In this document: in pieces, positions 1 to 64,000 of the stretch
Position numbering within the stretch: position 1 is the first letter of the stretch
Layout: each line of letters opens with the position of its first letter
Source of the DNA: Bacillus sp. WMMC1349
GTDB taxonomy: Bacteria > Bacillota > Bacilli > Bacillales > Bacillaceae
Reading direction: 5' to 3'
Assembly (NCBI RefSeq): GCF_013155385.1
Contig: NZ_JABJUQ010000007.1
Location: 1,904,001-1,968,000, forward strand
Length of the DNA stretch: 64,000 nt
Translations under genes and position numbers: made by a program
Notes under the pieces: model-generated
Told to the model about the DNA's origin: nothing
Databases searched by the model: none
The model's input: the letters and a program-made list of their open reading frames with translations, nothing else

Positions 1-398
1 TCAATTTGAGTCAAGTCTTTTTTGATGGCTGCTTTATTCAAGTAATGTTTTTCAGCAATTTCTTTTGCCGTAACAGGCTTATCATTCATTAATAAATGAT
101 AGGCGATTTGCAAAACTCTTTTCTCATCGGTTTCGTCTGTTATTTGGTGATGTTCTGAATATAATTGTTGTAGAAAAAACATCTTTTCATGTTCTTCAAT
201 GTTTAAATAAACACCTAGTCCTGGTTTTCGAATCAGTTCGGCATCAGAATGTTCTGTTATATAGTCTTCAATTACTTTTAAATCATTACGAATCGTTTTT
301 TCAGAACACTTCACCTTGTCTGCAAAATCCTGTACTAATAAATAATCATCAGGTTCAGATAACAACAGATACAAAATGTCTTTTTGTCTTTCATTCAT
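1..398 (-). CDS. PRD/BglG-type transcriptional regulator, N-terminal part (cut by window edge)
   Basis: The gene runs off the left edge; only the first ~132 codons are visible. Translation starts MNERQKDILYLLL with an AGGTGA ribosome binding site 7 nt upstream. The first ~60 residues form a DeoR/HTH_11-like winged helix (VQDFADKVKCSEKTIRNDLK), followed by a linker and a second helix-turn-helix (KPVTAKEIAEKHYLNKAAIK). Two N-terminal HTH domains are how multidomain PTS-regulated activators of the MtlR/LicR/ManR kind begin; the PRD and EIIA/EIIB-like domains would lie outside the window. The sugar or PTS partner cannot be told. A perfect inverted repeat lies just upstream. Confidence 0.7.
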   Translation of the reverse strand, partial: MNERQKDILYLLLSEPDDYLLVQDFADKVKCSEKTIRNDLKVIEDYITEHSDAELIRKPGLGVYLNIEEHEKMFFLQQLYSEHHQITDETDEKRVLQIAYHLLMNDKPVTAKEIAEKHYLNKAAIKKDLTQI

Positions 399-440
399 GA
401 ATTTCACCTGTTTCTTCTATCCTCCCTGTCCGTTTCACTA

Positions 441-462
441 ATACTTATTATAGTATAAGTAT
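441..462. promoter_or_regulatory. Perfect inverted repeat upstream of the PRD regulator
   Basis: ATACTTAT (441-448) and ATAAGTAT (455-462) are exact reverse complements separated by 6 nt, 43 bp upstream of the regulator start. A second, imperfect dyad (CACT...AGTG) lies at about 483-499. Either could be an autoregulatory operator or part of a sigma-A promoter; the sequence alone does not decide. Confidence 0.4.
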
Positions 463-550
463 ATGATATAAGAAATCGTTTACACTATATTATACAGTGA
501 AATAAAACAACGAAAAAAATAGATTTTTACCGAAACTTCCGGAAAAACAG

Positions 551-594
551 TTTTTTAAAAGCAAAATAAAGCCACTTTGATTAGCAAAGCGGCT
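551..594 (-). terminator. Rho-independent terminator of the ABC exporter operon
   Basis: On the minus strand AGCCGCTTTG pairs with CAAAGTGGCT (one mismatch) and is followed by a T-rich tract, about 40 bp after the permease stop codon. Confidence 0.7.
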
Positions 595-635
595 CTATAA
601 TAGATATTATTTACTATATATTTTTAAATATGAGA

Positions 636-1283
636 TCAAAATTCGCGTTTCTTATAAAAGTTTAGAGATAAAAAATAAGAACAGACAAAAATGAGCAGCA
701 CTACTCCAATCATGAATGTTGATATTCCTGCAGATGATAATTGGTTGAATATTGACACCAACTGTCCTTTTTCACTTAAATATTCGTATAGTTTTGTTCC
801 TCCAAATAGAAAAGTAAAGAAAATGATAAAATTCGGAATCCTCGATTTTATAAATCCATATTTGAAAATGAATGGAAACGATAATGAAGCAAACAACGTG
901 ACAATGATGACAACCCCTTCGAGTACTTGAAAAGAAATAGACAGTTCAGGTAGAACATTAAGCTGATTGACAACCAAAAAAATAAGACTGTAACCAATTG
1001 TCGCATACAAGGCATAAACGTATACTGATAAATATTTCGCTAAAACAATCGTGCTTTTCTTAATAGGTAAGCTGATTAGGATTTTGTCACTGTTGTTTTT
1101 TTCTTCCAATGAACTTGCCCCTAATGCCAATTGATAAGAAATTGCCAAGACGCCGATCGTAAGTCCTGCCGAGCCGATTTTAGACAGAAAAAAAGTAAAG
1201 AAAATCATGATTAAAATAGATATTTTTACTGCTTTTTTTTGCATTAAAATATCCTTCTTAATAAGATAATACACGACGATCAC
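636..1283 (-). CDS. ABC-2 type exporter membrane subunit
   Basis: A 215-residue membrane protein with about six hydrophobic segments (roughly residues 17-35, 40-58, 84-106, 120-142, 148-166, 186-208) and a basic C-terminus (FYKKREF). Size and hydrophobic pattern fit the small permeases (ABC2_membrane_5-like) that pair with stand-alone ATPases. The first 26 bp overlap the end of the ATPase gene, so the two are translationally coupled. In GntR-ATPase-permease cassettes of this layout (ytrA-type in B. subtilis, pmtR-A-B in Staphylococcus) the exporter handles antimicrobial or amphipathic peptides. That substrate class is an inference from gene order, not something seen in the protein. Confidence 0.75.
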   Translation of the reverse strand: MIVVYYLIKKDILMQKKAVKISILIMIFFTFFLSKIGSAGLTIGVLAISYQLALGASSLEEKNNSDKILISLPIKKSTIVLAKYLSVYVYALYATIGYSLIFLVVNQLNVLPELSISFQVLEGVVIIVTLFASLSFPFIFKYGFIKSRIPNFIIFFTFLFGGTKLYEYLSEKGQLVSIFNQLSSAGISTFMIGVVLLIFVCSYFLSLNFYKKREF

Positions 1284-2139
1284 TCCTGCTTGTCGAAAAT
1301 ACTAAAATATCTTCTAATGTTGGCTTTTCAACCATCACTGTATCCCCAAAAAGTTGCACAATTTCCTTTTTGTTTTTTGATAATGCTTCAAAACCGAAAT
1401 TGTTTGTTTTCAAGCCGATCAACATGTCTTGATGACTCAAGATGTCTTTGCTTCCTTTAACAATGCAGTATTCCTCCAAAAGCTCGTCTTTTGTTTGACT
1501 AAGAATGATTTCACCATGATGAATGAGTGTAATAAAATCGGCGACTTTTTCTAAATCAGATGTAATGTGGGTTGAAAAGAAAACCGATTTGTTCTCATCT
1601 TCTAATAATGCTTGCAATACATCCAATAGTTCAGATCTGACTAGCGGGTCCAATCCAGATGTCGGTTCGTCCATGATCAGGAGATCAGCATGATGGGAAA
1701 GTGCAATCGCTAATGAAAACTTCATTTTCATGCCTTTTGATAACTGTTTGATTTGTTTTGCCAATGGAAGCTGAAAATCTTTTGCATATTGTTGAAAAAC
1801 AGCTTCATCCCAGTTTGTGTAAAACGGACTGATGATTCCCTTCATTTCGTTTACGGTTAGTTCTTCATAAAAATGATTTTCATCATAAACAAAACCGATT
1901 CGTTGTTTAATATCGAGCTGATGTTGTTGATGATCCAACCCAAAAATATTGATTTCACCTTGATCTTTCTTAATTAAATTCATGATCAGTTTAATTGTTG
2001 TGCTTTTTCCCGCCCCATTGGGTCCGATAAAACCCATAATATAGCCTTTTTCAAGGGAAATATTGATATTTTGTAATGAAAAATCCTGATATTGTTTTGA
2101 TAGATTTTTGATTTCTAGTATGTTATTCACTTTTACCAC
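1258..2139 (-). CDS. ABC transporter ATP-binding protein of a GntR-regulated exporter
   Basis: A 293-residue nucleotide-binding subunit. Walker A GPNGAGKST is at residues 39-47, the Q-loop region near 83-90, the signature LSKGMK at 133-138, Walker B LLIMDEP at 153-159, the D-loop SGLD at 161-164 and the switch histidine at 191. The signature reads LSKGMKMK rather than LSGGQ, which is common in ABC-2 drug and peptide exporters. A ~60-residue C-terminal extension follows the ATPase core. The gene overlaps the regulator by 7 bp and the permease by 26 bp, forming a three-gene operon. It most likely hydrolyses ATP at the cytoplasmic face to drive the adjacent permease. Confidence 0.9.
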   Translation of the reverse strand: MVKVNNILEIKNLSKQYQDFSLQNINISLEKGYIMGFIGPNGAGKSTTIKLIMNLIKKDQGEINIFGLDHQQHQLDIKQRIGFVYDENHFYEELTVNEMKGIISPFYTNWDEAVFQQYAKDFQLPLAKQIKQLSKGMKMKFSLAIALSHHADLLIMDEPTSGLDPLVRSELLDVLQALLEDENKSVFFSTHITSDLEKVADFITLIHHGEIILSQTKDELLEEYCIVKGSKDILSHQDMLIGLKTNNFGFEALSKNKKEIVQLFGDTVMVEKPTLEDILVFSTSRSDRRVLSY

Positions 2140-2507
2140 CCCTCATATATCAGTTTGAGCATCTTCTGAAGTTCTTCAAATGATAAGCCGATAAGTTTTG
2201 CCTCAGTAATGGCTGCTGTCATTTTTTCTTCGATCGATCTCACTTTCGTTTCTCTTAACATCTCTTGATTAATGGCAGCTACATATGAACCTTTCCCGGC
2301 AACTGTAACAATGAAGCCGTCTTTCTCCAGCTCATCATAGGCTCTTTTCGTTGTAATGACACTGATTTTTAGTTCTTTAGCCAAGTTTCTGATTGATGGA
2401 AGTGCCGTTGATTCTAATAGTTCTCCCTTCACAATCTGTTCTTTAATTTGGCTAACGACCTGTGCATAAATAGGTTCATCAGATGAATTTGAAATGAAAA
2501 TCTTCAA
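2133..2507 (-). CDS. GntR-family (YtrA subfamily) repressor
   Basis: A 124-residue regulator. Residues ~10-75 form the GntR winged helix (QIKEQIVKGELLESTALPSIRNLAKELKIS in part). The remaining ~45 residues are a short helical tail, too short for the FadR or HutC effector domains, which is diagnostic of the YtrA subfamily. Translation starts at a TTG (2505-2507) with an AGAGGG site ~10 nt upstream; the nearby ATG reads into a stop after two codons. It is first in the operon with the ABC exporter, and a perfect 11-bp inverted repeat lies in its promoter, so autorepression relieved by a ligand of the exporter is likely. Confidence 0.88.
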   Translation of the reverse strand: MKIFISNSSDEPIYAQVVSQIKEQIVKGELLESTALPSIRNLAKELKISVITTKRAYDELEKDGFIVTVAGKGSYVAAINQEMLRETKVRSIEEKMTAAITEAKLIGLSFEELQKMLKLIYEGW

Positions 2508-2527
2508 AGCATAACATCCCTCTATTC

Positions 2528-2564
2528 GTTATTACTGTATATATACAATATAAACAGTAATAAC
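2528..2564. promoter_or_regulatory. Operator of the GntR/YtrA repressor
   Basis: GTTATTACTGT (2528-2538) and ACAGTAATAAC (2554-2564) are perfect 11-bp inverted repeats separated by 15 bp, centred ~40 bp upstream of the GntR start. Long-spacer dyads are known for YtrA-type repressors. No other regulator nearby would explain it. Confidence 0.7.
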
Positions 2565-2640
2565 ACGTTTGTCAACTTTCACTATGCTTTTCATATAATG
2601 AGATGGGTTAAACACCGTTGAAATTTTTGGGGGGATAATG

Positions 2641-3147
2641 ATGATAAGTGATCGAATGCAACAGCTGATCAATAAGTTAATTCAAATTGAATACCAGTCT
2701 GCATACTTATATTTAGCCATGTCAAATTACTTCAATCGTTTAAACTTGACTGGTATCGGGCATTGGTTTAGAGTCCAGCATGATGAAGAGCGCGGTCATG
2801 CATTAAAATTAATCGACTATTTAACCGACCGTAATGGGGTTGTGCAAATCAAAAATATCCCTGAGCAACCGATCAATTTTGGAAATGCGGTTGAGGCTTT
2901 TCAAAAAGTGTTAGCACATGAACAATATGTAACAGAAAATTATCGACAAGCATATACGATTGCCCAACAGGAAGGAGATCAACAAAGTATCGTGATCTTT
3001 TTGGAGTTCTTGAAAGAACAAACGGAAGAAGAAGCACAGACTATTACTATTCTGGAAAGATTTCAGCTTGCTGGCAATAACGCATCTGCTGTTCTCTTAC
3101 TTGATCAAGAACTTGGTCAGCGGGAGCCTAGAGGACAAGGAGGATAA
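2641..3147 (+). CDS. Non-haem bacterial ferritin
   Basis: A ~168-residue four-helix ferritin (FtnA-like). Expected iron ligands are visible, numbered from the upstream ATG at 2638: E18 in the first helix, the ExxH motif E51/H54 (DEERGHA), E95 (HEQYVTE), E127 and the EEE around 130-132 (FLEFLKEQTEEEA). It should oxidise Fe(II) and store Fe(III) in a cytoplasmic 24-mer. Two ATGs are adjacent; the second is better spaced (6 nt) from the GGGGGG site. The gene stands alone between the exporter operon and a rearranged segment. Its natural terminator appears to have been disrupted by a MITE-like insertion (3166-3316); a copy of the intact terminator survives at 5878-5906. Haem-binding bacterioferritin is less likely because no conserved haem methionine is evident. 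Confidence 0.9.
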   Translation: MISDRMQQLINKLIQIEYQSAYLYLAMSNYFNRLNLTGIGHWFRVQHDEERGHALKLIDYLTDRNGVVQIKNIPEQPINFGNAVEAFQKVLAHEQYVTENYRQAYTIAQQEGDQQSIVIFLEFLKEQTEEEAQTITILERFQLAGNNASAVLLLDQELGQREPRGQGG

Positions 3148-3375
3148 TCATTCGCATATCATAAAGGGGCTGTCCTGAAAGGGGATTTTGCTCGCTCTCC
3201 GCGAGCCTCCTCTGAGCTCGTTCCTTGCTCCTCTTGGGTCTCGCCTGGCTCGCTGTTTCCGCAGGAGTCTCGCAATTCCCCCCTGATTTATGTTGAAAAA
3301 GGACTTTTTAGACATTCCTTTCGATTATTGGAGGATTTTCCTCGTATTCGTCCAGTCGGTTACAACGTCTCGATA
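3128..3375. repeat. Direct repeat copy A (ferritin 3' end), split by a MITE-like element
   Basis: Positions 3128-3165 (last ferritin codons and trailer) match 5844-5880 with a 1-nt gap and a few substitutions. Positions 3318-3365 match 5903-5950 exactly, and 3369-3375 match 5954-5960 after a three-base difference. The ~150 bp between the halves is absent from copy B. The repeat stops exactly where homology to the HD hydrolase begins, so this is the left junction of an inserted or duplicated segment. Confidence 0.8.
3166..3316. mobile_element. MITE-like element inserted in the ferritin terminator
   Basis: About 150 bp with no coding capacity and a GC content clearly above its surroundings. 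The ends are degenerate inverted repeats (TGTCctgAAA at the left, TGTCtaaAAA on the other strand at the right). The core, read on the minus strand, contains GACTCCTGCGG, GGCGAGACCC and GAGGCTCGCGG. From memory this is the kind of repeat that recurs between genes in many Bacillaceae. Copy B of the flanking repeat has a 10-bp terminator hairpin in the same place, so the element replaced or disrupted that hairpin. Confidence 0.6.
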
Positions 3376-4178
3376 ATGATTTTGATTAAAAAACTGGGTG
3401 GAACAATTGAAGAACAGATTGCGGGACTATTACACGATGTATCTCACACCGCTTTTTCACATGTTATTGACTTTGTTGTTGATCATAAGGAAGAGGATTT
3501 CCATGAAACCATTTATAAGAATGTCATTTATAATTCTGAAATACCAGATATACTAAATATCTTAATATTGAAAAGTGATGAATATCAATAACTGGAGTAT
3601 TTTAGAGAAACCTTTACCGCTTCTTTGTGCTGATAGAATTGACTATACATTAAGGGACATGTATCATTACTCTGATATAAAAAAAGAAGAGATTAATGTA
3701 TTCTTAACATCATTAGGGATAGTTGAGGATTGTATCTGCATTAAATCTATTGCCTATGGCAGAGTGGTTCACAGATCTATATTATAAGGAGGTTATAGAC
3801 TTTTTTCTTCATCCATTAAATGTTTACGGGTACAATACGTTAGCAAACACCTTAAAAATCGCTATTGATGAAAATGTGATTTCTCTAAACGATTTTTTAT
3901 TAGATGACAAAGCAGTTCTAAAAAAATTATTTAGAAGTAACAATCAACAAATAACAAATCTACTAGCCAAACTTCATCCAAATGTAAAGGTAAAAGAAGA
4001 TGAAGAAGCTTATGACATCCATGTAACTAAAAAACCCAGAATAATTGACCCGCTCGTATGCCTTGATGGTATTCAATTAGAAAAAGCTTCCGAAGTATCG
4101 CCAATTGTAAAAAAATTAAATCAAAATGCGATTAAAAAAGTCAATAAAGGAGCATTTGTTAAAGTGGTGAGTAGTTAA
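3376..4178 (+). pseudogene. HD-domain phosphohydrolase, 5'-truncated and twice frameshifted
   Basis: Three consecutive frames encode parts of one HD-superfamily hydrolase. Frame one holds the metal-binding core (EEQIAGLLHDVSHTAFSH, with H and HD ligands). Frame two continues with PLPLLCADRIDYTLRDMYHY, a second conserved block of dNTPase-like HD proteins. Frame three carries the C-terminal ~140 residues (EWFTDLYYKEVIDFFLHPLN onward). The N-terminal ~60 residues that should contain the RFEHS block are missing, and the break coincides with the end of direct repeat A at 3375. The frames shift near 3575-3591 and 3725-3785. Intact relatives hydrolyse nucleoside phosphates; this copy should make no functional product. 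Confidence 0.8.
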
Positions 4179-4215
4179 AAGCAAGTATTAGCAAGTAGAA
4201 CCAATGCGCCTATAG

Positions 4216-4253
4216 GGGGTAGCGTCAGGAAAATGCGGATTTACAACGTTAAG
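4216..4253 (+). mobile_element. Tn3-family 38-bp terminal inverted repeat (Tn1546-like), solo
   Basis: A 38-bp sequence begins GGGGTAGCGTCAGG and ends ACAACGTTAAG, matching my memory of the terminal repeats of the Tn1546/Tn3 family (GGGG outer end, TAAG inner end). The GGGG end points left, so the element would have extended rightwards. Its internal TCAGGAAAATGCG (4225-4237) is repeated inverted at 4254-4266, giving a 13-bp perfect hairpin. I found no matching right end in the window. It lies 37 bp after the HD pseudogene. Confidence 0.65.
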
Positions 4254-4494
4254 CGCATTTTCCTGAGAACTAGCCTACTCTTAACAACGTTAAGGAAGTT
4301 TTAACGGTCTTAGGGAACTTCCTGGTACAACTGTTTTCGAATCAAAGCGATACTCACCCAGCAAATTTATATGTTCCCATCCTAAGGGTAAAATATGGTG
4401 TAACAAGACTTTATTAAATTCACCCGTCTTGCTTAAAGTGTTCACAAGGTATAGGGAGACCGATATTCGCTAATTTAAAGATGCTATATGCTGA
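4254..4494. other. Non-coding segment with hairpins next to the Tn3 end
   Basis: Apart from the outer half of the hairpin with the Tn3 repeat, this stretch has a second copy of ACAACGTTAAG (4284-4294, 41 bp after the first) and an 8-bp dyad AGGAAGTT/AACTTCCT (4293-4300 and 4316-4323). No open reading frame or promoter stands out up to the end of adaB. It is probably leftover transposon DNA. Confidence 0.5.
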
Positions 4495-5043
4495 TCAGAC
4501 ATATTGTAACTCCTTTCCAGTGTTTGTGAAGCCTCGTTCAAGTTCCAGCAGTTGTGCTTTCATTTCCATTCCGCCACGATAGCCCGTCAGCGAACCATTT
4601 TTGCCGATAACACGATGACATGGAACAGTAATGAGGACTGGATTTGTTCCAATCGCCCTGCCAACAGCCCTAACCGCAGTAGGTTTTAGAATTTGTTGAG
4701 CAATATCCGAGTAGGATCGAGTTTGACCGTATGAAATATCACATAGTGCCTTCCATACGGCTTCCTGAAAAGGTGTGCCATGATAAAAGATTGGAATGGT
4801 GAACCGATTGAGCTTGCCTTGAAAATAACGAACAAGCTCATCTGCAATGGGTTGCAATTTTTCGTCATCTTGAATCAGGTCGTTTCCAGGCAAGTAATAA
4901 TTTTTCCATTTCAACAATTCATCGAATGGCTGATTTTGCGATCCGACAAAACATAAGCCATTTTTTGTTGCAGCGATGTGCATTTTCCAGTTTTCATAAG
5001 AAAACAAGGACCAATAGAGAGCACTGCTTTTTTTAGTTGCCAT
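4495..5043 (-). CDS. adaB: Methylated-DNA-[protein]-cysteine S-methyltransferase
   Basis: A 182-residue suicide repair protein that moves the methyl group of O6-methylguanine to its own cysteine. The active-site block is TVPCHRVIGKNG with Cys142. The upstream AVGRAIGTNP and downstream LTGYRGG motifs of the Ogt/AdaB family are in place, so it should be active. It overlaps the end of adaA by 11 bp, the adaA-adaB arrangement of B. subtilis, and should be induced through methylated AdaA. A short non-coding stretch with a Tn3 end lies downstream. Confidence 0.93.
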   Translation of the reverse strand: MATKKSSALYWSLFSYENWKMHIAATKNGLCFVGSQNQPFDELLKWKNYYLPGNDLIQDDEKLQPIADELVRYFQGKLNRFTIPIFYHGTPFQEAVWKALCDISYGQTRSYSDIAQQILKPTAVRAVGRAIGTNPVLITVPCHRVIGKNGSLTGYRGGMEMKAQLLELERGFTNTGKELQYV

Positions 5044-5683
5044 TTGAAAACGCCTCCTTCAAATGTTGTCTTTGCTGTTTACGGTAAGCTTCCGGCGTTT
5101 GTCCGGTTTTCCTCTTAAACAGCGTGATAAAATATGATGTATTAGAAAGTCCGACAGACTCACCAACTTCAGAAACTGGGTCATCAAAAGTAGTCAATAA
5201 CATTTTCGCCTTTTCCATTCGAACATGCTGGATGTAGTCCACCGGGGTCATACCTTTGATTTTTTTAAACGTTCTATGTAAGTGATAAGGGGTTCCATGA
5301 CTCAGAAGCGCAAGGACTTCAAGCGTCAACTTTTCATCGTAGTGGCTATCCACAAATTCAGTTATGAAAGCAATCCACTCCTCATCGGGAAATCTTTTCC
5401 AGGTTGGCTTGCACCGCTTGCAGGGACGATAATGTGCCGCTAAAGCTTGATCAGCATTTTCAAAAAAGCCAATATTTTCTCTTTTGGGTACTCTTGATTT
5501 ACAAGAGGGGCGACAAAAAATCCCTGTTGTTTTCACTGCATAAAAAAATTGTCCATCATAAGAAGCATTATTATTGACAATAGCCTGCCATTGTTCATCA
5601 GTAACAGGAACAAATAGAATTGGCTTGTCAGAGTCTGGTTGTTGGTTAGTTTGGTTCGTGTTTGTTTTCCAATCGTATGTCAT
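5033..5683 (-). CDS. adaA: Methylphosphotriester-DNA methyltransferase and AraC-type activator
   Basis: A 216-residue adaptive-response regulator. Residues ~20-100 are the Ada zinc domain with Cys57, Cys61, Cys88 and Cys91 (FCRPSC...PCKRC), which repairs methylphosphotriesters by methylating one of its own cysteines. Residues ~105-205 are two AraC-type helix-turn-helix motifs (TPYHLHRTFKKIKGMTPVDY and NTSYFITLFKRKTGQTPEAY). Methylation converts the protein into an activator of its own operon with adaB. The start has AGAGGTGA 7 nt upstream. With adaB it is the only intact pair inside the segment bounded by the direct repeats. Confidence 0.93.
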   Translation of the reverse strand: MTYDWKTNTNQTNQQPDSDKPILFVPVTDEQWQAIVNNNASYDGQFFYAVKTTGIFCRPSCKSRVPKRENIGFFENADQALAAHYRPCKRCKPTWKRFPDEEWIAFITEFVDSHYDEKLTLEVLALLSHGTPYHLHRTFKKIKGMTPVDYIQHVRMEKAKMLLTTFDDPVSEVGESVGLSNTSYFITLFKRKTGQTPEAYRKQQRQHLKEAFSNGN

Positions 5684-5703
5684 TTTGAATCACCTCTAGC
5701 TTC

Positions 5704-5731
5704 AGTATAAACCTCGAAATCCTGAAAACAA
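5704..5731 (-). promoter_or_regulatory. Candidate sigma-A promoter of adaAB
   Basis: On the minus strand TTGTTT (5731-5726) and TATACT (5709-5704) are 16 bp apart, 20 bp upstream of the adaA start. The -35 match is weak, as expected for a promoter needing AdaA as activator. Confidence 0.5.
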
Positions 5732-5779
5732 GATATTGTAAGCATTTTGAAATGTAACAGCAAGATAACGAAATTATAA

Positions 5780-5809
5780 TGACGAGTTGTTATGAAATTC
5801 AACTCGTCA
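5780..5809. other. Perfect 10-bp hairpin upstream of adaA
   Basis: TGACGAGTTG (5780-5789) and CAACTCGTCA (5800-5809) are exact inverted repeats with a 10-nt loop. No clear T-tract follows on either strand. It may be a relic terminator or a protein-binding dyad. Confidence 0.4.
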
Positions 5810-5843
5810 CAAATATACACTTGGAGGATTGTCGATATAACTG

Positions 5844-5960
5844 CTAGAGGACAAGGGGATAATCATTCCTATATAATAAAGACCTCCATGTGTTGTGGAG
5901 GTCTTTCGATTATTGGAGGATTTTCCTCGTATTCGTCCAGTCGGTTACAAAGACTCGATA
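5844..5960. repeat. Direct repeat copy B (with intact hairpin)
   Basis: This 117-bp copy keeps the likely ancestral layout: remnant of the ferritin tail (5844-5880), a perfect 10-bp terminator hairpin AAAGACCTCC/GGAGGTCTTT (5878-5887 and 5897-5906), then the 48-bp block identical to 3318-3365. Together with copy A it brackets the HD pseudogene, the Tn3 end and adaAB (about 2.5 kb). Confidence 0.8.
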
Positions 5961-6191
5961 AGCACACCTAGACCATTTTGCCTAAGAAAGCTTTTTACAA
6001 TTTCGTTTGTGAACTGATTCCTTTTATTTGATCGTGTGACAGCAGATATATTGCGAAACAGGTTGAGCCAAAGCCGGCAATGTTGCTATCATTGTCTTCC
6101 TGCAACATTGCTTTCTTAGTGATTAATTAGTCGATTTCCAGCTAGCCACATGTATACTGGCAATCTGGTCAACGTCTGATGTATTCGCTTT
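5961..6191. other. Non-coding stretch downstream of arsC with a hairpin
   Basis: No gene is supported here. GCAATGTTGC (6077-6086) and GCAACATTGC (6102-6111) are perfect 10-bp inverted repeats ~80 bp beyond the arsC stop. They may act as the arsC terminator or as a 3' processing hairpin, although the T-tract is weak on both strands. Confidence 0.4.
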
Positions 6192-6626
6192 TCATTTTCC
6201 CTCTGCCATTTCCTTTGTTTCTGCAAAACGCTTAATTCGGTCACCGATTTCATCCCGTACTCGCTGAAAAAATGCCCATTTCTCTGCTTCTGTTCCTTCG
6301 GCTTTTGCCGGATCATCGAAGCCCCAATGTTCGCGTTTCACGCTCGCTGGTGTTACAGGACATTTGTCTGCTGCGTCTCCGCATAATGTAATGACAAGGT
6401 CAGCATTGTTTAAGATATTTTGATCAATGATATCAGACGTTTGTTCAGAAATATCAATACCTGCCTCTTTCATAGCTTTAACGGCATTTGGATTTAAGCC
6501 GTGTGCTTCAATTCCTGCGCTGTAGACATTCCACTTGTTCCCTAGATGTTTTTTCGCCCAGCCTTCAGCCATTTGGCTGCGGCAAGAGTTACCTGTGCAT
6601 AAAAAGTAAATTGTTTTTTTCGTCAT
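6192..6626 (-). CDS. arsC: Arsenate reductase, thioredoxin-coupled
   Basis: A 144-residue low-molecular-weight phosphatase-fold enzyme that reduces arsenate to arsenite. The P-loop CTGNSCRS supplies Cys10, Cys15 and Arg16. The redox pair Cys82 and Cys89 (CGDAADKC) takes the disulfide relay to thioredoxin, as in S. aureus pI258 ArsC and B. subtilis ArsC. It is the last gene of arsR-arsB-arsC, 18 bp after arsB, and the arsenite it makes is the ArsB substrate. Confidence 0.95.
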
Positions 6627-6644
6627 TGGTGATCGTCTCCTTTT

Positions 6645-7937
6645 TTAATGAATGATGAGAAGCCAGATATAAAGCCCGATTAGTGTGATAAAAAGTGTTG
6701 GAATTGTCAAGATAATGCCGGTTTTAAAATAAGTTCCCCAAGAAATCTTCACACCTTTCAAGGAAAGAACGTGAAGCCAGAGAAGTGTTGCCAGTGAACC
6801 GATCGGTGTAATTTTTGGACCGAGATCAGAACCGATCACATTGGCGTAAATCAATGTCTCCCTGATAAGCCCATCGGTATCTGTGCTTTGAATGGCAAGC
6901 GCATCAATCATCACAGTCGGCATATTATTCATAACAGATGACAAAATAGCTGCAATAAAGCCCATACCAATTGTCGCAACAAAAAGACCTTGATCAGCTG
7001 TAGCTTGAATCACTTTTGCCAATACATCTGTTAACCCCACATTTTTCAATCCATATACAACGACATACATCCCAATCGAAAAGAAGACGACCGCCCAAGG
7101 TGCTCCTTTTAAGACTGCCTTTGTATGAACAACCGGACTTTTTTGTGCAGCAAACAAGAAAAAAATCGCGATTATACCAGCAATGATTGAGACTGGGATA
7201 GCAAACAGCTCACTAATGAAATAACCTGCTAATAGAATAGCTAAGATCAACCATGATAAGTGAAATATCTTTTTGTCTTTGATCGCCTCACTCGGTTGTT
7301 TGACATCTGTCATGTCATAATGCCGTGGGATGTTTTTTCTGAAATATAGATAAAGAACGATAATGCTTGCAAATAGTGAAAACAAGTTAGGGATCATCAT
7401 TCTTGTTGCATATTCGATAAAGCCAATCTTAAAGAAATCTGCGGACACAATATTGACTAGGTTGCTCACTACAAGCGGGAGTGATGTAGTGTCAGCAATA
7501 AAACCACTTGCGATAATAAACGGAAAAACTAGTTTTTCTTTAAAGTTTAAGGCACGTACCATGGCAAGAACAATCGGTGTTAAGATTAAAGCAGCTCCGT
7601 CATTAGCGAAGAATGCCGCAACGATCGCCCCTAACAAAGATACATAGACAAACATCAGAGTGCCGTTTCCTTTGGCCGCCTTGGCCATATGCAAGGCAGC
7701 CCATTCGAAAAAGCCAATTGCATCAAGAATCAGGGAAATAATAATAATCGCAATAAAGGCAAACGTTGCATTCCAGACGATCCCTGTTACATCCAAGACA
7801 TCCTCTATATCAACAACTCCGACAATTAATGCTAAAACAGCTCCGCCACAGGCTGACCAGCCAATTGATAATTGTTTTGGTTGCCAAATGACAAGTGTCA
7901 GCGTCATTAGAAAGATGCTAATGGCTAATATCGTCAT
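6645..7937 (-). CDS. arsB: Arsenite efflux permease, ArsB family
   Basis: A ~430-residue integral membrane protein of the ArsB/NhaD (ion transporter) superfamily with about a dozen hydrophobic segments. Conserved [18 protein letters not shown] and [13 protein letters not shown] stretches are the paired half-site motifs of the family. It exports arsenite and antimonite from the cytoplasm. AGGAGG is only 1 nt from the first possible ATG (7943) but 7 nt from the ATG at 7937, so the latter is chosen. This is the ArsB type, not the Acr3 type found in the B. subtilis skin element. No ArsA ATPase is nearby, so export would depend on membrane potential. Confidence 0.93.
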
Positions 7938-7949
7938 AGCCATTCCTCC

Positions 7950-8297
7950 TTACTTGCATAAAACTGGTTTTTCTTTTTGTTTAATGACTTGAAAAAGGTG
8001 GTCATGGTCATCGATTTGATTGAGAATCGTGAGCACTAATTCACGCTCTGGAAAATCATCGTTGAGTGAATAAAACCGCCATTGTTCTTTACGTTCTTCC
8101 TTGATCAGGTTCGCTTTTTTCAATTTCCGTAAATGCTGGCTTATCGCAGGTTGACTCGTTTCAAACATGTTGACAAGTTGGCAAACACAATAAGGTTTTT
8201 GTTGAAGCAACTTCAACATAAGTAATCTAGTTGAATCACATAAAAGCTTCATACAATTCACTGTACATGCTATATCAAGTTTCGTTTGGATGATCAT
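7950..8297 (-). CDS. arsR: Arsenic-responsive repressor ArsR
   Basis: A 115-residue ArsR/SmtB winged-helix repressor. The recognition helix is SQPAISQHLRKLKK. The As(III)-binding alpha-3 motif reads PYCVCQL with Cys37 and Cys39, the classic type 1 site. Three further cysteines (11, 15, 20) near the N-terminus could add a third ligand. It leads the ars operon, and a perfect 11-bp dyad lies in the promoter, so it should repress its own operon until arsenite binds. Confidence 0.94.
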   Translation of the reverse strand: MIIQTKLDIACTVNCMKLLCDSTRLLMLKLLQQKPYCVCQLVNMFETSQPAISQHLRKLKKANLIKEERKEQWRFYSLNDDFPERELVLTILNQIDDHDHLFQVIKQKEKPVLCK

Positions 8298-8347
8298 ATC
8301 ATGCCTTCCCTTCCTCCTATTTGAAGTCTGTTCAGTAAATTCATTAT

Positions 8348-8379
8348 ATAATCAGTTGCTTATATAATCAACTGATTAT
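8348..8379. promoter_or_regulatory. ArsR operator
   Basis: ATAATCAGTTG (8348-8358) and CAACTGATTAT (8369-8379) form a perfect 11-bp inverted repeat with a 10-bp spacer, 50-80 bp upstream of arsR. Dyads of this size are typical for ArsR/SmtB repressors, and the spacer contains a TATAAT-like sequence. Confidence 0.75.
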
Positions 8380-8441
8380 TAAAAATCACATCTGTATTAT
8401 CTTTCCTTGAATTGATAAAAATAATCCGAGTATCAAAAGAA

Positions 8442-8468
8442 ATAAAAAAACCCCTATTTTAAGGGGCT
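8442..8468 (-). terminator. Terminator of cstR
   Basis: On the minus strand AGGGG/CCCCT arms close a 6-nt loop and are followed by seven or more T residues, just after the cstR stop. Confidence 0.75.
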
Positions 8469-8479
8469 AAATTCTTCAA

Positions 8480-8740
8480 CTAACGGCTTTTTACTAAAAG
8501 GTTGACCGCTTCTTCAACCATTTTTCTTGTGTCTTTGCCTGAAGCAATTTCTTCTGTCAGACATTTTTCCAGGTTTGTCGCTACGATGACAGCGATCGTT
8601 TTATCAACAGCACTTCTAACTGCAGAAAGCTGTGAAATGACATCTTTGCAGTTTTTTTCTTCATTCATCATCCTGATGACTCCGCCAACTTGTCCTTCAA
8701 CTCGTTTTAAACGTTTGATGATTTGATCATTATATTCCAT
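8480..8740 (-). CDS. cstR: CsoR-like sulfurtransferase repressor (persulfide sensor)
   Basis: An 86-residue all-helical repressor of the CsoR/RcnR family. The ATG at 8740, 6 nt after GGGAGTG, is preferred over a GTG five codons upstream. It places the two conserved cysteines at positions 31 and 60, the numbering of CstR. The copper-ligand histidine of CsoR, four residues before the second Cys, is Asn here, which argues for persulfide sensing rather than copper. The cysteines form di- or trisulfide links when reactive sulfur accumulates and release DNA. Likely targets are the ATACC-N5-GGGTAT type sites upstream of the neighbouring sulfur genes. It has its own promoter (TATAAT near 8779-8784) and terminator. 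Confidence 0.88.
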   Translation of the reverse strand: MEYNDQIIKRLKRVEGQVGGVIRMMNEEKNCKDVISQLSAVRSAVDKTIAVIVATNLEKCLTEEIASGKDTRKMVEEAVNLLVKSR

Positions 8741-8849
8741 AACGAACACTCCCACTACAATATTTCGCTTATTTTATCTATTATACACAGAAATCTCGTA
8801 TACACATACTCCTTTAAGTAGTTCTTAATAAGATTCCTAGTCTATTGTA

Positions 8850-8883
8850 CGAATAAGATAAAGGCGACGTTTAAAACGCCGCC
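8850..8883 (-). terminator. Terminator of the sulfur-detoxification operon
   Basis: GGCGGCGTTT and AAACGTCGCC pair (one mismatch) on the minus strand, followed by TTTATCTTATT, directly after tusA. Confidence 0.75.
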
Positions 8884-8896
8884 CATCAGGGGAAAA

Positions 8897-9124
8897 TTAC
8901 TGTTTTTGAATCCAAAATTTGAAGATCCCGTTTTCTTCTGTATGTTTGACTAATTCATGCCCAGCTGATTTGGCCCAAGCCGTTAAATCACTTTTTGAGC
9001 CTTTATCAGTTGTGTGAATTTCGAGAATCTCCCCGCTATTCAGTTCATCCATTGCTTTTTTTGTTTTAATGATTGGCATTGGGCATGCTAAACCTTTGGC
9101 ATCTAATTGAGTTGTTGATTTCAT
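8897..9124 (-). CDS. tusA: TusA/SirA-type sulfur carrier protein
   Basis: A 75-residue TusA-family protein with the defining LDAKGLACPMPI motif; Cys14 of the CPxP element would carry a persulfide. The start at 9124 has GGAGGG 6 nt upstream, so an in-frame N-terminal extension overlapping the preceding gene is not used. It follows the rhodanese-dioxygenase gene closely. It probably shuttles sulfane sulfur between the DsrE-type protein and the rhodanese domains rather than serving tRNA thiolation, judging from its neighbours. Confidence 0.9.
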   Translation of the reverse strand: MKSTTQLDAKGLACPMPIIKTKKAMDELNSGEILEIHTTDKGSKSDLTAWAKSAGHELVKHTEENGIFKFWIQKQ

Positions 9125-9137
9125 GTGTATCCCTCCG

Positions 9138-10649
9138 TCATATGTTTTCTGGGCCTGCAACAGCGCAGCGATTCGGCCCAATTTCCATCTCTATTTGTTC
9201 ATCAAAAGAAGGTGTGATTTTTCCTTGGTTGATTAGCCGAATCTCTTGATAATGATTAGGTTGTGGTGGTAGATTTTCAGTAACTATTTTCTGAAATTCT
9301 TGTTCATCTTGGATGTTGAGACCGGTATTCCATGTAAATAAATCTTCTAAACGTTTGGCTACTTCGCCACGTTTTCCAAGTTCTGAAATAGTACCGAAGT
9401 GTGCTGGTAGAACAATCATTTCTCCAGAAAGCTGTTGATAACGTTGATATAGAGTTGTTCTAAGATCACCAGCTAGTTCTTCCGCTTTTCCAGCTAGATC
9501 TGGGCGACCAATTGATTCAATGAATAAGCTATCTCCTGTCATAAGAAATTGCCCGTCAATGATCAAAGACGTACTACCGCTTGTATGCCCAGGCGAAGAG
9601 ATAGGTTCAACTTTTGAACATCCAATTGTGATATCATCGCCTTCCTCTAGTTTGTGATAGGCAAATGTAATCTCACTAGCATCTCTTTCCGGAATGTAAT
9701 AAGCTGCTCCTGTACGTTCCGCCAACATGCGTCCACCGGAAATATGGTCAGCATGTAAATGAGTATCAATTGTTGCGACGATTTTGGCCCCTCTTTGTTT
9801 GGCAAACTGTTCAAAAACTTTGGTTGTTCTGATTGGATCAATGACAACCGACTCTTTAGCTGATTCGACATAGTATGATAGACACCCTTTTCCAATTCGG
9901 ATGAATTGGAAGATTTCTCCTCCGTTTTGTAAGTCACCGATTTTAACCGGTTCAAGATGTTCACTCCATGCGATCATCCCGCCTTTTAAGTAATAAAGGT
10001 TAGTAACACCTTTTTGCGCAAGCATATCTGCGAGAACAATTGAAGAACCTTCTTTAGCGCATACAACGATAATCTCTTGATCTTTCGGAAGTTCTCCTAA
10101 TATAGAGTCGACACCATCTAACATGTCATAGTAAGGGACATTGATCATTTCAATGCCTTCTCCTTCAATTTTCCACTTAGAATAATCGTTTGAATTGCGT
10201 ACATCTAAAATAAAAAGAGATTTTTTATTGATGATTTTTTTCGTTAGCTCAGTAGATGTTATGGCTTGACATGCTGTTGGTACATTGGTTTGTTTGGATG
10301 CTGTTTTCCCTGTCCATTCCCCCATACCAGGTACTACATTCATTAACTTAGTAAATCCGTGATTCGCCAATAATTGTGTTGCCATTCCACTTCGCTTCCC
10401 TGAATGACAGATCACATATATTTCATCATCTTTATTCAGTTCATCCAATCTCTCCTTTATTTCGCTTAAAGGAATATTTACTGCATGTGGGATATGACGA
10501 TCTTCATATTCGTCAATCTCGCGTACATCAATAATATTCAATATTTCGCCCTGTTCTACTTTCGCTTCAAACGTTTGTAGCGCCATGACTGGCACATCAT
10601 CTGTAATTTGTTTTGTTGTTTCTCGATTTTTCCTGAAAAAATGTTTCAA
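9138..10649 (-). CDS. Rhodanese-rhodanese-persulfide dioxygenase fusion (CstB-like function)
   Basis: A 503-residue three-domain enzyme. Residues ~20-115 are a rhodanese domain with Cys81 (CHSGKRSG). Residues ~130-235 are a second rhodanese domain with Cys197 (CAKEGSS). Residues ~240-470 are a metallo-beta-lactamase-fold persulfide dioxygenase with HLHADH (297-302), His355, Asp373 and His417 as metal ligands. The lactamase part should oxidise low-molecular-weight persulfide to sulfite, and the rhodanese sites transfer sulfane sulfur, giving thiosulfate overall. S. aureus CstB, as I recall it, has the dioxygenase first and rhodanese last, so the domain order is reversed here. A CstR-like half-site lies just upstream, between this gene and the DsrE-type gene. 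Confidence 0.9.
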
Positions 10650-10677
10650 AATATCTCCCTCCTTTTTTATAATACAA

Positions 10678-10693
10678 ATACGTGTAAGGGTAT
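10678..10693. promoter_or_regulatory. CstR-like operator before the rhodanese-dioxygenase gene
   Basis: ATACGTGTAAGGGTAT fits the ATACn-N5-GGGTAT pattern of CsoR/CstR sites and is followed by further A/T-rich sequence. It suggests an internal, separately controlled promoter for the fusion enzyme. Confidence 0.5.
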
Positions 10694-10702
10694 AAAAATA
10701 GC

Positions 10703-11182
10703 TTAAATAAATAAGTTAATCTGTCCCTCAGAAGCTTCGCCTAAATACGCTGCGACACCGCCAAATTCAGTACCGTCGATCAACTCTTCTTGTTTAATAC
10801 CCAATAAATCCATTGTCATTGTACATGCCATCAGCTTAACTCCCTGCTCGTTCGCCAGTTCGATTAATTGCGGCAATGATAGGGCATGGTGCTTCTTTAT
10901 GACGTGTTTAATCATCTTTGGACCTAAACCAAGCATATTCATTTTTGATAATGGTAGATGATCAGCACTTTTTGGCATCATCCAACCAAACATTTTTTCA
11001 ATAGCTCGTTTTGCAATTGGTGTTTTAATATTTTCTTTTTTTAAGGTGTTCAGTCCCCAAAATGTAAAAAAGATCGTTACTTCATGGTCATATGCAGCCG
11101 CTCCATTTGCAATGATAAATGCTGCCATCGCTTTATCATAATCACCGCTAAACAAGATGATATTGGTTTTTTGGTCTGGCAT
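10703..11182 (-). CDS. DsrE/DsrF/YrkE-family sulfurtransferase-like protein
   Basis: A 159-residue DsrE/F/DrsH-like protein ([31 protein letters not shown] motif region). A conserved cysteine is at ~119 in [13 protein letters not shown], the sulfur-carrying position of the family. The B. subtilis relative is YrkE, in the yrkDEFHIJ sulfur cluster. It is the first gene of the set DsrE-fusion-tusA, and two CstR-type operators precede it. It most likely accepts sulfane sulfur and passes it to TusA or the rhodaneses in the cytoplasm. It is not a peroxiredoxin despite some database labels. Confidence 0.85.
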
Positions 11183-11200
11183 CTTTTCACCCTCTCTTTC

Positions 11201-11238
11201 ATACCTATACGGGTATATTAATATACATATAGGGGTAT
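11201..11238. promoter_or_regulatory. Tandem CstR operators
   Basis: ATACCTATACGGGTAT (11201-11216) and ATACATATAGGGGTAT (11223-11238) are two copies of the CsoR/CstR-type dyad with 6 bp between them, directly upstream of the DsrE-type gene. Paired sites of this form control cst operons in Staphylococcus. Confidence 0.75.
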
Positions 11239-11313
11239 GTCAATGTTTTTTTCCTATGAAAACAGGATACGGTTCTTGTTTGGTTCATCACTTATCATCA
11301 AAGTGATCAAACG

Positions 11314-11342
11314 AAAAAAGGCGGCCGATTATTTGGGCAGCC
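11314..11342 (-). terminator. Terminator of rap-phr
   Basis: On the minus strand GGGCTGCC and GGCCGCC pair (6 of 7) and are followed by six T residues, ~70 bp after phr. Confidence 0.65.
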
Positions 11343-11410
11343 CTAAAGTTTTTAAAAACAACTATACATTAAGTGTTTCTTATGGTTGTTATTAATATTG
11401 GAGATAAAAA

Positions 11411-11527
11411 TCAAGTCTCTGCACGATCAGCAACTTTGAAGGTATCACTTTGAGTATCACTTATTGTTGTTATTGCACCAACTGCTATACCCGTTAAAAG
11501 AATTGCACAAATAAACATTTCTTTCAT
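11411..11527 (-). CDS. Phr secreted signalling peptide precursor
   Basis: A 38-codon gene starting MKEMFICAILLTGIAVG: a short basic start, a hydrophobic export signal, then a polar tail ending KVADRAET. Its ATG overlaps the rap stop codon (ATGA), the arrangement of B. subtilis rap-phr pairs. Phr precursors are exported, trimmed to a C-terminal penta- or hexapeptide, and taken back by the oligopeptide permease to inhibit the cognate Rap. The predicted mature peptide is DRAET or ADRAET, close to known ones such as ERGMT, ARNQT and DRVGA. A GTATCACTTTGAGTATCAC direct repeat sits in the coding part. The partner rap is broken, so this peptide may be orphaned or act on another Rap. Confidence 0.85.
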   Translation of the reverse strand: MKEMFICAILLTGIAVGAITTISDTQSDTFKVADRAET

Positions 11528-12680
11528 AAAGATTCTCCCCTTTCAATTTGGCGCTTCGCTTCATTTGCTTGCCGATAAAACTCAGCTGCTCCCCAAGCAT
11601 CTGATCGGCTGAACAGAATGTCACCTACCGATTCACCGTAATGCTCTTTTTCAGCATAAAAGTTTTTTTCATTGAAGAAATCGAATGCTTCCCTCACTTT
11701 ATTTAAATTATCTTCAAGAAACAACCCCTCAACGATTTTTAATTTGGCTAGGATTAATTTATTGTTATCTTTTTCAGCTATATGCTTTGCTTTGTTAAAA
11801 TAATTCCTTGACCCTATATAGTCTTTTTGTTTTCCTTTGATTGTAAGCAATGAGGTGAAATGCCTTAGCCATATAGTCAAAATTTTGAGGACTGGTTATT
11901 TCTAGAGATTTACAAAGGAGAATTACTGATTTTTCGAGTTCTTCCATCTTATGATAACACAAGGCAAAATTATACAGTGAAGAACGAACTAAATGTTCAC
12001 GGTTTTTTTCTTCTTTACTTAACTTGTTCGCTGATATAAATGCTTTTTCTGCTTTCTGTAGGGCTTTGTCATATTTATGACTGTCTAATAAGTTTCCGAA
12101 TATTACGAATTGACAACGCACTAATTGAACACCATAAATATTTTTTCCATCCGCTTCGGATTGATCTTTAAATAATCTATATGCTTTCAGCATAGCTCAT
12201 TGAAAAATGTGTTTGCTTCATATGATAATAAACTTCAGCGATTTTAAAATAAAACTCAGCTTGCTCAAGCATCGCATCTGCCCCTAACTTATCAAGGCAT
12301 TTTTCTGCTTGTGTATAATATCTTAATGAATGGGTAAATTCCATCTGTCTGAAATAATACATTCCTGAAAAGAAATAATAATAGTACTCAAGCATCCCAT
12401 TCAGTTTTTTGTTATTCATAGAATCTACAATATGATCATACTTCATATGTAAATCTTCCACGGAGTTAGGAAACAAATATGACATCATCATATTGTGCCT
12501 AAATTCTAATAATTGATAATAGAGTAGAGCATCTTGATTTTCTTCCATCTGCTTTATTTCTTTCTCCACTTCTTTTTTAGCACCCTCTGCCCCTGCTGGA
12601 TCATTCTCTTTCATCCGCTTATACCAAAAGTTCATTTTTACAGCCACTCAGTCGTAAGGAATCACTAAATGATCTTCCAA
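11524..12680 (-). pseudogene. Rap response-regulator aspartate phosphatase, inactivated
   Basis: Three reading frames together spell a Rap protein of about 370 residues. The N-terminal three-helix bundle is clear (NFWYKRMKEND, then ALLYYQLLEFRHNMMM), followed by tetratricopeptide-like helices (YYFRQMEFTHSLRYYTQAEK; YNFALCYHKMEELEKSVILL; FYRQANEAKRQIERGESL). Translation would begin at the TTG at 12678-12680 behind GGAGGGGG. Codon 11 is TGA (12648-12650) where related proteins could have Trp. Frames shift near 12177-12193 and again between 11795 and 11880. Rap proteins dephosphorylate Spo0F or sequester response regulators; this copy cannot make one intact chain. Phr follows with a 4-bp overlap. 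Confidence 0.85.
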
Positions 12681-12794
12681 CTATCCCCCTCCCTTTTTCC
12701 ACATATTTAACATTGTACCATGATATAGGATGTTGAAAATACATTTAAAAGAAATAAACCTGAATAAGAATCACTAGGTTTAGGGAAATATTTA

Positions 12795-12836
12795 AGAGGA
12801 GCTTAACAGAGCCAAAGGCTGACCCCTCTATTTTTT
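12795..12836 (+). terminator. Possible terminator-like hairpin
   Basis: AGAGG (12795-12799) pairs with CCTCT (12825-12829), with an inner GCC/GGC pairing, followed by TATTTTTTGG on the plus strand. No plus-strand gene precedes it, so it may serve the minus-strand gene that ends at 12858 or be bidirectional. Confidence 0.35.
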
Positions 12837-12857
12837 GGGACTACACTTAAAGAATGT

Positions 12858-13307
12858 CTATTCTTCCTCGTCTTTTTCAACCTCAAATCCCTGAATTTGA
12901 CCAAGTAACTCCTTTTCACTCTCAGAAGAAAGTAAAAATCCTCCCATCTCTTCATGTGTCGTACAGGTAAACCATTCAATATTGTTTTTTATAAATGTTA
13001 AGTCTTCTGGTAATGGTGCTACCCAGTCATATAAGGAGTTCGATAATTGTTGTAGCAATTGACAAGTATCTTGATTTGCCTTAATGACATACACAGTAAC
13101 AGCTGGACCTCTTGTTATTGTCTGTGCCCATTGGTTTGTTTTATATGTTTCAATCACATGAGATTGAAACTTTTCGAGGACCTCGTGATTGTAGTCGAAT
13201 TCTTTCATTGTCACAAAGTAAAACTTATCAGAGTGATCACACAATACCTTTATGAAATGTCGATAAGTCTCACCTGTAGGATTTTTCATTAGATGCCAAT
13301 ACTCCAT
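12858..13307 (-). CDS. Conserved protein of unknown function
   Basis: I do not recognise this 149-residue soluble protein. It starts MEYWHLMKNPTGETYRHFIK behind an AGAGGT-type site (plus-strand acctct at about 13315), has no membrane segment or signal peptide, and ends in an acidic tail (EVEKDEEE). There are five or so aromatic-rich patches (WFTCTTHEEMGG, SLYDWVAPLPED) and three cysteines that do not form a metal motif. Codon use looks normal and the frame is intact, so it is probably expressed. It sits alone between the dead rap gene and the divergent endonuclease-like gene; context gives no clear role. Confidence 0.7.
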   Translation of the reverse strand: MEYWHLMKNPTGETYRHFIKVLCDHSDKFYFVTMKEFDYNHEVLEKFQSHVIETYKTNQWAQTITRGPAVTVYVIKANQDTCQLLQQLSNSLYDWVAPLPEDLTFIKNNIEWFTCTTHEEMGGFLLSSESEKELLGQIQGFEVEKDEEE

Positions 13308-13558
13308 TTTGCAACCTCTTTCATGGGGATTTTTTTAGAGAGAAAAACTATCCGTTCACTACGTATATCTGTATGTTTTATTTTTTTTACAGCATATTTC
13401 TACTCCCGAGTATCCGAAATGTTAGGCAATTACTTCAACTGAACATGCTGGCATCAACCACAACTGTTTTTTTACTAGTTGATTTCATCATCTTCCCAAT
13501 AAAATGATGATCTTTTAGATAAAATAGTAAAAAATATATGAAGGCAGGCGGGATTAAA

Positions 13559-14284
13559 TTGAAGATCACGATCATGACATTCAACATTCACCACGGGAAA
13601 GGCATCGATAAGCGGCTTGATCTTGAGAGAATTGCTGATATTATTGCAAAAAGTGATGCTGATATTATCGGTCTGAATGAAGTCGATAAACATTTTTCAA
13701 AAAGAAGCGGGTATCAGGATCAAATCAATTACCTTGCAGAACGATTAAAGATGAATCATGCATTTAGTCCGTCATTATCAAAGCCCTCTAAAGATGCCCC
13801 CACAGAGAGACAATACGGAAATGGTCTTCTAACCCGTTTTCCAATTATCACAGTAAAGAACCACTTATTAAGTTTTGGTCCAAAGTTTCATGAAGGAAGG
13901 TCTGTTCTTGAAACTGTTATGCAAATTGGGGAAAAGCGTCTGTTCATTTTTGTGACACACTTGAGCTTAAATCCTTTTTTCCACCGTAAACAAACAGACT
14001 TTATCATTGAAAGAATGAAACAGCTTGATGAGCCGGTCATTGTATTGGGAGATTGGAATATGAATCCGAATTCACGAGGCTGGACAAGGATGGCTGAGAA
14101 GCTTGGCGATAGTTGGAATCAGGCTGGAGCTGGTCAAGGTTTCACATACCCGTCACAGCGTCCGAGAAAACGGTTAGATTACATTTTTGCCAGTCCTTGT
14201 CTTCATGTAGTACATACTGAAGTGATCAACTTGAATCCTCAAGCTTCCGACCATTTACCAGTCAAGTCTGTTATGATCTTATGA
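13559..14284 (+). CDS. Endonuclease/exonuclease/phosphatase-family protein
   Basis: About 241 residues with the whole EEP fold signature. TFNIHHG and GLNEVD supply the first metal ligands (Asn and Glu), THLSLNP the catalytic His region, GDWNMNP the Asp/Asn pair, RLDYIFAS, and SDHLPV the C-terminal Asp-His. The TTG at 13559 has AGGCGGG 6 nt upstream, whereas the ATG seven codons earlier has none, so TTG is preferred. No signal peptide is visible, so it is likely cytoplasmic. The family cleaves phosphodiesters in nucleic acids, inositol phosphates or lipids; the substrate here is unknown. It converges with yngK. Confidence 0.85.
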   Translation: MKITIMTFNIHHGKGIDKRLDLERIADIIAKSDADIIGLNEVDKHFSKRSGYQDQINYLAERLKMNHAFSPSLSKPSKDAPTERQYGNGLLTRFPIITVKNHLLSFGPKFHEGRSVLETVMQIGEKRLFIFVTHLSLNPFFHRKQTDFIIERMKQLDEPVIVLGDWNMNPNSRGWTRMAEKLGDSWNQAGAGQGFTYPSQRPRKRLDYIFASPCLHVVHTEVINLNPQASDHLPVKSVMIL

Positions 14285-14310
14285 AGGACGGTGTCCTCAG
14301 GCTGTCCTTC
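14283..14310. terminator. Hairpin between convergent genes
   Basis: GAAGGAC (14283-14289) and GTCCTTC (14304-14310) form a 7-bp stem overlapping the end of the EEP gene and lying before the yngK stop. There is no good T-tract on either strand. Confidence 0.4.
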
Positions 14311-14315
14311 ACTAG

Positions 14316-15476
14316 TCACTTGAGCCACGGCATTTCAGGAATGAGAGCGGGAGTATTGTAAATATTAGCTCTTAATTTGTCCTTGATTCCAAGCGGATTT
14401 TTGTTTAAATCCTTTAAGCTAAAATGAATACTGCCTAAGCCATTCACTGAGCGGTTTAATGCAATCTGTCTCGGATACTCATCAGGATCAGACCAAGCAG
14501 AATCGTAATTATTATTAATCTTATAGGCTGCTTGTCCAATATATAAATGAACGGGGTGCCCTTTAACTTCATTTGTCCACCAATCTACTAAAATATGATA
14601 GGATGCGGGCGCAAAATTGATGCTCCAATAGATTTGTGGTGCGATATAATCAATGTATTGCTTTTGAATCCAGTCTCTTGTGTCAGCATAAAGATCATCA
14701 TAGTTTGTTACTCCAGCCTTTGTGTTTGAACCGGTTGGATCATTAGCTATGTTTCGCCAAACACCAAATGGGCTAATTCCAAATTTGACTAACGGTTTTT
14801 CTTTCTTGATCATTTCACCTATTTGTTTGACGAGCTGACTGACATTGTCTCTTCGCCAATCAGCAATATTTGAAAAACGGTCTTTACCATATCGTGCAAA
14901 TGTATCAAGGTCAGGAAAGTCTTTGCCAGCGATTTTATAAGGATAAAAGTAATCATCCATGTGTACGGCATCAATGTGATAATTTTTAACGACTTCTTCG
15001 ATTCCTGCGATAATAAAATGTTGGACTTCTGGAATACCAGGATTGTAATAAAGCTGATTGCCATATGCGACAACCCAATCAGGGTGTTTTTTCGCGGGAT
15101 GATCGTTTGAAAGTTTTGCTAAATCTGTATGGTGCATTGTGATACGGAATGAGTTAAACCATGCATGAAATTCAAGGCCTCTACGATGTGTTTCTTCAAG
15201 TAAAAACTGAAGCGGGTCATAACCAGGGTCTTTTCCTTGAACACCTGTTAAATATTCTGACCATGGTCCATATACTGAAGGATAAAATGCATCAGCGGTT
15301 GGTTTAATTTGAACAACAACAGCGTTCATTCCCATCTCCACTACATCATCCAACAGTTTGATGTACTCTTTTTTTTGTTGTTCGGGTGAGAGACCTTTTT
15401 GCGAAGGCCAGTCTAAATTTGTGACAGTGGCGATCCAGACTCCGCGCATTTCTTTGATTTGGCTGTTTTTGCTCAT
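14316..15476 (-). CDS. yngK: GHL10-type glycoside-hydrolase-like protein (YngK family)
   Basis: A 386-residue TIM-barrel protein of the DUF187/GHL10 family. It opens with EMRGVWIATVTNLDWPSQ and contains FHAWFNSFR, DAVHMDDYFYPY (with acidic residues in the usual active-site position), FGISPFGVWRN and YIAPQIYWS. The family is thought to act on cell-wall or exopolysaccharide glycans. From memory, B. subtilis YngK is longer, with a signal peptide and extra C-terminal sequence; this copy has neither and starts cleanly after AAGGGGAT. It would therefore be cytoplasmic or a trimmed form. The downstream neighbour on the same strand is the unknown 149-residue gene, across the convergent EEP gene. Confidence 0.88.
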   Translation of the reverse strand: MSKNSQIKEMRGVWIATVTNLDWPSQKGLSPEQQKKEYIKLLDDVVEMGMNAVVVQIKPTADAFYPSVYGPWSEYLTGVQGKDPGYDPLQFLLEETHRRGLEFHAWFNSFRITMHHTDLAKLSNDHPAKKHPDWVVAYGNQLYYNPGIPEVQHFIIAGIEEVVKNYHIDAVHMDDYFYPYKIAGKDFPDLDTFARYGKDRFSNIADWRRDNVSQLVKQIGEMIKKEKPLVKFGISPFGVWRNIANDPTGSNTKAGVTNYDDLYADTRDWIQKQYIDYIAPQIYWSINFAPASYHILVDWWTNEVKGHPVHLYIGQAAYKINNNYDSAWSDPDEYPRQIALNRSVNGLGSIHFSLKDLNKNPLGIKDKLRANIYNTPALIPEMPWLK

Positions 15477-15533
15477 TACACCATCCCCTTTTTTCTACTA
15501 TGATATGAAGAAAGACCAAGACATATTAGTGTC

Positions 15534-16736
15534 TTAGCCTTTGGGATGAAAAATTTCTTTGACCTGCTTCATTAAGAATTGGATGAATGTCTCATCTCGA
15601 ACTAACCATGCCGCATAATGCCGTTTAATAAAATACTCTGCCTCTTCAAATGAGTCGAAGGTTTCTGGGTGTGTGACACCGTTTAACTGGATGTTCCAAC
15701 CATCTTCACAAGAAAAAAGATAAAAGCGGTCTTCTTCTCTATTTACATAAAGAGAACCAGAGTCAGACGCTTTCAAATTATAAATATTTTTAAAAGCATC
15801 GGTTCTAACTGGTTCAAGCTGAAATGGTTCAGAGACATAAAGTTTGAACACTTCATTGGTTAATGGGCATCCGGATGCCTTCGCATGGCCACCTCCGCCA
15901 AATGTGGCGGCGATTTCTGAGACATCGATTTGGTCATGGATCGTGCGAAGGCTGACCTTTTTTCCACCCGGATTTAAAATTGCGATATAATCAAGGTGGG
16001 GGTTGTCTTTACCAAGTTCATTTCCTACCTCTGAATGATAGTTTTCCGCATAGACAATTCCAACGCAGTGTCCATTAATAAACGTTTGAACGATTTCCCG
16101 TCTTTTCCGACGAATGTATCGTTCAATTTTTTCTTCTTCCATATCGAGAATTTTTTCTTCGAATTCATTAAATGAAAACTGTTCGTTTTCTTTTAGACGG
16201 CGAATCATTTTTTCTTCAAATTCATCAATGGAAACCATAAAAAACAAATCATTCAACCGTTTTGCCTGAAGATCTTCTGTACGTTCCCATTCCCATGTAT
16301 CATATTTCCGAACAAGCTCGACAAATTGATCCAATGCCTTCGTTTTTGTAAGTAGGCCGTTCTCAATTAAGTATTCGTAAAAAAGAGAAGTGGCTGATGC
16401 AAGTCGTCCATCTTCGTAGTCTACTTTGACGAGTCCCCATGGATACTGATTAAAATGCAGCGCTGTTTTATGGTGATCAATCAGTTTGATTTTGCCGCCT
16501 GACTCTGCATAGTCATTCAACCGTTTTTCGTTGTCTTGATGTACAGATAAATCTGTGATAAATAGACCTTCTTGGGTTTTTCGTCTATTTTCAACAGCAC
16601 TCAAAAACCTTTCCACTTGGATGTCTAAACTTGTTACAGAATTGTAGCGAACGTCCACCTGTTCGCCAAAAGCTATTTTTGCGATAATTCCGCAGCCAAC
16701 TCCATCTAAATCATTATGTGAATATACATAGTACAT
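15534..16736 (-). CDS. nrnB: DHH-family oligoribonuclease NrnB
   Basis: A 400-residue DHH/DHHA1 phosphoesterase. The metal motifs are HNDLDGVGCG near the N-terminus, ITDLSVH, LIDHHKT, and GGGGHAKASGCP of the DHHA1 domain at about two thirds of the length. The B. subtilis orthologue YngD/NrnB degrades nano-RNAs and other short oligoribonucleotides from the end. GAGGTGG is 7-8 nt upstream of the ATG at 16736; an in-frame GTG four codons earlier overlaps the ribosome binding site and is rejected. A ~40-residue charged helical insert (EEKILDMEEEKIERYIRRKRRE) lies mid-protein. It is monocistronic, between yngK and pflA. Confidence 0.9.
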   Translation of the reverse strand: MYYVYSHNDLDGVGCGIIAKIAFGEQVDVRYNSVTSLDIQVERFLSAVENRRKTQEGLFITDLSVHQDNEKRLNDYAESGGKIKLIDHHKTALHFNQYPWGLVKVDYEDGRLASATSLFYEYLIENGLLTKTKALDQFVELVRKYDTWEWERTEDLQAKRLNDLFFMVSIDEFEEKMIRRLKENEQFSFNEFEEKILDMEEEKIERYIRRKRREIVQTFINGHCVGIVYAENYHSEVGNELGKDNPHLDYIAILNPGGKKVSLRTIHDQIDVSEIAATFGGGGHAKASGCPLTNEVFKLYVSEPFQLEPVRTDAFKNIYNLKASDSGSLYVNREEDRFYLFSCEDGWNIQLNGVTHPETFDSFEEAEYFIKRHYAAWLVRDETFIQFLMKQVKEIFHPKG

Positions 16737-16812
16737 GGCACTGTCCACCTCAATTTTGTTGTCTTTCCTCTGTTTTACTATTGTAAAAAAACTGCAAGTT
16801 TATGCAAGTCTT

Positions 16813-16847
16813 AAAAAAAGACAGCTTCCCTTTTCGAGAAGTCTGTC
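16813..16847 (-). terminator. Terminator of pflA
   Basis: On the minus strand GACAGACTTCTC and GGGAAGCTGTC pair around a short loop and are followed by TTTTTTT. The stem begins within the pflA stop codon. Confidence 0.85.
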
Positions 16848-17589
16848 ATTGAGAAATGTTCAAATGAGCGGTTAACAGTTTGTGAGCATGTTCAACACGT
16901 TCTTCGCTAGGAGGCTCGATTCCTGCTAAAGGATATTCGAGTCCAAGTGCTTCCCATTTGTAGACACCTAACTTATGATAAGGAAGCACCTCGACCTTCT
17001 CAACATTTGCAAGTGTTCCAATAAACTGGCCGAGTTCAGCTAAATCTTCATCAATGTCTGAGATCGTGGGAACCAAGACATGACGAATCCAGACAGGTAC
17101 CTGATGATCGCTCAGAAACCGAGCGAAATCCAAAATATGGTCATTTGGCATTCCTGTCAGTTTCATGTGTTTTTTTCGGTTAATGTGCTTTAAATCAAGT
17201 AATACAAGATCCGTATACTGAATCAATTCTTTGATTTGTTCTTGAAACGCTGAAGCATTGGAATAACATCCCCCTGATGAATCAATCGCTGTGTGAATCC
17301 CTGTTTTTTTACATTTTTTAAATAACTCTATTAAAAATGGGATCTGTAAAAGGGGCTCGCCTCCACTGACAGTGATTCCTCCGCCAGAGGATTGAAAAAA
17401 CGGGAGATATGTTTGAATATCATCAACAATTTCTGAAACAGACATTTGTTTTCCTGTTCCGATTTCCCAAGTATCAGCATTATGACAAAATTGGCAACGC
17501 AATAAGCATCCTTGTGTAAAAATGATATAACGTATACCCGGTCCATCGACCGTACCGAATGTCTCAATAGAATGAATGTTTCCTTTCAT
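16846..17589 (-). CDS. pflA: Pyruvate formate-lyase activating enzyme
   Basis: A 247-residue radical-SAM enzyme. The CxxxCxxC iron-sulfur motif is GCLLRCQFCHNAD near the N-terminus, followed by the SGGEPLL motif that binds S-adenosylmethionine and DLKHINRKKHMKLTG. It abstracts a hydrogen from the C-terminal glycine of PflB to create the catalytic glycyl radical under anoxia. The ATG at 17589 lies 9 nt after AGAGGTG; a GTG four codons upstream is too close to it. It follows pflB, separated by a strong hairpin that would lower its expression relative to pflB. Confidence 0.95.
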   Translation of the reverse strand: MKGNIHSIETFGTVDGPGIRYIIFTQGCLLRCQFCHNADTWEIGTGKQMSVSEIVDDIQTYLPFFQSSGGGITVSGGEPLLQIPFLIELFKKCKKTGIHTAIDSSGGCYSNASAFQEQIKELIQYTDLVLLDLKHINRKKHMKLTGMPNDHILDFARFLSDHQVPVWIRHVLVPTISDIDEDLAELGQFIGTLANVEKVEVLPYHKLGVYKWEALGLEYPLAGIEPPSEERVEHAHKLLTAHLNISQ

Positions 17590-17611
17590 GAGCGTGAGCA
17601 CCTCTTTGTTT

Positions 17612-17642
17612 AAAAACGGAGCGTCGGAAAACGCTCCGTTTT
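17612..17642. terminator. Intercistronic hairpin/terminator between pflB and pflA
   Basis: AAACGGAGCGT and ACGCTCCGTTT form a perfect 11-bp stem with a 6-nt loop, flanked by A and T runs so it can terminate on either strand. It sits between two genes that must both be made, so partial read-through probably sets the pflB:pflA ratio. Confidence 0.75.
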
Positions 17643-17647
17643 ATCTA

Positions 17648-19873
17648 TTACATAGATTCGTGGAACGTACGGTTGATGACATCTAGCTGCTGTTCTTTTG
17701 TCAACTTAATAAAGTTAACGGCATAGCCTGACACACGAATCGTTAATTGCGGATATTTTTCAGGATGATCCATTGCATCAAGCAATGTTTCTCTGTTAAA
17801 CACGTTTACATTTAAGTGATGTCCTTCTTTGTGAGCATAGCCGTCAAGAATGCTAGCTAAATTTTGTGCTCTGCTTGCTTCATCTTTTCCTAGCGCTTTT
17901 GGTACGATAGAGAACGTGTTAGAAATCCCATCCATTGAATAGCTGTAAGGCAATTTTGCGACTGAAGAAAGGGATGCAAGTGTACCTTTTGAATCACGTC
18001 CATGCATCGGATTTGCACCTGGCGCAAATGGTTCACCAGCTCGGCGCCCATCAGGTGTATTGCCTGTTTTCTTACCGTATACAACATTTGATGTTATCGT
18101 TAAAATCGACATCGTATGAATGGATTGACGATATGTTTGATGTTTACGCAATTTTTTCATAAAACACTTAACAAGATCAACAGCTATACGATCAACTCTA
18201 TCATCATTATTTCCGTATTTAGGGAAATCGCCTTCTGTTTCAAAATCAACGGCAAGACCATTTTCATCACGAATGACTTTCACTTTTGCATGTTTGATAG
18301 CGCTTAATGAATCAGCGACAACACTTAATCCAGCAATACCTGTTGCCATCGTCCGCATAATTTCAGTGTCATGCAAGGCCATTTCAATTCTTTCATAACT
18401 ATATTTATCATGCATATAATGTATCACGTTTAGTGTATTAATATACAGACCGGCCAGCCATTCCATAGTTTGATCAAACTTTTGCATGACTTCATCATAG
18501 TCTAATACATCGGCAGTGATAGGTGTCATTTCCGGACCGACTTGAAGCTTGTGTTTTTCATCTTTTCCACCATTAATAGCGTAAAGCAGCGCTTTTGCTA
18601 AATTGGCACGAGCCCCGAAAAACTGCATTTGTTTACCGATTTCCATTGCAGAAACACAACATGCGATTCCGTAATCATCACCATATTCAGGACGCATAAT
18701 GTCATCATTTTCATACTGGATGGAGCTTGTCTTAATAGACATCTTTGCACAATAATTTTTAAAGTGTTGTGGAAGTCTGACAGACCAAAGAACAGTTAAA
18801 TTCGGTTCTGGTGCAGGACCGAGATTATCAAGCGTGTGCAGGAACCGGAAAGAGTTCTTAGTGACAAGCGGACGTCCATCATGTGCCATTCCACCAATTG
18901 ATTCTGTAACCCAAGTGGGGTCACCGCTAAATAATTCATTGTAATCTGGTGTACGGGCGAATTTGACCAGGCGCAGTTTCATAATAAAATGGTCAACTAG
19001 TTCTTGTGCTTCTGTTTCTGTTAATATACCATTTTGTAAATCTCTTTCAATATAAATATCTAAGAAAGTGGACACTCTGCCTAAGCTCATTGCTGCACCA
19101 TTTTGTTCTTTAATGGCTGCCAAATATCCGAAATAGAGCCATTGGAATGCTTCAGCAGCATGATTGGCTGGTTCTGAAATATCAAAGCCATAGCTTGCAG
19201 CTAATGTTTTTAATTCAGTCAATGCACGAATTTGTTCAGAAAGTTCTTCACGAAGGCGGATGTTTTCTTCAGACATAATCGGTGTTGTACCAGCTAAGTC
19301 TTTTTTCTTTTCTTGAATTAAGAAATCTACACCATAAAGAGCGACGCGGCGGTAATCACCAATGATACGTCCACGGCCGTAAGCATCAGGTAAACCTGTG
19401 ATGATCCCAACTTTTCTAGCAAGTCTCATTTCATCCGTATATGCATCAAAAACCCCTTGGTTGTGTGTTTTACGATATTCTGTGAAAATTCTTTCGACTT
19501 CTGGATCAAGCTCATACCCATAAGACTCACAGGATTGCTTTGCCATACGAATTCCGCCAAAAGGTTGAAGTGAACGTTTGAATGGTTCATCTGTTTGGAC
19601 ACCGACTACTTTTTCAAGTTCTTTATTCAAAAACCCAGGATCGTGGGATGTAATTGTGGAAACGTTTTCAGTATCCATATCAAGAACACCGCCATTTTCC
19701 CTTTCCTTTTTCGTTAAATCCATTACTTGGTCCCATAATTTTGTGGTAGATTCGGTTGGAGATTCTAAAAATGATTCGTCTCCCTCATATGGATGGAAGT
19801 TGCTTAAAATAAAATCGCGGACATTTACCTCTTTTTGCCATACGTTTGTTTTAAAATCATTCCATTGTTTCAT
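17648..19873 (-). CDS. pflB: Formate acetyltransferase (pyruvate formate-lyase)
   Basis: A ~741-residue glycyl-radical enzyme converting pyruvate and CoA to acetyl-CoA and formate during anaerobic growth. The paired catalytic cysteines are in [13 protein letters not shown]. The glycyl-radical loop near the C-terminus reads [12 protein letters not shown], with the radical Gly in RVSGYA. Start [12 protein letters not shown] is 7 nt after AGGTGG; a longer in-frame start has no site. The length matches E. coli and Firmicute PflB. The promoter region has an FNR-type and a Rex-like site, fitting induction without oxygen. B. subtilis 168 lacks this gene, as far as I recall, whereas B. licheniformis has it. 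Confidence 0.97.
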
Positions 19874-19931
19874 TTTTATCCACCTCTTTTTATTGTTAAA
19901 AAACTTGTATAACAGATTATGCATTTACATC

Positions 19932-19994
19932 ATAATATTAATATAACAGATTTGAATGTGAAAAAGATCACATAATTTGTGAAAATCGTAACAA
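19932..19994 (-). promoter_or_regulatory. Anaerobic promoter region of pflBA: FNR box and Rex-like site
   Basis: TGTGA-N6-TCACA at 19957-19972 is a perfect FNR/CRP-family site. A TATTAT -10 candidate (19937-19932, minus strand) is placed so that the box would centre near -40, the position for activation by Fnr. Next to it, TTGTGAAAATCGTAACAA (19977-19994) resembles the Rex consensus TTGTGAA-N4-TTCACAA with a few mismatches. Confidence 0.65.
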
Positions 19995-20144
19995 ATTTAA
20001 GGACTTTTTATGAATTAAAGCGATTACAAAGTTGGTTTTTATGTGTAAAAATAAGGATATTACAAAAATCTGTACTATAATAATCTAAAATCCATACCAA
20101 ACTGTTATACAAAAACAAGCACCTAATATATGTCATTTGGTGGA

Positions 20145-20170
20145 TAAAAAAGCCGGAAAAATGCCGGCTT
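20145..20170 (-). terminator. Terminator of the glycosyltransferase gene
   Basis: AAGCCGG and CCGGCTT pair around a T-rich loop on the minus strand, followed by TTTTTTA. Confidence 0.8.
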
Positions 20171-20179
20171 CCTTCACTT

Positions 20180-21649
20180 TTAACTAAGTCCGACTGACTT
20201 TGTTTCGTTTCCGAATTTCTCCAAGGTGCTTTTTAAGACATAACGTCCTGCGGGAAGCAACGGAAATTTATAACAACCAGTTGGATCGACAGGTTTTGTT
20301 TGAAGTAAAACACCTGATTGGTCATAAAGATGAATATAATGCTGCTGGTTTGTTAATTGTTTTCTCAGTTCCTCATGAATTCCCCCTGATAATGTAAAAC
20401 TTGGTTCAACGGACTTGATCGTTTTGAACTGGCTGAGTATTTCTCGTTCTATATGTTGTTTATCTTGCACTGGACGGTTTTTTGTTTGTTGATACAATTT
20501 TTCAATTGATTTAATATGACGATCGATATCCCAATATTTAATCGCTTTCCTCAATGCCTGTTTTCCTATTTGTGAGCGGATCGAGTTGTGATCTAGCAGA
20601 TACCGTAGTTTTTCTGCTAGTGCTTCGCTATCAGCTGACGGAACGATCAAACCATCAGCTCCATCTGTAATGATTTCTTTAATACCGCCAACATTTGTGG
20701 CGATAACAGGTTTTGCGGAAAACTGTCCTTCCAGTATGGCGAGTGGAAATGTGTCATGTAATGAAGGTAAGACAATAATATCACTTTTATTCATGAGATG
20801 TGGAATATCATTTCGTTTTCCAAAAAAAGAAATGATAGAGCTAATTCCGAGATTGTTTGCTAATTGTTGAAGTGCGGTACGATCTGGTCCCTCTCCTGCT
20901 AGGAGACAACGGAAATCTTCCCTTTCTTGACTTAGTTTCCAGAGCGCTTTTAATAAGTAACGGTGGCCTTTTATGGGAACCAGTCTTGCAGGACAAAGAA
21001 TCCTTTTTTTGTCTTCACCTGTTTGCGAGATCTTGCTTATCATAAATGGCTCTTTGTTTATTCCATAAGGAATAATCTTAATGATCGACGGTGTGACACC
21101 GATTTTGATTAACTGCTTTTTGAGCCAGTCACATGGAACGGCAACAATATCGCCTGACATCGCCCCTGCATATTCTTCAGTTTTCATGTATTGTTGTTCT
21201 TGACGGCTTTTCGCGTAAAACTCTTTTGTTATTTTTGATTCATGATATTTGAAGTTATGAAGCGACACAATTAATGGTGTATGGGAAGGTTTGGAAAGGG
21301 CAATTGCTCTTGCTGTCATAAAATCATGACAGTGAATCAGATCATATTCGTTTAAGTCAAGTTGTTTAATCGCTTTTTCCAAACTAAGGCGCTCCATTTC
21401 ACGCCAGAAGATCCAGAGCGGATACTTAGTCGAATAAGATGTCTGAAAACGATCAATCAGAGTGTTTTTGATCTTGTACTTATTGATTTTTTGCTGATTG
21501 GCAATCTGGATGTTCAGCCAGTCCTTGTCATGGGATAACAAATCGACAGTGTGCCCTTTGTCTTGTAACATTTTCCGTAGTGTATCGATATAAATGGATG
21601 GACCATTTGAATGTGGAGAGTATCGATAATATACAAACAATAGTTTCAT
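20180..21649 (-). CDS. Family 4 glycosyltransferase with C-terminal beta-sandwich domain
   Basis: A 489-residue GT-B retaining glycosyltransferase. The N-terminal acceptor domain begins MKLLFVYYRYSPHSNGPSIY, the GT4 nucleotide-sugar domain starts near KKRILCPARLVPIKGHRYLL, and the donor-site signature is DTFPLAILEGQFSAKPVIAT followed by GGIKEII. Residues ~415-489 form a separate carboxypeptidase-regulatory-like or CNA-B type beta-sandwich (TLSGGIHEELR, DPTGCYKFPLLPAGRYVL). That tail is unusual on a cytosolic glycosyltransferase. GGGGGA lies 5 nt before the ATG at 21649. It probably adds sugars to a surface glycan or glycolipid; acceptor unknown. It is monocistronic downstream of dacC. Confidence 0.88.
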   Translation of the reverse strand: MKLLFVYYRYSPHSNGPSIYIDTLRKMLQDKGHTVDLLSHDKDWLNIQIANQQKINKYKIKNTLIDRFQTSYSTKYPLWIFWREMERLSLEKAIKQLDLNEYDLIHCHDFMTARAIALSKPSHTPLIVSLHNFKYHESKITKEFYAKSRQEQQYMKTEEYAGAMSGDIVAVPCDWLKKQLIKIGVTPSIIKIIPYGINKEPFMISKISQTGEDKKRILCPARLVPIKGHRYLLKALWKLSQEREDFRCLLAGEGPDRTALQQLANNLGISSIISFFGKRNDIPHLMNKSDIIVLPSLHDTFPLAILEGQFSAKPVIATNVGGIKEIITDGADGLIVPSADSEALAEKLRYLLDHNSIRSQIGKQALRKAIKYWDIDRHIKSIEKLYQQTKNRPVQDKQHIEREILSQFKTIKSVEPSFTLSGGIHEELRKQLTNQQHYIHLYDQSGVLLQTKPVDPTGCYKFPLLPAGRYVLKSTLEKFGNETKSVGLS

Positions 21650-21749
21650 ATATTTCCCCCTTGCCTGTCGGTCAGTTAGAAACCAATCTCTTATCATTAT
21701 ATGGCCAGTATTGAAAATAGTACGTCAGAATAAACGGATTTTATAAATG

Positions 21750-21783
21750 AAGTTAGTGGACTCAAAAAGAATTCCACTAACTT
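21750..21783. terminator. Hairpin downstream of dacC
   Basis: AAGTTAGTGGA (21750-21760) and TCCACTAACTT (21773-21783) are perfect 11-bp inverted repeats, ~25 bp after the dacC stop. The T-tract on the minus strand is interrupted. Confidence 0.6.
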
Positions 21784-21805
21784 GGATTGTGTGTCATAGA
21801 GATAT

Positions 21806-23281
21806 TTATTGAGCTGCTAAGATTTCAACTAGTTTGTCTTCAATGTCTTTGCCTTTGTCTTCATCTATTAGTTGATTTAAGATGATGGAGAAAATCAGAG
21901 TTTTACCGCTTTTCGTATCGACATAGCCTGATAATGAGCTGACAGTTGCAAGAGAGCCTGTTTTTGCTCTTACTTTCCCTTTCACAAGCGGATTTTTCAA
22001 CCGATTTCGTAATGTTCCGCCCACCATTCTGTCGCTCTTTCCCCCAACTGGCAATGAATGAATAAAAGTGGAAAACCATTTTTCGCCTTGAGCAATATAC
22101 AATAGTTTTGTGATTTGATCTGCAGAAACTGAATTAATATGCGAGATTCCAGATCCATCTCTCAAAAGTAATTGCTTTGTATCAAGCCCTAATCTATCTA
22201 GTGTTGTGTTTAACACTTCAAGACCTTTTTCCCAGCTGCCTTCATGTTTGACCGTCTTTCCCATTTCTTTGACTAATGTTTCGGCATGACCGTTATTGCT
22301 CAGTTTCATGAAAGGAATCATAAGCTTTGCAAGCGGTATCGATTGATGAACGGTAATCTGTTTTGCTTTCTTCGGTGTAATGCCAATCTTTTGTTTTCCG
22401 ATCAGGCGAATACCTTGTTGGTGAAGAGCTTGTTTAAATAAATCAAGTGCATAGTGGGAAGGTTCCCATAGTGCGACCCATTTTCTTATTTTTGCAGTCT
22501 CTTTAGGAATCGTTCCATTCATTTCAATCATATTAGTTCCATGCAATCTTTCTATGTTGATTTTTTTCTTTTCTTTAGTTGTGCCGGTTTTAGCATTGTT
22601 AATGATCTTGACTTTATCTGTTTGCGGCTGAAATGTGACTTTCGGTTTTTGACCTGCCAGTCTGCCAGGACTTATTTCTAAAATAACAGTCCCAGCATCA
22701 TAATCTTCATTTGGGGAAGCAGTTAAAGCAGAGACTTGGGCTCCATAATATTCGTCTTCATCATCCCAGGTAAGATCAGCAGAATAGCGGACATCATCAT
22801 ACCATGAGTCATCCCCAATGAGATTTCCAAAGATGGTTGTTATTCCTTTTTTGCGAATCTTTTCAGCTATTCGTTTGAAATCAGCTGCTAACAGAGTTGG
22901 ATCACCTTTTCCTTTTAAGTAAAGATCTCCTTTTAGACTGTTACCGATCTGACGTCCGTCAGATAAAACCTCTGTCTGAAATGAATAATCTTCCCCTAAC
23001 ACAGAAAGAGCAGCCGCAGCTGTTAAAATCTTCAAGTTTGAGGCAGGTCTAAGACGGACATCTCCCAGATGATTGTATAAAATTTCACCGGATGAAGCAG
23101 ATCTAATGCTGATTCCGACAAGCGTTCCTTGTAAAAGAGGATCATGTTTTAGAAGTGGATCTATTTGATCTGATATTTTATTGTTAGTTGCTGAGGCGGG
23201 TTTATCCTTATGTATACCAGAAACAAGCGCAAAAACAAACAACATGCAGATGCATAAACTAGCTTTAAAATGTTTGGTCAT
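21806..23281 (-). CDS. dacC: D-alanyl-D-alanine carboxypeptidase, PBP4a
   Basis: A 491-residue class C low-molecular-weight penicillin-binding protein, the length I recall for B. subtilis DacC. A signal peptide ([22 protein letters not shown]) is followed by the mature domain with SxxK in [12 protein letters not shown], SxN in KLSNNGHAE and KTG in [12 protein letters not shown]. The long insertion of PBP4-type enzymes lies between the first two motifs. It trims stem-peptide D-Ala in the wall outside the membrane. The ATG at 23281 is preferred because it leads straight into the signal peptide; upstream in-frame ATGs give no better site. It follows a membrane-protein gene by 40 bp and may be cotranscribed with it. 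Confidence 0.95.
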
Positions 23282-23321
23282 CCCATTTCCCATCCTTTTT
23301 CCTATGTTGTCGTAATTTATG

Positions 23322-23900
23322 TCAAAAACGAGATTTGTATACTTGTTTTTGATTAGGATTGTTGTTGTCATGGTCAACAGCAAATGCGAATATCACTTTA
23401 AACATATATAAACACAGTAAACAAGAGAGAATAGCGGGAAGTAATTGGAATAAGAGAAGAATGCATATACTGGAAGTCACCAAAAAAGCAGCTATGGTTC
23501 TTTGTCCTGGATGTTTTACCAAATGATTAACAAGCAGTGCAGATGTGATGGTATATCCCCAAACAGAAAGGCATATCCAGATATAGGGAACAAAGAGAAA
23601 GCCTAACACGATTGGTTGAAGATGAATTGAAATAAAAATAAGCCGGACTTTAGCATTTTGTTGATAGTAATGATTGGTTGATGATGTGAAATTTGCAAGC
23701 ACCCCTCCTGTAATATCAAACGCTAATATGGCAAGCAGCATACTTTTCCAAACATCAAGATGAAGCCATTGCGAAGATGTCACAGTTAAAATCAATGCAG
23801 ACATTCCAATTCCAAACAAAAGTGTTAAACATAAATCTAACAAAAAAATTTTTTTGCCAAAAAACTCGTGAAGTATTGCCGGTACTTTTAACATTTTCAT
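23322..23900 (-). CDS. Multi-pass membrane protein of unknown function
   Basis: About 192 residues with five or six hydrophobic segments (roughly 20-42, 55-75, 88-108, 112-130, 138-155, 160-175) and a polar C-terminus ([11 protein letters not shown]). I do not recognise the family. AGAGAGG abuts the first ATG (23909), so the ATG at 23900, 9 nt away, is the likelier start. A perfect 16-bp palindrome lies ~12 bp upstream of the ribosome binding site, suggesting tight control by a TetR-like repressor encoded elsewhere. Its spacing to dacC (40 bp, no terminator) suggests a shared transcript. Confidence 0.7.
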
Positions 23901-23920
23901 TGTTCTCATCCTCTCTATCT

Positions 23921-23936
23921 AACTAACATGTTAGTT
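23921..23936. promoter_or_regulatory. Perfect 16-bp palindrome (operator)
   Basis: AACTAACATGTTAGTT is its own reverse complement and sits just upstream of the membrane-protein gene. The form, A/T flanks around a central CATG, is like operators of TetR-family repressors. No TetR gene is visible in the window. Confidence 0.6.
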
Positions 23937-23976
23937 CATTTTGAAATATGTCATGGAGCCGTCAAATTTAAGGCAT

Positions 23977-24017
23977 AAAAAAACACCACTTATCGTTTAA
24001 AATGATAATAAGTGGTG
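23977..24017 (-). terminator. Terminator of yjlC-ndh
   Basis: CACCACTTAT and ATAAGTGGTG pair perfectly on the minus strand and are followed by seven T residues. Confidence 0.88.
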
Positions 24018-24031
24018 CATGATTTAACTAA

Positions 24032-25210
24032 TTAATAAACTAAACTGAAAAGACCTTTAATATGTGATAAATAACGGACATTGCTTGCTTCTTTCATTAA
24101 AGAAGCAGGCATACCTTTAAGAGATGTTGCGTTTGCACCGATAAGAGCGACTGCATCTTTACGTCCAAGACTTGCAAGTGTCCCGGAGTTTACAGGATTG
24201 AATGATTCTAATGATTTATTTTCTAAATATGCATATAGATTATAGCCAATTAACTCACCCATTTGCCATGCAATTTGTGCTGTTGGCGGGTATGGACGAT
24301 CATTGGGACCAAAGACAACAGCGCTGTCTCCTGCAACAAATACATTTTCATGAGATGTAGATTGAAGAAAATCATTAACTGTCGCACGTCCGCGATTGAC
24401 TTCAAGTCCTGATTGGCCAACAAGAGGGTTTCCTTGGACACCACCTGTCCAGACAAACGTATTCGTAACAATTGTTTGACCGTCTTTCAATTCAACAGTA
24501 TTTCCTGTGACATTTGTAACAGGCAGACCTGTTAAGAATTCTACACCGCGTTTTTCAAGGCTCGCTGTTGCACGTTCAATCAGTTCATCAGGAAGAACCG
24601 GCAGAATTTTAGGACCTGCTTCAACCAATTTCAACTTGATTTCTTTAGGGTCTACACCATGACTTTTTGCAAGGTTAGGTAAGATATCAGCAAGTTCACC
24701 GACAAGTTCAACACCTGTTAAGCCGCCGCCTCCAATTAAAATCGTTGCATCAGCTTCATTTTTTGTTTTAGAGTACTCGCGCACTCGTTCTTCAACATGT
24801 TGAAAGATCTTGTTCGCATCATTTGCCGATTTCAGCACCATACTGTTTTCTTCAAGTCCAGGAATACCAAAGTAGGCTGTTACAGAACCAAGTCCGACAA
24901 CAAGTGCATCATATGTTAAAGAAGTGCCATCAGAAAGTGAAACTTCTTTTTGATCAGCTGAAAAAGAAGTGACTTTTGCAATTTTCAGATCGATATCTTT
25001 TCCTTTAAAAAGTTTTGTAAGCGGCATAGCGATCGCTTTTTCGGACACATTTCCAGCCGCAAGGCGATGCAATTCTGTAATAATTTGGTGAGTTGGGTAT
25101 TGGTTAACTACCGTAATTTTTGCTTGTTCTTTGTTGTAATATTTACGAACTGTTAATGCAGATAATAATCCGCCGTATCCAGCGCCTAAAATGACAATAT
25201 GTTTTGACAT
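24032..25210 (-). CDS. ndh: Type II NADH dehydrogenase
   Basis: A 392-residue non-proton-pumping NADH:menaquinone oxidoreductase (NDH-2). The FAD-binding motif GAGYGG is at the N-terminus, the NADH-binding GGGGLTGVE is mid-protein, and the VFVAGDSAVV and PPTAQIAWQMGE motifs come in order. The C-terminal ~40 residues are the amphipathic membrane anchor. Of two adjacent ATGs the second (25210) is 7 nt from GGAGG and gives the B. subtilis Ndh length. It follows yjlC; in B. subtilis the yjlC-ndh operon is repressed by Rex, and a Rex site is present here. Confidence 0.95.
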   Translation of the reverse strand: MSKHIVILGAGYGGLLSALTVRKYYNKEQAKITVVNQYPTHQIITELHRLAAGNVSEKAIAMPLTKLFKGKDIDLKIAKVTSFSADQKEVSLSDGTSLTYDALVVGLGSVTAYFGIPGLEENSMVLKSANDANKIFQHVEERVREYSKTKNEADATILIGGGGLTGVELVGELADILPNLAKSHGVDPKEIKLKLVEAGPKILPVLPDELIERATASLEKRGVEFLTGLPVTNVTGNTVELKDGQTIVTNTFVWTGGVQGNPLVGQSGLEVNRGRATVNDFLQSTSHENVFVAGDSAVVFGPNDRPYPPTAQIAWQMGELIGYNLYAYLENKSLESFNPVNSGTLASLGRKDAVALIGANATSLKGMPASLMKEASNVRYLSHIKGLFSLVY

Positions 25211-25249
25211 CATGTATCCTCCGTCCTTATTGTAAATGTATTCTGAAGG

Positions 25250-25678
25250 TTATTGTTGTTTTTGATTTTCGCGCTCTGACAAGATTTGCAGATAAGATTG
25301 GGCAAAGCGGAACATTTTTTGTGCTTGTGGATCTTTTAGCATTCTTAACAAACCAAATAGACCGATCACCTCATTGTTTTGCTCTGCGCGGTCTTTTGCT
25401 TCAATTGCTGTCTGTGCGATATCTTTTGCCTTATCTTTTACCGGCTCAAGTATTTCAGTAATGGCACCAACAGTATCATTTTTTAATACCTCATCAGTTG
25501 CAACTGATTGTGCAAAATCATAAGATTTTGTTAAAATGTTTACCAGTTCAGTCAGCTTTGGTAGCTGATCAACTAAAACGGTTAAAGATTCTTGTACTTC
25601 GGGCTTTAACAGCTGATCAATGAGATCACGTTGGCTTTGATTGACAGATTCTTTTGTTTGATCAATTGTTTCCGGCAT
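25250..25678 (-). CDS. yjlC: DUF1641 protein YjlC
   Basis: A 142-residue DUF1641 protein beginning MPETIDQTKESVNQSQRD, helical throughout, with the family's C-terminal GLFGLLRMLKDPQAQKMFRF motif. AAAGGAG is 8 nt upstream of the ATG at 25678. Its function is not established; the constant pairing with ndh suggests assembly or regulation of the NADH dehydrogenase or respiratory chain. DUF1641 proteins also accompany formate dehydrogenases, but no such enzyme is in the window. Confidence 0.9.
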   Translation of the reverse strand: MPETIDQTKESVNQSQRDLIDQLLKPEVQESLTVLVDQLPKLTELVNILTKSYDFAQSVATDEVLKNDTVGAITEILEPVKDKAKDIAQTAIEAKDRAEQNNEVIGLFGLLRMLKDPQAQKMFRFAQSYLQILSERENQKQQ

Positions 25679-25732
25679 AACAAATTCTCCTTTACGATAA
25701 AAAATATGCTGTTCTTTTGAAGGTAAGCTAGT

Positions 25733-25750
25733 TTGTGAATTTTTGCACAA
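25733..25750. promoter_or_regulatory. Rex operator of yjlC-ndh
   Basis: TTGTGAATTTTTGCACAA matches the Rex consensus TTGTGAA-N4-TTCACAA except one position, ~55 bp upstream of yjlC. Rex releases DNA when the NADH/NAD+ ratio rises, which links ndh expression to redox state. Confidence 0.85.
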
Positions 25751-26057
25751 ACTATGCCATGCGCCTTCTTATTTTTTTGCTGTTTTCAGTTCACTAAAAA
25801 CTTGCAAGCTATTTTACTATTAAATGATAACATTTTTTGAACAAAAAATGAACGCGATTGTTTAGAAAATGTAATAAAATTATTAAATCCTTGATTTATA
25901 AGGGGTGTTTAATTCCTTTTATTCCCTTAATTGTGACATTTGCAATGACTTCCCCCTTTTTTTAGTTCCTTTCGGTAAGGCAGGAGAAAACATTATTAGC
26001 ATAATATAATAAATATATTAGTTTACATAATATATTTATGGTATATAAATAAGATGG
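25751..26057. other. AT-rich spacer with a perfect 12-bp dyad
   Basis: Contains the upstream part of the yjlC promoter region and, next to the end of the small HTH gene, ATAAATATATTA (26009-26020) and TAATATATTTAT (26028-26039), a perfect 12-bp A/T-only inverted repeat with a 7-nt loop. No gene is seen. Confidence 0.45.
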
Positions 26058-26288
26058 TTAATCTTCATCTTTTACATCTGGATCTTCAGGAATTGGTTCG
26101 CGAAGTATTGCTTCAATTAACTCTTTATACTTTTCCATTTGTTCTAAGTGAGTATTAAACTGCTCTTTGTAGATTAAATACTGCTCTCCATCATGAATGA
26201 AGCGGATTTTCTTCTCGTTCATGAGCTGTTTGATATAGGCTTCTGTGGCTGATAAATATTGTGCTGTTTCTTTAATTGTTAAATACAT
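26058..26288 (-). CDS. Small excisionase-type helix-turn-helix protein
   Basis: A 76-residue protein. Residues 1-45 are an excisionase/MerR-like winged HTH (MYLTIKETAQYLSATEAYIKQL, then KIRFIHDGEQYLI), followed by a charged helix and an acidic tail (EDPDVKDED). GAAAGGG lies ~9 nt before the ATG. Such proteins are phage or plasmid excisionases, or small housekeeping DNA-binding proteins. No integrase or attachment site is adjacent, so excision is not supported and a regulatory role is as likely. Confidence 0.75.
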   Translation of the reverse strand: MYLTIKETAQYLSATEAYIKQLMNEKKIRFIHDGEQYLIYKEQFNTHLEQMEKYKELIEAILREPIPEDPDVKDED

Positions 26289-27229
26289 CGTTTGATTTCC
26301 CTTTCTAGTTGCTGTCGGCTCAAATCCCGGCAGCTGTCTGATGTTTTATGAAGGATTTGTTGTTATACATCTTTTCTTTTTGTTCTAATGTTGTCTTTCG
26401 CTTTTAAACGTATGTTATTTTTTCGAAAAAACATTCTGCTCGAAAGTAAGAATCTTTAAATGAAAGATGCAGTTGATTGAGAGTACAAGCAAATAACAAT
26501 CGGATCTGTTCAACATGACTGGATAGTCTCATTTATTTTCAATTTCTAAAACAGATTATACATTCTATTATACTTATTTCAAAATGGAGCTCAATGAAAC
26601 CAACCTCTGGATTTCATGCAAATTCAATTCAGTTACATTCATCGGATTCCCTCACCCTACAGAAAGACGGTGGTGGTATCACAACGTCTTAGCAACCTTT
26701 TTCATGATTGCTGCATGTTTATGCTTCCCTTGTTGTCTTATATTAAAAAGAAATAAACCTTCCTTTGAGTGTGTGAAATTCGTAGGGAAGGTATCTCCTT
26801 TGAGCTGAGCCGGTCCTTTGAGGGGACTGGACTCAACTGTAGCAGCATTTACAAAACCTTATCTTTCTAAAAAACAAGGATATTTTCTAAGTAGATCATT
26901 CCTATCCCATTTCATTCTTTGGTGATCACTTTGTCGAATGACCCAATTTAAAACGACAATGACTTTGATAAGTACGAGTGTGTTGAATAAAACAAGAGAG
27001 TAGAAGACAGCTTTAAACGATGAAAACCTACATGGAAAATATAGATCGGTCAAAAGTCGATGACTGCCCGTATCCATATCAAATGTCAAAGAAGAAGTCT
27101 TACAGGTAGAAAATTGACTTCTTCTAAGTTCTCTTCGGTTACGGTATCTAGCTCCCTTGAACCTTGTGCCATCAGTTCCGAGCTGATCATGCCATTTTGG
27201 TAGACGTTTAGCTATTAAAAGATAAAATG
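26289..27229. other. 940-bp stretch without a convincing gene, rich in stem-loops
   Basis: Several short frames occur on both strands but none has a ribosome binding site or recognisable family. Structured elements are AGACG..CGTCT around GTGGTGGTATCAC (about 26667-26690, plus strand), ACCTTCC/GGAAGGT (about 26757-26791), a long hairpin TGAGCCGGTCC/GGACTGGACTCA (26806-26835, one bulge) and AGAAGAAGTC/GACTTCTTCT (27090-27099 and 27116-27125). The last may terminate the acyl-CoA synthetase operon. The cluster at 26660-26835 could be a structured RNA or the ruins of one. Confidence 0.5.
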
Positions 27230-29164
27230 CTAATGTGTTGAAAGCCGAGTCATTTCATCATACACATCTGGGTTTTCCAATGTCGATAAGTCGCCTGAAG
27301 GCTCATTTAAATATGCACTACGAATCAGTCTTCTCATGATTTTAGCATTTCTTGTTTTAGGAAGACCGCTGACGAAATATAATTCTTTAGGTTTGATTGC
27401 TTTTCCCATCATGTTGCAGACAAGTTCTAACAGGTCATTCTTTAATTGTTCTTGGGAGAGCTCTGTTTGTTTAAGAACAATGAAGCAGACAACTGCCTGC
27501 CCTTTTATATGATCAGGAATACCGATCACACCGGCTTCGACCACAGCCGGATGGCTTACTAAAACCGATTCGATTTCTGCTGGACCGATTCTTTTCCCAG
27601 CCACATTGATCACATCATCAGAACGTCCGTTAATTGTCCAGTATCCATTTTCATCCCTTTTGACCCAATCACCGTGCACCCAAACATTTTTAAAGCGGTT
27701 CCAATATGTTTTTTCATATCGGTCTGGTTCATTCCAAAACCCATCTGTCATGCCGACCCACGGTTTTGTCAGCACAAGCTCACCAACTTCGTTTATGATT
27801 TCTTTTCCAGCTTCATTAAACACATTGGCAGCCATTCCCGGCAAGGGCGAATTAAAGGTCATTGGCGTAATCGGTAGAAGCAGAACATTTCCTAATATAC
27901 CACCTGATATTTCTGTTCCCCCTGAATAATTAACGATGGGCAGTTTTCCTTTTCCAACGTGCTCAAAAATCCACAACCATGGCTCAAGGTTCCATGGTTC
28001 ACCTGTAGAAGCGATCACTTTGAGACTGTTTAGTTCAGGAAAATCTTCACCATACTGCATCAACGAGCGGATCAGTGTTGGTGAGACACCAAGGTGTGTA
28101 ACATGATGGCGATGAACAAGTTTCCAGAGTCGATCATGTTCGGGAAAATCTGGTGCTCCATCATACAATAAAATGGATGCACCATTTATTAAACCGCCAA
28201 AAATTAAAAATGGTCCCATCATCCAACCGATATCTGTAAACCAAAAAAACGTATCACCTTGTTTAACATTCATACCAAATCCGGCATCAAATGCAGCTTT
28301 AATCGGAAAACCGGCATGGGTATGCACCGTACCTTTCGGAGTGCCTGTTGTTCCAGATGTGTAAAGTAACATGAGAGGATCAGTGCTTTCCATTACTTCC
28401 GTTTTCTCTAGCGGTTTGTTCTTTAGCAGTTCTTCCCAATTGATATCTAGCTGTTCATTCCATGGTGTTTTAATATCATGAAGTTTGTAAACAATGACTT
28501 TTTCGATAGATTCCGCCATTTTCACAGTCTTATCTACTTCGCTTTTCATGTTGACCATGTTGCCTCTTCTTAAAAAGCCATTGGCGGTAACAATCATTTT
28601 AGCTTTAGCAGCCTTTAATCTGATAGCTGCTGCATGGGCACCATAGCCAGAAAAAATCGGTAATACAACCGCTCCAAGTTTAGCGGCCGCAAGCATCGCG
28701 ATCACGGTTTCGGGGAGCATTGGCATATAGATGGCAATGACATCCCCTTTAACAATTCCCAGTTTTTTAAATCCTTGGGCTACTCTTGAAATAACTTCAT
28801 GTAATGCTGAAAAAGAAATCTGTTTCGTTTGACCAGCTTCACTTTCCCAAATGATCGCTGTCTGTTTGGCGGTTTCTTGATGAGACGCCCATTTTTCGAC
28901 TGCATTATATACAATATTTAAGCGGCCGTCCGTAAACCATCTTGGCCACTTGATGCCGCGATCAATATTTAGCGTTTCGTTGTATCGCTTGTACCAGCTG
29001 ATGCCTAGCGCTTTTTCAGCTTCTTCCCAAAACCAGGCGATATCATCTGTAGCGGCTTTGAGAAAATCGGTATATTCGGAGAAACCGAGGGATTTCATCC
29101 ATTGGAACAGCCTGGTTGATTGAATGAATTTTGAGTCAGGTTGCCAAACTGCTTTTTCAGTCAT
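27230..29164 (-). CDS. Acetoacetyl/acetyl-CoA synthetase-like ligase
   Basis: A ~644-residue AMP-forming acyl-CoA synthetase of the long ACS type, with an N-terminal ~80-residue ACAS domain (DIAWFWEEAEKALGISW). The P-loop is LLYTSGTTGTPKG, with YSGGTE, HGDW, GRSDDVINVAGKRIGPAE and the C-terminal KTRNAKI catalytic Lys region. Overall it resembles acetyl- and propionyl-CoA synthetases. As the last gene of the leucine-degradation operon its likely substrate is acetoacetate or another short acid released by HMG-CoA lyase, an inference from position. The ATG at 29164 is 6 nt after GGAGG; an in-frame longer start overlaps yngE. B. subtilis lacks this gene in its yng cluster, as far as I recall. Confidence 0.88.
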   Translation of the reverse strand: MTEKAVWQPDSKFIQSTRLFQWMKSLGFSEYTDFLKAATDDIAWFWEEAEKALGISWYKRYNETLNIDRGIKWPRWFTDGRLNIVYNAVEKWASHQETAKQTAIIWESEAGQTKQISFSALHEVISRVAQGFKKLGIVKGDVIAIYMPMLPETVIAMLAAAKLGAVVLPIFSGYGAHAAAIRLKAAKAKMIVTANGFLRRGNMVNMKSEVDKTVKMAESIEKVIVYKLHDIKTPWNEQLDINWEELLKNKPLEKTEVMESTDPLMLLYTSGTTGTPKGTVHTHAGFPIKAAFDAGFGMNVKQGDTFFWFTDIGWMMGPFLIFGGLINGASILLYDGAPDFPEHDRLWKLVHRHHVTHLGVSPTLIRSLMQYGEDFPELNSLKVIASTGEPWNLEPWLWIFEHVGKGKLPIVNYSGGTEISGGILGNVLLLPITPMTFNSPLPGMAANVFNEAGKEIINEVGELVLTKPWVGMTDGFWNEPDRYEKTYWNRFKNVWVHGDWVKRDENGYWTINGRSDDVINVAGKRIGPAEIESVLVSHPAVVEAGVIGIPDHIKGQAVVCFIVLKQTELSQEQLKNDLLELVCNMMGKAIKPKELYFVSGLPKTRNAKIMRRLIRSAYLNEPSGDLSTLENPDVYDEMTRLSTH

Positions 29165-29190
29165 CATGCTCCTCCTTTTTTGTTTTTTCA

Positions 29191-30720
29191 TTAGACTGGA
29201 TATACAGGATGCTTTCTTTCAGTAAAGATCATTGATTTTCCGGCATAGGCTGAAAGCCGTTTGCTTAGTTCTGTACGTAAGGAGTTGGCAGGAATGATAG
29301 CGTCGACAATCATTTCAGAAGCGAGCCTATAAATATCGATGTCTTTTTGATACGCCTCACGCTTTTCGGTAATGAATATGGCTCGTTCTTCCTCGGGCAA
29401 TTCTTTAATCTTATTGGCATAAACAGCATTAACTGCGGCCTCAGGTCCCATCACAGCAATCTGCGCTGTCGGCAAGGCCAGGCAGCAATCTGGTTCAAAG
29501 GCTGGTCCTGCCATGGCATATAATCCAGCACCATATGCTTTTCTAATAATGACAGACAGTTTTGGAACGGTTGCTTCTGCCATTGCTGAAATCATTTTCG
29601 CTCCGTGCCTGATAATTCCTGCACGTTCCACTTTTGTACCAATCATAAATCCGGGAATGTCTGCTAAAAAAAGCAGTGGGATATGATATGCGTCACATAA
29701 ATTGATAAATTTTGCCGCTTTATCTGCAGAATCATGAAAGAGAACACCGCCTTTTACCATCGGCTGATTTGCGATGATGCCAATTGGCTGTCCTTGAAGC
29801 CTCGCCAGTCCGGTAATCAGTTCAGGAGCAAACATTTTTTTTATTTCAAAAAACGAATCTTCATCAATCAGGCGGTAGATAAAATCCATCATTTGAAATG
29901 GTGCATTTTGATTTTTCGGAATGATGTCTTCTAATGGTGTTTCATACGTTTTTGGAGGTTTTGTTTCACAGACTGGAGCTTTTTCAGTATAATTCGTTGG
30001 AAAATAAGCCAGATAGCGGCGTGCCGCAAAAATCGCTTCTTCCTCAGTTTTAGCGAGAATGTCTCCACACCCCGAGACAGAGCAATGCATTCTTGCACCA
30101 CCCATCTCTTCGAGTGAGACTTTTTCCCCAATCACCATTTCAGCCATGCGTGGAGATCCTAAATACATCGAGGCGTTTCCTTCGACCATGATAACAATAT
30201 CGCAAAAAGCCGGAATATAGGCACCTCCCGCAGCAGAAGGGCCAAACAATAAGCAGACTTGAGGAACACGCCCGGATAATTTCACTTGGTTATAAAAAAT
30301 TCGGCCTGCTCCTCTTCGACCTGGAAACATGTCGACTTGATCAGTGATTCTGGCACCGGCTGAATCAACTAAATAAAACATTGGGCAATTTAACTTTTCG
30401 GCAGTCTCTTGAATACGAATAATTTTTTCAACAGTCCGTGCCCCCCATGAACCGGCTTTAACAGTTGAATCATTGGCCATAACACAAACTGTTTTCCCTC
30501 CGATTTGACCGATTCCTGTTACGACTCCATCCGCTGGTAATCCGTCAGAAAGACAATTGGCAAAGGATGCATCTTCAAGTTGAAGATCGTTGTCAAGGAG
30601 CAGTTCCAGACGGTCTCTGACAAACATTTTTCCTTTTTTTTCATTAGCGTCATGATATTTTTCTGCTCCGCCCTTCAATATCTTGCTCATCTGTTTGTTC
30701 AGTTCTTTTTCAGCTGACAT
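29191..30720 (-). CDS. yngE: Acyl-CoA carboxylase carboxyltransferase subunit
   Basis: A 509-residue carboxyltransferase (beta subunit) of a biotin-dependent acyl-CoA carboxylase, most like methylcrotonyl-CoA carboxylase. Two crotonase-fold halves are visible: FYLVDSAGARITDQVDMFPGRRGAGRIF with GPSAAGGAYIPAFCD, and FLADIPGFMIGTKVERAGIIRHGAKM with RKAYGAGLYAMAGPAFEP. It transfers CO2 from carboxybiotin on YngHB to the acyl-CoA. It follows yngF by 24 bp. In leucine breakdown it turns 3-methylcrotonyl-CoA into 3-methylglutaconyl-CoA; propionyl-CoA is an alternative substrate. Confidence 0.92.
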   Translation of the reverse strand: MSAEKELNKQMSKILKGGAEKYHDANEKKGKMFVRDRLELLLDNDLQLEDASFANCLSDGLPADGVVTGIGQIGGKTVCVMANDSTVKAGSWGARTVEKIIRIQETAEKLNCPMFYLVDSAGARITDQVDMFPGRRGAGRIFYNQVKLSGRVPQVCLLFGPSAAGGAYIPAFCDIVIMVEGNASMYLGSPRMAEMVIGEKVSLEEMGGARMHCSVSGCGDILAKTEEEAIFAARRYLAYFPTNYTEKAPVCETKPPKTYETPLEDIIPKNQNAPFQMMDFIYRLIDEDSFFEIKKMFAPELITGLARLQGQPIGIIANQPMVKGGVLFHDSADKAAKFINLCDAYHIPLLFLADIPGFMIGTKVERAGIIRHGAKMISAMAEATVPKLSVIIRKAYGAGLYAMAGPAFEPDCCLALPTAQIAVMGPEAAVNAVYANKIKELPEEERAIFITEKREAYQKDIDIYRLASEMIVDAIIPANSLRTELSKRLSAYAGKSMIFTERKHPVYPV

Positions 30721-30744
30721 CGGTTTCTCCTCTCCTTTTCAATC

Positions 30745-31524
30745 TCATTCTCCTTTATATTGAGGCTTTCGCTTTTCTAAAAAAGCTCTCAGTCCTTCTG
30801 TTCGATCAGCTGTTGGAATGGTCAGTTCGTATGCTTTTTGCTCGATGGAAAGTCCTGTTGCAAGATCTATTTCGAGCCCTTTGTTGATGGCGAATTTTGC
30901 TTGTCTAATCGCAATCGGACCGTTTTCAGCAATTTTTTGTGCGATATTTTCTGTTTTTTCTTTTAGTTCTTGTGATGGGACGACATATTCGACAAGCTGA
31001 AGATCTTTTGCCTCTTTTGCTCGGAGGCGATTACCGGTAAAAATCATTTCCTTTGCTTTTCCTCTACCGATTAAACGTGGTAAGCGCTGCGTCCCGCCTG
31101 CCCCCGGAATAATGGCTAATGTTGTTTCTGGAAGGCCAAGCTCGATATGGTTAGCGGCCATTCTAATGTCACAAGCTAATGCCAGTTCAAGGCCACCTCC
31201 TATAGCACTACCGTTTAATGATGCGATAACAGGCTGAGGTAATTCTTCGATCTCCTTCATCACGTCTTGGATGAGGGAGACCGTCTGTTTTGTTTCCACA
31301 TGGTTCATGTGTGCTCTTTCTTTTAAATCAGCACCTGCACAAAACACTTTTTCTCCTGTTCCCGTTATGATGACACAGCGGATAGCTGAGTTGGATTTGA
31401 TGCTGTTGAGATAGCGGTGAAGATCTTCAAGAAGAGATGTTGATAGAGAATTGGCGGCATGCGGTCTGTTTAGTGTTAAGGTGGCAATTGATTTATAAAT
31501 AGAAAAAAGAATGTTTGGTGCCAC
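30745..31524 (-). CDS. yngF: Enoyl-CoA hydratase (methylglutaconyl-CoA hydratase)
   Basis: A 259-residue crotonase. The oxyanion-hole sequences are FCAGADLKER and SAIGGGLELALACD; the catalytic glutamates lie in LGLPETTLAIIPGAGGTQRLPR. Translation starts at GTG (31524), 8 nt after GGAGG. In this operon the expected reaction is hydration of 3-methylglutaconyl-CoA to HMG-CoA, which YngG then cleaves. General beta-oxidation hydratase activity is possible too. Confidence 0.93.
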   Translation of the reverse strand: MAPNILFSIYKSIATLTLNRPHAANSLSTSLLEDLHRYLNSIKSNSAIRCVIITGTGEKVFCAGADLKERAHMNHVETKQTVSLIQDVMKEIEELPQPVIASLNGSAIGGGLELALACDIRMAANHIELGLPETTLAIIPGAGGTQRLPRLIGRGKAKEMIFTGNRLRAKEAKDLQLVEYVVPSQELKEKTENIAQKIAENGPIAIRQAKFAINKGLEIDLATGLSIEQKAYELTIPTADRTEGLRAFLEKRKPQYKGE

Positions 31525-31543
31525 TCATCATACCTCCGTTTCT

Positions 31544-32455
31544 TTATGAAAAACAGTCTAATGATTTGGCTGCCTGCAAATTATGGCTTGGCAGCTGTCT
31601 ACCTGTCTTTTCTTCGATCCACTTGGCAGCGAACAATAGCTTGCCAAGCTCAACTCCTGTTTGAATACCCATTTGGGCACACATATAAATCAGATCATCT
31701 GTTGCAGCATTGCCTGAAGAGCCAGGTGCATATGGACAACCACCTAGTCCGCCACATGCTCCATCAAATGATGTGATTCCCATATTCATCGCTGTGATGA
31801 TGTTGGCTAGTGCCATGCCCCTCGTATTATGAAAGTGGAGAGCGATTTTTTCTTTCGGAAAGCGAGTTAACAATGTTTCCAAGATAAGCTCTACTTGTAC
31901 GGGATTAGCGGCACCGATTGTGTCCCCGAGGGAAAGTTCATCAATTCCCATCTCAAAAAGAGTTTCAGAGATGCGAACGATTTGTTCTAGTGACACGTTC
32001 TTTTCATAAGGACAGCCAAAAACGGTGGATAAATAGGCTCTTGTTGTAAGCTTGGCTCCGGTCGCTTCAGTGATCACTTCTTTTAGAATTGGAAGTGTCT
32101 CACTGATTGGTTTATTAATGTTTTTTTGATTGTGCGTTTCACTCGCTGACATAAATACTGCCGCTTCGTCAATATTTCCTGAGATCGCTCGTTCAAGCCC
32201 TTTTCGGTTGGGAACAAGTGCAGCATATGTCACACCGGGCTGGCGTTTGATTCCTTTAGCAACATCAAGTGCATCTCGAAGAGGTGGAATCCATTTAGGG
32301 TGAACAAATGATGTGATTTCAATATAGGAAAGTCCTGTCACAGAAAGCATATCGATCCAGGAGATCTTATCACTCGTACTGAGCAGGACCTGTTCATTTT
32401 GCAGACCGTCCCGCGGCCCGACCTCTTTGATGGAGACTTTTTTTGGAACATTCAT
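31544..32455 (-). CDS. yngG: Hydroxymethylglutaryl-CoA lyase
   Basis: A ~303-residue DRE-TIM metallolyase. The signature is KEVGPRDGLQNE at the N-terminus; LHFHNTRGMALAN gives the metal-binding histidines, and GGLGGCPYAPGSSGNAATDDL the C-terminal loop with the catalytic Cys. It splits HMG-CoA to acetyl-CoA and acetoacetate, the last step of leucine breakdown. The ATG at 32455 is 6 nt after GGAGGC and 11 bp after yngHB. The 3' end is followed in 19 bp by yngF. Confidence 0.94.
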   Translation of the reverse strand: MNVPKKVSIKEVGPRDGLQNEQVLLSTSDKISWIDMLSVTGLSYIEITSFVHPKWIPPLRDALDVAKGIKRQPGVTYAALVPNRKGLERAISGNIDEAAVFMSASETHNQKNINKPISETLPILKEVITEATGAKLTTRAYLSTVFGCPYEKNVSLEQIVRISETLFEMGIDELSLGDTIGAANPVQVELILETLLTRFPKEKIALHFHNTRGMALANIITAMNMGITSFDGACGGLGGCPYAPGSSGNAATDDLIYMCAQMGIQTGVELGKLLFAAKWIEEKTGRQLPSHNLQAAKSLDCFS

Positions 32456-32466
32456 CTGTTTGCCTC

Positions 32467-32685
32467 CTAGCATGATTGAAGCTCTAATAATACATCACCT
32501 TCATCAGCAAACTCCCCCTCCTTTTTTTTAACCTCAATCACAGTCCCACTTGTCTCAGCAATGATGGGAATCTCCATTTTCATAGATTCTAAAATCGCAA
32601 CTTCTTGCCCTTTTTCAACTTGATCACCCTTATCTACTAGTATTTTCCATACATTTCCTGCCATATTGATGACAACAGTATTCAT
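32467..32685 (-). CDS. yngHB: Biotin carboxyl carrier protein
   Basis: A 72-residue stand-alone biotinyl domain. The biotin attachment site is ESMKME, with Lys36. The flat barrel-sandwich pattern (GNVWKILVDKGDQVEKGQ, GTVIEVKKKEGEFADEGD) is complete. It carries carboxybiotin between YngH and YngE. Many genome annotations miss it because of its size. Confidence 0.94.
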   Translation of the reverse strand: MNTVVINMAGNVWKILVDKGDQVEKGQEVAILESMKMEIPIIAETSGTVIEVKKKEGEFADEGDVLLELQSC

Positions 32686-32704
32686 AAAGCGCCTCCTTTC
32701 TTTT

Positions 32705-34045
32705 TTATTTCAAGAGATGCTGTTGGACAAAGTTCGTGTGGACACCACCTTTTTGAAAGTCTGGTGATCGTACAATCTCTTCAAGCAGAGGAATGTTTGT
32801 TTTAATTCCTGCCACTTTATATTGCGCGAGTGCCTTTGTTAAAGTTTGAATCGTCTCTTGTCTGCTTTTTCCTTTGACAATCATTTTAGAGATCATGGGG
32901 TCGTAATATGGAGTGATCTTCATTCCGGTGGATATCGCACACTCATGGCGGGTATTTGGGTGTTCAGGCAGGTTGAGTTCAGTGATGGTTCCTGGTGATG
33001 GAAAAAACGTCTTTGGATCTTCAGCGTAGATTCTGACTTCAATTGCATGACCATCTCGCTTAATATCATCTTGTGAGAAAGTGAGCGGCTTGCCCAAGGC
33101 TGCATAAAGTTGTTCCTCTACAAGATCAAGACCTGTAATTTCTTCTGTGACTGGGTGTTCGACTTGCAAACGGGTGTTCATTTCAAGAAAATAAAAACGG
33201 TTGTTTGAATCGACTAAAAACTCGATCGTTCCGACATTGGTATAGCCGATCGATTGTGCCGCTTTTACAGCAGTTTCTCCAAGTTTTATTTTTATGTTTT
33301 CATCTAATAATGGAGCTGGGGCTTCTTCAATGATTTTTTGCTGTCGTCTTTGAATTGAACAGTCACGTTCCCAAAGGTAAACTCCTTTTCCATATTGATC
33401 TACTAATATTTGAATTTCGATATGGCGAGCCTGCTCAATATATTTTTCGATATACATAGAACCATCACCAAAAAAATCGGCAGCTCGTTTTCGGTTCCCT
33501 TCATAAGCTTTTTTCAATTCGTTTTCATTATGAACAAGCTGCATACCGATCCCTCCCCCGCCAAAAGAAGCTTTTAGCATGACGGGATAGCCAATCATAT
33601 GTGCAACCTTGATCGCATCCTCTAGATTGGATAAGCTTTCGGTTACGCCTGGAACAACTGGAACTCCGGCTTGTTCCATCGCTTTTCTCGCTGCAATTTT
33701 GTCCCCCATTTTTGCGATCACATCTGATGATGGTCCAATAAATGAAATATTTTCTTGATGGCATCTTTCAGCAAATTGGGGATTTTCTGAAAGCAGTCCA
33801 TAACCCGGATGGATGGCGTCTGCACCTGCTTGTTTTGCTGTTTTGATGATCTTTTCAATACTTAAATAGCTTTCATTGACATGCGGTTTTCCAATCAGCC
33901 ATGCTTCATCAGCCATTTTGACATGTAATGACTCAGCATCTGCTTCAGAGTAAACAGCTACTGTTTGAACACCAAGCTTTTTGCAAGTTCGAATAATACG
34001 AAGAGCAATTTCGCCGCGATTAGCAATCAGTATTTTTTTATACAA
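32705..34045 (-). CDS. yngH: Biotin carboxylase subunit of the acyl-CoA carboxylase
   Basis: A ~446-residue ATP-grasp enzyme. YKKILIANRGEIALRIIRTC starts the N-domain, followed by KASFGGGGIGMQ (glycine-rich ATP loop), ERDCSIQRRQQKIIEEAPAP, EFLVDSNNRFYFLEMNTRLQVEHPVTE with the catalytic Glu/Asn/Arg set, and a C-terminal domain. It carboxylates biotin on YngHB using ATP and bicarbonate. The likely start is TTG at 34045, 5 nt after GGGGGAG; the longer in-frame ATG has no well-placed site. Unlike animal MCC or PCC alpha subunits it has no fused biotinyl domain. Confidence 0.93.
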   Translation of the reverse strand: MYKKILIANRGEIALRIIRTCKKLGVQTVAVYSEADAESLHVKMADEAWLIGKPHVNESYLSIEKIIKTAKQAGADAIHPGYGLLSENPQFAERCHQENISFIGPSSDVIAKMGDKIAARKAMEQAGVPVVPGVTESLSNLEDAIKVAHMIGYPVMLKASFGGGGIGMQLVHNENELKKAYEGNRKRAADFFGDGSMYIEKYIEQARHIEIQILVDQYGKGVYLWERDCSIQRRQQKIIEEAPAPLLDENIKIKLGETAVKAAQSIGYTNVGTIEFLVDSNNRFYFLEMNTRLQVEHPVTEEITGLDLVEEQLYAALGKPLTFSQDDIKRDGHAIEVRIYAEDPKTFFPSPGTITELNLPEHPNTRHECAISTGMKITPYYDPMISKMIVKGKSRQETIQTLTKALAQYKVAGIKTNIPLLEEIVRSPDFQKGGVHTNFVQQHLLK

Positions 34046-34087
34046 AAAGTCTCCCCCTTTCATGTTAGTCACCGACGAAAGATAAAA

Positions 34088-35725
34088 TTACAATTGAAAA
34101 TATTTTATTGCTTGTTCTCTTAACTTGAATTTTTGTATTTTCCCAGATGCTGTCATCGGAAAGTCGTTAACAAATGCGATATGACGCGGAATTTTATAGC
34201 GGGCGATTTTTCCTTTACAATAATCTAGTAATTCTTGGGTCGTTAATGATTCCCCGCTTTTCACTTTTACCCATGCGGAAACTTCTTCACCAAGTGTTTT
34301 ATCAGGTACACCGATAACCTGGACATCAAGAATTTTCGGATGCTGATATAAAAATTCTTCAATCTCCCTTGGATAAATATTTTCGCCTCCTCTGATAATC
34401 ATATCTTTTAATCTTCCAGTTATTTTGCAGTAGCCATCTTCATCCATGACAGCTAAGTCACCTGTATGAAGAAACCCATCCTCATCGATAACTTGAGCCG
34501 TTGCTTGAGAATTTTTATAGTAGCCTTTCATAACATGATAGCCTCGTGTACACAGTTCACCTTGTGTTCCCTTTTTAACTTCTTGGTTTGTTCCTGGTTG
34601 TGTAATTTTCACTTCGATATTTGGAAGAGCGCGACCAACAGTTTCAACTTTTCTTCTAAAAGAATCATCAAATCTTGTTTGGGTAATCACTGGTGAAGCC
34701 TCTGTTTGCCCATAAGCAATCGTGATTTCAGACATCCCCATCTTTTCAATCACTTCCTTCATCACTTCAACTGGACAGATAGAGCCTGCCATGATTCCTG
34801 TTCTTAAAGAGGATAGATCGAACAATTCAAAATCTTTTTCACTCAGTTCTGTGATAAACATCGTTGGAACACCGTGAAGCACAGTGCATTTTTCCATTTC
34901 AACCGTCTGGAGTACAGTTTTCGGATTAAATTCTTGAACGGGTACCATTGTGGCTCCGACAGTTACACATACTAAATTTCCGAGTACACAGCCAAAACAA
35001 TGAAAAAAAGGGACGGGTATACACATTCGATCTATTGTTGTTAAGTTCAAACATTCTGCAATATTGATAGCATTGTTAACCAAGTTATAATGGGTGAGCA
35101 TGACCCCTTTTGGAAAACCGGTTGTTCCCGACGTATACTGGATATTGATCACATCATGTTGATCAAGGCTTTCCATTCTTTCTTCAAGCTCTTGTTCACT
35201 TATGTCATCAGCAAGCTTAGTCAAATCATCCCACAGATACATGCCAGAATGTTTGTTTTTTCCTATCATGATCACATTTTTTAATAAAGGTAGTGTGCTA
35301 GATTGAAGATCACCAGCTGCGGAGTTTTTCAATTCTGGAACCACATCATCAAGAATTTTAGTAAAAGAAGTGGTTTTATAAGATTCCATTAAGATGAGTG
35401 TGGTTGAATCAGAATGTTTAAGGATATATTCAAGTTCTGATGATTGATGATTTGTATTGACGGTGACAAGCACCGCGCCAATTTTCGCTGCAGCAAATTG
35501 TGTTAAGAGCCATTCTGGTGTATTCGAAGCCCAGATGGCAACATGTTCGCCTTTTTTAATACCTAATTTCATCAATCCTTTTGCCGTTCTACGGCACAGT
35601 TGATCAAATTGTTTGTATGTCATGTTGAGGCCGCGGTCGGGGTAGACAACGGCTTCATGATCAGGTATCTGGTTCGCTGTTTGTTCTAACAGTTCTCCAA
35701 TCGTCAAATGAATCCGTTCTGCCAC
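34088..35725 (-). CDS. yngI: AMP-forming acyl-CoA ligase (YngI)
   Basis: A ~545-residue ANL-family ligase of the medium-chain type. Motifs in order: IQYTSGTTGFPKG (P-loop), YGQTEASPV, HTGDLA, GRLKDMIIRGGENIYPREIEEFL, and PMTASGKIQKF with the C-terminal catalytic Lys. It activates a short- or medium-chain acid to its CoA ester for the operon. Translation begins at GTG (35725), 6 nt after AGGGGGG. It lies 38 bp after yngJ. Two distinct ligases (this and the ACS-like enzyme) in one operon suggest two different acid substrates. Confidence 0.9.
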   Translation of the reverse strand: MAERIHLTIGELLEQTANQIPDHEAVVYPDRGLNMTYKQFDQLCRRTAKGLMKLGIKKGEHVAIWASNTPEWLLTQFAAAKIGAVLVTVNTNHQSSELEYILKHSDSTTLILMESYKTTSFTKILDDVVPELKNSAAGDLQSSTLPLLKNVIMIGKNKHSGMYLWDDLTKLADDISEQELEERMESLDQHDVINIQYTSGTTGFPKGVMLTHYNLVNNAINIAECLNLTTIDRMCIPVPFFHCFGCVLGNLVCVTVGATMVPVQEFNPKTVLQTVEMEKCTVLHGVPTMFITELSEKDFELFDLSSLRTGIMAGSICPVEVMKEVIEKMGMSEITIAYGQTEASPVITQTRFDDSFRRKVETVGRALPNIEVKITQPGTNQEVKKGTQGELCTRGYHVMKGYYKNSQATAQVIDEDGFLHTGDLAVMDEDGYCKITGRLKDMIIRGGENIYPREIEEFLYQHPKILDVQVIGVPDKTLGEEVSAWVKVKSGESLTTQELLDYCKGKIARYKIPRHIAFVNDFPMTASGKIQKFKLREQAIKYFQL

Positions 35726-35763
35726 TTGTTTCCCCCCTTTCTTATTAGTAAGCGCTTTCACTA

Positions 35764-36918
35764 TCATCCTTGTTTTTTTAAACCCAGTTGTCTAGCAATG
35801 ACAAGCCGTTGAATCTCTGATGTTCCTTCTCCAATTTCCATTAATTTCGCATCACGTAATAAACGTTCAACCCCATATTCTCTCATATAACCATATCCAC
35901 CATGGATCTGAATCGCTTGATTGGATGCTCTAACAGCCATCTCTGAAGCATACAGTTTAGCAAAAGCAGCTTCTTTTGTGAATGGTCGTTTATGATCTTT
36001 TAACCAGGCGGCTTTCAGGACCATATTTCGTGAAAGTTCAATTTCCATCGCCATATCGGCAAGTTTGAATTGAATGGCTTGAAAACTGGAAATTGGCCTG
36101 TTAAATTGCTTTCGTTCGTTTGCATATTTTAATGAAGCGTCAAGAGCCGCTTGAGCGATTCCGACCGAAAGCGCAGCAATCGAAATTCGGCCGCCATCGA
36201 GCGTATATAAAAATTGTTTAAAGCCTTTGTCAGGGCTGCCTAATAGGTTTTTTTTCGGAACACGAACATTTTCTAATATAAGTTGTGAGGTGTTAGAACC
36301 GCGGACGCCCATTTTGTCATATTCACTCTTAATCGTAAATCCTTTGACATCAGTTGGAACAATGATAGCTGAAATGATATTTTTTCCTTGATCATCTTTG
36401 CCGGTTACTGCTGTAATAATGACTGTTCGAGCATATCCTGCATTGGTGATCCAGCATTTTTCTCCATTGATCACATAATCATTTCCGTCTTCTACAGCTT
36501 TTGTTTGTGTGCCTCCAGCATCAGATCCGGCATTTGGTTCAGTTAAGCCAAACGACCCAAGCCCTAGACCTTGTGCAAGCGGAACAAGATACTCTTGTTT
36601 TTGTTCTTCCGTACCAAAATAGGCAATTGGGGAAGCCCCTAGTGAAACAGCCGCAGCATAACTGAGCCCTGTACTGCCGCACGCTCTACCAATCTCTTCA
36701 ACGGCAAAAGCATAAGAAATCGTATCACCACCTGAACCGCCATATTTTTCAGGAAACGGAATTCCCAAAAGCCCAAGTTTCCCCATTTTCCGAAAGGTTT
36801 CGATGGGAAAATCTCCTGTCTTGTCAAGATGTTCAGCATACGGTGCAACTTCATGTTTGGCAAAATCTCTAGCAAGTTCGCGAATCATTTGTTGTTCTTT
36901 ACTTAATTCATAATTCAA
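35764..36918 (-). CDS. yngJ: Acyl-CoA dehydrogenase (YngJ)
   Basis: A 384-residue flavin acyl-CoA dehydrogenase. [14 protein letters not shown] and CWITNAGYA bind FAD and substrate, and the C-terminal signature is [21 protein letters not shown] in part. A Glu in the GEGTSEIQR loop takes the catalytic-base position of short/medium-chain enzymes; isovaleryl-CoA dehydrogenases usually have a small residue there and the base elsewhere, so substrate breadth may differ. It should oxidise branched or short acyl-CoA as the first step of the pathway. Start is TTG (36918), 8 nt after AGGGGG. It heads the operon, which in B. subtilis is sigma-E dependent in the mother cell. Confidence 0.92.
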
Positions 36919-37004
36919 TGGAATGCCCCCTTTTTATTGTCTTGATGGATGAGCTTTCTATTATCATATTAGGGAAACATGTTCTTCATGCTTTTAAGCG
37001 AAGA

Positions 37005-37058
37005 GAAAAAATAAATAAGGCTGCCAACATTCCAATTTGATTTGGAATGTTGGCAGCC
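37005..37058 (-). terminator. Strong terminator of the proHJA operon
   Basis: GGCTGCCAACATTCCA (37019-37034) and its exact complement (37043-37058) form a 16-bp stem; the minus strand continues into a T-rich tract. Confidence 0.92.
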
Positions 37059-37070
37059 TAAAGTAAAATG

Positions 37071-38339
37071 CTATGCTCTAATATGACCGTTACCTGTCAT
37101 CACATATTTACATGTTGTAAGTTCTTTTAACCCCATCGGTCCACGTGCATGAAGTTTTTGGGTAGAGATGCCGATTTCTGCACCGAAGCCGAGGGCCCCC
37201 CCGTCTGTAAAACGAGTTGAGGCATTATGATAAAGTGCTGCAGCATCTATCATGCTTAAAAATGCTTTAGCTGTTTCTTGATTTTCCGTAACGATTGCTT
37301 CTGAATGCTTTGTTCCATATGTTTCGATATGGTCGCATGCTTCATCAAGATGACCGACAACTTTAATGGCAATCTCAAGACTTAAATATTCATTTTTCCA
37401 ATCGGTTTCATCAGCTAGGGAAGCTCCTGGAATGAAGCGAACAGCTTTTTCATCCCCATGAACCTGAATGTGATGTTTATTCAAGACTTCGATTAATTCT
37501 GTCGCATTTTGCTCCAACCACTCTTCATGAACAATCAGTGTTTCCAGAGCATTGCAGACGGCTGGGCGGTCTGTTTTTGCATTGATGAGAATGTTGAGTG
37601 CTTTTTCTGTGTCAGCTTCCTTGTCAATATAAAGATGACAATTACCAACTCCTGTTTCAAGAACAGGAACCGTCGCATTCTCGACAACCTGTTGAATTAA
37701 GGCGCCTCCTCCACGAGGAATTAACACATCTATATGCTGTTTCATTTTAAATAATGCTTTTGTAGCGTTACGATCCGTACTTTCTATGAATTGAACAGCA
37801 TCTTTCGGTACTCGCGTATTAGATAGAGCACTATGCATGACAGAGACGATCGCTTTGTTAGAATGAATCGCAGATGATCCGCCTTTTAAAATGATTGCAT
37901 TTCCCGATTTTAGCGCAAGCCCTGTCGCATCGACTGTTACATTTGGTCTTGCTTCATAAATCATCCCAATGACACCGAGTGGAACACGGATTTTTTCAAC
38001 TTTTAATCCATTCTCAAGCGTCCAATTGGATAGCGTTTCACCGACCGGATCATCCAGTTTTGCAACCTCTTTTAAGCTGTTGGCAAAATCAATCACTCTG
38101 TTTTCATTTAGTGACAACCGATCAATATAGGCTGCATCATATTTCTTCCGAGCGGCTTCAATGTCTTTTCGATTTTCCTTGAGGATAAAATCAATGTTTT
38201 TCTCAAGATGTTCGGAAAGTGCATACAGCGCTTCGTTTTTTTCCTGTTCCGTGACAAGCCGCAATGATTTCGCTGCTTGATTTGCCTTGATTGCTTTTTC
38301 CTCAATTGTTTGTGCTATGCTGACATCAATAGTTGCCAT
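37071..38339 (-). CDS. proA: Gamma-glutamyl phosphate reductase
   Basis: A 422-residue ALDH-superfamily enzyme that reduces gamma-glutamyl phosphate to glutamate semialdehyde with NADPH. The catalytic cysteine is in DRPAVCNALETL; GVIGMIYEARPNVT, LKGGSSAIHSN and GALGFGAEIGIST are conserved family blocks. It is the third gene of proH-proJ-proA. B. licheniformis has the same osmostress operon with its own proA copy (named proAA, from memory), while B. subtilis proHJ lacks one. It therefore supplies a complete proline route dedicated to osmotic stress. Confidence 0.94.
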   Translation of the reverse strand: MATIDVSIAQTIEEKAIKANQAAKSLRLVTEQEKNEALYALSEHLEKNIDFILKENRKDIEAARKKYDAAYIDRLSLNENRVIDFANSLKEVAKLDDPVGETLSNWTLENGLKVEKIRVPLGVIGMIYEARPNVTVDATGLALKSGNAIILKGGSSAIHSNKAIVSVMHSALSNTRVPKDAVQFIESTDRNATKALFKMKQHIDVLIPRGGGALIQQVVENATVPVLETGVGNCHLYIDKEADTEKALNILINAKTDRPAVCNALETLIVHEEWLEQNATELIEVLNKHHIQVHGDEKAVRFIPGASLADETDWKNEYLSLEIAIKVVGHLDEACDHIETYGTKHSEAIVTENQETAKAFLSMIDAAALYHNASTRFTDGGALGFGAEIGISTQKLHARGPMGLKELTTCKYVMTGNGHIRA

Positions 38340-38359
38340 ATATATTCCTCCTCATATTT

Positions 38360-39481
38360 TTAGAGTGGGGCTGATAGCTCTAAATGACAAACAAATGCTT
38401 CTCTGTCAACGACAGCCTGTGAGAAAGAGGCTGTTTCCTGATTCACATCCTTCTTCCATTTACGAAGTTCTGCTGAAGAGAAATTGACAATTCCCAAACC
38501 GATCTCTTCTCCTTCTTGATCTAAAATCCGAACGACTGAACCGTTGCTAAAACGTCCGTTTATTTCGTAAATACTAGAAGGATACAGGCTTTTTTTGCGG
38601 TCGATGATAAACTCTTTACTTTCATTACTGACAATGATATCTCCTTCTGGTCCAGAGTTAAAAGCGATCCATTGTTTTTTATGGTTAAGAGTAAGCGTAT
38701 CAGCATTTGATTCAAAATATGTTCCACGTGCCATTCCATTCACTGCTTTTTGCAAAATATCTGGATGATCAGCCTTTCCTAAAAATCCTTTAATACCTGA
38801 AGCCATTGTAATTTTAAAAGCGTCCAGTTTTGACTTCATGCCACCGGTTCCAATATCGCTTCCGGCATCACCTGCAGATGCTTCAATTTCTGGCGTGATT
38901 TCACTGACTTCTTTGACAAGACGGGCACCTGGAGTTTGCCGAGGATTTGCGTCATACAGTCCGTCAATATCTGAGAGGATCGTTAAAAGATCTGCATCAA
39001 TTAGACCGGAAACTTTTGCAGCAAGCGTATCATTATCTCCAAATTTAAGACGATTGACAGTGACTGTGTCATTTTCGTTAATAATCGGGATAATTCCCCG
39101 CTCCAAAAGGACATTCAGCGTGTTTCTGACATTGTTGTACCGTTTTTCATCTGAAAAATCGCTTCTTGTAATTAAAATTTGTGAAGCAATATAACCATGT
39201 GATAAAAACAGTTTTGAATAAGACTCAATTAATAAACCTTGCCCGATCGCCGCAGATGCCTGTTTTTCCGGTAATGTATCAGGTCTGTCGATAAATCCGA
39301 GTTTTCGGTAACCTGCTGCGACTGCACCAGAGGAAACGAGGAGCACTTCGTGTCCTGTATCCTTCAAGCAGACAATCTGTTCAACTAACTTTTCAAGCTT
39401 TTTTCTGCTGATTTCACCATTGAGGCTTGTTAATGAACTACTTCCCACTTTGACAACAACCCTCTTTCGATTAGAGGTCAT
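38360..39481 (-). CDS. proJ: Glutamate 5-kinase
   Basis: A 373-residue kinase with an amino-acid-kinase domain (VVVKVGSSSLTS; LLVSSGAVAAG; NENDTVTVNRLKFGDND; GTGGMKSKLDAFKI) and a C-terminal PUA domain from ~residue 278 (KSLYPSSIYEINGRFSNGSVV). It phosphorylates glutamate, the committed step of proline synthesis. It lies between proH and proA, which suits the osmotic-stress isozyme ProJ, generally insensitive to proline feedback, rather than anabolic ProB. Insensitivity cannot be read from the sequence here. Confidence 0.92.
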   Translation of the reverse strand: MTSNRKRVVVKVGSSSLTSLNGEISRKKLEKLVEQIVCLKDTGHEVLLVSSGAVAAGYRKLGFIDRPDTLPEKQASAAIGQGLLIESYSKLFLSHGYIASQILITRSDFSDEKRYNNVRNTLNVLLERGIIPIINENDTVTVNRLKFGDNDTLAAKVSGLIDADLLTILSDIDGLYDANPRQTPGARLVKEVSEITPEIEASAGDAGSDIGTGGMKSKLDAFKITMASGIKGFLGKADHPDILQKAVNGMARGTYFESNADTLTLNHKKQWIAFNSGPEGDIIVSNESKEFIIDRKKSLYPSSIYEINGRFSNGSVVRILDQEGEEIGLGIVNFSSAELRKWKKDVNQETASFSQAVVDREAFVCHLELSAPL

Positions 39482-39521
39482 CTTATCACTCCTGTAGAAT
39501 TTTTCCTTCTCTTTTAGGTGT

Positions 39522-40373
39522 TTATCTTGCTGTAACTAATTGTTTCAGTTCTAGGCTGATGGATTTCGACCGTTTAGCGGCGTGTTTGATCGCCTGCTCA
39601 ATAGCTTCGCCTCCACCGCTTTCTTGTAATGCTTTTAAACCGGCGGCAGTCGTACCGTTAGGAGAGGTAATGTTGTCTTTGAGAACAGCAGTGTCTTCCG
39701 GGCTTTCCAAAAGCATTTTCGCAGCACCTAACAGTGTCTGTGCACCGATTTCCCGAGTTAATTTTCGGCTTAAGCCAGCATCTGACCCTGCTTTTTCGAT
39801 GTGCTCCATTAAGTAATAAAAATATGCGGGGCCGCTTCCAGCTATTCCTGTGAAAATATCCATCTTGCTTTCATCGATGATATAGACTTCCCCCATACAT
39901 TGCAGTAATTGTTTTGCAACTTGTGACTGTTCAGCTGTAACACCGCTTCCTTCAGAAATTGCAGTGGCTGAAGCACCGATCGTACTCGAAGTATTAGGCA
40001 TCACTCTTGCAACAGGCTGGTTGGTGTGCAAGGCGTTTTCAATAAATGAAATAGAAATGCCAGCTAAAACTGACAAAATGAGTTGATGAGGTTGAACATG
40101 CGGTTTTATGGACATCAGGGCAGCCTCGGCATCTTTCGGTTTCATTGCTAAGATGATGCAATCCATCTGCTCATAATCAAGCTCTTCTTTTTTGAGACCC
40201 TGTATTCCATATTTTTGTTGAAGTTCCTTTAAGCGGTGATGATTCGTATGGTTTGTAACATAGATTTGCCTTGGAGGAAGTTTTTTAGACTGAATGATGC
40301 CTGAGATCATTCCTTCTGCCATTGAACCTGCCCCAATAAAAGCTACATTTTTTTGAATATAGATCTTTAACAT
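39522..40373 (-). CDS. proH: Pyrroline-5-carboxylate reductase
   Basis: A ~283-residue reductase. The Rossmann motif is FIGAGSMAEG; LAMKPKDAEAAL, MPNTSSTIGASATA and GSGPAYFYYLMEHIEKAG are family blocks. It makes proline from pyrroline-5-carboxylate with NAD(P)H. The start is uncertain: the ATG at 40373 is preceded directly by AAAGGGAG with almost no spacer, and the upstream in-frame ATG (40415) has no site. It is first in the operon, behind a promoter with a perfect TTGACA. Confidence 0.9.
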   Translation of the reverse strand: MLKIYIQKNVAFIGAGSMAEGMISGIIQSKKLPPRQIYVTNHTNHHRLKELQQKYGIQGLKKEELDYEQMDCIILAMKPKDAEAALMSIKPHVQPHQLILSVLAGISISFIENALHTNQPVARVMPNTSSTIGASATAISEGSGVTAEQSQVAKQLLQCMGEVYIIDESKMDIFTGIAGSGPAYFYYLMEHIEKAGSDAGLSRKLTREIGAQTLLGAAKMLLESPEDTAVLKDNITSPNGTTAAGLKALQESGGGEAIEQAIKHAAKRSKSISLELKQLVTAR

Positions 40374-40419
40374 CTCCCTTTTTTTGTTCGCATTCTGTTC
40401 GTGTTTTTTGAACATGGTT

Positions 40420-40450
40420 AGTATATTAACACTTTAGATAATTATGTCAA
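40420..40450 (-). promoter_or_regulatory. proHJA promoter
   Basis: On the minus strand a perfect TTGACA (40450-40445) is followed after 16 bp by TAATAT (40428-40423) or after 19 bp by TATACT (40425-40420). Suboptimal spacing would fit an osmotically controlled sigma-A promoter. Confidence 0.6.
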
Positions 40451-40652
40451 GTGTGTGGATTTTGACTGGACGGAGAACGCCATGCAGAAAATGAAGATTT
40501 TTGCAGAATGATGGTCTTTGTTAACAGTCAAAAATAGATCATTTGTCATAAAAACAGATTTTCATCAAGTCAGTTTTATGTCAACTAGTGACAATACCTT
40601 TATGAGTTAAGTCGATTGACTTAGTATAAAAGTATCATTTCGGATGGAAGCT

Positions 40653-40683
40653 GAAAAAACGAGCTCGATTGATGTCGAACTCG
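40653..40683 (-). terminator. Terminator of the DUF421 gene
   Basis: CGAGTTCGA and TCGAGCTCG pair (one mismatch) on the minus strand, followed by TTTTTT. Confidence 0.8.
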
Positions 40684-40690
40684 CTGTTTG

Positions 40691-41368
40691 TCAGTATGTT
40701 GAAACATAGAACCGATGTTCATCTGCTCTCCATTCGGCATACAGAACATCACTGTATTGATGAATATTGTAGTTGGATAATTGTTTTTTTAACCATTCTT
40801 CATCAAAACCAGCCATGTGCAAATTGTCTTTTTCAAGCTCGCCGTCAAGGATAATGGAAACAGGAAGACGTACTTGTTTATCCGTAATATTTAAGTCTTG
40901 ATTTGTCGGTACATCATATTGATGTTTTAAGAGCACACTTATCGTTCCGTCCGTTTCTAACAGCGCATATTCAATTTCATGAAGGGAAAAACAGCCTTTT
41001 TCGCGGACTAATGTTTGTAATTGATTGAGATCCAATTTGTTTTTTTTGAGGGCATTGTAATCAATTTTTCCTTTATTGATTATGATGCTTGGTTTTCCTT
41101 CCAGAAAGCCTCTCAGTCCTTGAACTTTTTGTGATAATATCTCAATCGAAAAGATAAGAACACCCCATACGATAATCGCAAAAAGAATTTTCCAGATGGT
41201 GACTGATTCGTCAAAAATCGCATTCCCCACCATTTCCCCTAAAATTAATGCGGAAATAAAATCAAATGGAGTGATTTGATTAAATTGAGTTTTGCCCAGT
41301 ATTTTCGTCATTAAAAATAAAGCGGCGAATCCAACTATTAGTTCGACTGTTAAATGTAAATAGTCCAT
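40691..41368 (-). CDS. DUF421 (YetF-type) membrane protein
   Basis: A ~225-residue DUF421 protein. Three N-terminal membrane helices (about 5-22, 33-50, 58-78) include ILGKTQFNQITPFDFISALILGEM, the family hallmark. Two small soluble DUF421/DUF3290-like domains follow, with VREKGCFSLHEIEYALLETDG. Bacillus has several paralogues (YetF, YkjA, YdfS, YrbG); some are linked to spore membranes and germination. The ATG at 41368 follows GGAGG by ~12 nt. It stands alone between proH and cysP. Which paralogue it is cannot be told. Confidence 0.85.
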   Translation of the reverse strand: MDYLHLTVELIVGFAALFLMTKILGKTQFNQITPFDFISALILGEMVGNAIFDESVTIWKILFAIIVWGVLIFSIEILSQKVQGLRGFLEGKPSIIINKGKIDYNALKKNKLDLNQLQTLVREKGCFSLHEIEYALLETDGTISVLLKHQYDVPTNQDLNITDKQVRLPVSIILDGELEKDNLHMAGFDEEWLKKQLSNYNIHQYSDVLYAEWRADEHRFYVSTY

Positions 41369-41476
41369 TTTTCGGGGCCCTCCTCCACACTCATTGTTCA
41401 CCATCTGCAGGCAGTTTAAACCAGTTGAATAGTTAAAAAACAAATTGTAAAGGTTTGACTATAGGTTGCAAAAAAG

Positions 41477-42613
41477 TTAACTGAAATCCCTCCACGCAGC
41501 TGGTTCTCTCTCCCGTTTTCTTGTTCTAATGATATACTTTATTTTATCTTTTCTATTGTTTTGAGAGTTCCTTTTGCCTGTGTGCTTCATAAGACTGACA
41601 GACCCAAGAGTAGCAAGAAAGACGCACAAAACAATAGAGATCGAATAAGGATCAGCCTCAAGAAAGATTTTGACGAGGCTGTAGGAAATGACAAGCGAAA
41701 AAACAGGAGAAACAAGCCAGACTTTTAGCAATTTTTCAATCACGCTTTTACGAAAAATGGCGCACCCTTTTTCAGATAGACCAATTCCAATAATGCTGCA
41801 TGTTGTCACTTGTGTTTGCGGAATCGGAATCCCTAACAGTGATGCACTGATGACTAACATTGCACCAAGTCCGGAGACGGCTGATCCTTGTAAAAGAGTG
41901 AAATTAGTAATTTTTTTTCCGTTTGTTTCTATTACTCTCTTACCAAGGCAGATGGCTCCGAGAGCAACGAATAATCCGCCAATACATGTTCCGCTGTCAA
42001 CTGACAGTAAGCCAGCCCCTACCAGCGGTCCTACAGAGTTGGCAACATTGTTCATACCTGCTGAAAAAGCCTCAAAAAAACCGGTTAAAATCACCAGCAC
42101 TGTCAGGATCCGTGTCCACTTTTTTTGCTTCAGCCAGATGAACCTTCGTTCGATGTCTTTAATCAATAGATTAGCAAAAAACGCTAAAGCAAAAGCCACA
42201 ATTGGGACAATCAGCCAAAACATCACGATGATCAGTAACTTATCGGTAAACACCGCATGAAAGGCAATACCAACCCCGACAATTGAACCAACAGTCACTT
42301 CGCTTGTGGAAAGGGGAATACCAGCCATGTTTGCGATAAATAGTGAAACCGCTGATGCCCCAAGGATAATGATGACAAGATTGACATTTAATATTGATGA
42401 TGGGATAATGCCTGAACCAATCGTTTTGACCACTTCTTTTCCACCGATGATAGCTCCGAGAAAAACACCAATACCACTGATCCAAAGGGCAATGTTTCTT
42501 TTCTTGATTGCGCCTGATCCATAGGCAACTCCCATTGCTGCTGCGGCTCCGCTTGCTCCAATGTTCATGGCAAAAAATAAAGCGATGATAAATGCTAATA
42601 TGGTTATTGTCAT
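41477..42613 (-). CDS. cysP: Sulfate permease of the PiT family
   Basis: A 378-residue integral membrane protein of the inorganic phosphate transporter family. Both repeats carry the signature: MNIGASGAAAAMGVAYGSGA near the start and SAGMNNVANSVGPLVGAG mid-protein. It follows cysH by 13 bp, the arrangement in which B. subtilis CysP imports sulfate, so sulfate rather than phosphate is the likely substrate. The last ~35 residues (KHTGKRNSQNNRKDKIKY onward) are an unusually basic tail, making it longer than I recall for CysP; it could be the result of a terminal frameshift. Confidence 0.9.
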   Translation of the reverse strand: MTITILAFIIALFFAMNIGASGAAAAMGVAYGSGAIKKRNIALWISGIGVFLGAIIGGKEVVKTIGSGIIPSSILNVNLVIIILGASAVSLFIANMAGIPLSTSEVTVGSIVGVGIAFHAVFTDKLLIIVMFWLIVPIVAFALAFFANLLIKDIERRFIWLKQKKWTRILTVLVILTGFFEAFSAGMNNVANSVGPLVGAGLLSVDSGTCIGGLFVALGAICLGKRVIETNGKKITNFTLLQGSAVSGLGAMLVISASLLGIPIPQTQVTTCSIIGIGLSEKGCAIFRKSVIEKLLKVWLVSPVFSLVISYSLVKIFLEADPYSISIVLCVFLATLGSVSLMKHTGKRNSQNNRKDKIKYIIRTRKREREPAAWRDFS

Positions 42614-42626
42614 CTGCTATACCGCC

Positions 42627-43337
42627 TTACCGAAGTTGATGTAGCCCACATTCTGTTTTTCCGTGTTGGGCCCACCTTCCTGCTCTTAAGTCTGCTCCAT
42701 CATCTACAGGAAGTGTACATACCTCACAACCAATACTTGGATAATGATGATCATGCAGTTTATGATAAGGAAGCTGATTTAATTTGATATAATTCCAGAT
42801 GTCATCCCACCTCCAATGAATAAGAGGACAAATTTTAATCAGTTTAAACTGATCATCCTTGTTGATATAACGAACATTTCTTCTTGTTTCCGACTGTTCC
42901 CGTCGCAGTCCGCTAATCCATGCATCCATGTTTGAAAGATATTCCTGAAGCGGCTCTATTTTACGAATATGACAACAGAGATCAGGGTGGTGTTTCCAAA
43001 GCTCACGACCGCATTTCTCTTCTTGCTCTTTTAAAGTCATGCTCGGCTTCAGGTGTTGGATTGAAAGGTCGGGATACTTTGCTTCGATTTGTTTAATCAG
43101 CTCATAAGTTTCTTTAAAATGCAGACCCGTATCTAAAAAAACAATATTCGCATCTTTATTAATCTTAGAAATCAAATCGACTAAAACGATTCCCTCTGCT
43201 CCAAAACTACAGGCATAAACGATTTTGTCATATGTGCGGTACGCCCACTTTAATACTTCCATTTCACTGTCAAAGCGGTTGCTCAGTTGATTTGAGATAT
43301 TCTCATTCCATGTTTCATATGTTAAACCATCGTTCAT
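42627..43337 (-). CDS. cysH: APS/PAPS reductase
   Basis: A ~236-residue adenylyl-sulfate reductase. YACSFGAEGIVLVDLI is the PP-loop-like nucleotide site, HHPDLCCHIRK and IGCEVCTLPV supply the CC...CxxC ligands of a [4Fe-4S] cluster, and GKTECGLH carries the C-terminal catalytic Cys. The cluster-type motif allows use of APS as well as PAPS. The ATG near 43337 follows GAGGGAG. It forms an operon with cysP and is divergent from phosphosulfolactate synthase, as the cysH-like yitB is near yitD in B. subtilis. I saw no S-box upstream. Confidence 0.92.
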   Translation of the reverse strand: MNDGLTYETWNENISNQLSNRFDSEMEVLKWAYRTYDKIVYACSFGAEGIVLVDLISKINKDANIVFLDTGLHFKETYELIKQIEAKYPDLSIQHLKPSMTLKEQEEKCGRELWKHHPDLCCHIRKIEPLQEYLSNMDAWISGLRREQSETRRNVRYINKDDQFKLIKICPLIHWRWDDIWNYIKLNQLPYHKLHDHHYPSIGCEVCTLPVDDGADLRAGRWAQHGKTECGLHQLR

Positions 43338-43678
43338 CATTACTCCCTCACTTTTATCCACCATAAAGTTTTTTCTTGAAAAATCCTCCCAACTTATAGG
43401 CAGATTATTCATAGCCTGAAGCAAATGTGCCTTGATTTTCCATTTTTAAAACCGGAGTTTTTGGTGATGGTGAGGAACCTAATAAACAGACTGTGAATAT
43501 AATTAATTTGAATTCAGGTATGGATAAATACCCATTTAAACGAAAATGAATAGATAGGTCAGAGTGTTTTATGGTACCTACATGGAGGTGAAAAGTAAAA
43601 TAACTACTTACCTAATTGTGGGATCTATGGGAGGAATATTTGTTCATAAATGAAAGTTAAAGATTGTGAGGGGTAATC
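43338..43678. promoter_or_regulatory. Divergent cysH / yitD intergenic region
   Basis: Must hold promoters for both genes, but no clean sigma-A hexamers or S-box riboswitch core is evident. GAGGGG 6 nt before the yitD ATG is its ribosome binding site. A CATAAATGA sequence ~40 bp upstream of yitD is a weak match to the sigma-K -10 form CATAnnnTA. Confidence 0.4.
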
Positions 43679-44443
43679 ATGATTTCTTCTGAACTGAAAC
43701 TGCCTAAGAGACAACTCAAACCGAGAACGAACGGGATGACCATATTAATTGATAACGGAGTTCCGCTAAATTTGTTTAAAGACACCATTCAAGGTTCAGC
43801 CAATTATATCGATTTTGTTAAATTTGGCTGGGGTACATCTTTAATCACGAAATATTTGGAGGAAAAGATCTCTTGCTTAAAACAAAATGATGTGCGATTC
43901 TTTTTTGGCGGGACATTATTTGAGAAATTTTTAAGTCAGGACAAAATTGAAGACTATTATCGTTATTGTCAATTATACGGCTGTGAGTATGTTGAAATTT
44001 CAAATGGGACGATTTCGTTATCCAATAAAGAAAAAGCAAGTTTTATCACTGATTTTTCAAAAGAGTTTTGCGTGTTCAGCGAGGTAGGAAGCAAAGATAG
44101 TACCATCAGCAATCAACAGGAATCTTCAGAATGGATTGATCATATTATTGAAGATCTTGAAGCTGGTTCTAAAAAAGTGATGACAGAAACGAGAGAAAGC
44201 GGAACGAGCGGTTTATGTAAAAGTGATGGAGAAATGCGTTCTCATTTAATCGAGGAAATCTTGAGATCAGGGATACAGCCAGATGATTTAATTTTTGAAG
44301 CGCCGACAAAAAAAATGCAGACATATTTTATTGAAAAAATAGGTCCGAATGCTAATCTGGCAAACATTCCTTTTCAGGATGCCATCCCTTTAGAAACACT
44401 TAGGCTAGGTCTACGCTCAGATACTTTTTATTTGTTTGAATAG
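43679..44443 (+). CDS. yitD: Phosphosulfolactate synthase
   Basis: A 254-residue ComA-family TIM barrel that adds sulfite to phosphoenolpyruvate. Family blocks include YIDFVKFGWGTSLI, FFFGGTLFEKFL, YVEISNGTISLS, VFSEVGSKDS, KVMTETRESGTSGLC, and DLIFEAPTKKMQTYFIEKIGP. In Bacillus this leads to 3-sulfolactate, a major spore-core solute, with the phosphatase YitC as next step. No yitC is adjacent here. It sits next to cysH, whose reduction pathway supplies sulfite. It converges with yitE across a bidirectional terminator. Confidence 0.92.
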   Translation: MISSELKLPKRQLKPRTNGMTILIDNGVPLNLFKDTIQGSANYIDFVKFGWGTSLITKYLEEKISCLKQNDVRFFFGGTLFEKFLSQDKIEDYYRYCQLYGCEYVEISNGTISLSNKEKASFITDFSKEFCVFSEVGSKDSTISNQQESSEWIDHIIEDLEAGSKKVMTETRESGTSGLCKSDGEMRSHLIEEILRSGIQPDDLIFEAPTKKMQTYFIEKIGPNANLANIPFQDAIPLETLRLGLRSDTFYLFE

Positions 44444-44473
44444 GTCCGTTTTTTCCTCGGACCTTATTTTTTA
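44442..44473. terminator. Bidirectional terminator between yitD and yitE
   Basis: AGGTCCG and CGGACCT pair around TTTTTTCCT and are followed by TATTTTTTATT on the plus strand. It overlaps the yitD stop and the end of yitE. Confidence 0.8.
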
Positions 44474-45075
44474 TTGCGATAACCAAAAACGGGCATAAGT
44501 AAAGGACGCAGACGAATTTGGTATATCACATCGATCATCCTCGTGGAAATCCATTGGCAAATAAGGGCTTGGATCACAATGCCCCAAGCAATCACTGAGG
44601 CGGTTAACAGAAAAATAAAAGCGTTCATCATAAATAAAGCTGTTCCGGGCTTCCCACCCCGATAGATGGAAAGCAGCAATGCTAAAGCGCCGAATCCGCC
44701 GTTTGAAATATTATATTTATACAGGATTCCGATGCCACATCCTAAAAAAAGAGCGCCATAAAATAAGTCCAGCCAAATATTGTTTGTTATGATCACAGGA
44801 AAAAAAGATTCAAACAGCTGCACAGATACCGATGTCATCGTGATTGCTCCCATGGTACCAATAACTGTAATGGGTTCAAGCCATTTAATGGCTGTTAAAA
44901 GTAAGGAAAAATTGACAGCCCAGACAGTTAATCCGTGCGGAATCTGAAACCAAAAGTTTAGTAAAACGGCAATTCCTGCGGCACCCCCTGATGGAATATG
45001 ATTTGGGAATAGAAACAGTGCCATGCCTATTCCTTGTAAGACACTACCCCATATAATTGCTTGGATAACCTTCAT
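44464..45075 (-). CDS. yitE: YitE, YitT/YczE-type membrane protein
   Basis: A ~203-residue membrane protein with five hydrophobic segments. [26 protein letters not shown] and [15 protein letters not shown] are the paired glycine-rich motifs of the YitT (DUF161) family. GGGGAG is 5 nt before the ATG at 45075. Its transport or other role is unknown. Its position next to yitD, yitF and yitG matches the B. subtilis yit order. Confidence 0.85.
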
Positions 45076-45168
45076 TTTTCTCCCCATATAGGATGTTCCC
45101 CTCTACATAACTTGTCCTCTGTATACTATATAAAGGGAAGATCTACAATATACCCTCTTTTCTAACAA

Positions 45169-46275
45169 TCATCCATAGTTTGTCCCGTCCCACAAATAGG
45201 CTTGGATCAGATCTGTATCGACCTCTATTTTCTCAGGAACTTGCAGATAACCATCATTCACTTCCATTTTTACAAGTGATGTGAATGGATTGTCCATCAC
45301 ATCCCATTCAAGCGGTTCAATGTTCTCTTGATTCATTTTTGTCCATGGTGTTAAACATGCTTGGCTAAAGGCTGCATATACTCGTGATAGAGCACCATCA
45401 TAACTATGTGGAGAAACACGTCTGCCAAAATGGCGGGCAAGTTTAAGCGTATGACGAAAGTCTTCTATTCCATTTCCATGCATTACATCAGGCTGGATCA
45501 TATCAAGAGCATGTTCACGAAGAAGCGGTAAAAACTGGGTCACACCTTTCATATTTTCTCCGCCGGCAATCGGAACAGAAAGGGTTGAGCGAAGCAAGCG
45601 ATATTCAGTTAAATCGTCAAATGGCATCGGTTCTTCAAACCAAAGTATATTGGACCACCCTGAAAAATAGCGTTCCCATTTGCGTGCAGACGCAAGATCA
45701 TAACTTTGATTGGCATCAATGAAAAGACCGAGCTTTTTCTCAAACATATGTTGAATGGACTGTATGTGCAGAAGATCTTCTGTGAATGATCTGCCTCCTG
45801 TTTTGATCTTGATTTGTGAAAACCCATTTTGGACAGTATTTTCAATGAGTCGAAGGGAACGATTCACCCAATCTTTCTGGTTTGTATAAGATTGAAAAGA
45901 TGCATAGACCGGAATCTGCTCCCTCAGTTTGCCACCCCATAAATCACAGATCGAAAGCCCGGCTTTTTTTGCTGTAATTTCTGTTAAAGCCATACTGACA
46001 GCTGCTGCTGCACGTTGATGCCACTTTTTGATTTGCTCGATCAGTTGGGTGTGGTTAACTGCTTGTTTTCCGATTAAAAAAGGGATGATCCTCTTTTTAA
46101 AACCCGCATCTAAAAGAGGTAGCCAATCCACACATTCCCCCCACCCTGTGATTCCTGATGCAGTTGTCACCTGAATTAAATAGTTCGTTCTATAATGTTT
46201 ATAACCGTTTGCGTCTCCATAAGGTTCTGAAAGTTTGTAGAACAACGGAAATGTGTCAACTTTTTCAATTCGCAT
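45169..46275 (-). CDS. yitF: Enolase-superfamily enzyme, mandelate racemase type (YitF)
   Basis: A ~368-residue enzyme with an N-terminal capping domain and a TIM barrel. The KxK catalytic motif is QIKIKTGG, metal ligands are in LFIDANQSYD, WFEEPMPFDD and AGGENM, and the opposing base is His in VSPHSYDGAL. The family racemises or dehydrates acid sugars and 2-hydroxy acids; the substrate is unknown. GGAGGG is 8 nt before the ATG at 46275. It follows yitG by 17 bp, probably as an import and catabolism pair. Confidence 0.88.
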   Translation of the reverse strand: MRIEKVDTFPLFYKLSEPYGDANGYKHYRTNYLIQVTTASGITGWGECVDWLPLLDAGFKKRIIPFLIGKQAVNHTQLIEQIKKWHQRAAAAVSMALTEITAKKAGLSICDLWGGKLREQIPVYASFQSYTNQKDWVNRSLRLIENTVQNGFSQIKIKTGGRSFTEDLLHIQSIQHMFEKKLGLFIDANQSYDLASARKWERYFSGWSNILWFEEPMPFDDLTEYRLLRSTLSVPIAGGENMKGVTQFLPLLREHALDMIQPDVMHGNGIEDFRHTLKLARHFGRRVSPHSYDGALSRVYAAFSQACLTPWTKMNQENIEPLEWDVMDNPFTSLVKMEVNDGYLQVPEKIEVDTDLIQAYLWDGTNYG

Positions 46276-46292
46276 GTCGTTTTCCCTCCGCA

Positions 46293-47546
46293 TTACCTAG
46301 CATTAGCAGGCTGGAGTTTTTTTGGATCTTTTCGTCCTTTTTTGGTGGTGTCTTCTTTTTTGACTTGGATCATGGTGAGAACTAAGAGTCCAACGACAAA
46401 ACTAAGTCCACTAACTGTTAGAAACATTCCGAGTTTTGACCATTCCATCAACCGACCGAAAATCGGGGGACCGATGGCGACACCTAAAAACCTAACTGAC
46501 CCGTAAAGTGATGTCACAAATCCCCGCCTCTCTTTACCGACAGCACCTGTAATAAAACTGTTGACACATGGCAGAACAAAACCTGTTCCGATACTGCTGA
46601 TGACAAGGATCGAGATAAACGGAATTAAAGCAGAAAAAAATGATAGTGTTCCATAAGAAACGGTAATAAGGCCGAGACCGATAATGATCATTTTTTTCAT
46701 CAATCGCTGATTTTGTCCAATTTTACTTCCGGTTATATATGAAGTCGTACACATGACAAGCAGTGGAATAGCCAAAATAAGTCCTTTTTTTACACCATCT
46801 GTCTGATATGTTTTTTCTAATACATCAGATAGGTAAAACATAATACCAAATAATGTGAATAAGCAAACAGCTCCTGCCAAATACGCTGTAAAAAGCCATC
46901 TTCCTTCATGTTTAAATACGCTAACTAAACCTTTCACATATTTCCCAAAAGGCGGAGGATCTTTCTGTTTAGCATTTTCTTTTATAAAGATCCAAGTTAG
47001 AACGATCGGAGCAATACAAAAGGCTGGAAAAGCAAAAAATACCCAGTACCAAGCGATCAGTGCAATTAAAGCGCCTAAAATAGGTGATAAAACTTTTCCG
47101 AAACCATTAGAAGCTTCGACAAGTCCAAGCACCCTACTTTCGTCAGAACCTTTAAATAAATCACCGGTCAGAGCCATTGCCAACGGTGCTGTTCCTGCGG
47201 CTCCCAGTCCCTGTAGCCCTCTGCCAAGAAGGACCCAGAAAAAAGCATTTGAAAAGATTGTTGATGCAAATCCTGCCAGGATTCCCCCTGCACCATAAAG
47301 AAATAGACAGGGAATAATAATCACTTTACGTGAAAAGCGGTCTGCTAAATAGCCAAGCATTGGAATAAAAACAGCAGCGGTAACTGAAAACACGGTAATC
47401 ACAAGACTTACTTGAAATTGTGAAAGATGCAGTTCTGACTTGATTTTAGGCAAAATCGGAATTAACATCGAGTTCCCCAATGTCATGATTAACGGGATCG
47501 AACCAATCGCAACTACGGTCAGCCCGGAGGTTTGTTTTTCTTCCAT
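46293..47546 (-). CDS. yitG: MFS transporter YitG
   Basis: A 417-residue 12-TM major facilitator. The inter-helix 2-3 motif is [15 protein letters not shown], the helix-4 [18 protein letters not shown] block fits drug:H+ antiporters (DHA1), and MLGYLADR and [20 protein letters not shown] mark the two halves. It ends 17 bp before yitF. By family it could export toxic compounds; by context it could import the acid used by YitF. Confidence 0.88.
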
Positions 47547-47624
47547 AAGCTTGAAACTTCCTTCCTTTGTCCAAAGTAAACTTGAATGTCTTGATTAGAA
47601 TTTCCGCATCAAATGGTTGTTATT

Positions 47625-48632
47625 CTACGATAAATTCTTGTTCCTAGGTTTTTCTTGATGATGTCGCCTTAGCGGTTTTGAGTATAAATCGATATCAATT
47701 GCATACTTCGGGCGACTTTTTACTTCTGTGAAAATAGTGCCGATATACTCACCAATGATTCCGATTCCAATCAATTGCAGTCCTCCTAAAAACCAGATGG
47801 ATATGATCAGTGATGCCCAGCCAGCATTTGTTGTACCAAAGATCTTTTGTATGAGCGCATATACACCTGCAATCCCGCTGAACAGAAATAAGAAAATACC
47901 AACAAAGGTAAAAAAACGGATCGGTGCAACACTGAAAGAAGTTAATCCGTGAAATGCGAACGAGAGCATTTTTTTCAACGGATATTTTGTTTCTCCAGCT
48001 TGCCGTTCCTTTCGATCATAAAATACTTTGGTTGAGCGAAAACCAATTAACGGTATAATACCGCGGAGAAAGAGATTTGATTCATTAAAACGGCTCAGTT
48101 CTTTAAGTGCTCGTTTGTTCATCAGACGAAAATCGGCATGGTTATGAATGAGAGGAATACCGAGTCTATTCATCAACCGATAAAAACAAACGGCTGACGT
48201 ACGCTTAAAAAATGTATCTGTTTGTCGGCTGCGGCGAACACCATATACGATTTCATAGCCTTCTCGGTATTTTTCAATAAACTGGCGAATAACAGAAATA
48301 TCATCTTGAAGATCAGCGTCAATTGAAATCACGCAATCTGATTTTTGCTTCGCTATGTCAAGTCCAGCCAAAAGTGCTTTTTGATGTCCTGAATTGCGTG
48401 CTAATTTAATCCCTTTAACAAATTGATTTTTTGTACTTTCCATCACAATTAATGACCATGTCCGGTCTGTTGAACCATCATCAACAAATAACAGTTTACT
48501 GCCTGCTGAAATCAGTTTTTCTTCTGTTAAATCGTTTAAAACAGCCGTCAACTGACTCGCTGTCTCTAAAAAAACGTCCTCTTCGTTGTAACATGGGATC
48601 ACAATTGTTAATAAAGGTTGTGCTGGATTCAA
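47625..48632 (-). CDS. ykoT: Membrane-anchored family 2 glycosyltransferase (YkoT)
   Basis: A 335-residue GT-A transferase of the CsbB/YkcC/YkoT type. VIPCYNEEDV opens the nucleotide-sugar fold, the metal motif is SIDADLQDD, and QAGETKYPLKKML precedes two C-terminal membrane helices (about 235-258 and 270-292). These enzymes load undecaprenyl phosphate with a sugar for glycosylation of wall or lipoteichoic acid on the outer surface. Translation starts at TTG (48632) behind GGAGG. It lies 27 bp after ykoS, its usual partner. Confidence 0.9.
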   Translation of the reverse strand: MNPAQPLLTIVIPCYNEEDVFLETASQLTAVLNDLTEEKLISAGSKLLFVDDGSTDRTWSLIVMESTKNQFVKGIKLARNSGHQKALLAGLDIAKQKSDCVISIDADLQDDISVIRQFIEKYREGYEIVYGVRRSRQTDTFFKRTSAVCFYRLMNRLGIPLIHNHADFRLMNKRALKELSRFNESNLFLRGIIPLIGFRSTKVFYDRKERQAGETKYPLKKMLSFAFHGLTSFSVAPIRFFTFVGIFLFLFSGIAGVYALIQKIFGTTNAGWASLIISIWFLGGLQLIGIGIIGEYIGTIFTEVKSRPKYAIDIDLYSKPLRRHHQEKPRNKNLS

Positions 48633-48659
48633 ATGTGCCTCCTCCTTTTGATCTAGAAG

Positions 48660-50357
48660 TCATTTTGCTTCATATAAATAGATGTTCCAGGCTGATGCAG
48701 GATGGGTAAAGCGCTTTAAAAATGTCAATCTGTTTTGTTTTGCATTTATGATAGGAACGGAAGAAAAAATATAACGCCCTCCCATTTGCTTAAATACCCC
48801 TGTATTTAACTCAAGGTTAGTAATTTTTTTCTTGGAATTTTTCTTGAATGCATAATGTTTCCCAAGTTCATTGACAAAAACATAGCAACGGCTCCCCCAT
48901 TCATCAAAATAGCGTTTTAAAGTTGGGCTTTTCTCCAGTTCTTTGGCGATTATTTTTCGAAATTGGTATTTGTATTTCAGCGGATAAATATTGGCGTAGG
49001 TATCAAGTGTATAAAAGCCGTTGTACTGGGCGATCGCAGGATGAAGACCAATACTTACCACCCTGTATGACTGTTCAGGTCGTCCGATAAATGTCTTAAT
49101 CTGTTGAAATTGTTTAGTTGCATAAAACTCTCGAAATGTAGGTGAATGATAATGAGCACCATAGGTTAGTTCTTCATGAAATGGGATGAGAACCATAATC
49201 TGAGCAATAACTACGACATAAACAAATCGTTTCCACTGCTTCGTCATCTTCCATAAAATATAACATGCCACTGCAAAGCTGACATAAATGACAAGCGGTC
49301 GTAAAAAATGAAACCGTGCAAAGTTAAATGCTGTTAAGAAACTGAATGTTTCTTTTGGTAATGCCCATAGTTTGTTAAACCACAACGCATACCAGAAAGA
49401 AAGTGCATAATTAATGAAAACTAATAATATAAACATTTTTTCTTCTCGTCGTTTTGGTCTGCCTCTTAAGATCATGATGATAAAAGTCAGTAAAATGACT
49501 GGGAGAATCACTGCGGTATGAACCGTCATCACATGATTATGACCAAAGACAAAATTTTTAACAGACAAGCGCAAAGAATGCCAAATATCATGTCTTGATG
49601 ACACAAATTCAACACGGTGCATGGTTTCCTCAGCAGCAAAGAGTGAATAAACAAGCCGATATTCTATCGCAAGGAAAATCCCTGTCATCAATGCGATACT
49701 TCCCAGAAAAGGAAGATTAACATCGCGTTTAGTGATAACATCATAAAGCCAGAGCAATGATACAGCGACAAGAAAAAAGAAAAATCCGAGAACAATACTG
49801 GCGTAAAACGGCAAAAGAGCAAGAGTAAGCCACTCTTTCCAAGAATAGTCCCGCATTCGAATATTTAAAAAAGCCCATAATGCGAGAGGATGCCCCATCG
49901 TACTCAGCATTCCTGACGGCCAAAAAGGGGTCAAAGCGAAAGCAAGCGAAACACCAATTCTAATCAAGTACGCTTTTTCATCACGAATAACATGCCGCTT
50001 CAGAAGCAAATACATTCCGATAAAAGCAAAAATACGTGTAATGGATTGGCTGATTGCATAAGCAGTCATTGAAGGAAATAAAGCATGCAGCCAGACAATC
50101 CCACTCCATTCTGTACCGAAAGCATCACGAGGAAGTCCATTCATGATCTGGGGAATGACCGCTTTAACACCTCCATGTAATTGACCGCTCTCTGCCAGTA
50201 CCTTATACCAAGCGATATTTGAGTCCAAATTATCATGAACCCGGAGATGAGCATCTTCATTTAATATGTAAACTGGCAACATGTAGATGATAATGACACT
50301 GAAAGCAATAAAAAACCAAACGTTCTCCCGGCTGATCTTATGAACCGATAGCGGCAT
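48660..50357 (-). CDS. ykoS: Large multi-TM protein YkoS (DUF6044, GT-C-like)
   Basis: A 565-residue membrane protein with about 11-13 hydrophobic helices over residues 10-400, followed by a ~160-residue extracytoplasmic domain (SYRVVSIGLHPAIAQYNGFY onward). The loop EDAHLRVHDNLDSNIAWYK near residue 35 has the acidic residues expected of GT-C transferases. In the YkoST, CsbB-YfhO and YkcBC pairs, the large protein is thought to use the lipid-linked sugar made by the small transferase. GGAGGTG is 8 nt before the ATG. Confidence 0.88.
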   Translation of the reverse strand: MPLSVHKISRENVWFFIAFSVIIIYMLPVYILNEDAHLRVHDNLDSNIAWYKVLAESGQLHGGVKAVIPQIMNGLPRDAFGTEWSGIVWLHALFPSMTAYAISQSITRIFAFIGMYLLLKRHVIRDEKAYLIRIGVSLAFALTPFWPSGMLSTMGHPLALWAFLNIRMRDYSWKEWLTLALLPFYASIVLGFFFFLVAVSLLWLYDVITKRDVNLPFLGSIALMTGIFLAIEYRLVYSLFAAEETMHRVEFVSSRHDIWHSLRLSVKNFVFGHNHVMTVHTAVILPVILLTFIIMILRGRPKRREEKMFILLVFINYALSFWYALWFNKLWALPKETFSFLTAFNFARFHFLRPLVIYVSFAVACYILWKMTKQWKRFVYVVVIAQIMVLIPFHEELTYGAHYHSPTFREFYATKQFQQIKTFIGRPEQSYRVVSIGLHPAIAQYNGFYTLDTYANIYPLKYKYQFRKIIAKELEKSPTLKRYFDEWGSRCYVFVNELGKHYAFKKNSKKKITNLELNTGVFKQMGGRYIFSSVPIINAKQNRLTFLKRFTHPASAWNIYLYEAK

Positions 50358-50510
50358 AAAAACAACACCTCCATCATTATCTATTCTGTGTGCGGGAAGA
50401 AATTGTTGGAATCATTTTAAAGATAGTATTGCTAGAGTCGTTTTGAAAAATGCATCAAAATAAAAAAAGGCATTACAGCCTTGAAATCATTTTTTAATAG
50501 CTCCTGAAGT

Positions 50511-50552
50511 GAAAAAAAAGTGCTGGTCCACTGCCGATCAGCACTTTTTTCT
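50511..50552. terminator. Bidirectional terminator after the 50.6-kb membrane gene
   Basis: AGTGCTGGTC and GATCAGCACT pair (one G-T) with a poly-A tract on one side and TTTTTT on the other, so it works on both strands. Confidence 0.85.
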
Positions 50553-50574
50553 GTGTGAGATACAAAGATGCTTA

Positions 50575-50988
50575 TCATTTCTTAATAATGATAGGCGCAA
50601 TGACCATCGTAATGAAAAGCGTAGCAAAAGAATAGTATAAAACATATTCTGATGGGACTGTACTTTGACCCTTTAACATTAAATATCCGGTAACCCCTGA
50701 AAGAATAAGATGAGAAAGTAAGAACATGAATCCCGTAAATTTAGAGTGCATTTGTTCAATTCTTTCGTCTATCAGTGGCTCTTCTTGTTTTGAACTAGGC
50801 TTTTTGAAGTATCTGTAATATAACAAGACAAGAATCGAATAAGCTGCAAAGACAGCAAAATAGAGGATGAGGTGATTGATAAAGCTACTCGTGTTCCAAA
50901 CCAGTCCGTTTATCTGTAAGTAACCAAAAAATTGACAGCCTAAAAATACTGCTGCAAACGCAGTAATTAATTCAAGTTCTTTTTTCAC
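50575..50988 (-). CDS. Small four-TM membrane protein linked to an HTH regulator
   Basis: A 137-residue protein with four hydrophobic segments (about 6-22, 34-55, 85-102, 113-130) and a charged cytoplasmic loop (KKPSSKQEEPLIDERIEQ). The start is GTG at 50988, 7 nt after GGAGGGG. It overlaps the end of an XRE-type HTH frame, the layout of HTH plus membrane-partner pairs that sense envelope conditions. I do not recognise its function. Its HTH partner appears truncated, so the unit may be decaying. Confidence 0.7.
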   Translation of the reverse strand: MKKELELITAFAAVFLGCQFFGYLQINGLVWNTSSFINHLILYFAVFAAYSILVLLYYRYFKKPSSKQEEPLIDERIEQMHSKFTGFMFLLSHLILSGVTGYLMLKGQSTVPSEYVLYYSFATLFITMVIAPIIIKK

Positions 50989-51120
50989 GGTGATCCCCCT
51001 CCGTTTCAACTAATTTGAAAAGGTCTTCTACTTTACAATCAAAAAATTTGCATAAACGTAAAGCTAATTCTAAACTTGGATTAAATTTTTGTTTTTCTAT
51101 GGCGATTAATGACTGGCGTG
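50972..51120 (-). pseudogene. XRE-family HTH regulator, N-terminal half missing
   Basis: The frame reads SRQSLIAIEKQKFNPSLELA then LRLCKFFDCKVEDLFKLVE: the recognition helix and C-terminal half of a Cro/CI-type domain, ending with its own stop (50972-50974). The first ~30 residues, with the start codon and helices 1-2, are not encoded upstream. It overlaps the GTG start of the membrane gene. Confidence 0.75.
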
Positions 51121-51283
51121 ATGGTCTATGGTGATGAATCAGCTTTTAATTCATGACCAATTAAGCAACGTGTGTTGAAGTATTTAGAATAACTTACACA
51201 CATTTTTTGAAACCCCTGTTTTTTGTGTGTGATAAAATCGTGAACAAGCAGTGCAATTTAGGTGTTATTGAGGATGAAGATGA

Positions 51284-51729
51284 TTGTTTAGTAATTTTGA
51301 TGAGTTTAGAGATCTATTATTGGCTAAAAGAGATGCGGGTAGAGTAACAGTTTCATTAAGAAATCGTACCGAAACAAATGTAGTGAAAGAAGTTAATAAC
51401 TTTGTAACTGAGCATAACTTTAAAAGCATTGATAGTTGGGACGAAATCAATGAGAGTTTTGCTAATGAAATCATTGTTCATGTTATATCTGTTGACATGG
51501 CATATGACTTTGATTTAGAAACAAAACCAATAGCAAGAGAACTTTCAGTGTACTTTTTAGATTTGTTTTCGAGCGATAAACATTTTTTACCAATTGTGAA
51601 TTCTCAGATGGTTCTGACATCTTCGTAATTAGCAGTTGGACACCTATATCAGATGCTACATTTGATGCTGGCGTTGTAATTGTTGATAAAGAGAGCATAG
51701 GGCTTCTGTGGGCTGAGGATGAAGATTAA
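51284..51729 (+). pseudogene. Acidic protein of unknown family, frameshifted
   Basis: Begins at TTG (51284) behind GAGGATG with MFSNFDEFRDLLLAKRDAGR and runs to ...LPIVNSQ. Around 51600-51608 the reading must shift to continue as DGSDIFVISSWTPISD and finish in LLWAEDED. Joined, it would be a ~148-residue acidic soluble protein, resembling in size and charge the immunity proteins of polymorphic toxin systems, but I cannot place it in a family. A real frameshift or a sequencing error would look the same. Confidence 0.55.
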
Positions 51730-52127
51730 TACTTACAGTCTCCCCTTTGGGCATTGCAGCATAAAGAACAAAAGTGGGTTTAATCGAACAGATTCATACT
51801 AACTTCTAACTGCTTGGGATATCTGTCTAAACTCAGAAAGTTTCTTTTTAGAAGCATCAACTCTGGTGGATAGGTCTTCACCAGAGTTGTAAATAGTATA
51901 GATAAAAGGAGTAAAAAAAGAAATGAACACAAAAAGAATATAATATGTTTAATCCATAGCTTTCATTCTCTTAATTAACAAAATAAAATCAATAGTAGTG
52001 TAACTTCAGAGATAACTGATATTTAAAAAGAGAAATATAAGAAGGGCGTCAAAATGTATAGACCTTTCTTATCAGCCAGGTACTGTTCTCAAAAATTTGA
52101 TCCCAATAAAAACTTAGATTTTATTAT
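51730..52127. other. Intergenic stretch with one strong hairpin
   Basis: CAACTCTGGTG (51858-51868) and CACCAGAGTTG (51879-51889) are perfect 11-bp inverted repeats with a 10-nt loop. It falls inside a small minus-strand frame ending ...LSEFRQISQAVRS that lacks a start. No other feature is supported. Confidence 0.45.
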
Positions 52128-52423
52128 TCACATCAAGTATTGAAAATTTTTTATTATCAAGGTATCGTAGCCATAAAAAAATGAAACAAATAGAAGCATT
52201 GATATGGATGCAAGTAAAAGCAGATTCATTTGAGGTAGATTAAAAAATGTCATACAATAGTTTCCAAACGGCATAGTTATTAGACCTAAAGACATTGTCA
52301 GAGATAAGATCGAGCCTGAGTATTTTTTATCAAAACTTTTTGGAACTACACTGAAAGAATTAGGTGAAAAATGACGATCTAAATTTTGATCAAAGTAGAT
52401 ACACGTGCATAACCAATAATCAT
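52128..52423 (-). pseudogene. Serine resolvase N-terminus fused to a membrane-protein fragment
   Basis: Behind a perfect AGGAGG, 6 nt away, translation starts MIIGYARVST, the catalytic N-terminus of Tn3/Hin-type serine recombinases with the nucleophilic Ser in RVST. One base is missing next; in the adjacent frame FDQNLDR continues the resolvase sequence. Homology then stops and the frame goes on into an unrelated hydrophobic fragment with two membrane segments (LTMSLGLITMPFG and NLLLLASISMLLFVSFF), ending at 52128. This is a scar of a transposon resolvase joined to other DNA. Confidence 0.75.
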
Positions 52424-52630
52424 TTGTTTCCTCCTGTACAATCATATAAATTATTGTACCAAAGATTCATTTATTGTAAGGTATTTGGGAATGTTTTTTG
52501 ATAACTATTTTTGGTAATGGTATCTTTGATGAATTTGTTTATTAAAAACATATGGGATTAAGGTTCATTAGTAATTGTACCGCCAGTATTTTTGAAAAAA
52601 ACACGTTAAGAAATATTTTCAATAAAAAAG

Positions 52631-53314
52631 CTAATTTTGTGTTATATCTATAGAAAATATTTGTTCCAATTCTTTTTTACCATTAGGAGTGACTTTGATT
52701 GCTCGTGATCTTGATACTCTTTGAATCCAATTTAATTGTAATAATTTTTCTAAAAGCGCATTTCCTAAACTGCCAGCAAGATGATGTTCTCTTTCTGTCC
52801 AATCTAAGCAAGCCTTCGCAAATATCCTTTTCTTTTGTTTGATTTCATTGACATTAATACCAAATTTGGTAAAAAATGATTGACCAGTCTTTGTTATATG
52901 AAAATGCATCTCATTTTTGATTAAGTATCCTTTATCTAGTAAGGAATTTGTAATAGCAACACCTAACTTTCCAGCTAAATGATCATAGCAGGTACGAGCA
53001 CACCCAAACTCACTTGATTGAGAAGGTTGACGAAAGGGCATGATTTTTTCTTGAGGAGTAATTACAAGAAGTGATTCGAGAATTTGTGATATTTCGGAAT
53101 TAGAAAGTCTATAATAACTATGCTTTCCATGTTTTTCTATAGAAAGAATTCCTTCCTCTTTCATTTTTGATAAATGATAGGTAGCTGTTTTGGGTTTTAT
53201 TTTGGCAACATGAGCCAGTTCGCTAGTAGGATAGGCTTTACCGTCTAACAAATAGGTTAATATTTGTGCTCTTGATTTAGAACGAATGAATAAAGCCACT
53301 TCAGAAACATTCAT
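52631..53314 (-). CDS. ArsR-family winged-helix regulator, two-domain type
   Basis: A 227-residue regulator. Residues ~5-75 are an ArsR/SmtB-like winged HTH (RAQILTYLLDGKAYPTSELA; KPKTATYHLSKMKEEGIL). The C-terminal part has two related ~60-residue winged-helix-like units (HLAGKLGVAITNSLLDKGYL and HLAGSLGNALLEKLLQLNWI), each starting with a DH/EHHLAG motif. Cysteines at FGCARTCYDH could bind a thiol-reactive ligand. The closest family I recall is B. subtilis YdfF. The decayed plus-strand gene next to it was probably its original target. Confidence 0.82.
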   Translation of the reverse strand: MNVSEVALFIRSKSRAQILTYLLDGKAYPTSELAHVAKIKPKTATYHLSKMKEEGILSIEKHGKHSYYRLSNSEISQILESLLVITPQEKIMPFRQPSQSSEFGCARTCYDHLAGKLGVAITNSLLDKGYLIKNEMHFHITKTGQSFFTKFGINVNEIKQKKRIFAKACLDWTEREHHLAGSLGNALLEKLLQLNWIQRVSRSRAIKVTPNGKKELEQIFSIDITQN

Positions 53315-53409
53315 TTTTTACCCTCCTAAAAAATATTCATATTCCTATGATAATCGAATTTTCAAAATGGTAAAATTGTTACAAGACAGTATTTTGGGGA
53401 GAAGATAAA

Positions 53410-53614
53410 ATGAAAGACTGCTAATTAAATCAAAGATATTTAAAGATTATCATCTTGATTCTTCCATATTAATTTTACCAAATGCATGGGATGTTATGAG
53501 TGTAAAAATATATAAAGACGTGAACTACTCTCCGCTTAGTTAACGTTTGATGAAGTTATATCATATGAAGAAATGATAGGATTTCTTCATAAAACTAAGC
53601 GATATTTAATGTAA
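53410..53614 (+). pseudogene. PEP mutase/isocitrate lyase-family remnant
   Basis: A frame starting after ATG plus a 1-nt shift reads IFKDYHLDSSILILPNAWDVM then SVKIYKDV, the N-terminus of phosphonomutase-like proteins (LPNAWDAISA block). After a stop and a large internal deletion, TFDEVISYEEMIGFLHKTK resembles the later FDEM...RI helix. Most of the barrel is gone. It is divergent from the ArsR-type regulator. Confidence 0.65.
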
Positions 53615-53665
53615 GCATTTATAACTGTAGTTAAATAGGATGGTATATAACACAGTTAATTAAAC

Positions 53666-53699
53666 AAAAACCGATTTATCCTTAGGTAAATCGGTTTTT
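53666..53699. terminator. Bidirectional terminator after the MFS gene
   Basis: AAAAACCGATTTA and TAAATCGGTTTTT are perfect 13-bp inverted repeats with an 8-nt loop; both strands end in a T-run. Confidence 0.9.
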
Positions 53700-53723
53700 G
53701 TTATTGAAAACTTTCTTACCACC

Positions 53724-55115
53724 TTAAGATTTGCGGTATCCTAAAAAACACAAGATATTAAAGAGTAATAATCCCCCTGCGATATACCATGAATATCGAA
53801 AGGCTTGAATAAGCCCATCTGTTCCTAAATGGCTTTGTGTACTCATGAATGTTGCGGCAACTGCAGCACCAAAGGCAATTGCAACATTTTGTAACATGCG
53901 TTGTACGGCTCCAATGGATCCTTGTTTTTCTTTTGAAACAGATGCCATGATTGAAGCAATATTTGCTGGTTGAAAAATGCCGCCTCCAATACCGTATAGA
54001 AACAATACACTAGCTAATAGATAAGGTGACCACTGTGCTTCAATAAAACTTAAGCCGACAAATGCTATAAACATAATTCCTAAACCTATGCTCATAAATA
54101 AGGTTGTTCCAAATCGTCCCATGAATTTCCCAGCTATTCTTGAGAAAATTACTAGACCAAGTGGGGCTGATAGTAAAACAAAACCTGTTTGTAAAGGAGT
54201 TAATGACGTGAAATCCTGTAAAAAATATGGAGGGACGATAAAAATAATTGCTGATGCCACCCCAAATCCTATCGTTGCAAGTATTGGAACAATAAAGGTT
54301 GACTTAAGAAATAAATGTACATCTATAATAGGATGCTTAGTGTTGGATTCATGGAATATGAAAATACCTAATAAAATAATAGAAGCGATTATATACCCCC
54401 AAGTAGGTATACTTCCCATTACTTTGTTTGCTCCATGAGATAAGCTAAAAAGAAACAACAAAGCACTTAAAGTAAAGTATATATTTCCTAACACATCAAT
54501 AGGAGCTGGATGTTTTTCCTCTTTTATAAATCGAGAAATTTTATAACAAGCCCACAACCCTATTAAACATAATGGGATGTTAATCCAAAAAATCCATCGC
54601 CAACTTCCTAAAGAAATAACAAGCCCACCTGCTGTAGGACCTAAAATTGGTCCTAAACCTATCATTACCCCTAAGGTACCTAATGCATGATTGCGATTTT
54701 CAGGACTGACAAGAGTTGTAATAAGTGCAGCAGATGTAGCCTGTAATGCAGCAGCACCAACACCCTGAATAGCACGAAATACAATTAATTGCCACATCTC
54801 TTGAGCTAATCCACATAGTATCGAGCTAATTAAAAATATGAAAAAACCATATAAACATATTCGAAAACGACCTACACGGTCACTAATTTTCCCAAATAAC
54901 AGGATAGTTGCACTCAGTGCCATAACATATATGGTAACACTCCATGCTGTTATAGTTACTGTTGAATGAAACTCTTTTTCTAAATAAGGTAGAGCAATGT
55001 TAATAATCCCTGTATCTAAAGTTGATAAGAACATCCCGATACCAGCAATCAGAATGACTAACTTTTCCCTAAAAAGAGGGAGTTTACGATTTATAACCAC
55101 ATTTGTGTTATCCAT
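53724..55115 (-). CDS. MFS exporter, DHA2 (EmrB/QacA) type
   Basis: A 463-residue transporter with about 14 hydrophobic segments. LSTLDTGIINIALPYLEKEF is the DHA2 motif D1, GKISDRVGRFRICLYG motif A, and RAIQGVGAAALQATSAALIT with GLGPILGPTAGGLVI the antiporter motif C. Such proteins export small molecules by proton antiport. Its ATG shares a base with the stop of the formyltransferase gene (TAATG), so the three genes are translationally coupled. It is the likely exporter and self-protection factor for whatever the two enzymes make. Confidence 0.9.
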   Translation of the reverse strand: MDNTNVVINRKLPLFREKLVILIAGIGMFLSTLDTGIINIALPYLEKEFHSTVTITAWSVTIYVMALSATILLFGKISDRVGRFRICLYGFFIFLISSILCGLAQEMWQLIVFRAIQGVGAAALQATSAALITTLVSPENRNHALGTLGVMIGLGPILGPTAGGLVISLGSWRWIFWINIPLCLIGLWACYKISRFIKEEKHPAPIDVLGNIYFTLSALLFLFSLSHGANKVMGSIPTWGYIIASIILLGIFIFHESNTKHPIIDVHLFLKSTFIVPILATIGFGVASAIIFIVPPYFLQDFTSLTPLQTGFVLLSAPLGLVIFSRIAGKFMGRFGTTLFMSIGLGIMFIAFVGLSFIEAQWSPYLLASVLFLYGIGGGIFQPANIASIMASVSKEKQGSIGAVQRMLQNVAIAFGAAVAATFMSTQSHLGTDGLIQAFRYSWYIAGGLLLFNILCFLGYRKS

Positions 55116-56065
55116 TAAATTGACACTACCTGTTCATTATGTGCTTGTTCATCTATTTGTGTGCTGGTTGATAAAACATCATTTATAATCATTTGTAAAT
55201 GAAGCCATCCATCTTTTGTAGAAACAAGAATTTTATTGTTATGTTCACGAAATACACCAATACTTTGAATTGGTTGAGGATATTCTGTTCTTTCAGCACT
55301 TAATATTCGGATTTTTTCATTATATTGATTAAATGCCAAAGCTCCTTGTGGATACCCAGCGCGAATAGTGCGGAGTATGGATTCTATATCCTGTTCCCAA
55401 TTTACAAAATAATCTTCTTCTTTTGGTTGACTATAATAGGTGCGATTAGATAATAACTGCAATTTTGAAGTGAAATCTTTATTTTTAATTTTTTGAAGAA
55501 CTTGTTTTAGTAAAATAATAGATTGTTTAAAATGCGTCTCTCGAATTTCTAAAGCTGTTTCAGTCCCTGACATCACAACTGGCATTTGAGCTAAAATAGG
55601 GCCAGCATCAATCTCTGGTACGACTTGGATACACGAAACGCCACCTTCTTTTTCTCCATTTTTAGCCATCCAGAAAAAAGGTGCTAATCCAGCATACCTA
55701 GGTAATGGGCTTGGATGAAAATTTATAGTATCTTCTTTGGGGATAGATAAAATATCTTCTTTTAAGATTTTTTGGTAATTAGCAATAATAAAATAGTCAG
55801 CATTATAATTTTTTAATAATTCTACTGTGTTAGAATCATTCAGTTTATGCGGTCGTAACACGGGAATGCCAATGTCCTTGGCTTCTTTTTCTAAATCAAC
55901 TTGATCAGGTTCTCCAATATAATAAGAACATAACTTTCCTTCAGGACTAGTTACAAGAGCTTCTATGGAAATAGAAGGCTCTTGTGTTAATTCCTGAAGA
56001 AACGGTAAACCAAATTTTGAATTAACTTCTGAGAATAAAATGACTTTCGTTACAGGTGGAATCAT
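55115..56065 (-). CDS. Formyltransferase-fold enzyme (Fmt/ArnA/PurN superfamily)
   Basis: A 316-residue protein. Residues ~5-190 have the formyl-tetrahydrofolate transferase fold. The catalytic triad is visible as Asn in DTINFHPSPLPRYAG, His in NFHPS and Asp in PEIDAGPI. Residues ~215-300 resemble the Fmt C-terminal barrel. It should use 10-formyl-THF to formylate an amine. It is not the housekeeping methionyl-tRNA formyltransferase, which sits with def in Bacillus; here it lies between a ThiF-like gene (4-bp ATGA overlap) and an exporter. The acceptor is probably a small amine or aminoacyl product of the operon. Confidence 0.85.
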   Translation of the reverse strand: MIPPVTKVILFSEVNSKFGLPFLQELTQEPSISIEALVTSPEGKLCSYYIGEPDQVDLEKEAKDIGIPVLRPHKLNDSNTVELLKNYNADYFIIANYQKILKEDILSIPKEDTINFHPSPLPRYAGLAPFFWMAKNGEKEGGVSCIQVVPEIDAGPILAQMPVVMSGTETALEIRETHFKQSIILLKQVLQKIKNKDFTSKLQLLSNRTYYSQPKEEDYFVNWEQDIESILRTIRAGYPQGALAFNQYNEKIRILSAERTEYPQPIQSIGVFREHNNKILVSTKDGWLHLQMIINDVLSTSTQIDEQAHNEQVVSI

Positions 56066-56958
56066 TCAGACCACCACTTACCATGAACAATTTTAGATTG
56101 CCAAGCCATAGTATCAAACATAGCGTATCCCGGTTGAACTGGTAATTGTTGAGCACCTGGCAATTGATCAAGTTCTGTAATAGCTAATGCTAATCGTTCT
56201 GCTAAAACACCTTCTGCAAGCGGTGGGCATCCAGCAAAAATGGGCATTCTCTCTAAGTCGACAAACCAATGGTCTAACATTTCTTTACTTGGATATGAAG
56301 GCATTTCAGGGATAAGGCGTTCCATAAGTCGTTTAATAACCTCTGAAGTCATTGCAGCATCTTCAGGAATATCATATACCTCTTCGATAGGCATAGAATC
56401 TTTTGTGTATTTATAAATATATGTACCATGAGCAACTGTAGGAACCTTTAACATGAATTTACAACGGTCTGATTTTCGAAAAGCACGATGTAAGGCATAT
56501 CGATTACGAATTTCGTAAAAATCCATCTGGTCTAAAACGTAATCACAATCCTTCATAAATTCTTCAGCACTTTCAGGAGTAATCCCCTCTGGATATACCT
56601 CTATGTTTACATCTTTCGTAAGATTGTAAGTCATTTCAGCAACAACTTCAGCTTTATTTTTTCCTAGATGATCCAGATCAGCACCCATTTGTCTATTCAT
56701 ATTCGTAACATCAAATGTATCTGGATCTGCAAGTTTTAGATTTCTTACTCCCATTCTAACAAGGCGTGTAGCAAGTGCTCCTCCAATACCACCAGTTCCT
56801 GCAATTCCAACAACAGCATCACGTAGTTTTTTCTGTCTTTGTACTTGTTCTTCCTCGGTGCTGCCTAACCATCCAAGGCTTCGGTTTACGCGTTCCCAAT
56901 ACATCTCGTTATCAAATGTTTCTGATTTGTACATAAGTCTTTCGTTTTGCTTTAACAT
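56062..56958 (-). CDS. ThiF/MoeB/E1-like adenylating enzyme
   Basis: A 298-residue E1-superfamily protein. The ATP-binding loop is GIAGTGGIGGALATRLVRMGV, LADPDTFDVTNMNRQ carries the Asp/Asn/Arg nucleotide ligands, GKNKAEVVAEM the Lys, and DYVLDQMDFYEIRNRYALH the metal-binding Asp. MoeB-type zinc CxxC pairs are absent; one Cys in FAGCPPLAEG could act as a thioester or reactive residue. About 45 residues precede the Rossmann core, too few for the peptide-recognition domain of MccB. It should adenylate a carboxylate. AAGGGGG is 9 nt before the ATG. It is first in the operon with formyltransferase and exporter; no ThiS/MoaD partner is nearby. Confidence 0.88.
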   Translation of the reverse strand: MLKQNERLMYKSETFDNEMYWERVNRSLGWLGSTEEEQVQRQKKLRDAVVGIAGTGGIGGALATRLVRMGVRNLKLADPDTFDVTNMNRQMGADLDHLGKNKAEVVAEMTYNLTKDVNIEVYPEGITPESAEEFMKDCDYVLDQMDFYEIRNRYALHRAFRKSDRCKFMLKVPTVAHGTYIYKYTKDSMPIEEVYDIPEDAAMTSEVIKRLMERLIPEMPSYPSKEMLDHWFVDLERMPIFAGCPPLAEGVLAERLALAITELDQLPGAQQLPVQPGYAMFDTMAWQSKIVHGKWWSE

Positions 56959-57027
56959 AATAAATTTCCCCCTTAAGTGTTTTTACTTTCAATGTAATGA
57001 TAAAATAAAATTATCTTAATAATCTAT

Positions 57028-57049
57028 CGATTTCGTTTTTATCAAATCG
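57028..57049. promoter_or_regulatory. Candidate operator between regulator and ThiF operon
   Basis: CGATTT (57028-57033) and AAATCG (57044-57049) form an inverted repeat with a 10-bp spacer in the 111-bp divergent intergenic region. It is the only clear dyad there, close to the regulator's GGAGAG site. Confidence 0.45.
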
Positions 57050-57069
57050 TTTAAGGAGAGAGCATTAAT

Positions 57070-58176
57070 ATGGGAATTGAAATTATATTTCCTCCGTATA
57101 TAGCAAATAATAAGGAAACGCTGTTACAACGCATTCAATTTTCTTTTTCACCTTTGAATGAAATGTTTCGAAGCATGCATGTATTAAACAATCCAAAACA
57201 TCATGGGATTCACTTACCATGGGTTATTGAAGCTAAAAAAAACTTAACAAATGATATGCAAAAGGACCTACAATATTTTAACCTATGCTTTGAATTAGGA
57301 GTTCCACCCACACTTCTTCCTGGAATCTACAAATCTGTGTTTTCAATTGAAGAAGAGATAGAATTACTTGCTCAAAAATTAACTGTTAATAATGCTCGTA
57401 AAATTCTTCATGAATTAACACTTATATCTGAACATAGGGAAAATCGATTTATACCTAGTTTAGCTAAAGGAATTGAATGGACAGATTTTGCTTTCAGTGA
57501 CAAAAGTGACATACTTGAAGATTTAAAGAGAAGACCAAACTTTGTTTTCTGTAGGTTACTTCATTTCTTAACAGACTATTATCAAAAAATTTTTTCAACA
57601 ATATGGGAAGATTTGAAGTGTGAATTATTAAATGAAATTGTGGAGCAAACTACCTTGCTCAAAACAAAAGGATTTTCAGCATTTATTGCTTCCTTATCCT
57701 CAGAGCGCATTTCTTGGATCGATAATAAAAATAAATTGTATCTTCACAAACCATTTAAAACAATTTATCAGATGAAAAGTGATGAATCTATTATTTTTAT
57801 GCTTAGTTATTTTGTTTGGCCACATTTTTTTGTAGACGAAATAAAAGAGGGGATTGTTATTGTTTATGATTCTTCAGTAGCAAGAGAACAGGCATTCCCA
57901 GAGCAACCGATTGAAAAAATGGTAGATATTTACAGAGCTTTAGGGGAGCCTTCTAGACTGCAAATTTTGAGGATATTACAGGAACGTTCACTAACCACAC
58001 AATCCTTGGCACAAATTTGTCATTTGAGTGAGGGTTCGGTTTCTAGGCATCTTCAAGTACTAAAAAAAGCAAAATTAGTTACCAGTAAAAAAGATGGAAA
58101 ATATGTATTATATAAAAGTCAAAAAAATATTATACAAATTCTTTCAAAGTTAGTTATGGAAGCTACAGTAACTTAA
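57070..58176 (+). CDS. Large regulator with C-terminal ArsR-type winged helix
   Basis: A 368-residue protein. The N-terminal ~270 residues (MGIEIIFPPYIANNKETLLQ; HVLNNPKHHGIHLPWV) form an all-alpha-rich domain like the uncharacterised DUF5937-type sensor region. Residues ~280-365 are an ArsR winged helix (YRALGEPSRLQILRIL; SEGSVSRHLQVLKKAKLV; GKYVLYKSQKN). No metal-site cysteines are found in the HTH, so the ligand is likely an organic molecule bound by the N-terminal domain. It is divergent from the ThiF operon with 111 bp between, so it probably controls that operon in response to its product or substrate. Confidence 0.82.
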   Translation: MGIEIIFPPYIANNKETLLQRIQFSFSPLNEMFRSMHVLNNPKHHGIHLPWVIEAKKNLTNDMQKDLQYFNLCFELGVPPTLLPGIYKSVFSIEEEIELLAQKLTVNNARKILHELTLISEHRENRFIPSLAKGIEWTDFAFSDKSDILEDLKRRPNFVFCRLLHFLTDYYQKIFSTIWEDLKCELLNEIVEQTTLLKTKGFSAFIASLSSERISWIDNKNKLYLHKPFKTIYQMKSDESIIFMLSYFVWPHFFVDEIKEGIVIVYDSSVAREQAFPEQPIEKMVDIYRALGEPSRLQILRILQERSLTTQSLAQICHLSEGSVSRHLQVLKKAKLVTSKKDGKYVLYKSQKNIIQILSKLVMEATVT

Positions 58177-58269
58177 TACATCACAATTTTTGCCCCAAAA
58201 TACATCATATGCAAAGGGTAATGTGGAATTGAAAACAAGAGAGTTTCTTACCGCAGAACAAAGGGTGGT

Positions 58270-58424
58270 ATGTCAACATCGAAGTGGTTCAAGTATGTGA
58301 TTAAAGATAGTGGTATTGATGTCATTACTATGAGTTCGGTATCTTTTCAGAATTATGTAATCATCTTCGTTTTGGAGACATGTGGGTCGTAGAAGATCAT
58401 CTACTTGGAGGCTTCAGCTCCTAA
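58270..58424 (+). pseudogene. Tn3-family transposase (TnpA) fragment
   Basis: Two frames join to a piece of Tn3-type TnpA: TSKWFKYVIKDSGID, then a +1 shift near 58321 into HYYEFGIFSELCNHLRFGDM and WVVEDHLLGGFSS, matching the conserved YELCxLSELRxALRSGDIWV block of that family. A stop (58422-58424) ends it; the rest of the ~980-residue enzyme is absent. Nothing else is recognisable between 58177 and 58495. With the resolvase scar at 52.4 kb it suggests that the DNA in between arrived on a Tn3-like element. Confidence 0.75.
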
Positions 58425-58495
58425 ATGATGCTTTGGCTTCCTAAACCACAAAAAGTATGGTATGTTTTTATAAAAATACAAAGGTGTGAATAAAA

Positions 58496-58789
58496 ATGAA
58501 AAAATGGGTTTGGTTCCTCATCGGTTTAGTTTCGTTAGCCCTGACCTTAATTGTTTCAATTTTCGCACAAAACTACAATCTGATCATTAAGGTTTCTGGA
58601 ACAATTGGCGTCATTTCCATTCTCATCTCCGGAATCTTTTTAGGAGCCTTTGTCAATGGTGACAAACAACGCGCTAATTATTTTTCGGAAACAAAAGAGC
58701 ATAGAAAGACACGGACAATCATCTCAATAAACATACTACTTGTGGGATTACCCCATATTTTTGCTAGCATCATTTTTCTTATTATGTAA
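58496..58789 (+). CDS. DUF5316 small membrane protein
   Basis: A 97-residue protein with three hydrophobic segments (about 4-22, 28-52, 75-96) and a polar loop (NGDKQRANYFSETKEHRKTR) typical of DUF5316. AAAGGTG precedes the ATG by ~8 nt, and a good terminator follows. Function unknown. Confidence 0.75.
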   Translation: MKKWVWFLIGLVSLALTLIVSIFAQNYNLIIKVSGTIGVISILISGIFLGAFVNGDKQRANYFSETKEHRKTRTIISINILLVGLPHIFASIIFLIM

Positions 58790-58796
58790 ATACCTT

Positions 58797-58827
58797 AAAC
58801 TTGTAGATTTTTCTGCAAGTTTTTTTA
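58797..58827 (+). terminator. Terminator of the DUF5316 gene
   Basis: AAACTTG and CAAGTTT pair around a 12-nt loop, followed by a T-run. Confidence 0.8.
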
Positions 58828-59003
58828 TTTTATAAAGACAATCTTCTGATGTGAATTTGTTTTGACATACAACACGCAGAAAACATAGGCAGGAATACGG
58901 CGTGTTATGCGTAATCATGCTCACTTCAATATTTTTCTTGTTTCTTAACAAACAAGTCCGTTCTAGACAGTGTTATTCGTTAAGAAATCTACTTTGTTCT
59001 GAG

Positions 59004-59037
59004 ATAAAATAAGACTGTCGCAATTTCCGACAGTCTT
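59004..59037 (-). terminator. Terminator of the Pro/Tyr-rich gene
   Basis: AAGACTGTCG and CGACAGTCTT form a perfect 10-bp stem on the minus strand, followed by ATTTTATCT. Confidence 0.8.
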
Positions 59038-59050
59038 AGGCTCTGCTTGT

Positions 59051-59245
59051 TTACCACGGATAGAACGGATAGAATGGAGAAAAAAATGGAGAATAGTAGT
59101 ATGGATAAGGATAAAATGGCGGTCGTGGACGCGGTCTAGGGCGTGGTCTTGGACGAGGATAAGGATATGGATAAGAATAATAGGGTTGCTGTTGCTGCCG
59201 AAAGTTTTCCATCCCTTCATAGCCATGTTCAAACATTTGCTCCAT
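59051..59245 (-). CDS. Small Pro/Tyr/Arg-rich low-complexity protein (spore-coat-like)
   Basis: A 64-residue protein: an N-terminal MEQMFEHGYEGMENFRQQQQ, then PYP repeats, a (PR)n run of about six units, and a C-terminal tract of PYPYYYSPFF/PFYP. AAGGAGG is ~8 nt before the ATG and the gene has its own terminator. Composition is like small Tyr- and Pro-rich coat or crust proteins that become cross-linked. A CATAGCCTA sequence (about 59274-59282 on the minus strand) fits the sigma-K -10 form CATAnnnTA, though no well-spaced -35 AC is clear. A spore role is an inference. The near-perfect hexanucleotide repeat makes length variation likely. Confidence 0.7.
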   Translation of the reverse strand: MEQMFEHGYEGMENFRQQQQPYYSYPYPYPRPRPRPRPRPRPPFYPYPYYYSPFFSPFYPFYPW

Positions 59246-59322
59246 TATAAGTACCTCCTTTTTCTTTATCGAATACTTTAGGCTATGCTAAACTCACAAA
59301 AAAAGAGTACGTACAAATCAAA

Positions 59323-59354
59323 TAAAAAACAGTCTGACTTTTGTAGCCAGACTG
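59323..59354 (-). terminator. Terminator of gltAB
   Basis: CAGTCTG and CAGACTG pair around an 11-nt loop on the minus strand, followed by TTTTTTA. Confidence 0.85.
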
Positions 59355-59381
59355 ATGTATTTATTTTAAACCCCTCTGTTT

Positions 59382-60863
59382 TTAAGGTAATACAGAACTC
59401 CCCATCAAATATTTGTCTACTTCACGCGCCACTTCTCGTCCTTCATGGATGGCCCAAACGATTAAACTTTGGCCTTTTCTTGCGTCACCTGCAGCAAATA
59501 CGCCTTCGACATTTGTTTTGAAATCCCCATATTTTGCGTCAACTTTGTTTCTGACTGTGTTTATGCCGAACTGTTTTAATAACGGTTGTTCTGTCCCTTC
59601 AAAGCCGATTGCGATAAACACGAATTGAGCTGGCCAGATTTTCTCTGTTCCTGGAATTTCATGAAATTCAAGTTCCCCTTGCTCGTTTTTCACTTTTTCC
59701 ATTTGAACAGTGTGTAATTCTCTTAAATTACCGTTGTTATCAGAAACCAGTTTTTTTGTTTGAATGCAATACTTCCTTGGATCGCTTCCAAATTTCGCTT
59801 TCGCTTCTTCATAAGCATAATCAAGCGTATAGATATGCGGCTGTTCTGGCCACATATTTTCAGCAGTTCTTGTATCAGGTAGTTTTGGATGTTTACCGAA
59901 CTGGACGACGCTTCGTGCTTTTTGGCGCAAAGCGGTTGCAACACAGTCTGCCCCGGTGTCTCCGCCCCCGATCACAATCACGTCTTTGTTTCTCGTATTC
60001 ATAAATTTCTTATCTTTAAAATTGGAATCGAGCATACTCTTGATTGTGCCAGTTAAATAATCCATCGCAAAGTGAACACCGTTTGCTTCACGGCCCTCTA
60101 TTAAGAGGTCACGTTGTTTTTGCGCACCTGTACATAAAATGATAGCATCATATTGTTCTTTCAATTCAGCGGCAGTTATGTCTTTACCGATTTCAGTATT
60201 GATAACAAAATCAATGCCTTCTTGTGTTAACAATTTGATTCGGCGTTCAACAATGCTTTTTTCAAGTTTCATGTTTGGAATTCCGTACATCAGCAGACCA
60301 CCCGGGCGGTCTGCTCTTTCATATACAGTTACAGAATGTCCTGCCTGATTCAGTTGATCTGCACTTGCCAAGCCGGCTGGACCAGAGCCGACAATTGCAA
60401 TTTTCTTGCCAGTCCGTTTTTTAGGAATTCGCGGCTTAATCCAGCCATTTTCAAAACCTTTGTCAATAATTGTCCGCTCGATGCTTTTAATCGAAACAGC
60501 CGGATCTGAAATCGCCACTGTACATGACCCTTCACAAGGCGCTGGACAAACGCGTGAGGTAAATTCGGGAAAGTTGTTTGTTTTCAGGAGCCGCTCAAGT
60601 GCTTCTTTCCATCTTCCCCGATAGACAAGATCATTCCATTCCGGAATCAGGTTATAAATCGGACAACCTGATGTATAGCCCTTTATATCCATTCCGATTT
60701 GGCAAAAAGGTGTCCCGCAATCCATACAGCGTGCACCTTGCCGTTTTGCTGCCTCTTCAGAAAATGGCGATGAATATTCATTCCAGTCTTGAATCCGTGT
60801 GAGAGGATCTCGTTCAGCCGGCTTTTCCCGCTTGAATTCGATAAATCCTGTTGCTTTGCCCAT
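59382..60863 (-). CDS. gltB: Glutamate synthase small subunit
   Basis: A 493-residue NADPH-dependent reductase subunit, the length I recall for B. subtilis GltB. The N-terminal cysteines CMDCGTPFC, GCPIYN and CPAPCEGSC bind two [4Fe-4S] clusters; VGSGPAGLASADQLNQAG binds FAD, VIGGGDTGADCVATA binds NADPH, and GVFAAGDARKGQSLIVWAI is the C-terminal FAD motif. It passes electrons from NADPH to GltA for glutamine plus 2-oxoglutarate to two glutamates. It lies 17 bp after gltA. Confidence 0.97.
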   Translation of the reverse strand: MGKATGFIEFKREKPAERDPLTRIQDWNEYSSPFSEEAAKRQGARCMDCGTPFCQIGMDIKGYTSGCPIYNLIPEWNDLVYRGRWKEALERLLKTNNFPEFTSRVCPAPCEGSCTVAISDPAVSIKSIERTIIDKGFENGWIKPRIPKKRTGKKIAIVGSGPAGLASADQLNQAGHSVTVYERADRPGGLLMYGIPNMKLEKSIVERRIKLLTQEGIDFVINTEIGKDITAAELKEQYDAIILCTGAQKQRDLLIEGREANGVHFAMDYLTGTIKSMLDSNFKDKKFMNTRNKDVIVIGGGDTGADCVATALRQKARSVVQFGKHPKLPDTRTAENMWPEQPHIYTLDYAYEEAKAKFGSDPRKYCIQTKKLVSDNNGNLRELHTVQMEKVKNEQGELEFHEIPGTEKIWPAQFVFIAIGFEGTEQPLLKQFGINTVRNKVDAKYGDFKTNVEGVFAAGDARKGQSLIVWAIHEGREVAREVDKYLMGSSVLP

Positions 60864-60880
60864 GTTCCCCTCCCCCTTTC

Positions 60881-63800
60881 TTACTGTACCACTGCTTCTT
60901 TTGCAGAGGCAGCATGAGTTGGAATCTTTTGCTTTGTACCAGCTTCAAAAGCATACATCATCGCTTCTTCATCCGTTAAACCAGCTTCTTTTTGTTCTTT
61001 TATCCGCTTCATCATTTGTTTGAAATCTTTCGGAATCACTTTCACAAATTGAGTCACAGTTTGTTCCCAATCATTTAGCAGTGATGCTGCCTTTTCACTT
61101 TGTGTGTAATGATAATGTTGTTGAATCATTTCTTTCAGTTCTGCAATTTCTTCTGAATCCAGAAGCGTTTCAAACTCAATCATTTCCTGATTGCATTTCC
61201 GTTTAAAAGCTTTTTGGTCTTCAGCAAAAATGTAGGCGATTCCACCTGACATACCTGCTCCGAAATTTTTTCCGATATCTCCCAAAATAACAACACGTCC
61301 GCCTGTCATGTATTCACATCCATGATCTCCAATGCCCTCAACCACAACATTTACTCCACTGTTTCGGACAGCAAACCTTTCTCCAGCAAGTCCGTTTATA
61401 TAAGCTTCACCACTTGTTGCACCGTAAAACGCAACATTTCCGATGATGACATTTTCACGGAAAGCAGGATTGAAATGATCCGGTGCTTTGACAGCGATTT
61501 TTCCACCTGATAAACCTTTTCCAACATAGTCATTGGCATCCCCTGTTAAATAAAGTGACATACCTTTAGGTACAAATGCTCCAAAGCTTTGACCTGCTGA
61601 GCCTGTGAAGTGCAGTTTGATCGTATCATCAGGTAGACCTTTTTCCCCATAGCGTTTCGAAATTTCGCTTCCGGTCACCGCCCCTGTAACGCGGTTTGTA
61701 TTCTGAATTGTAAATGATGCTTCTGACGGAATTCCGTCCATTATTGAGCTTTTAACCGCAGGTAAAATTTCTGTCATATCAAGTGATTCAGAAATTTTAT
61801 GATTTTGCGGTGTCCGGAATGTACGCGTGCCTTTTGGTTGGTAGAGCAAGTTTGCTAAATCTAATTGCCCCGCTTTCCAATGTGCTTTAGTACGTTCACT
61901 GATATGAAGGACATCTGTGCGACCTACCATTTCATCAATCGTTTTGAATCCTAGACGCGCCATCAATTCGCGCGCTTCTTGAGCGATAAAACGCATATAA
62001 TTGACGAGGTGATCTGGATCTCCCTTGAATTTTTTGCGAAGTTCCGGGTTTTGCGTTGCAACTCCGACAGGGCAAGTATCTAAATGGCAAGCCCTCATCA
62101 TGACACAGCCGAGAACTACGAGCGGCGCTGTGGCAAAACCAAATTCTTCTGCTCCTAATAATGCAGCCATGACAACATCTCTGCCTGTCATTAATTTTCC
62201 ATCTGTTTCTAATACTACACGATCGCGCAAACCGTTTAACATTAATGTTTGGTGTGCTTCAGCCAAGCCAAGTTCCCACGGAAGTCCGGTATGTTTAATA
62301 CTTGTCTTTGGAGACGCTCCGGTTCCACCGTCATATCCGCTGATGACGATCACATCTGCTGTTGCTTTTGCGACACCGGCAGCAATTGTACCAACACCGG
62401 CTTTGGCAACGAGTTTGACACTGATCCGTGCATCACGGTTGGCATTTTTCAAATCATGGATGAGCTGTGCCAAGTCTTCAATCGAGTAAATATCATGGTG
62501 TGGCGGTGGTGAAATCAAACCGACACCAGGCGTTGATCCCCTGACATTGGCAACCCATGGGTAAACTTTGTTTCCTGGGAGCTGACCGCCTTCCCCAGGT
62601 TTTGCCCCTTGAGCCATTTTAATTTGTAACTCATCGGCATTGACAAGATAGTGGCTTTTTACACCGAAACGACCTGAGGCAATTTGCTTAATGGCACTGC
62701 GGCGATGATCGCCATTGGCATCAGGGGTAAAACGATCTGGATCTTCCCCGCCTTCCCCACTGTTGCTTTTTCCGCCTAAACGGTTCATCGCAATCGCCAA
62801 TGTCTCATGTGCTTCTTTGCTTAGAGAACCAAATGACATTGCTCCTGTTTTAAAACGGCGAACAATGGATTCAACAGATTCAACTTCTTCAAGCGGCACT
62901 GGTTTTCGTGTTTCATCAAATGAGAAAAGGTTGCGTAAAAAACCGATTCTTTCTTCATCTGCCGCTTGTGAATACTGTTTGAATAGATGATAATCGCCAT
63001 TTCGACAAGCCCATTGTAACGTGTGAATCGTTTTTGGATTAAAAGCATGATGTTCGCCGTCTTTTCTCCATTGGAAATCACTTCCTGAATCAAGAGTTGT
63101 ACTGTAAGTGTCAGCATAAGCTTTTTGATGGCGAACAACGGCTTCTTTTGCAATCGTGTCTAAATCGATGCCGCCAAGTTGTGATGCCGTTCCAGTAAAG
63201 TATTGATCAATCACATCTTGGTTGATGCCAACCGCTTCAAAAATTTGTGCACCACGGTAACTCTGCACAGTCGATATTCCCATTTTAGACATTACCTTGA
63301 CGACACCTTCAGTGACACTCTTGCTGTACTTTGTGACAGCTTCTTCATAGCTAAATGGAAGAATGCCTTCGTCGATGATATGTTTAAAAGTCGCATATGT
63401 GAGATACGGATGAATAGCATCAGCTCCATAGCCGATCAATGCTGCAAAATGGTGGACTTCCCTAGCTTCACCTGATTGGGAAATGATACTGACTTTCGTC
63501 CGTTTACCAGTTCGAACTAAATATTGATGCAATGCACTTACTGCAAGGAGTGATGGAATCGGTGTTTTTTGTTCATCCATTTTGCGATCTGATAGGATGA
63601 GAAGTGTCACACCTTCTGCAATTGCCTTATCCGCTTCTTTAAACATATCTTCAAGACCGCTTTTTAAGTCTCCTGTAAATAGCGTATGAATCGTTTTATT
63701 TTTAAAGTGCTGGTGGACAAGTCCTCTAAGCGAGTTAAACTGAGCATTTGTTAATACTGGTGTATACAGTTTAATCCGACGGCAACTGCTTTCATTTGGA

Positions 63801-64000
63801 TGAAGCACATCTCCTTCTGCTCCGAGCCATGTTAAAGTTGATGTTACAATTTGCTCGCGAATCGCGTCAATTGGTGGATTTGTAACCTGTGCAAAGAGCT
63901 GCTTGAAATAATTAAACAGTGATTGCGGGCGATCTGATAAAACGGCAAGCGGAACATCGTGTCCCATCGATCCGAGCGGATCTTTTCCTTCTGTAATTAC
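60881..64000 (-). CDS. gltA: Glutamate synthase large subunit, C-terminal ~1,040 residues (cut by window edge)
   Basis: The frame is open to the right edge ([16 protein letters not shown] precedes the first internal Met), so the N-terminal ~480 residues, including the glutaminase Cys, are outside. Visible are the central domain, the FMN-binding domain with [26 protein letters not shown] and the [3Fe-4S] cysteines in [19 protein letters not shown], and the C-terminal right-handed beta-helix ([34 protein letters not shown]). It carries out the synthase reaction with GltB. The regulator gltC usually lies just upstream of gltA, beyond this window. Confidence 0.97.

Follow-up and report, generated by a model that had tools for sequence, protein, structure and literature searches.

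A candidate mobile gene cassette for capping, adenylating and exporting a small molecule in Bacillus sp. WMMC1349

Enzymes with the E1 fold serve very different pathways. The sulfur-carrier activators MoeB and ThiF carry two CxxC zinc motifs, the pantocin A synthetase PaaA has an N-terminal recognition part, and microcin C, whose ThiF-like enzyme is MccB, is exported by an MFS protein. In the portions of a review drawn on here, the E1-like enzymes of natural-product pathways are peptide (RiPP) tailoring enzymes (PMC12250964), and a second paper proposes, in part of its text, that TcdA-type enzymes activate the threonylcarbamoyl-A carboxylate as an adenylate, which then closes to a hydantoin ring (PMC13139853).

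The locus described here lies in a 64,000-nucleotide stretch of the Bacillus sp. WMMC1349 genome (the window). An earlier reading of the letters alone (the original prediction) had proposed three overlapping genes facing a 368-residue regulator with an ArsR helix; all four reading frames lie where it put them, and Pfam agrees (Table 1). The ThiF and formyltransferase genes overlap by 4 bp, and the formyltransferase and MFS genes by 1 bp. The whole cassette sits in an acquired segment: the nearest congener found (G013) aligns to window positions 45001-50739 at 94% and to 58442-58791 at 91%, with both flanks only 67 bp apart in that genome. The ThiF gene is present in 1 of 44 genomes of the genus, that of the source itself, and G+C is 0.342 for 53724-58176 compared to 0.389 for the window outside 51000-59300. 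The flanking Tn3 resolvase and TnpA fragments of the original prediction are real, if tiny. Judged from L068, the resolvase scrap corresponds to roughly 53 bp at the start of the gene together with the preceding 95 bp; the transposase scrap, in which Pfam recognized nothing, matched with an E value of 2e-5 in a database of nine sequences. An inverted repeat with GTATTTTGGGG at the cassette flanks (I22) is unconvincing, since 8 kb of AT-rich DNA could contain a repeat this short by chance. The remnant of a PEP-mutase-like gene shares 31% identity over 39 aa with an intact gene located 3' of the MFS gene in L014.

Table 1. Features of the cassette and of the acquired segment (positions within the window)
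Feature	Position	Strand	Evidence
ThiF/E1-like adenylyltransferase, 298 aa, operon gene 1	56062..56958	-	Pfam ThiF 1.5e-32
Formyltransferase (Formyl_trans_N + Formyl_trans_C), 316 aa, operon gene 2	55115..56065	-	Pfam 4.4e-23, 1.9e-9
MFS exporter, DHA2/EmrB-like, 463 aa, operon gene 3	53724..55115	-	Pfam MFS_1 5.2e-53
Divergent regulator, 368 aa, DUF5937 + C-terminal ArsR-type winged helix	57070..58176	+	Pfam DUF5937 1e-18, HTH_5 6.9e-10
Acquired segment, ~7.7 kb, between genes kept in congeners	50740..58441		limits are alignment ends
Resolvase gene start scrap and its upstream DNA	52372..52517	-	75-89% to plasmid recombinase loci (matches listed)
Tn3-family transposase scrap	58320..58421	+	23-residue match (48%) to the complete Tn3 TnpA in L070, from a congener
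PEP-mutase/isocitrate-lyase-like gene remnant, 44 codons left	53409..53540	+	PEP_mutase E 8.2e-4, under Pfam cut-off
Candidate operator CGATTT-N10-AAATCG, between regulator and ThiF genes	57028..57049		motif search
Terminator-like hairpin 3' of exporter gene, 16-bp perfect arms, 8-nt loop	53663..53702	-	inverted repeat I13
Second ArsR-type regulator, 227 aa	52631..53314	-	HTH_5 6.5e-7

We propose, with a probability of roughly 45%, that these genes make up a self-contained, mobile route to a single small molecule that leaves the cell: an amine is capped, the capped carboxylate is adenylated, and the product is exported. The formyltransferase would transfer a formyl group from its donor, which we take from family knowledge to be 10-formyl-tetrahydrofolate, to the amino group of what is presumably a host-made amino-acid-like metabolite. 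The ThiF-like enzyme, judging by its fold and ATP-site residues, would adenylate the carboxylate of the capped compound, and the adenylate would most likely be spent on ring closure, as by TcdA on an N-carbamoyl amino acid and by PaaA on a peptide, yielding perhaps an azlactone-, hydantoin-, lactone- or lactam-type product. Ring closure is favored because neither a carrier protein nor a peptide is seen; given that PaaA, ThiF and others outrank Tcd by fold, and that UBA7 comes first by sequence with a smaller profile, it is a choice among E1 chemistries. The MFS protein would export the product and shield the producer. The DUF5937-ArsR protein, which may respond to that product, would use CGATTT-N10-AAATCG to control both divergent promoters. 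The cap itself appears to be swappable, with a carbamoyltransferase in sister lineages and a GNAT N-acyltransferase in more distant ones.

The AF2 model of the ThiF-like protein (pLDDT 94.3, pTM 0.92) has the E1 fold across nearly its whole length. A Foldseek search ranked PaaA first (5ff5, E 3.7e-16) and gave ThiF (TMt 0.82), AclA (4.8e-14) and MccB (3.6e-13); these four, together with SUMO E1 and MoeB, all came ahead of Tcd at 15-19% identity, the yeast Tcd standing at rank 47 and Escherichia coli TcdA not appearing among the best 50 matches listed. By sequence, a 32-row profile searched against solved structures placed TcdA first (6.1e-21), with MccB at 1.5e-17 and AclA at 3.5e-14, and a 7-row profile ranked UBA7 first instead. 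The alignment to TcdA (4d7a) takes in the GxGGxG, NxNRQ and GxxK segments. Residues G54, G56, G59, N86, R89, Q90, K102 and D143 are invariant across the 32 rows, and C138, which is nearly so, could be catalytic.

Both enzymes might have been spare copies of housekeeping proteins, an outcome that the original prediction had named as fatal to a dedicated cassette, and neither proved to be redundant. The cassette ThiF has no CxxC motif (2 of the 32 profile rows have one each) and scores well under the family cut-offs (TIGR02356, 77.8 versus 275 bits; TIGR02355, 46.7 versus 377 bits; the TcdA family model, 56.3 versus 304 bits), and two MoeB/ThiF-type proteins, with CxxC motifs by eye, are encoded elsewhere in the genome. 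No ThiS/MoaD-like Gly-Gly end was seen by eye among ORFs of at least 60 aa in 48000-62000, some of which were scanned with family models. Similarly, the cassette formyltransferase scores about 140 bits (140.4-140.9) against the fmt model, under the cut-off of 201.5, and a genuine Fmt elsewhere in the genome scores 402.9 bits. Among the paralogues that this genome has of the cassette ThiF, the best (L002) is tentatively assigned to TcdA from its length and a neighbor that we take to be aspS; this assignment is unproved, and no NCBIfam model reached 1e-60 for the protein.

The residues N115, H117 and D153 of the formyltransferase, the catalytic triad of its superfamily, are invariant in 13 rows, and its nearest solved structures are ArnA and Fmt. 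Three cassette formyltransferases of 219-220 aa (L010, L023 and L055) have no C-terminal domain, which speaks against a tRNA substrate. The alternative capping enzymes resembling aspartate carbamoyltransferase retain S-T/S-R-T, HPxQ and the R of GDxxxCR. In aspartate carbamoyltransferase itself, R-x-Q and the 80s-loop Lys have aspartate-binding roles. Across an alignment of 14 cassette enzymes (without L047, and ignoring the row own_L062, a 25-residue scrap), R-x-Q occurs in none, compared to RIQ in the organism's own PyrB, and the aligned 80s-loop Lys also occurs in none, compared to QKGES in PyrB, with L034 having a Lys nearby. Judged from these motifs, the carbamoyl-phosphate site is kept and the aspartate-side-chain motif is absent.

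We surveyed 52 loci holding ThiF relatives, a count that leaves out the window itself (L001), the two same-genome relatives (L002 and L003) and L057, a 29% match in which no ThiF was found. The partner of ThiF is a formyltransferase in 18 loci, resembles aspartate carbamoyltransferase in 15 and is a GNAT N-acyltransferase in 12; the queries used detected no capping gene in the other 7. These 45 partners all lie 3' of ThiF at a distance of no more than 1.5 kb, as the next gene in 37 loci and one gene further in 8 (L020 and seven Pseudomonas loci). Several loci are close relatives and not independent (L009/L015, L022/L055, L010/L024/L056 and the Pseudomonas set). Homologues do not occur mostly apart, the outcome that the original prediction had said would refute it: 18 of the ThiF relatives adjoin a formyltransferase, and 27 more have another capping enzyme within 1.5 kb. 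A cassette-type formyltransferase (E≤1e-25) was present in three plasmid records, each of which encodes ThiF as well. The search for an MFS relative gave no match at 4 of the 18 loci of the formyl type, one of which (L022) is at a contig end, or at 5 of the 15 of the carbamoyl type, three of which have an EamA-type gene instead. Larger cassettes add haem-oxygenase-like proteins, an EctB-type transaminase, an AMP-ligase, a methyltransferase and a GlcD-like oxidase.

The identity of the cap is reflected in the ThiF phylogeny. In a tree of 46 of the 52 loci (without L052, L054 and L056, where the gene is broken or partial, or L037, L047 and L051, where gene calling missed it), the formyl-partnered rows form a single group (support 100/99). 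All partner labels together require 5 changes against a minimum of 4, where shuffled labels averaged 24.5 and none of 200 shuffles was as low; rows with a carbamoyl partner do not group together, needing 3 changes, and the N-acyl rows account for 2 changes. Distances between ThiF and partner are correlated once near-duplicates are left out (r=0.84 for formyltransferases at 12 loci, r=0.91 for carbamoyltransferases at 13 loci; none of 2,000 permutations as high). Agreement between the two trees would also follow from joint transfer without a shared substrate. Twenty-two positions separate formyl-partnered (11 rows) from carbamoyl-partnered ThiFs (10 rows), and 18 of these fall in residues 144-257, past the nucleotide-binding half. 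From this covariation, capping probably comes first and adenylation second. The original prediction of an AMP-activated carboxylate, a formylated amine and export therefore stands in part: co-occurrence and the tree point to a dedicated cassette for activation, capping and export, but formyl is only one cap option among several, so formylation is not the defining step, and the order is probably cap, then adenylate.

The cassette is distributed over three phyla, its carriers including plasmids of Lactobacillus, Corynebacterium and Staphylococcus epidermidis and chromosomes of Streptomyces and Pseudomonas. The plasmid carriers named (S. epidermidis, Corynebacterium tuberculostearicum and lactobacilli) are human skin and gut commensals, and on 8.5-kb plasmids the cassette is the main cargo, alongside replication, mobilization and two hypothetical genes. 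Phage cargo was ruled out: no relative covering 80% of the query was present in 50,697 phage records, and of 103 pattern matches in viral contigs none was confirmed. Broken cassettes were found in Lactobacillus oris (L052), Corynebacterium KPL1814 (L056) and Staphylococcus capitis (L095), in each of which ThiF is truncated, the capping gene is partly or wholly gone, and the MFS and regulator genes are kept. Such loss is expected if the exporter confers immunity to a toxic product, and the pattern leans toward a product harmful to its maker.

The best NCBIfam model for the exporter is the EmrB/DHA2 subfamily (203.8 bits, 4.4e-60; under the cut-off of 230.2), a family that we take to have 14 TM helices. 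The DUF5937-ArsR regulator shares 39% identity over 354 columns with a like-placed regulator in Lactiplantibacillus plantarum (L008). The candidate operator is expected 0.01 times in the window and occurs at three places in the whole genome, two of them inside the cassette, the second being within the hairpin 3' of the exporter gene. The exact motif recurs in the same interval of only one other cassette (L016); the palindromes that L008 and L009 have at this place resemble it but differ in sequence. The second ArsR-type regulator and its counterpart in the S. epidermidis plasmid cassette share 34% identity over 219 columns. DNA related to its gene (73%) adjoins other genes in Priestia, so this gene may be outside the cassette, and it may be a separate acquisition.

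The strongest alternative, which we nevertheless consider unlikely, is detoxification or resistance, in which a toxic compound bearing an amine is sensed by the regulator, capped on that amine by the transferase, altered at its carboxylate by ThiF and pumped out by the MFS protein. ArsR-type control, a drug-efflux-type MFS protein and small mobilizable plasmids fit resistance cargo, as do minimal three- to four-gene versions with no dedicated substrate-supply gene, and the broken cassettes would still be useful as efflux alone. Capping alone would inactivate such a compound, though, and it is hard to see why a further enzyme, one that presumably consumes ATP, should vary with the type of cap; the larger cassettes also hold biosynthetic enzymes. 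Alternatively, the nucleotide could stay on a capped amino acid or free peptide, as an AMP-joined Trojan-horse inhibitor of the microcin C kind, with the cap protecting the producer. The matches to MccB by sequence and fold and the parallel between the two MFS exporters speak for this, as does the importance of the N-formyl group to MccB described in part of the RiPP review (PMC12250964). The original prediction had named MccB as the nearest analogy, and it is indeed among the matches, but it is no better a match than PaaA, ThiF or AclA, all of which lead it by fold. The cassette in the window also has no peptidase or acetyltransferase immunity gene, and we regard this reading as improbable.

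The absence of an RRE domain noted in the original prediction is borne out by the model, whose Rossmann core starts at about residue 49, preceded by one short strand and two helices, leaving no room for an RRE-sized N-terminal domain. Its statement that no precursor peptide is visible also agrees with our inspection of nine leader regions, in which no shared ORF of at least 8 aa was seen by eye (a 7-aa gene would be missed): six regions have such ORFs, with no resemblance among them, and three have none. Both results count against a microcin C-like product, and also against a RiPP made from some distant or atypical precursor peptide. In favor of a RiPP is the precedent of the reviewed natural-product enzymes of E1 type, which make RiPPs, though the review is limited to these by its title (PMC12250964); with the three operon genes also leaving no gaps between them, we find that explanation highly improbable. 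An E1-E2 anti-phage (CBASS-like) system was ruled out: PADLOC matches the generic E1 domain only, the formyltransferase and exporter match none of its models, and no E2 or JAB match was found among the eight cassette-region proteins scanned with Pfam. A chance neighborhood of housekeeping-type paralogues, which the broad family names would allow, is already contradicted by gene order kept across phyla, the partner-specific tree, the genuine copies elsewhere and scores under the fmt, thiF and moeB cut-offs.

If the proposed pathway is correct, this two-enzyme, peptide-free route with exchangeable amine caps would be among the smallest biosynthetic cassettes known. Its description was not found in the open-licence papers searched, an absence that is provisional. 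More speculatively, and with considerable doubt, it may represent a class of peptide-free, NRPS-free minimal natural products, in which E1-like enzymes activate and cyclize N-capped single amino acids, an exchangeable neighbor sets the cap (formyl, carbamoyl or long-chain acyl), and plasmids and transposons carry the genes between hosts as different as commensals of skin and gut, actinomycetes of soil and Pseudomonas associated with plants. In the versions from Pseudomonas and rhizobia, the FeeM-like acyltransferase and EctB-type transaminase would make N-acyl-diaminobutyrate lactams, a lactam counterpart of acyl-homoserine lactones. On commensal plasmids the cassette may shape competition or signalling on skin and in the gut. 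The formyl/carbamoyl swap beside the same enzyme is a built-in experiment on substrate recognition, and the cassette can be tested with two purified proteins.

Each known system shares part of this arrangement. The PNP-1 cluster of Pantoea combines a formyltransferase-core protein, a carbamoyltransferase and a transporter in one antimicrobial cluster, but its carbamoyltransferase is of the NodU/CmcH and not the aspartate-carbamoyltransferase type, and the paper's text contains none of the terms ThiF, MoeB or adenyl- (PMC4010436). AclA of Tenacibaculum discolor (9egb), at 265 aa, is an E1-like chain whose structure, by its entry title, was solved as a substrate complex. PaaA, the top Foldseek match, has the same fold but works on a ribosomal peptide, shares 17-19% identity with the cassette ThiF, and has the N-terminal recognition part that the latter lacks. 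TcdA/CsdL (tRNA threonylcarbamoyladenosine dehydratase), the best solved match of the 32-row profile, is also E1-like without a carrier protein, and its substrate is an N-carbamoyl amino acid, according to part of the source cited above (PMC13139853); it differs in acting on tRNA, and its match to the cassette ThiF stops near residue 145. Microcin C shares a ThiF-like enzyme, an exporter and an N-formyl group; the cassette differs in that no heptapeptide gene was seen, an RRE would not fit, and formyl transfer is assigned to a separate enzyme of its own, replaceable by one for carbamoyl or acyl.

We found the four genes at the positions given in the original prediction, the ThiF/E1-like gene overlapping the formyltransferase gene by 4 bp and the latter overlapping the MFS exporter gene by 1 bp. 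These three genes are transcribed toward lower coordinates and end at a strong hairpin, and the regulator gene, which encodes a DUF5937 domain with an ArsR-type winged helix, diverges from the ThiF gene across 111 bp. The palindrome CGATTT-N10-AAATCG, with an expected count of 0.01 in the window, has just three copies genome-wide; the one in the hairpin could be a coincidence. Among other cassettes the exact sequence was present only in L016, in the corresponding intergenic interval, where L008 and L009 carry similar palindromes. Near the hairpin lies a remnant of a PEP-mutase-like gene, which is intact in that place in L014.

Motif copies and accompanying features (window coordinates unless a locus or contig is named)
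Feature	Position	Context
CGATTT-N10-AAATCG, copy 1	57028-57049	between divergent regulator and ThiF genes
CGATTT-N10-AAATCG, copy 2	53672-53693	inside hairpin
CGATTT-N10-AAATCG, sole copy outside cassette	G000:C7:2413793-2413814	contig of the window
Hairpin	53663-53702	end of ThiF-formyltransferase-MFS genes
PEP-mutase-like remnant	53409-53540	
64-aa ORF	59051-59245 (-)	adjoins gltD
Carbamoyltransferase paralogue (L060)	G000:C7:1882927-1883826	~20 kb before window
Haem-oxygenase-like domain fused to cupin	L014:4075-5349	upstream of ThiF
Relative of the above	L020:5719-6696	upstream of ThiF
523-aa protein	L014:5352-6923	adjoins haem-oxygenase/cupin gene
Small protein	L035:6531-6983	directly before ThiF
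Small protein	L036:6519-6971	directly before ThiF
Small protein	L045:1229-1615	directly before ThiF

The window aligns to the closest congener found (G013; GltD 99% identical) up to 50739 and resumes at 58442, points that are 67 bp apart in G013, and the acquired segment was absent from two further, more distant congeners. This region is variable: slightly further on, G013 has ~3.7 kb of its own DNA in the interval that corresponds to 58791-58980. The predicted Tn3-type scraps do flank the cassette, as the start of a resolvase gene with its upstream DNA and a 23-residue transposase piece. The cassette ThiF was detected in 1 of 44 genomes of the genus and 1 of 398 drawn from the phylum, in both cases the window's own; a search of 199 relatives (1e-30) gave its own genome and two weak members (31 to 35%) of a different lineage. 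The genome record lists 5.56% contamination; the cassette is not a stray contig, because it sits inside a 4.0-Mb contig with conserved flanks. The 64-aa ORF beside gltD encodes a stretch of Pro-Arg and Pro-Tyr repeats, and its DNA is partly conserved in two congeners.

In L. plantarum, L. gastricus, and C. tuberculostearicum, a plasmid search recovered the genes in the same order, and a genome scan yielded 44 loci. On Staphylococcus plasmids an aspartate-carbamoyltransferase-like enzyme replaces the formyltransferase, and all 14 Staphylococcus records with ThiF carry it. Across the 52 loci with a ThiF relative (the window plus L006 to L056), counted from a uniform tblastn table, a formyltransferase match followed ThiF in 18, with offsets of −80 to +21 bp relative to the ThiF match (broken L054 has a further piece at 203 bp). 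A carbamoyltransferase followed in 15, at −6 to +113 bp in 14 and at 1500 bp, beyond the MFS gene, in L020. A GNAT N-acyltransferase followed in 12, at 49 to 86 bp in five and, in seven Pseudomonas loci, at 1243 to 1304 bp, with an MFS-type gene in between wherever one was called. By tblastn, none of the three was found in 7 of 52 (L006, L007, L012, L033, L038, L052, and L053); an annotated GNAT lies just upstream in L012. L012 (Salmonella plasmid) and L038 (Gilliamella) have ThiF relatives at 41 to 42% and a partner set differing from that of the cassette, with leucine-carboxyl-methyltransferase-like and PEP-mutase-like genes after ThiF. The window's own genome holds an extra aspartate/ornithine-carbamoyltransferase paralogue (L060), which scores 169.6 bits against the PyrB model, under its cut-off. 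We conclude that the cassette is real, dedicated, and mobile; the formyl cap is one of several, and the cassette is more general than predicted.

In a 46-row ThiF tree, formyl-partnered rows form one group (support 100/99) spanning Bacillota, Actinomycetota, and Pseudomonadota; carbamoyl-partnered rows do not (three changes), and N-acyl rows need two. Partner labels require 5 changes against a minimum of 4 and a shuffle mean of 24.5 (0 of 200 as low), a comparison that tests clustering only and is favored by near-copies among the rows. The distance matrices of ThiF and partner are concordant, with r = 0.84 and 0.91, a result that could also come from joint transfer by itself. Twenty-two positions separate formyl- from carbamoyl-partnered ThiFs (for example, 144 Q/K, 238 M/C, and 249 E/Q), and 18 of them fall in 144 to 257, past the nucleotide-binding half. 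From these sequences we infer that ThiF handles the capped compound.

The formyltransferase, nearest to ArnA and Fmt among solved relatives, keeps its active-site N, H, and D, and those of L010, L023, and L055 are 219 to 220 aa long and without the C-terminal domain. Cassette carbamoyltransferases keep the carbamoyl-phosphate motifs, but the aspartate-binding R-x-Q that PyrB of this genome has was found in 0 of 14, so aspartate is an unlikely acceptor.

Larger versions carry extra genes that look biosynthetic. The gammaproteobacterial L014 and L020, both from MAGs, have haem-oxygenase-like proteins and MATE exporters; the L014 fusion with a cupin has an architecture known from SznF, and the adjoining 523-aa protein gave no Pfam or NCBIfam match under the applied thresholds. 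Pseudomonas loci encode a protein clustering with these haem-oxygenase-like proteins, an EctB-type transaminase, a FeeM-like acyltransferase, and an MFS protein, and Streptomyces-type loci have AMP-ligase, RidA-like, PGA_cap, methyltransferase, GlcD-like, or lyase genes. FeeM/GNAT-type N-acyltransferases stand beside ThiF relatives in Pseudomonas (L037 and L039 to L044) and rhizobia (L013, L049, and L051), EctB-type transaminases in L013, L039 to L044, and L049, and the haem-oxygenase-like protein at the Pseudomonas loci; these are possibly an N-acyl-diaminobutyrate lactam pathway. Three alphaproteobacterial loci have a small protein directly before ThiF, SET-domain-like by Pfam in L035.

Several cassettes are broken. 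ThiF is truncated in L052 (L. oris; match residues 18 to 123 only, no formyltransferase match left), with a fragment of the same extent in three more Lactobacillaceae plasmid records (H20 to H22); both enzyme genes are cut in L056 (Corynebacterium KPL1814); and S. capitis plasmid pJOS_01 (L095), a fifteenth Staphylococcus record, keeps a stub of 57 codons from ThiF beside a shortened carbamoyltransferase. L052, L056, and L095 all keep full-length MFS and regulator genes. Such remains are expected of immunity to a toxic product, and these three are perhaps immune non-producers; a plain efflux benefit would leave such remains as well. Detoxification, the main rival reading, we consider unlikely. 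The most likely reading is a peptide-free E1-type small-molecule pathway, to which we give a probability of roughly 45%.

The gene set was not found described in the open-licence papers searched. A 2025 review of ThiF-like enzymes treats four RiPP classes, and a search of its text did not find "carbamoyl" (PMC12250964). The AF2 model of the cassette ThiF (pLDDT 94.3) has an E1 fold, with no domain ahead of the E1 core big enough for an RRE, and no CxxC motif was found in the protein. Against solved sequences, a 32-row profile placed TcdA closest (6.1e-21), followed by UBA7, PaaA, E1s, MccB, and ThiF; a 7-row profile placed UBA7 first. The best fold matches were PaaA, ThiF, SUMO E1, AclA, MoeB, and MccB (15 to 19% identity), with yeast Tcd 47th among the best 50.

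From the anatomy of the cassette we read the order as cap, activate, and export. Of the possible fates of the ThiF adenylate, we favor ring closure, in which the activated capped compound would cyclize. PaaA, the best fold match, dehydrates and cyclizes. Five-membered rings are classically made from N-formyl, N-carbamoyl, and N-acyl amino acids; this chemistry, common to all three caps, would explain why one enzyme lineage tolerates them. For TcdA-type enzymes, the proposed reaction is adenylation of the threonylcarbamoyl carboxylate and intramolecular attack to give a hydantoin, a ring product earlier taken for an oxazolone (PMC13139853).
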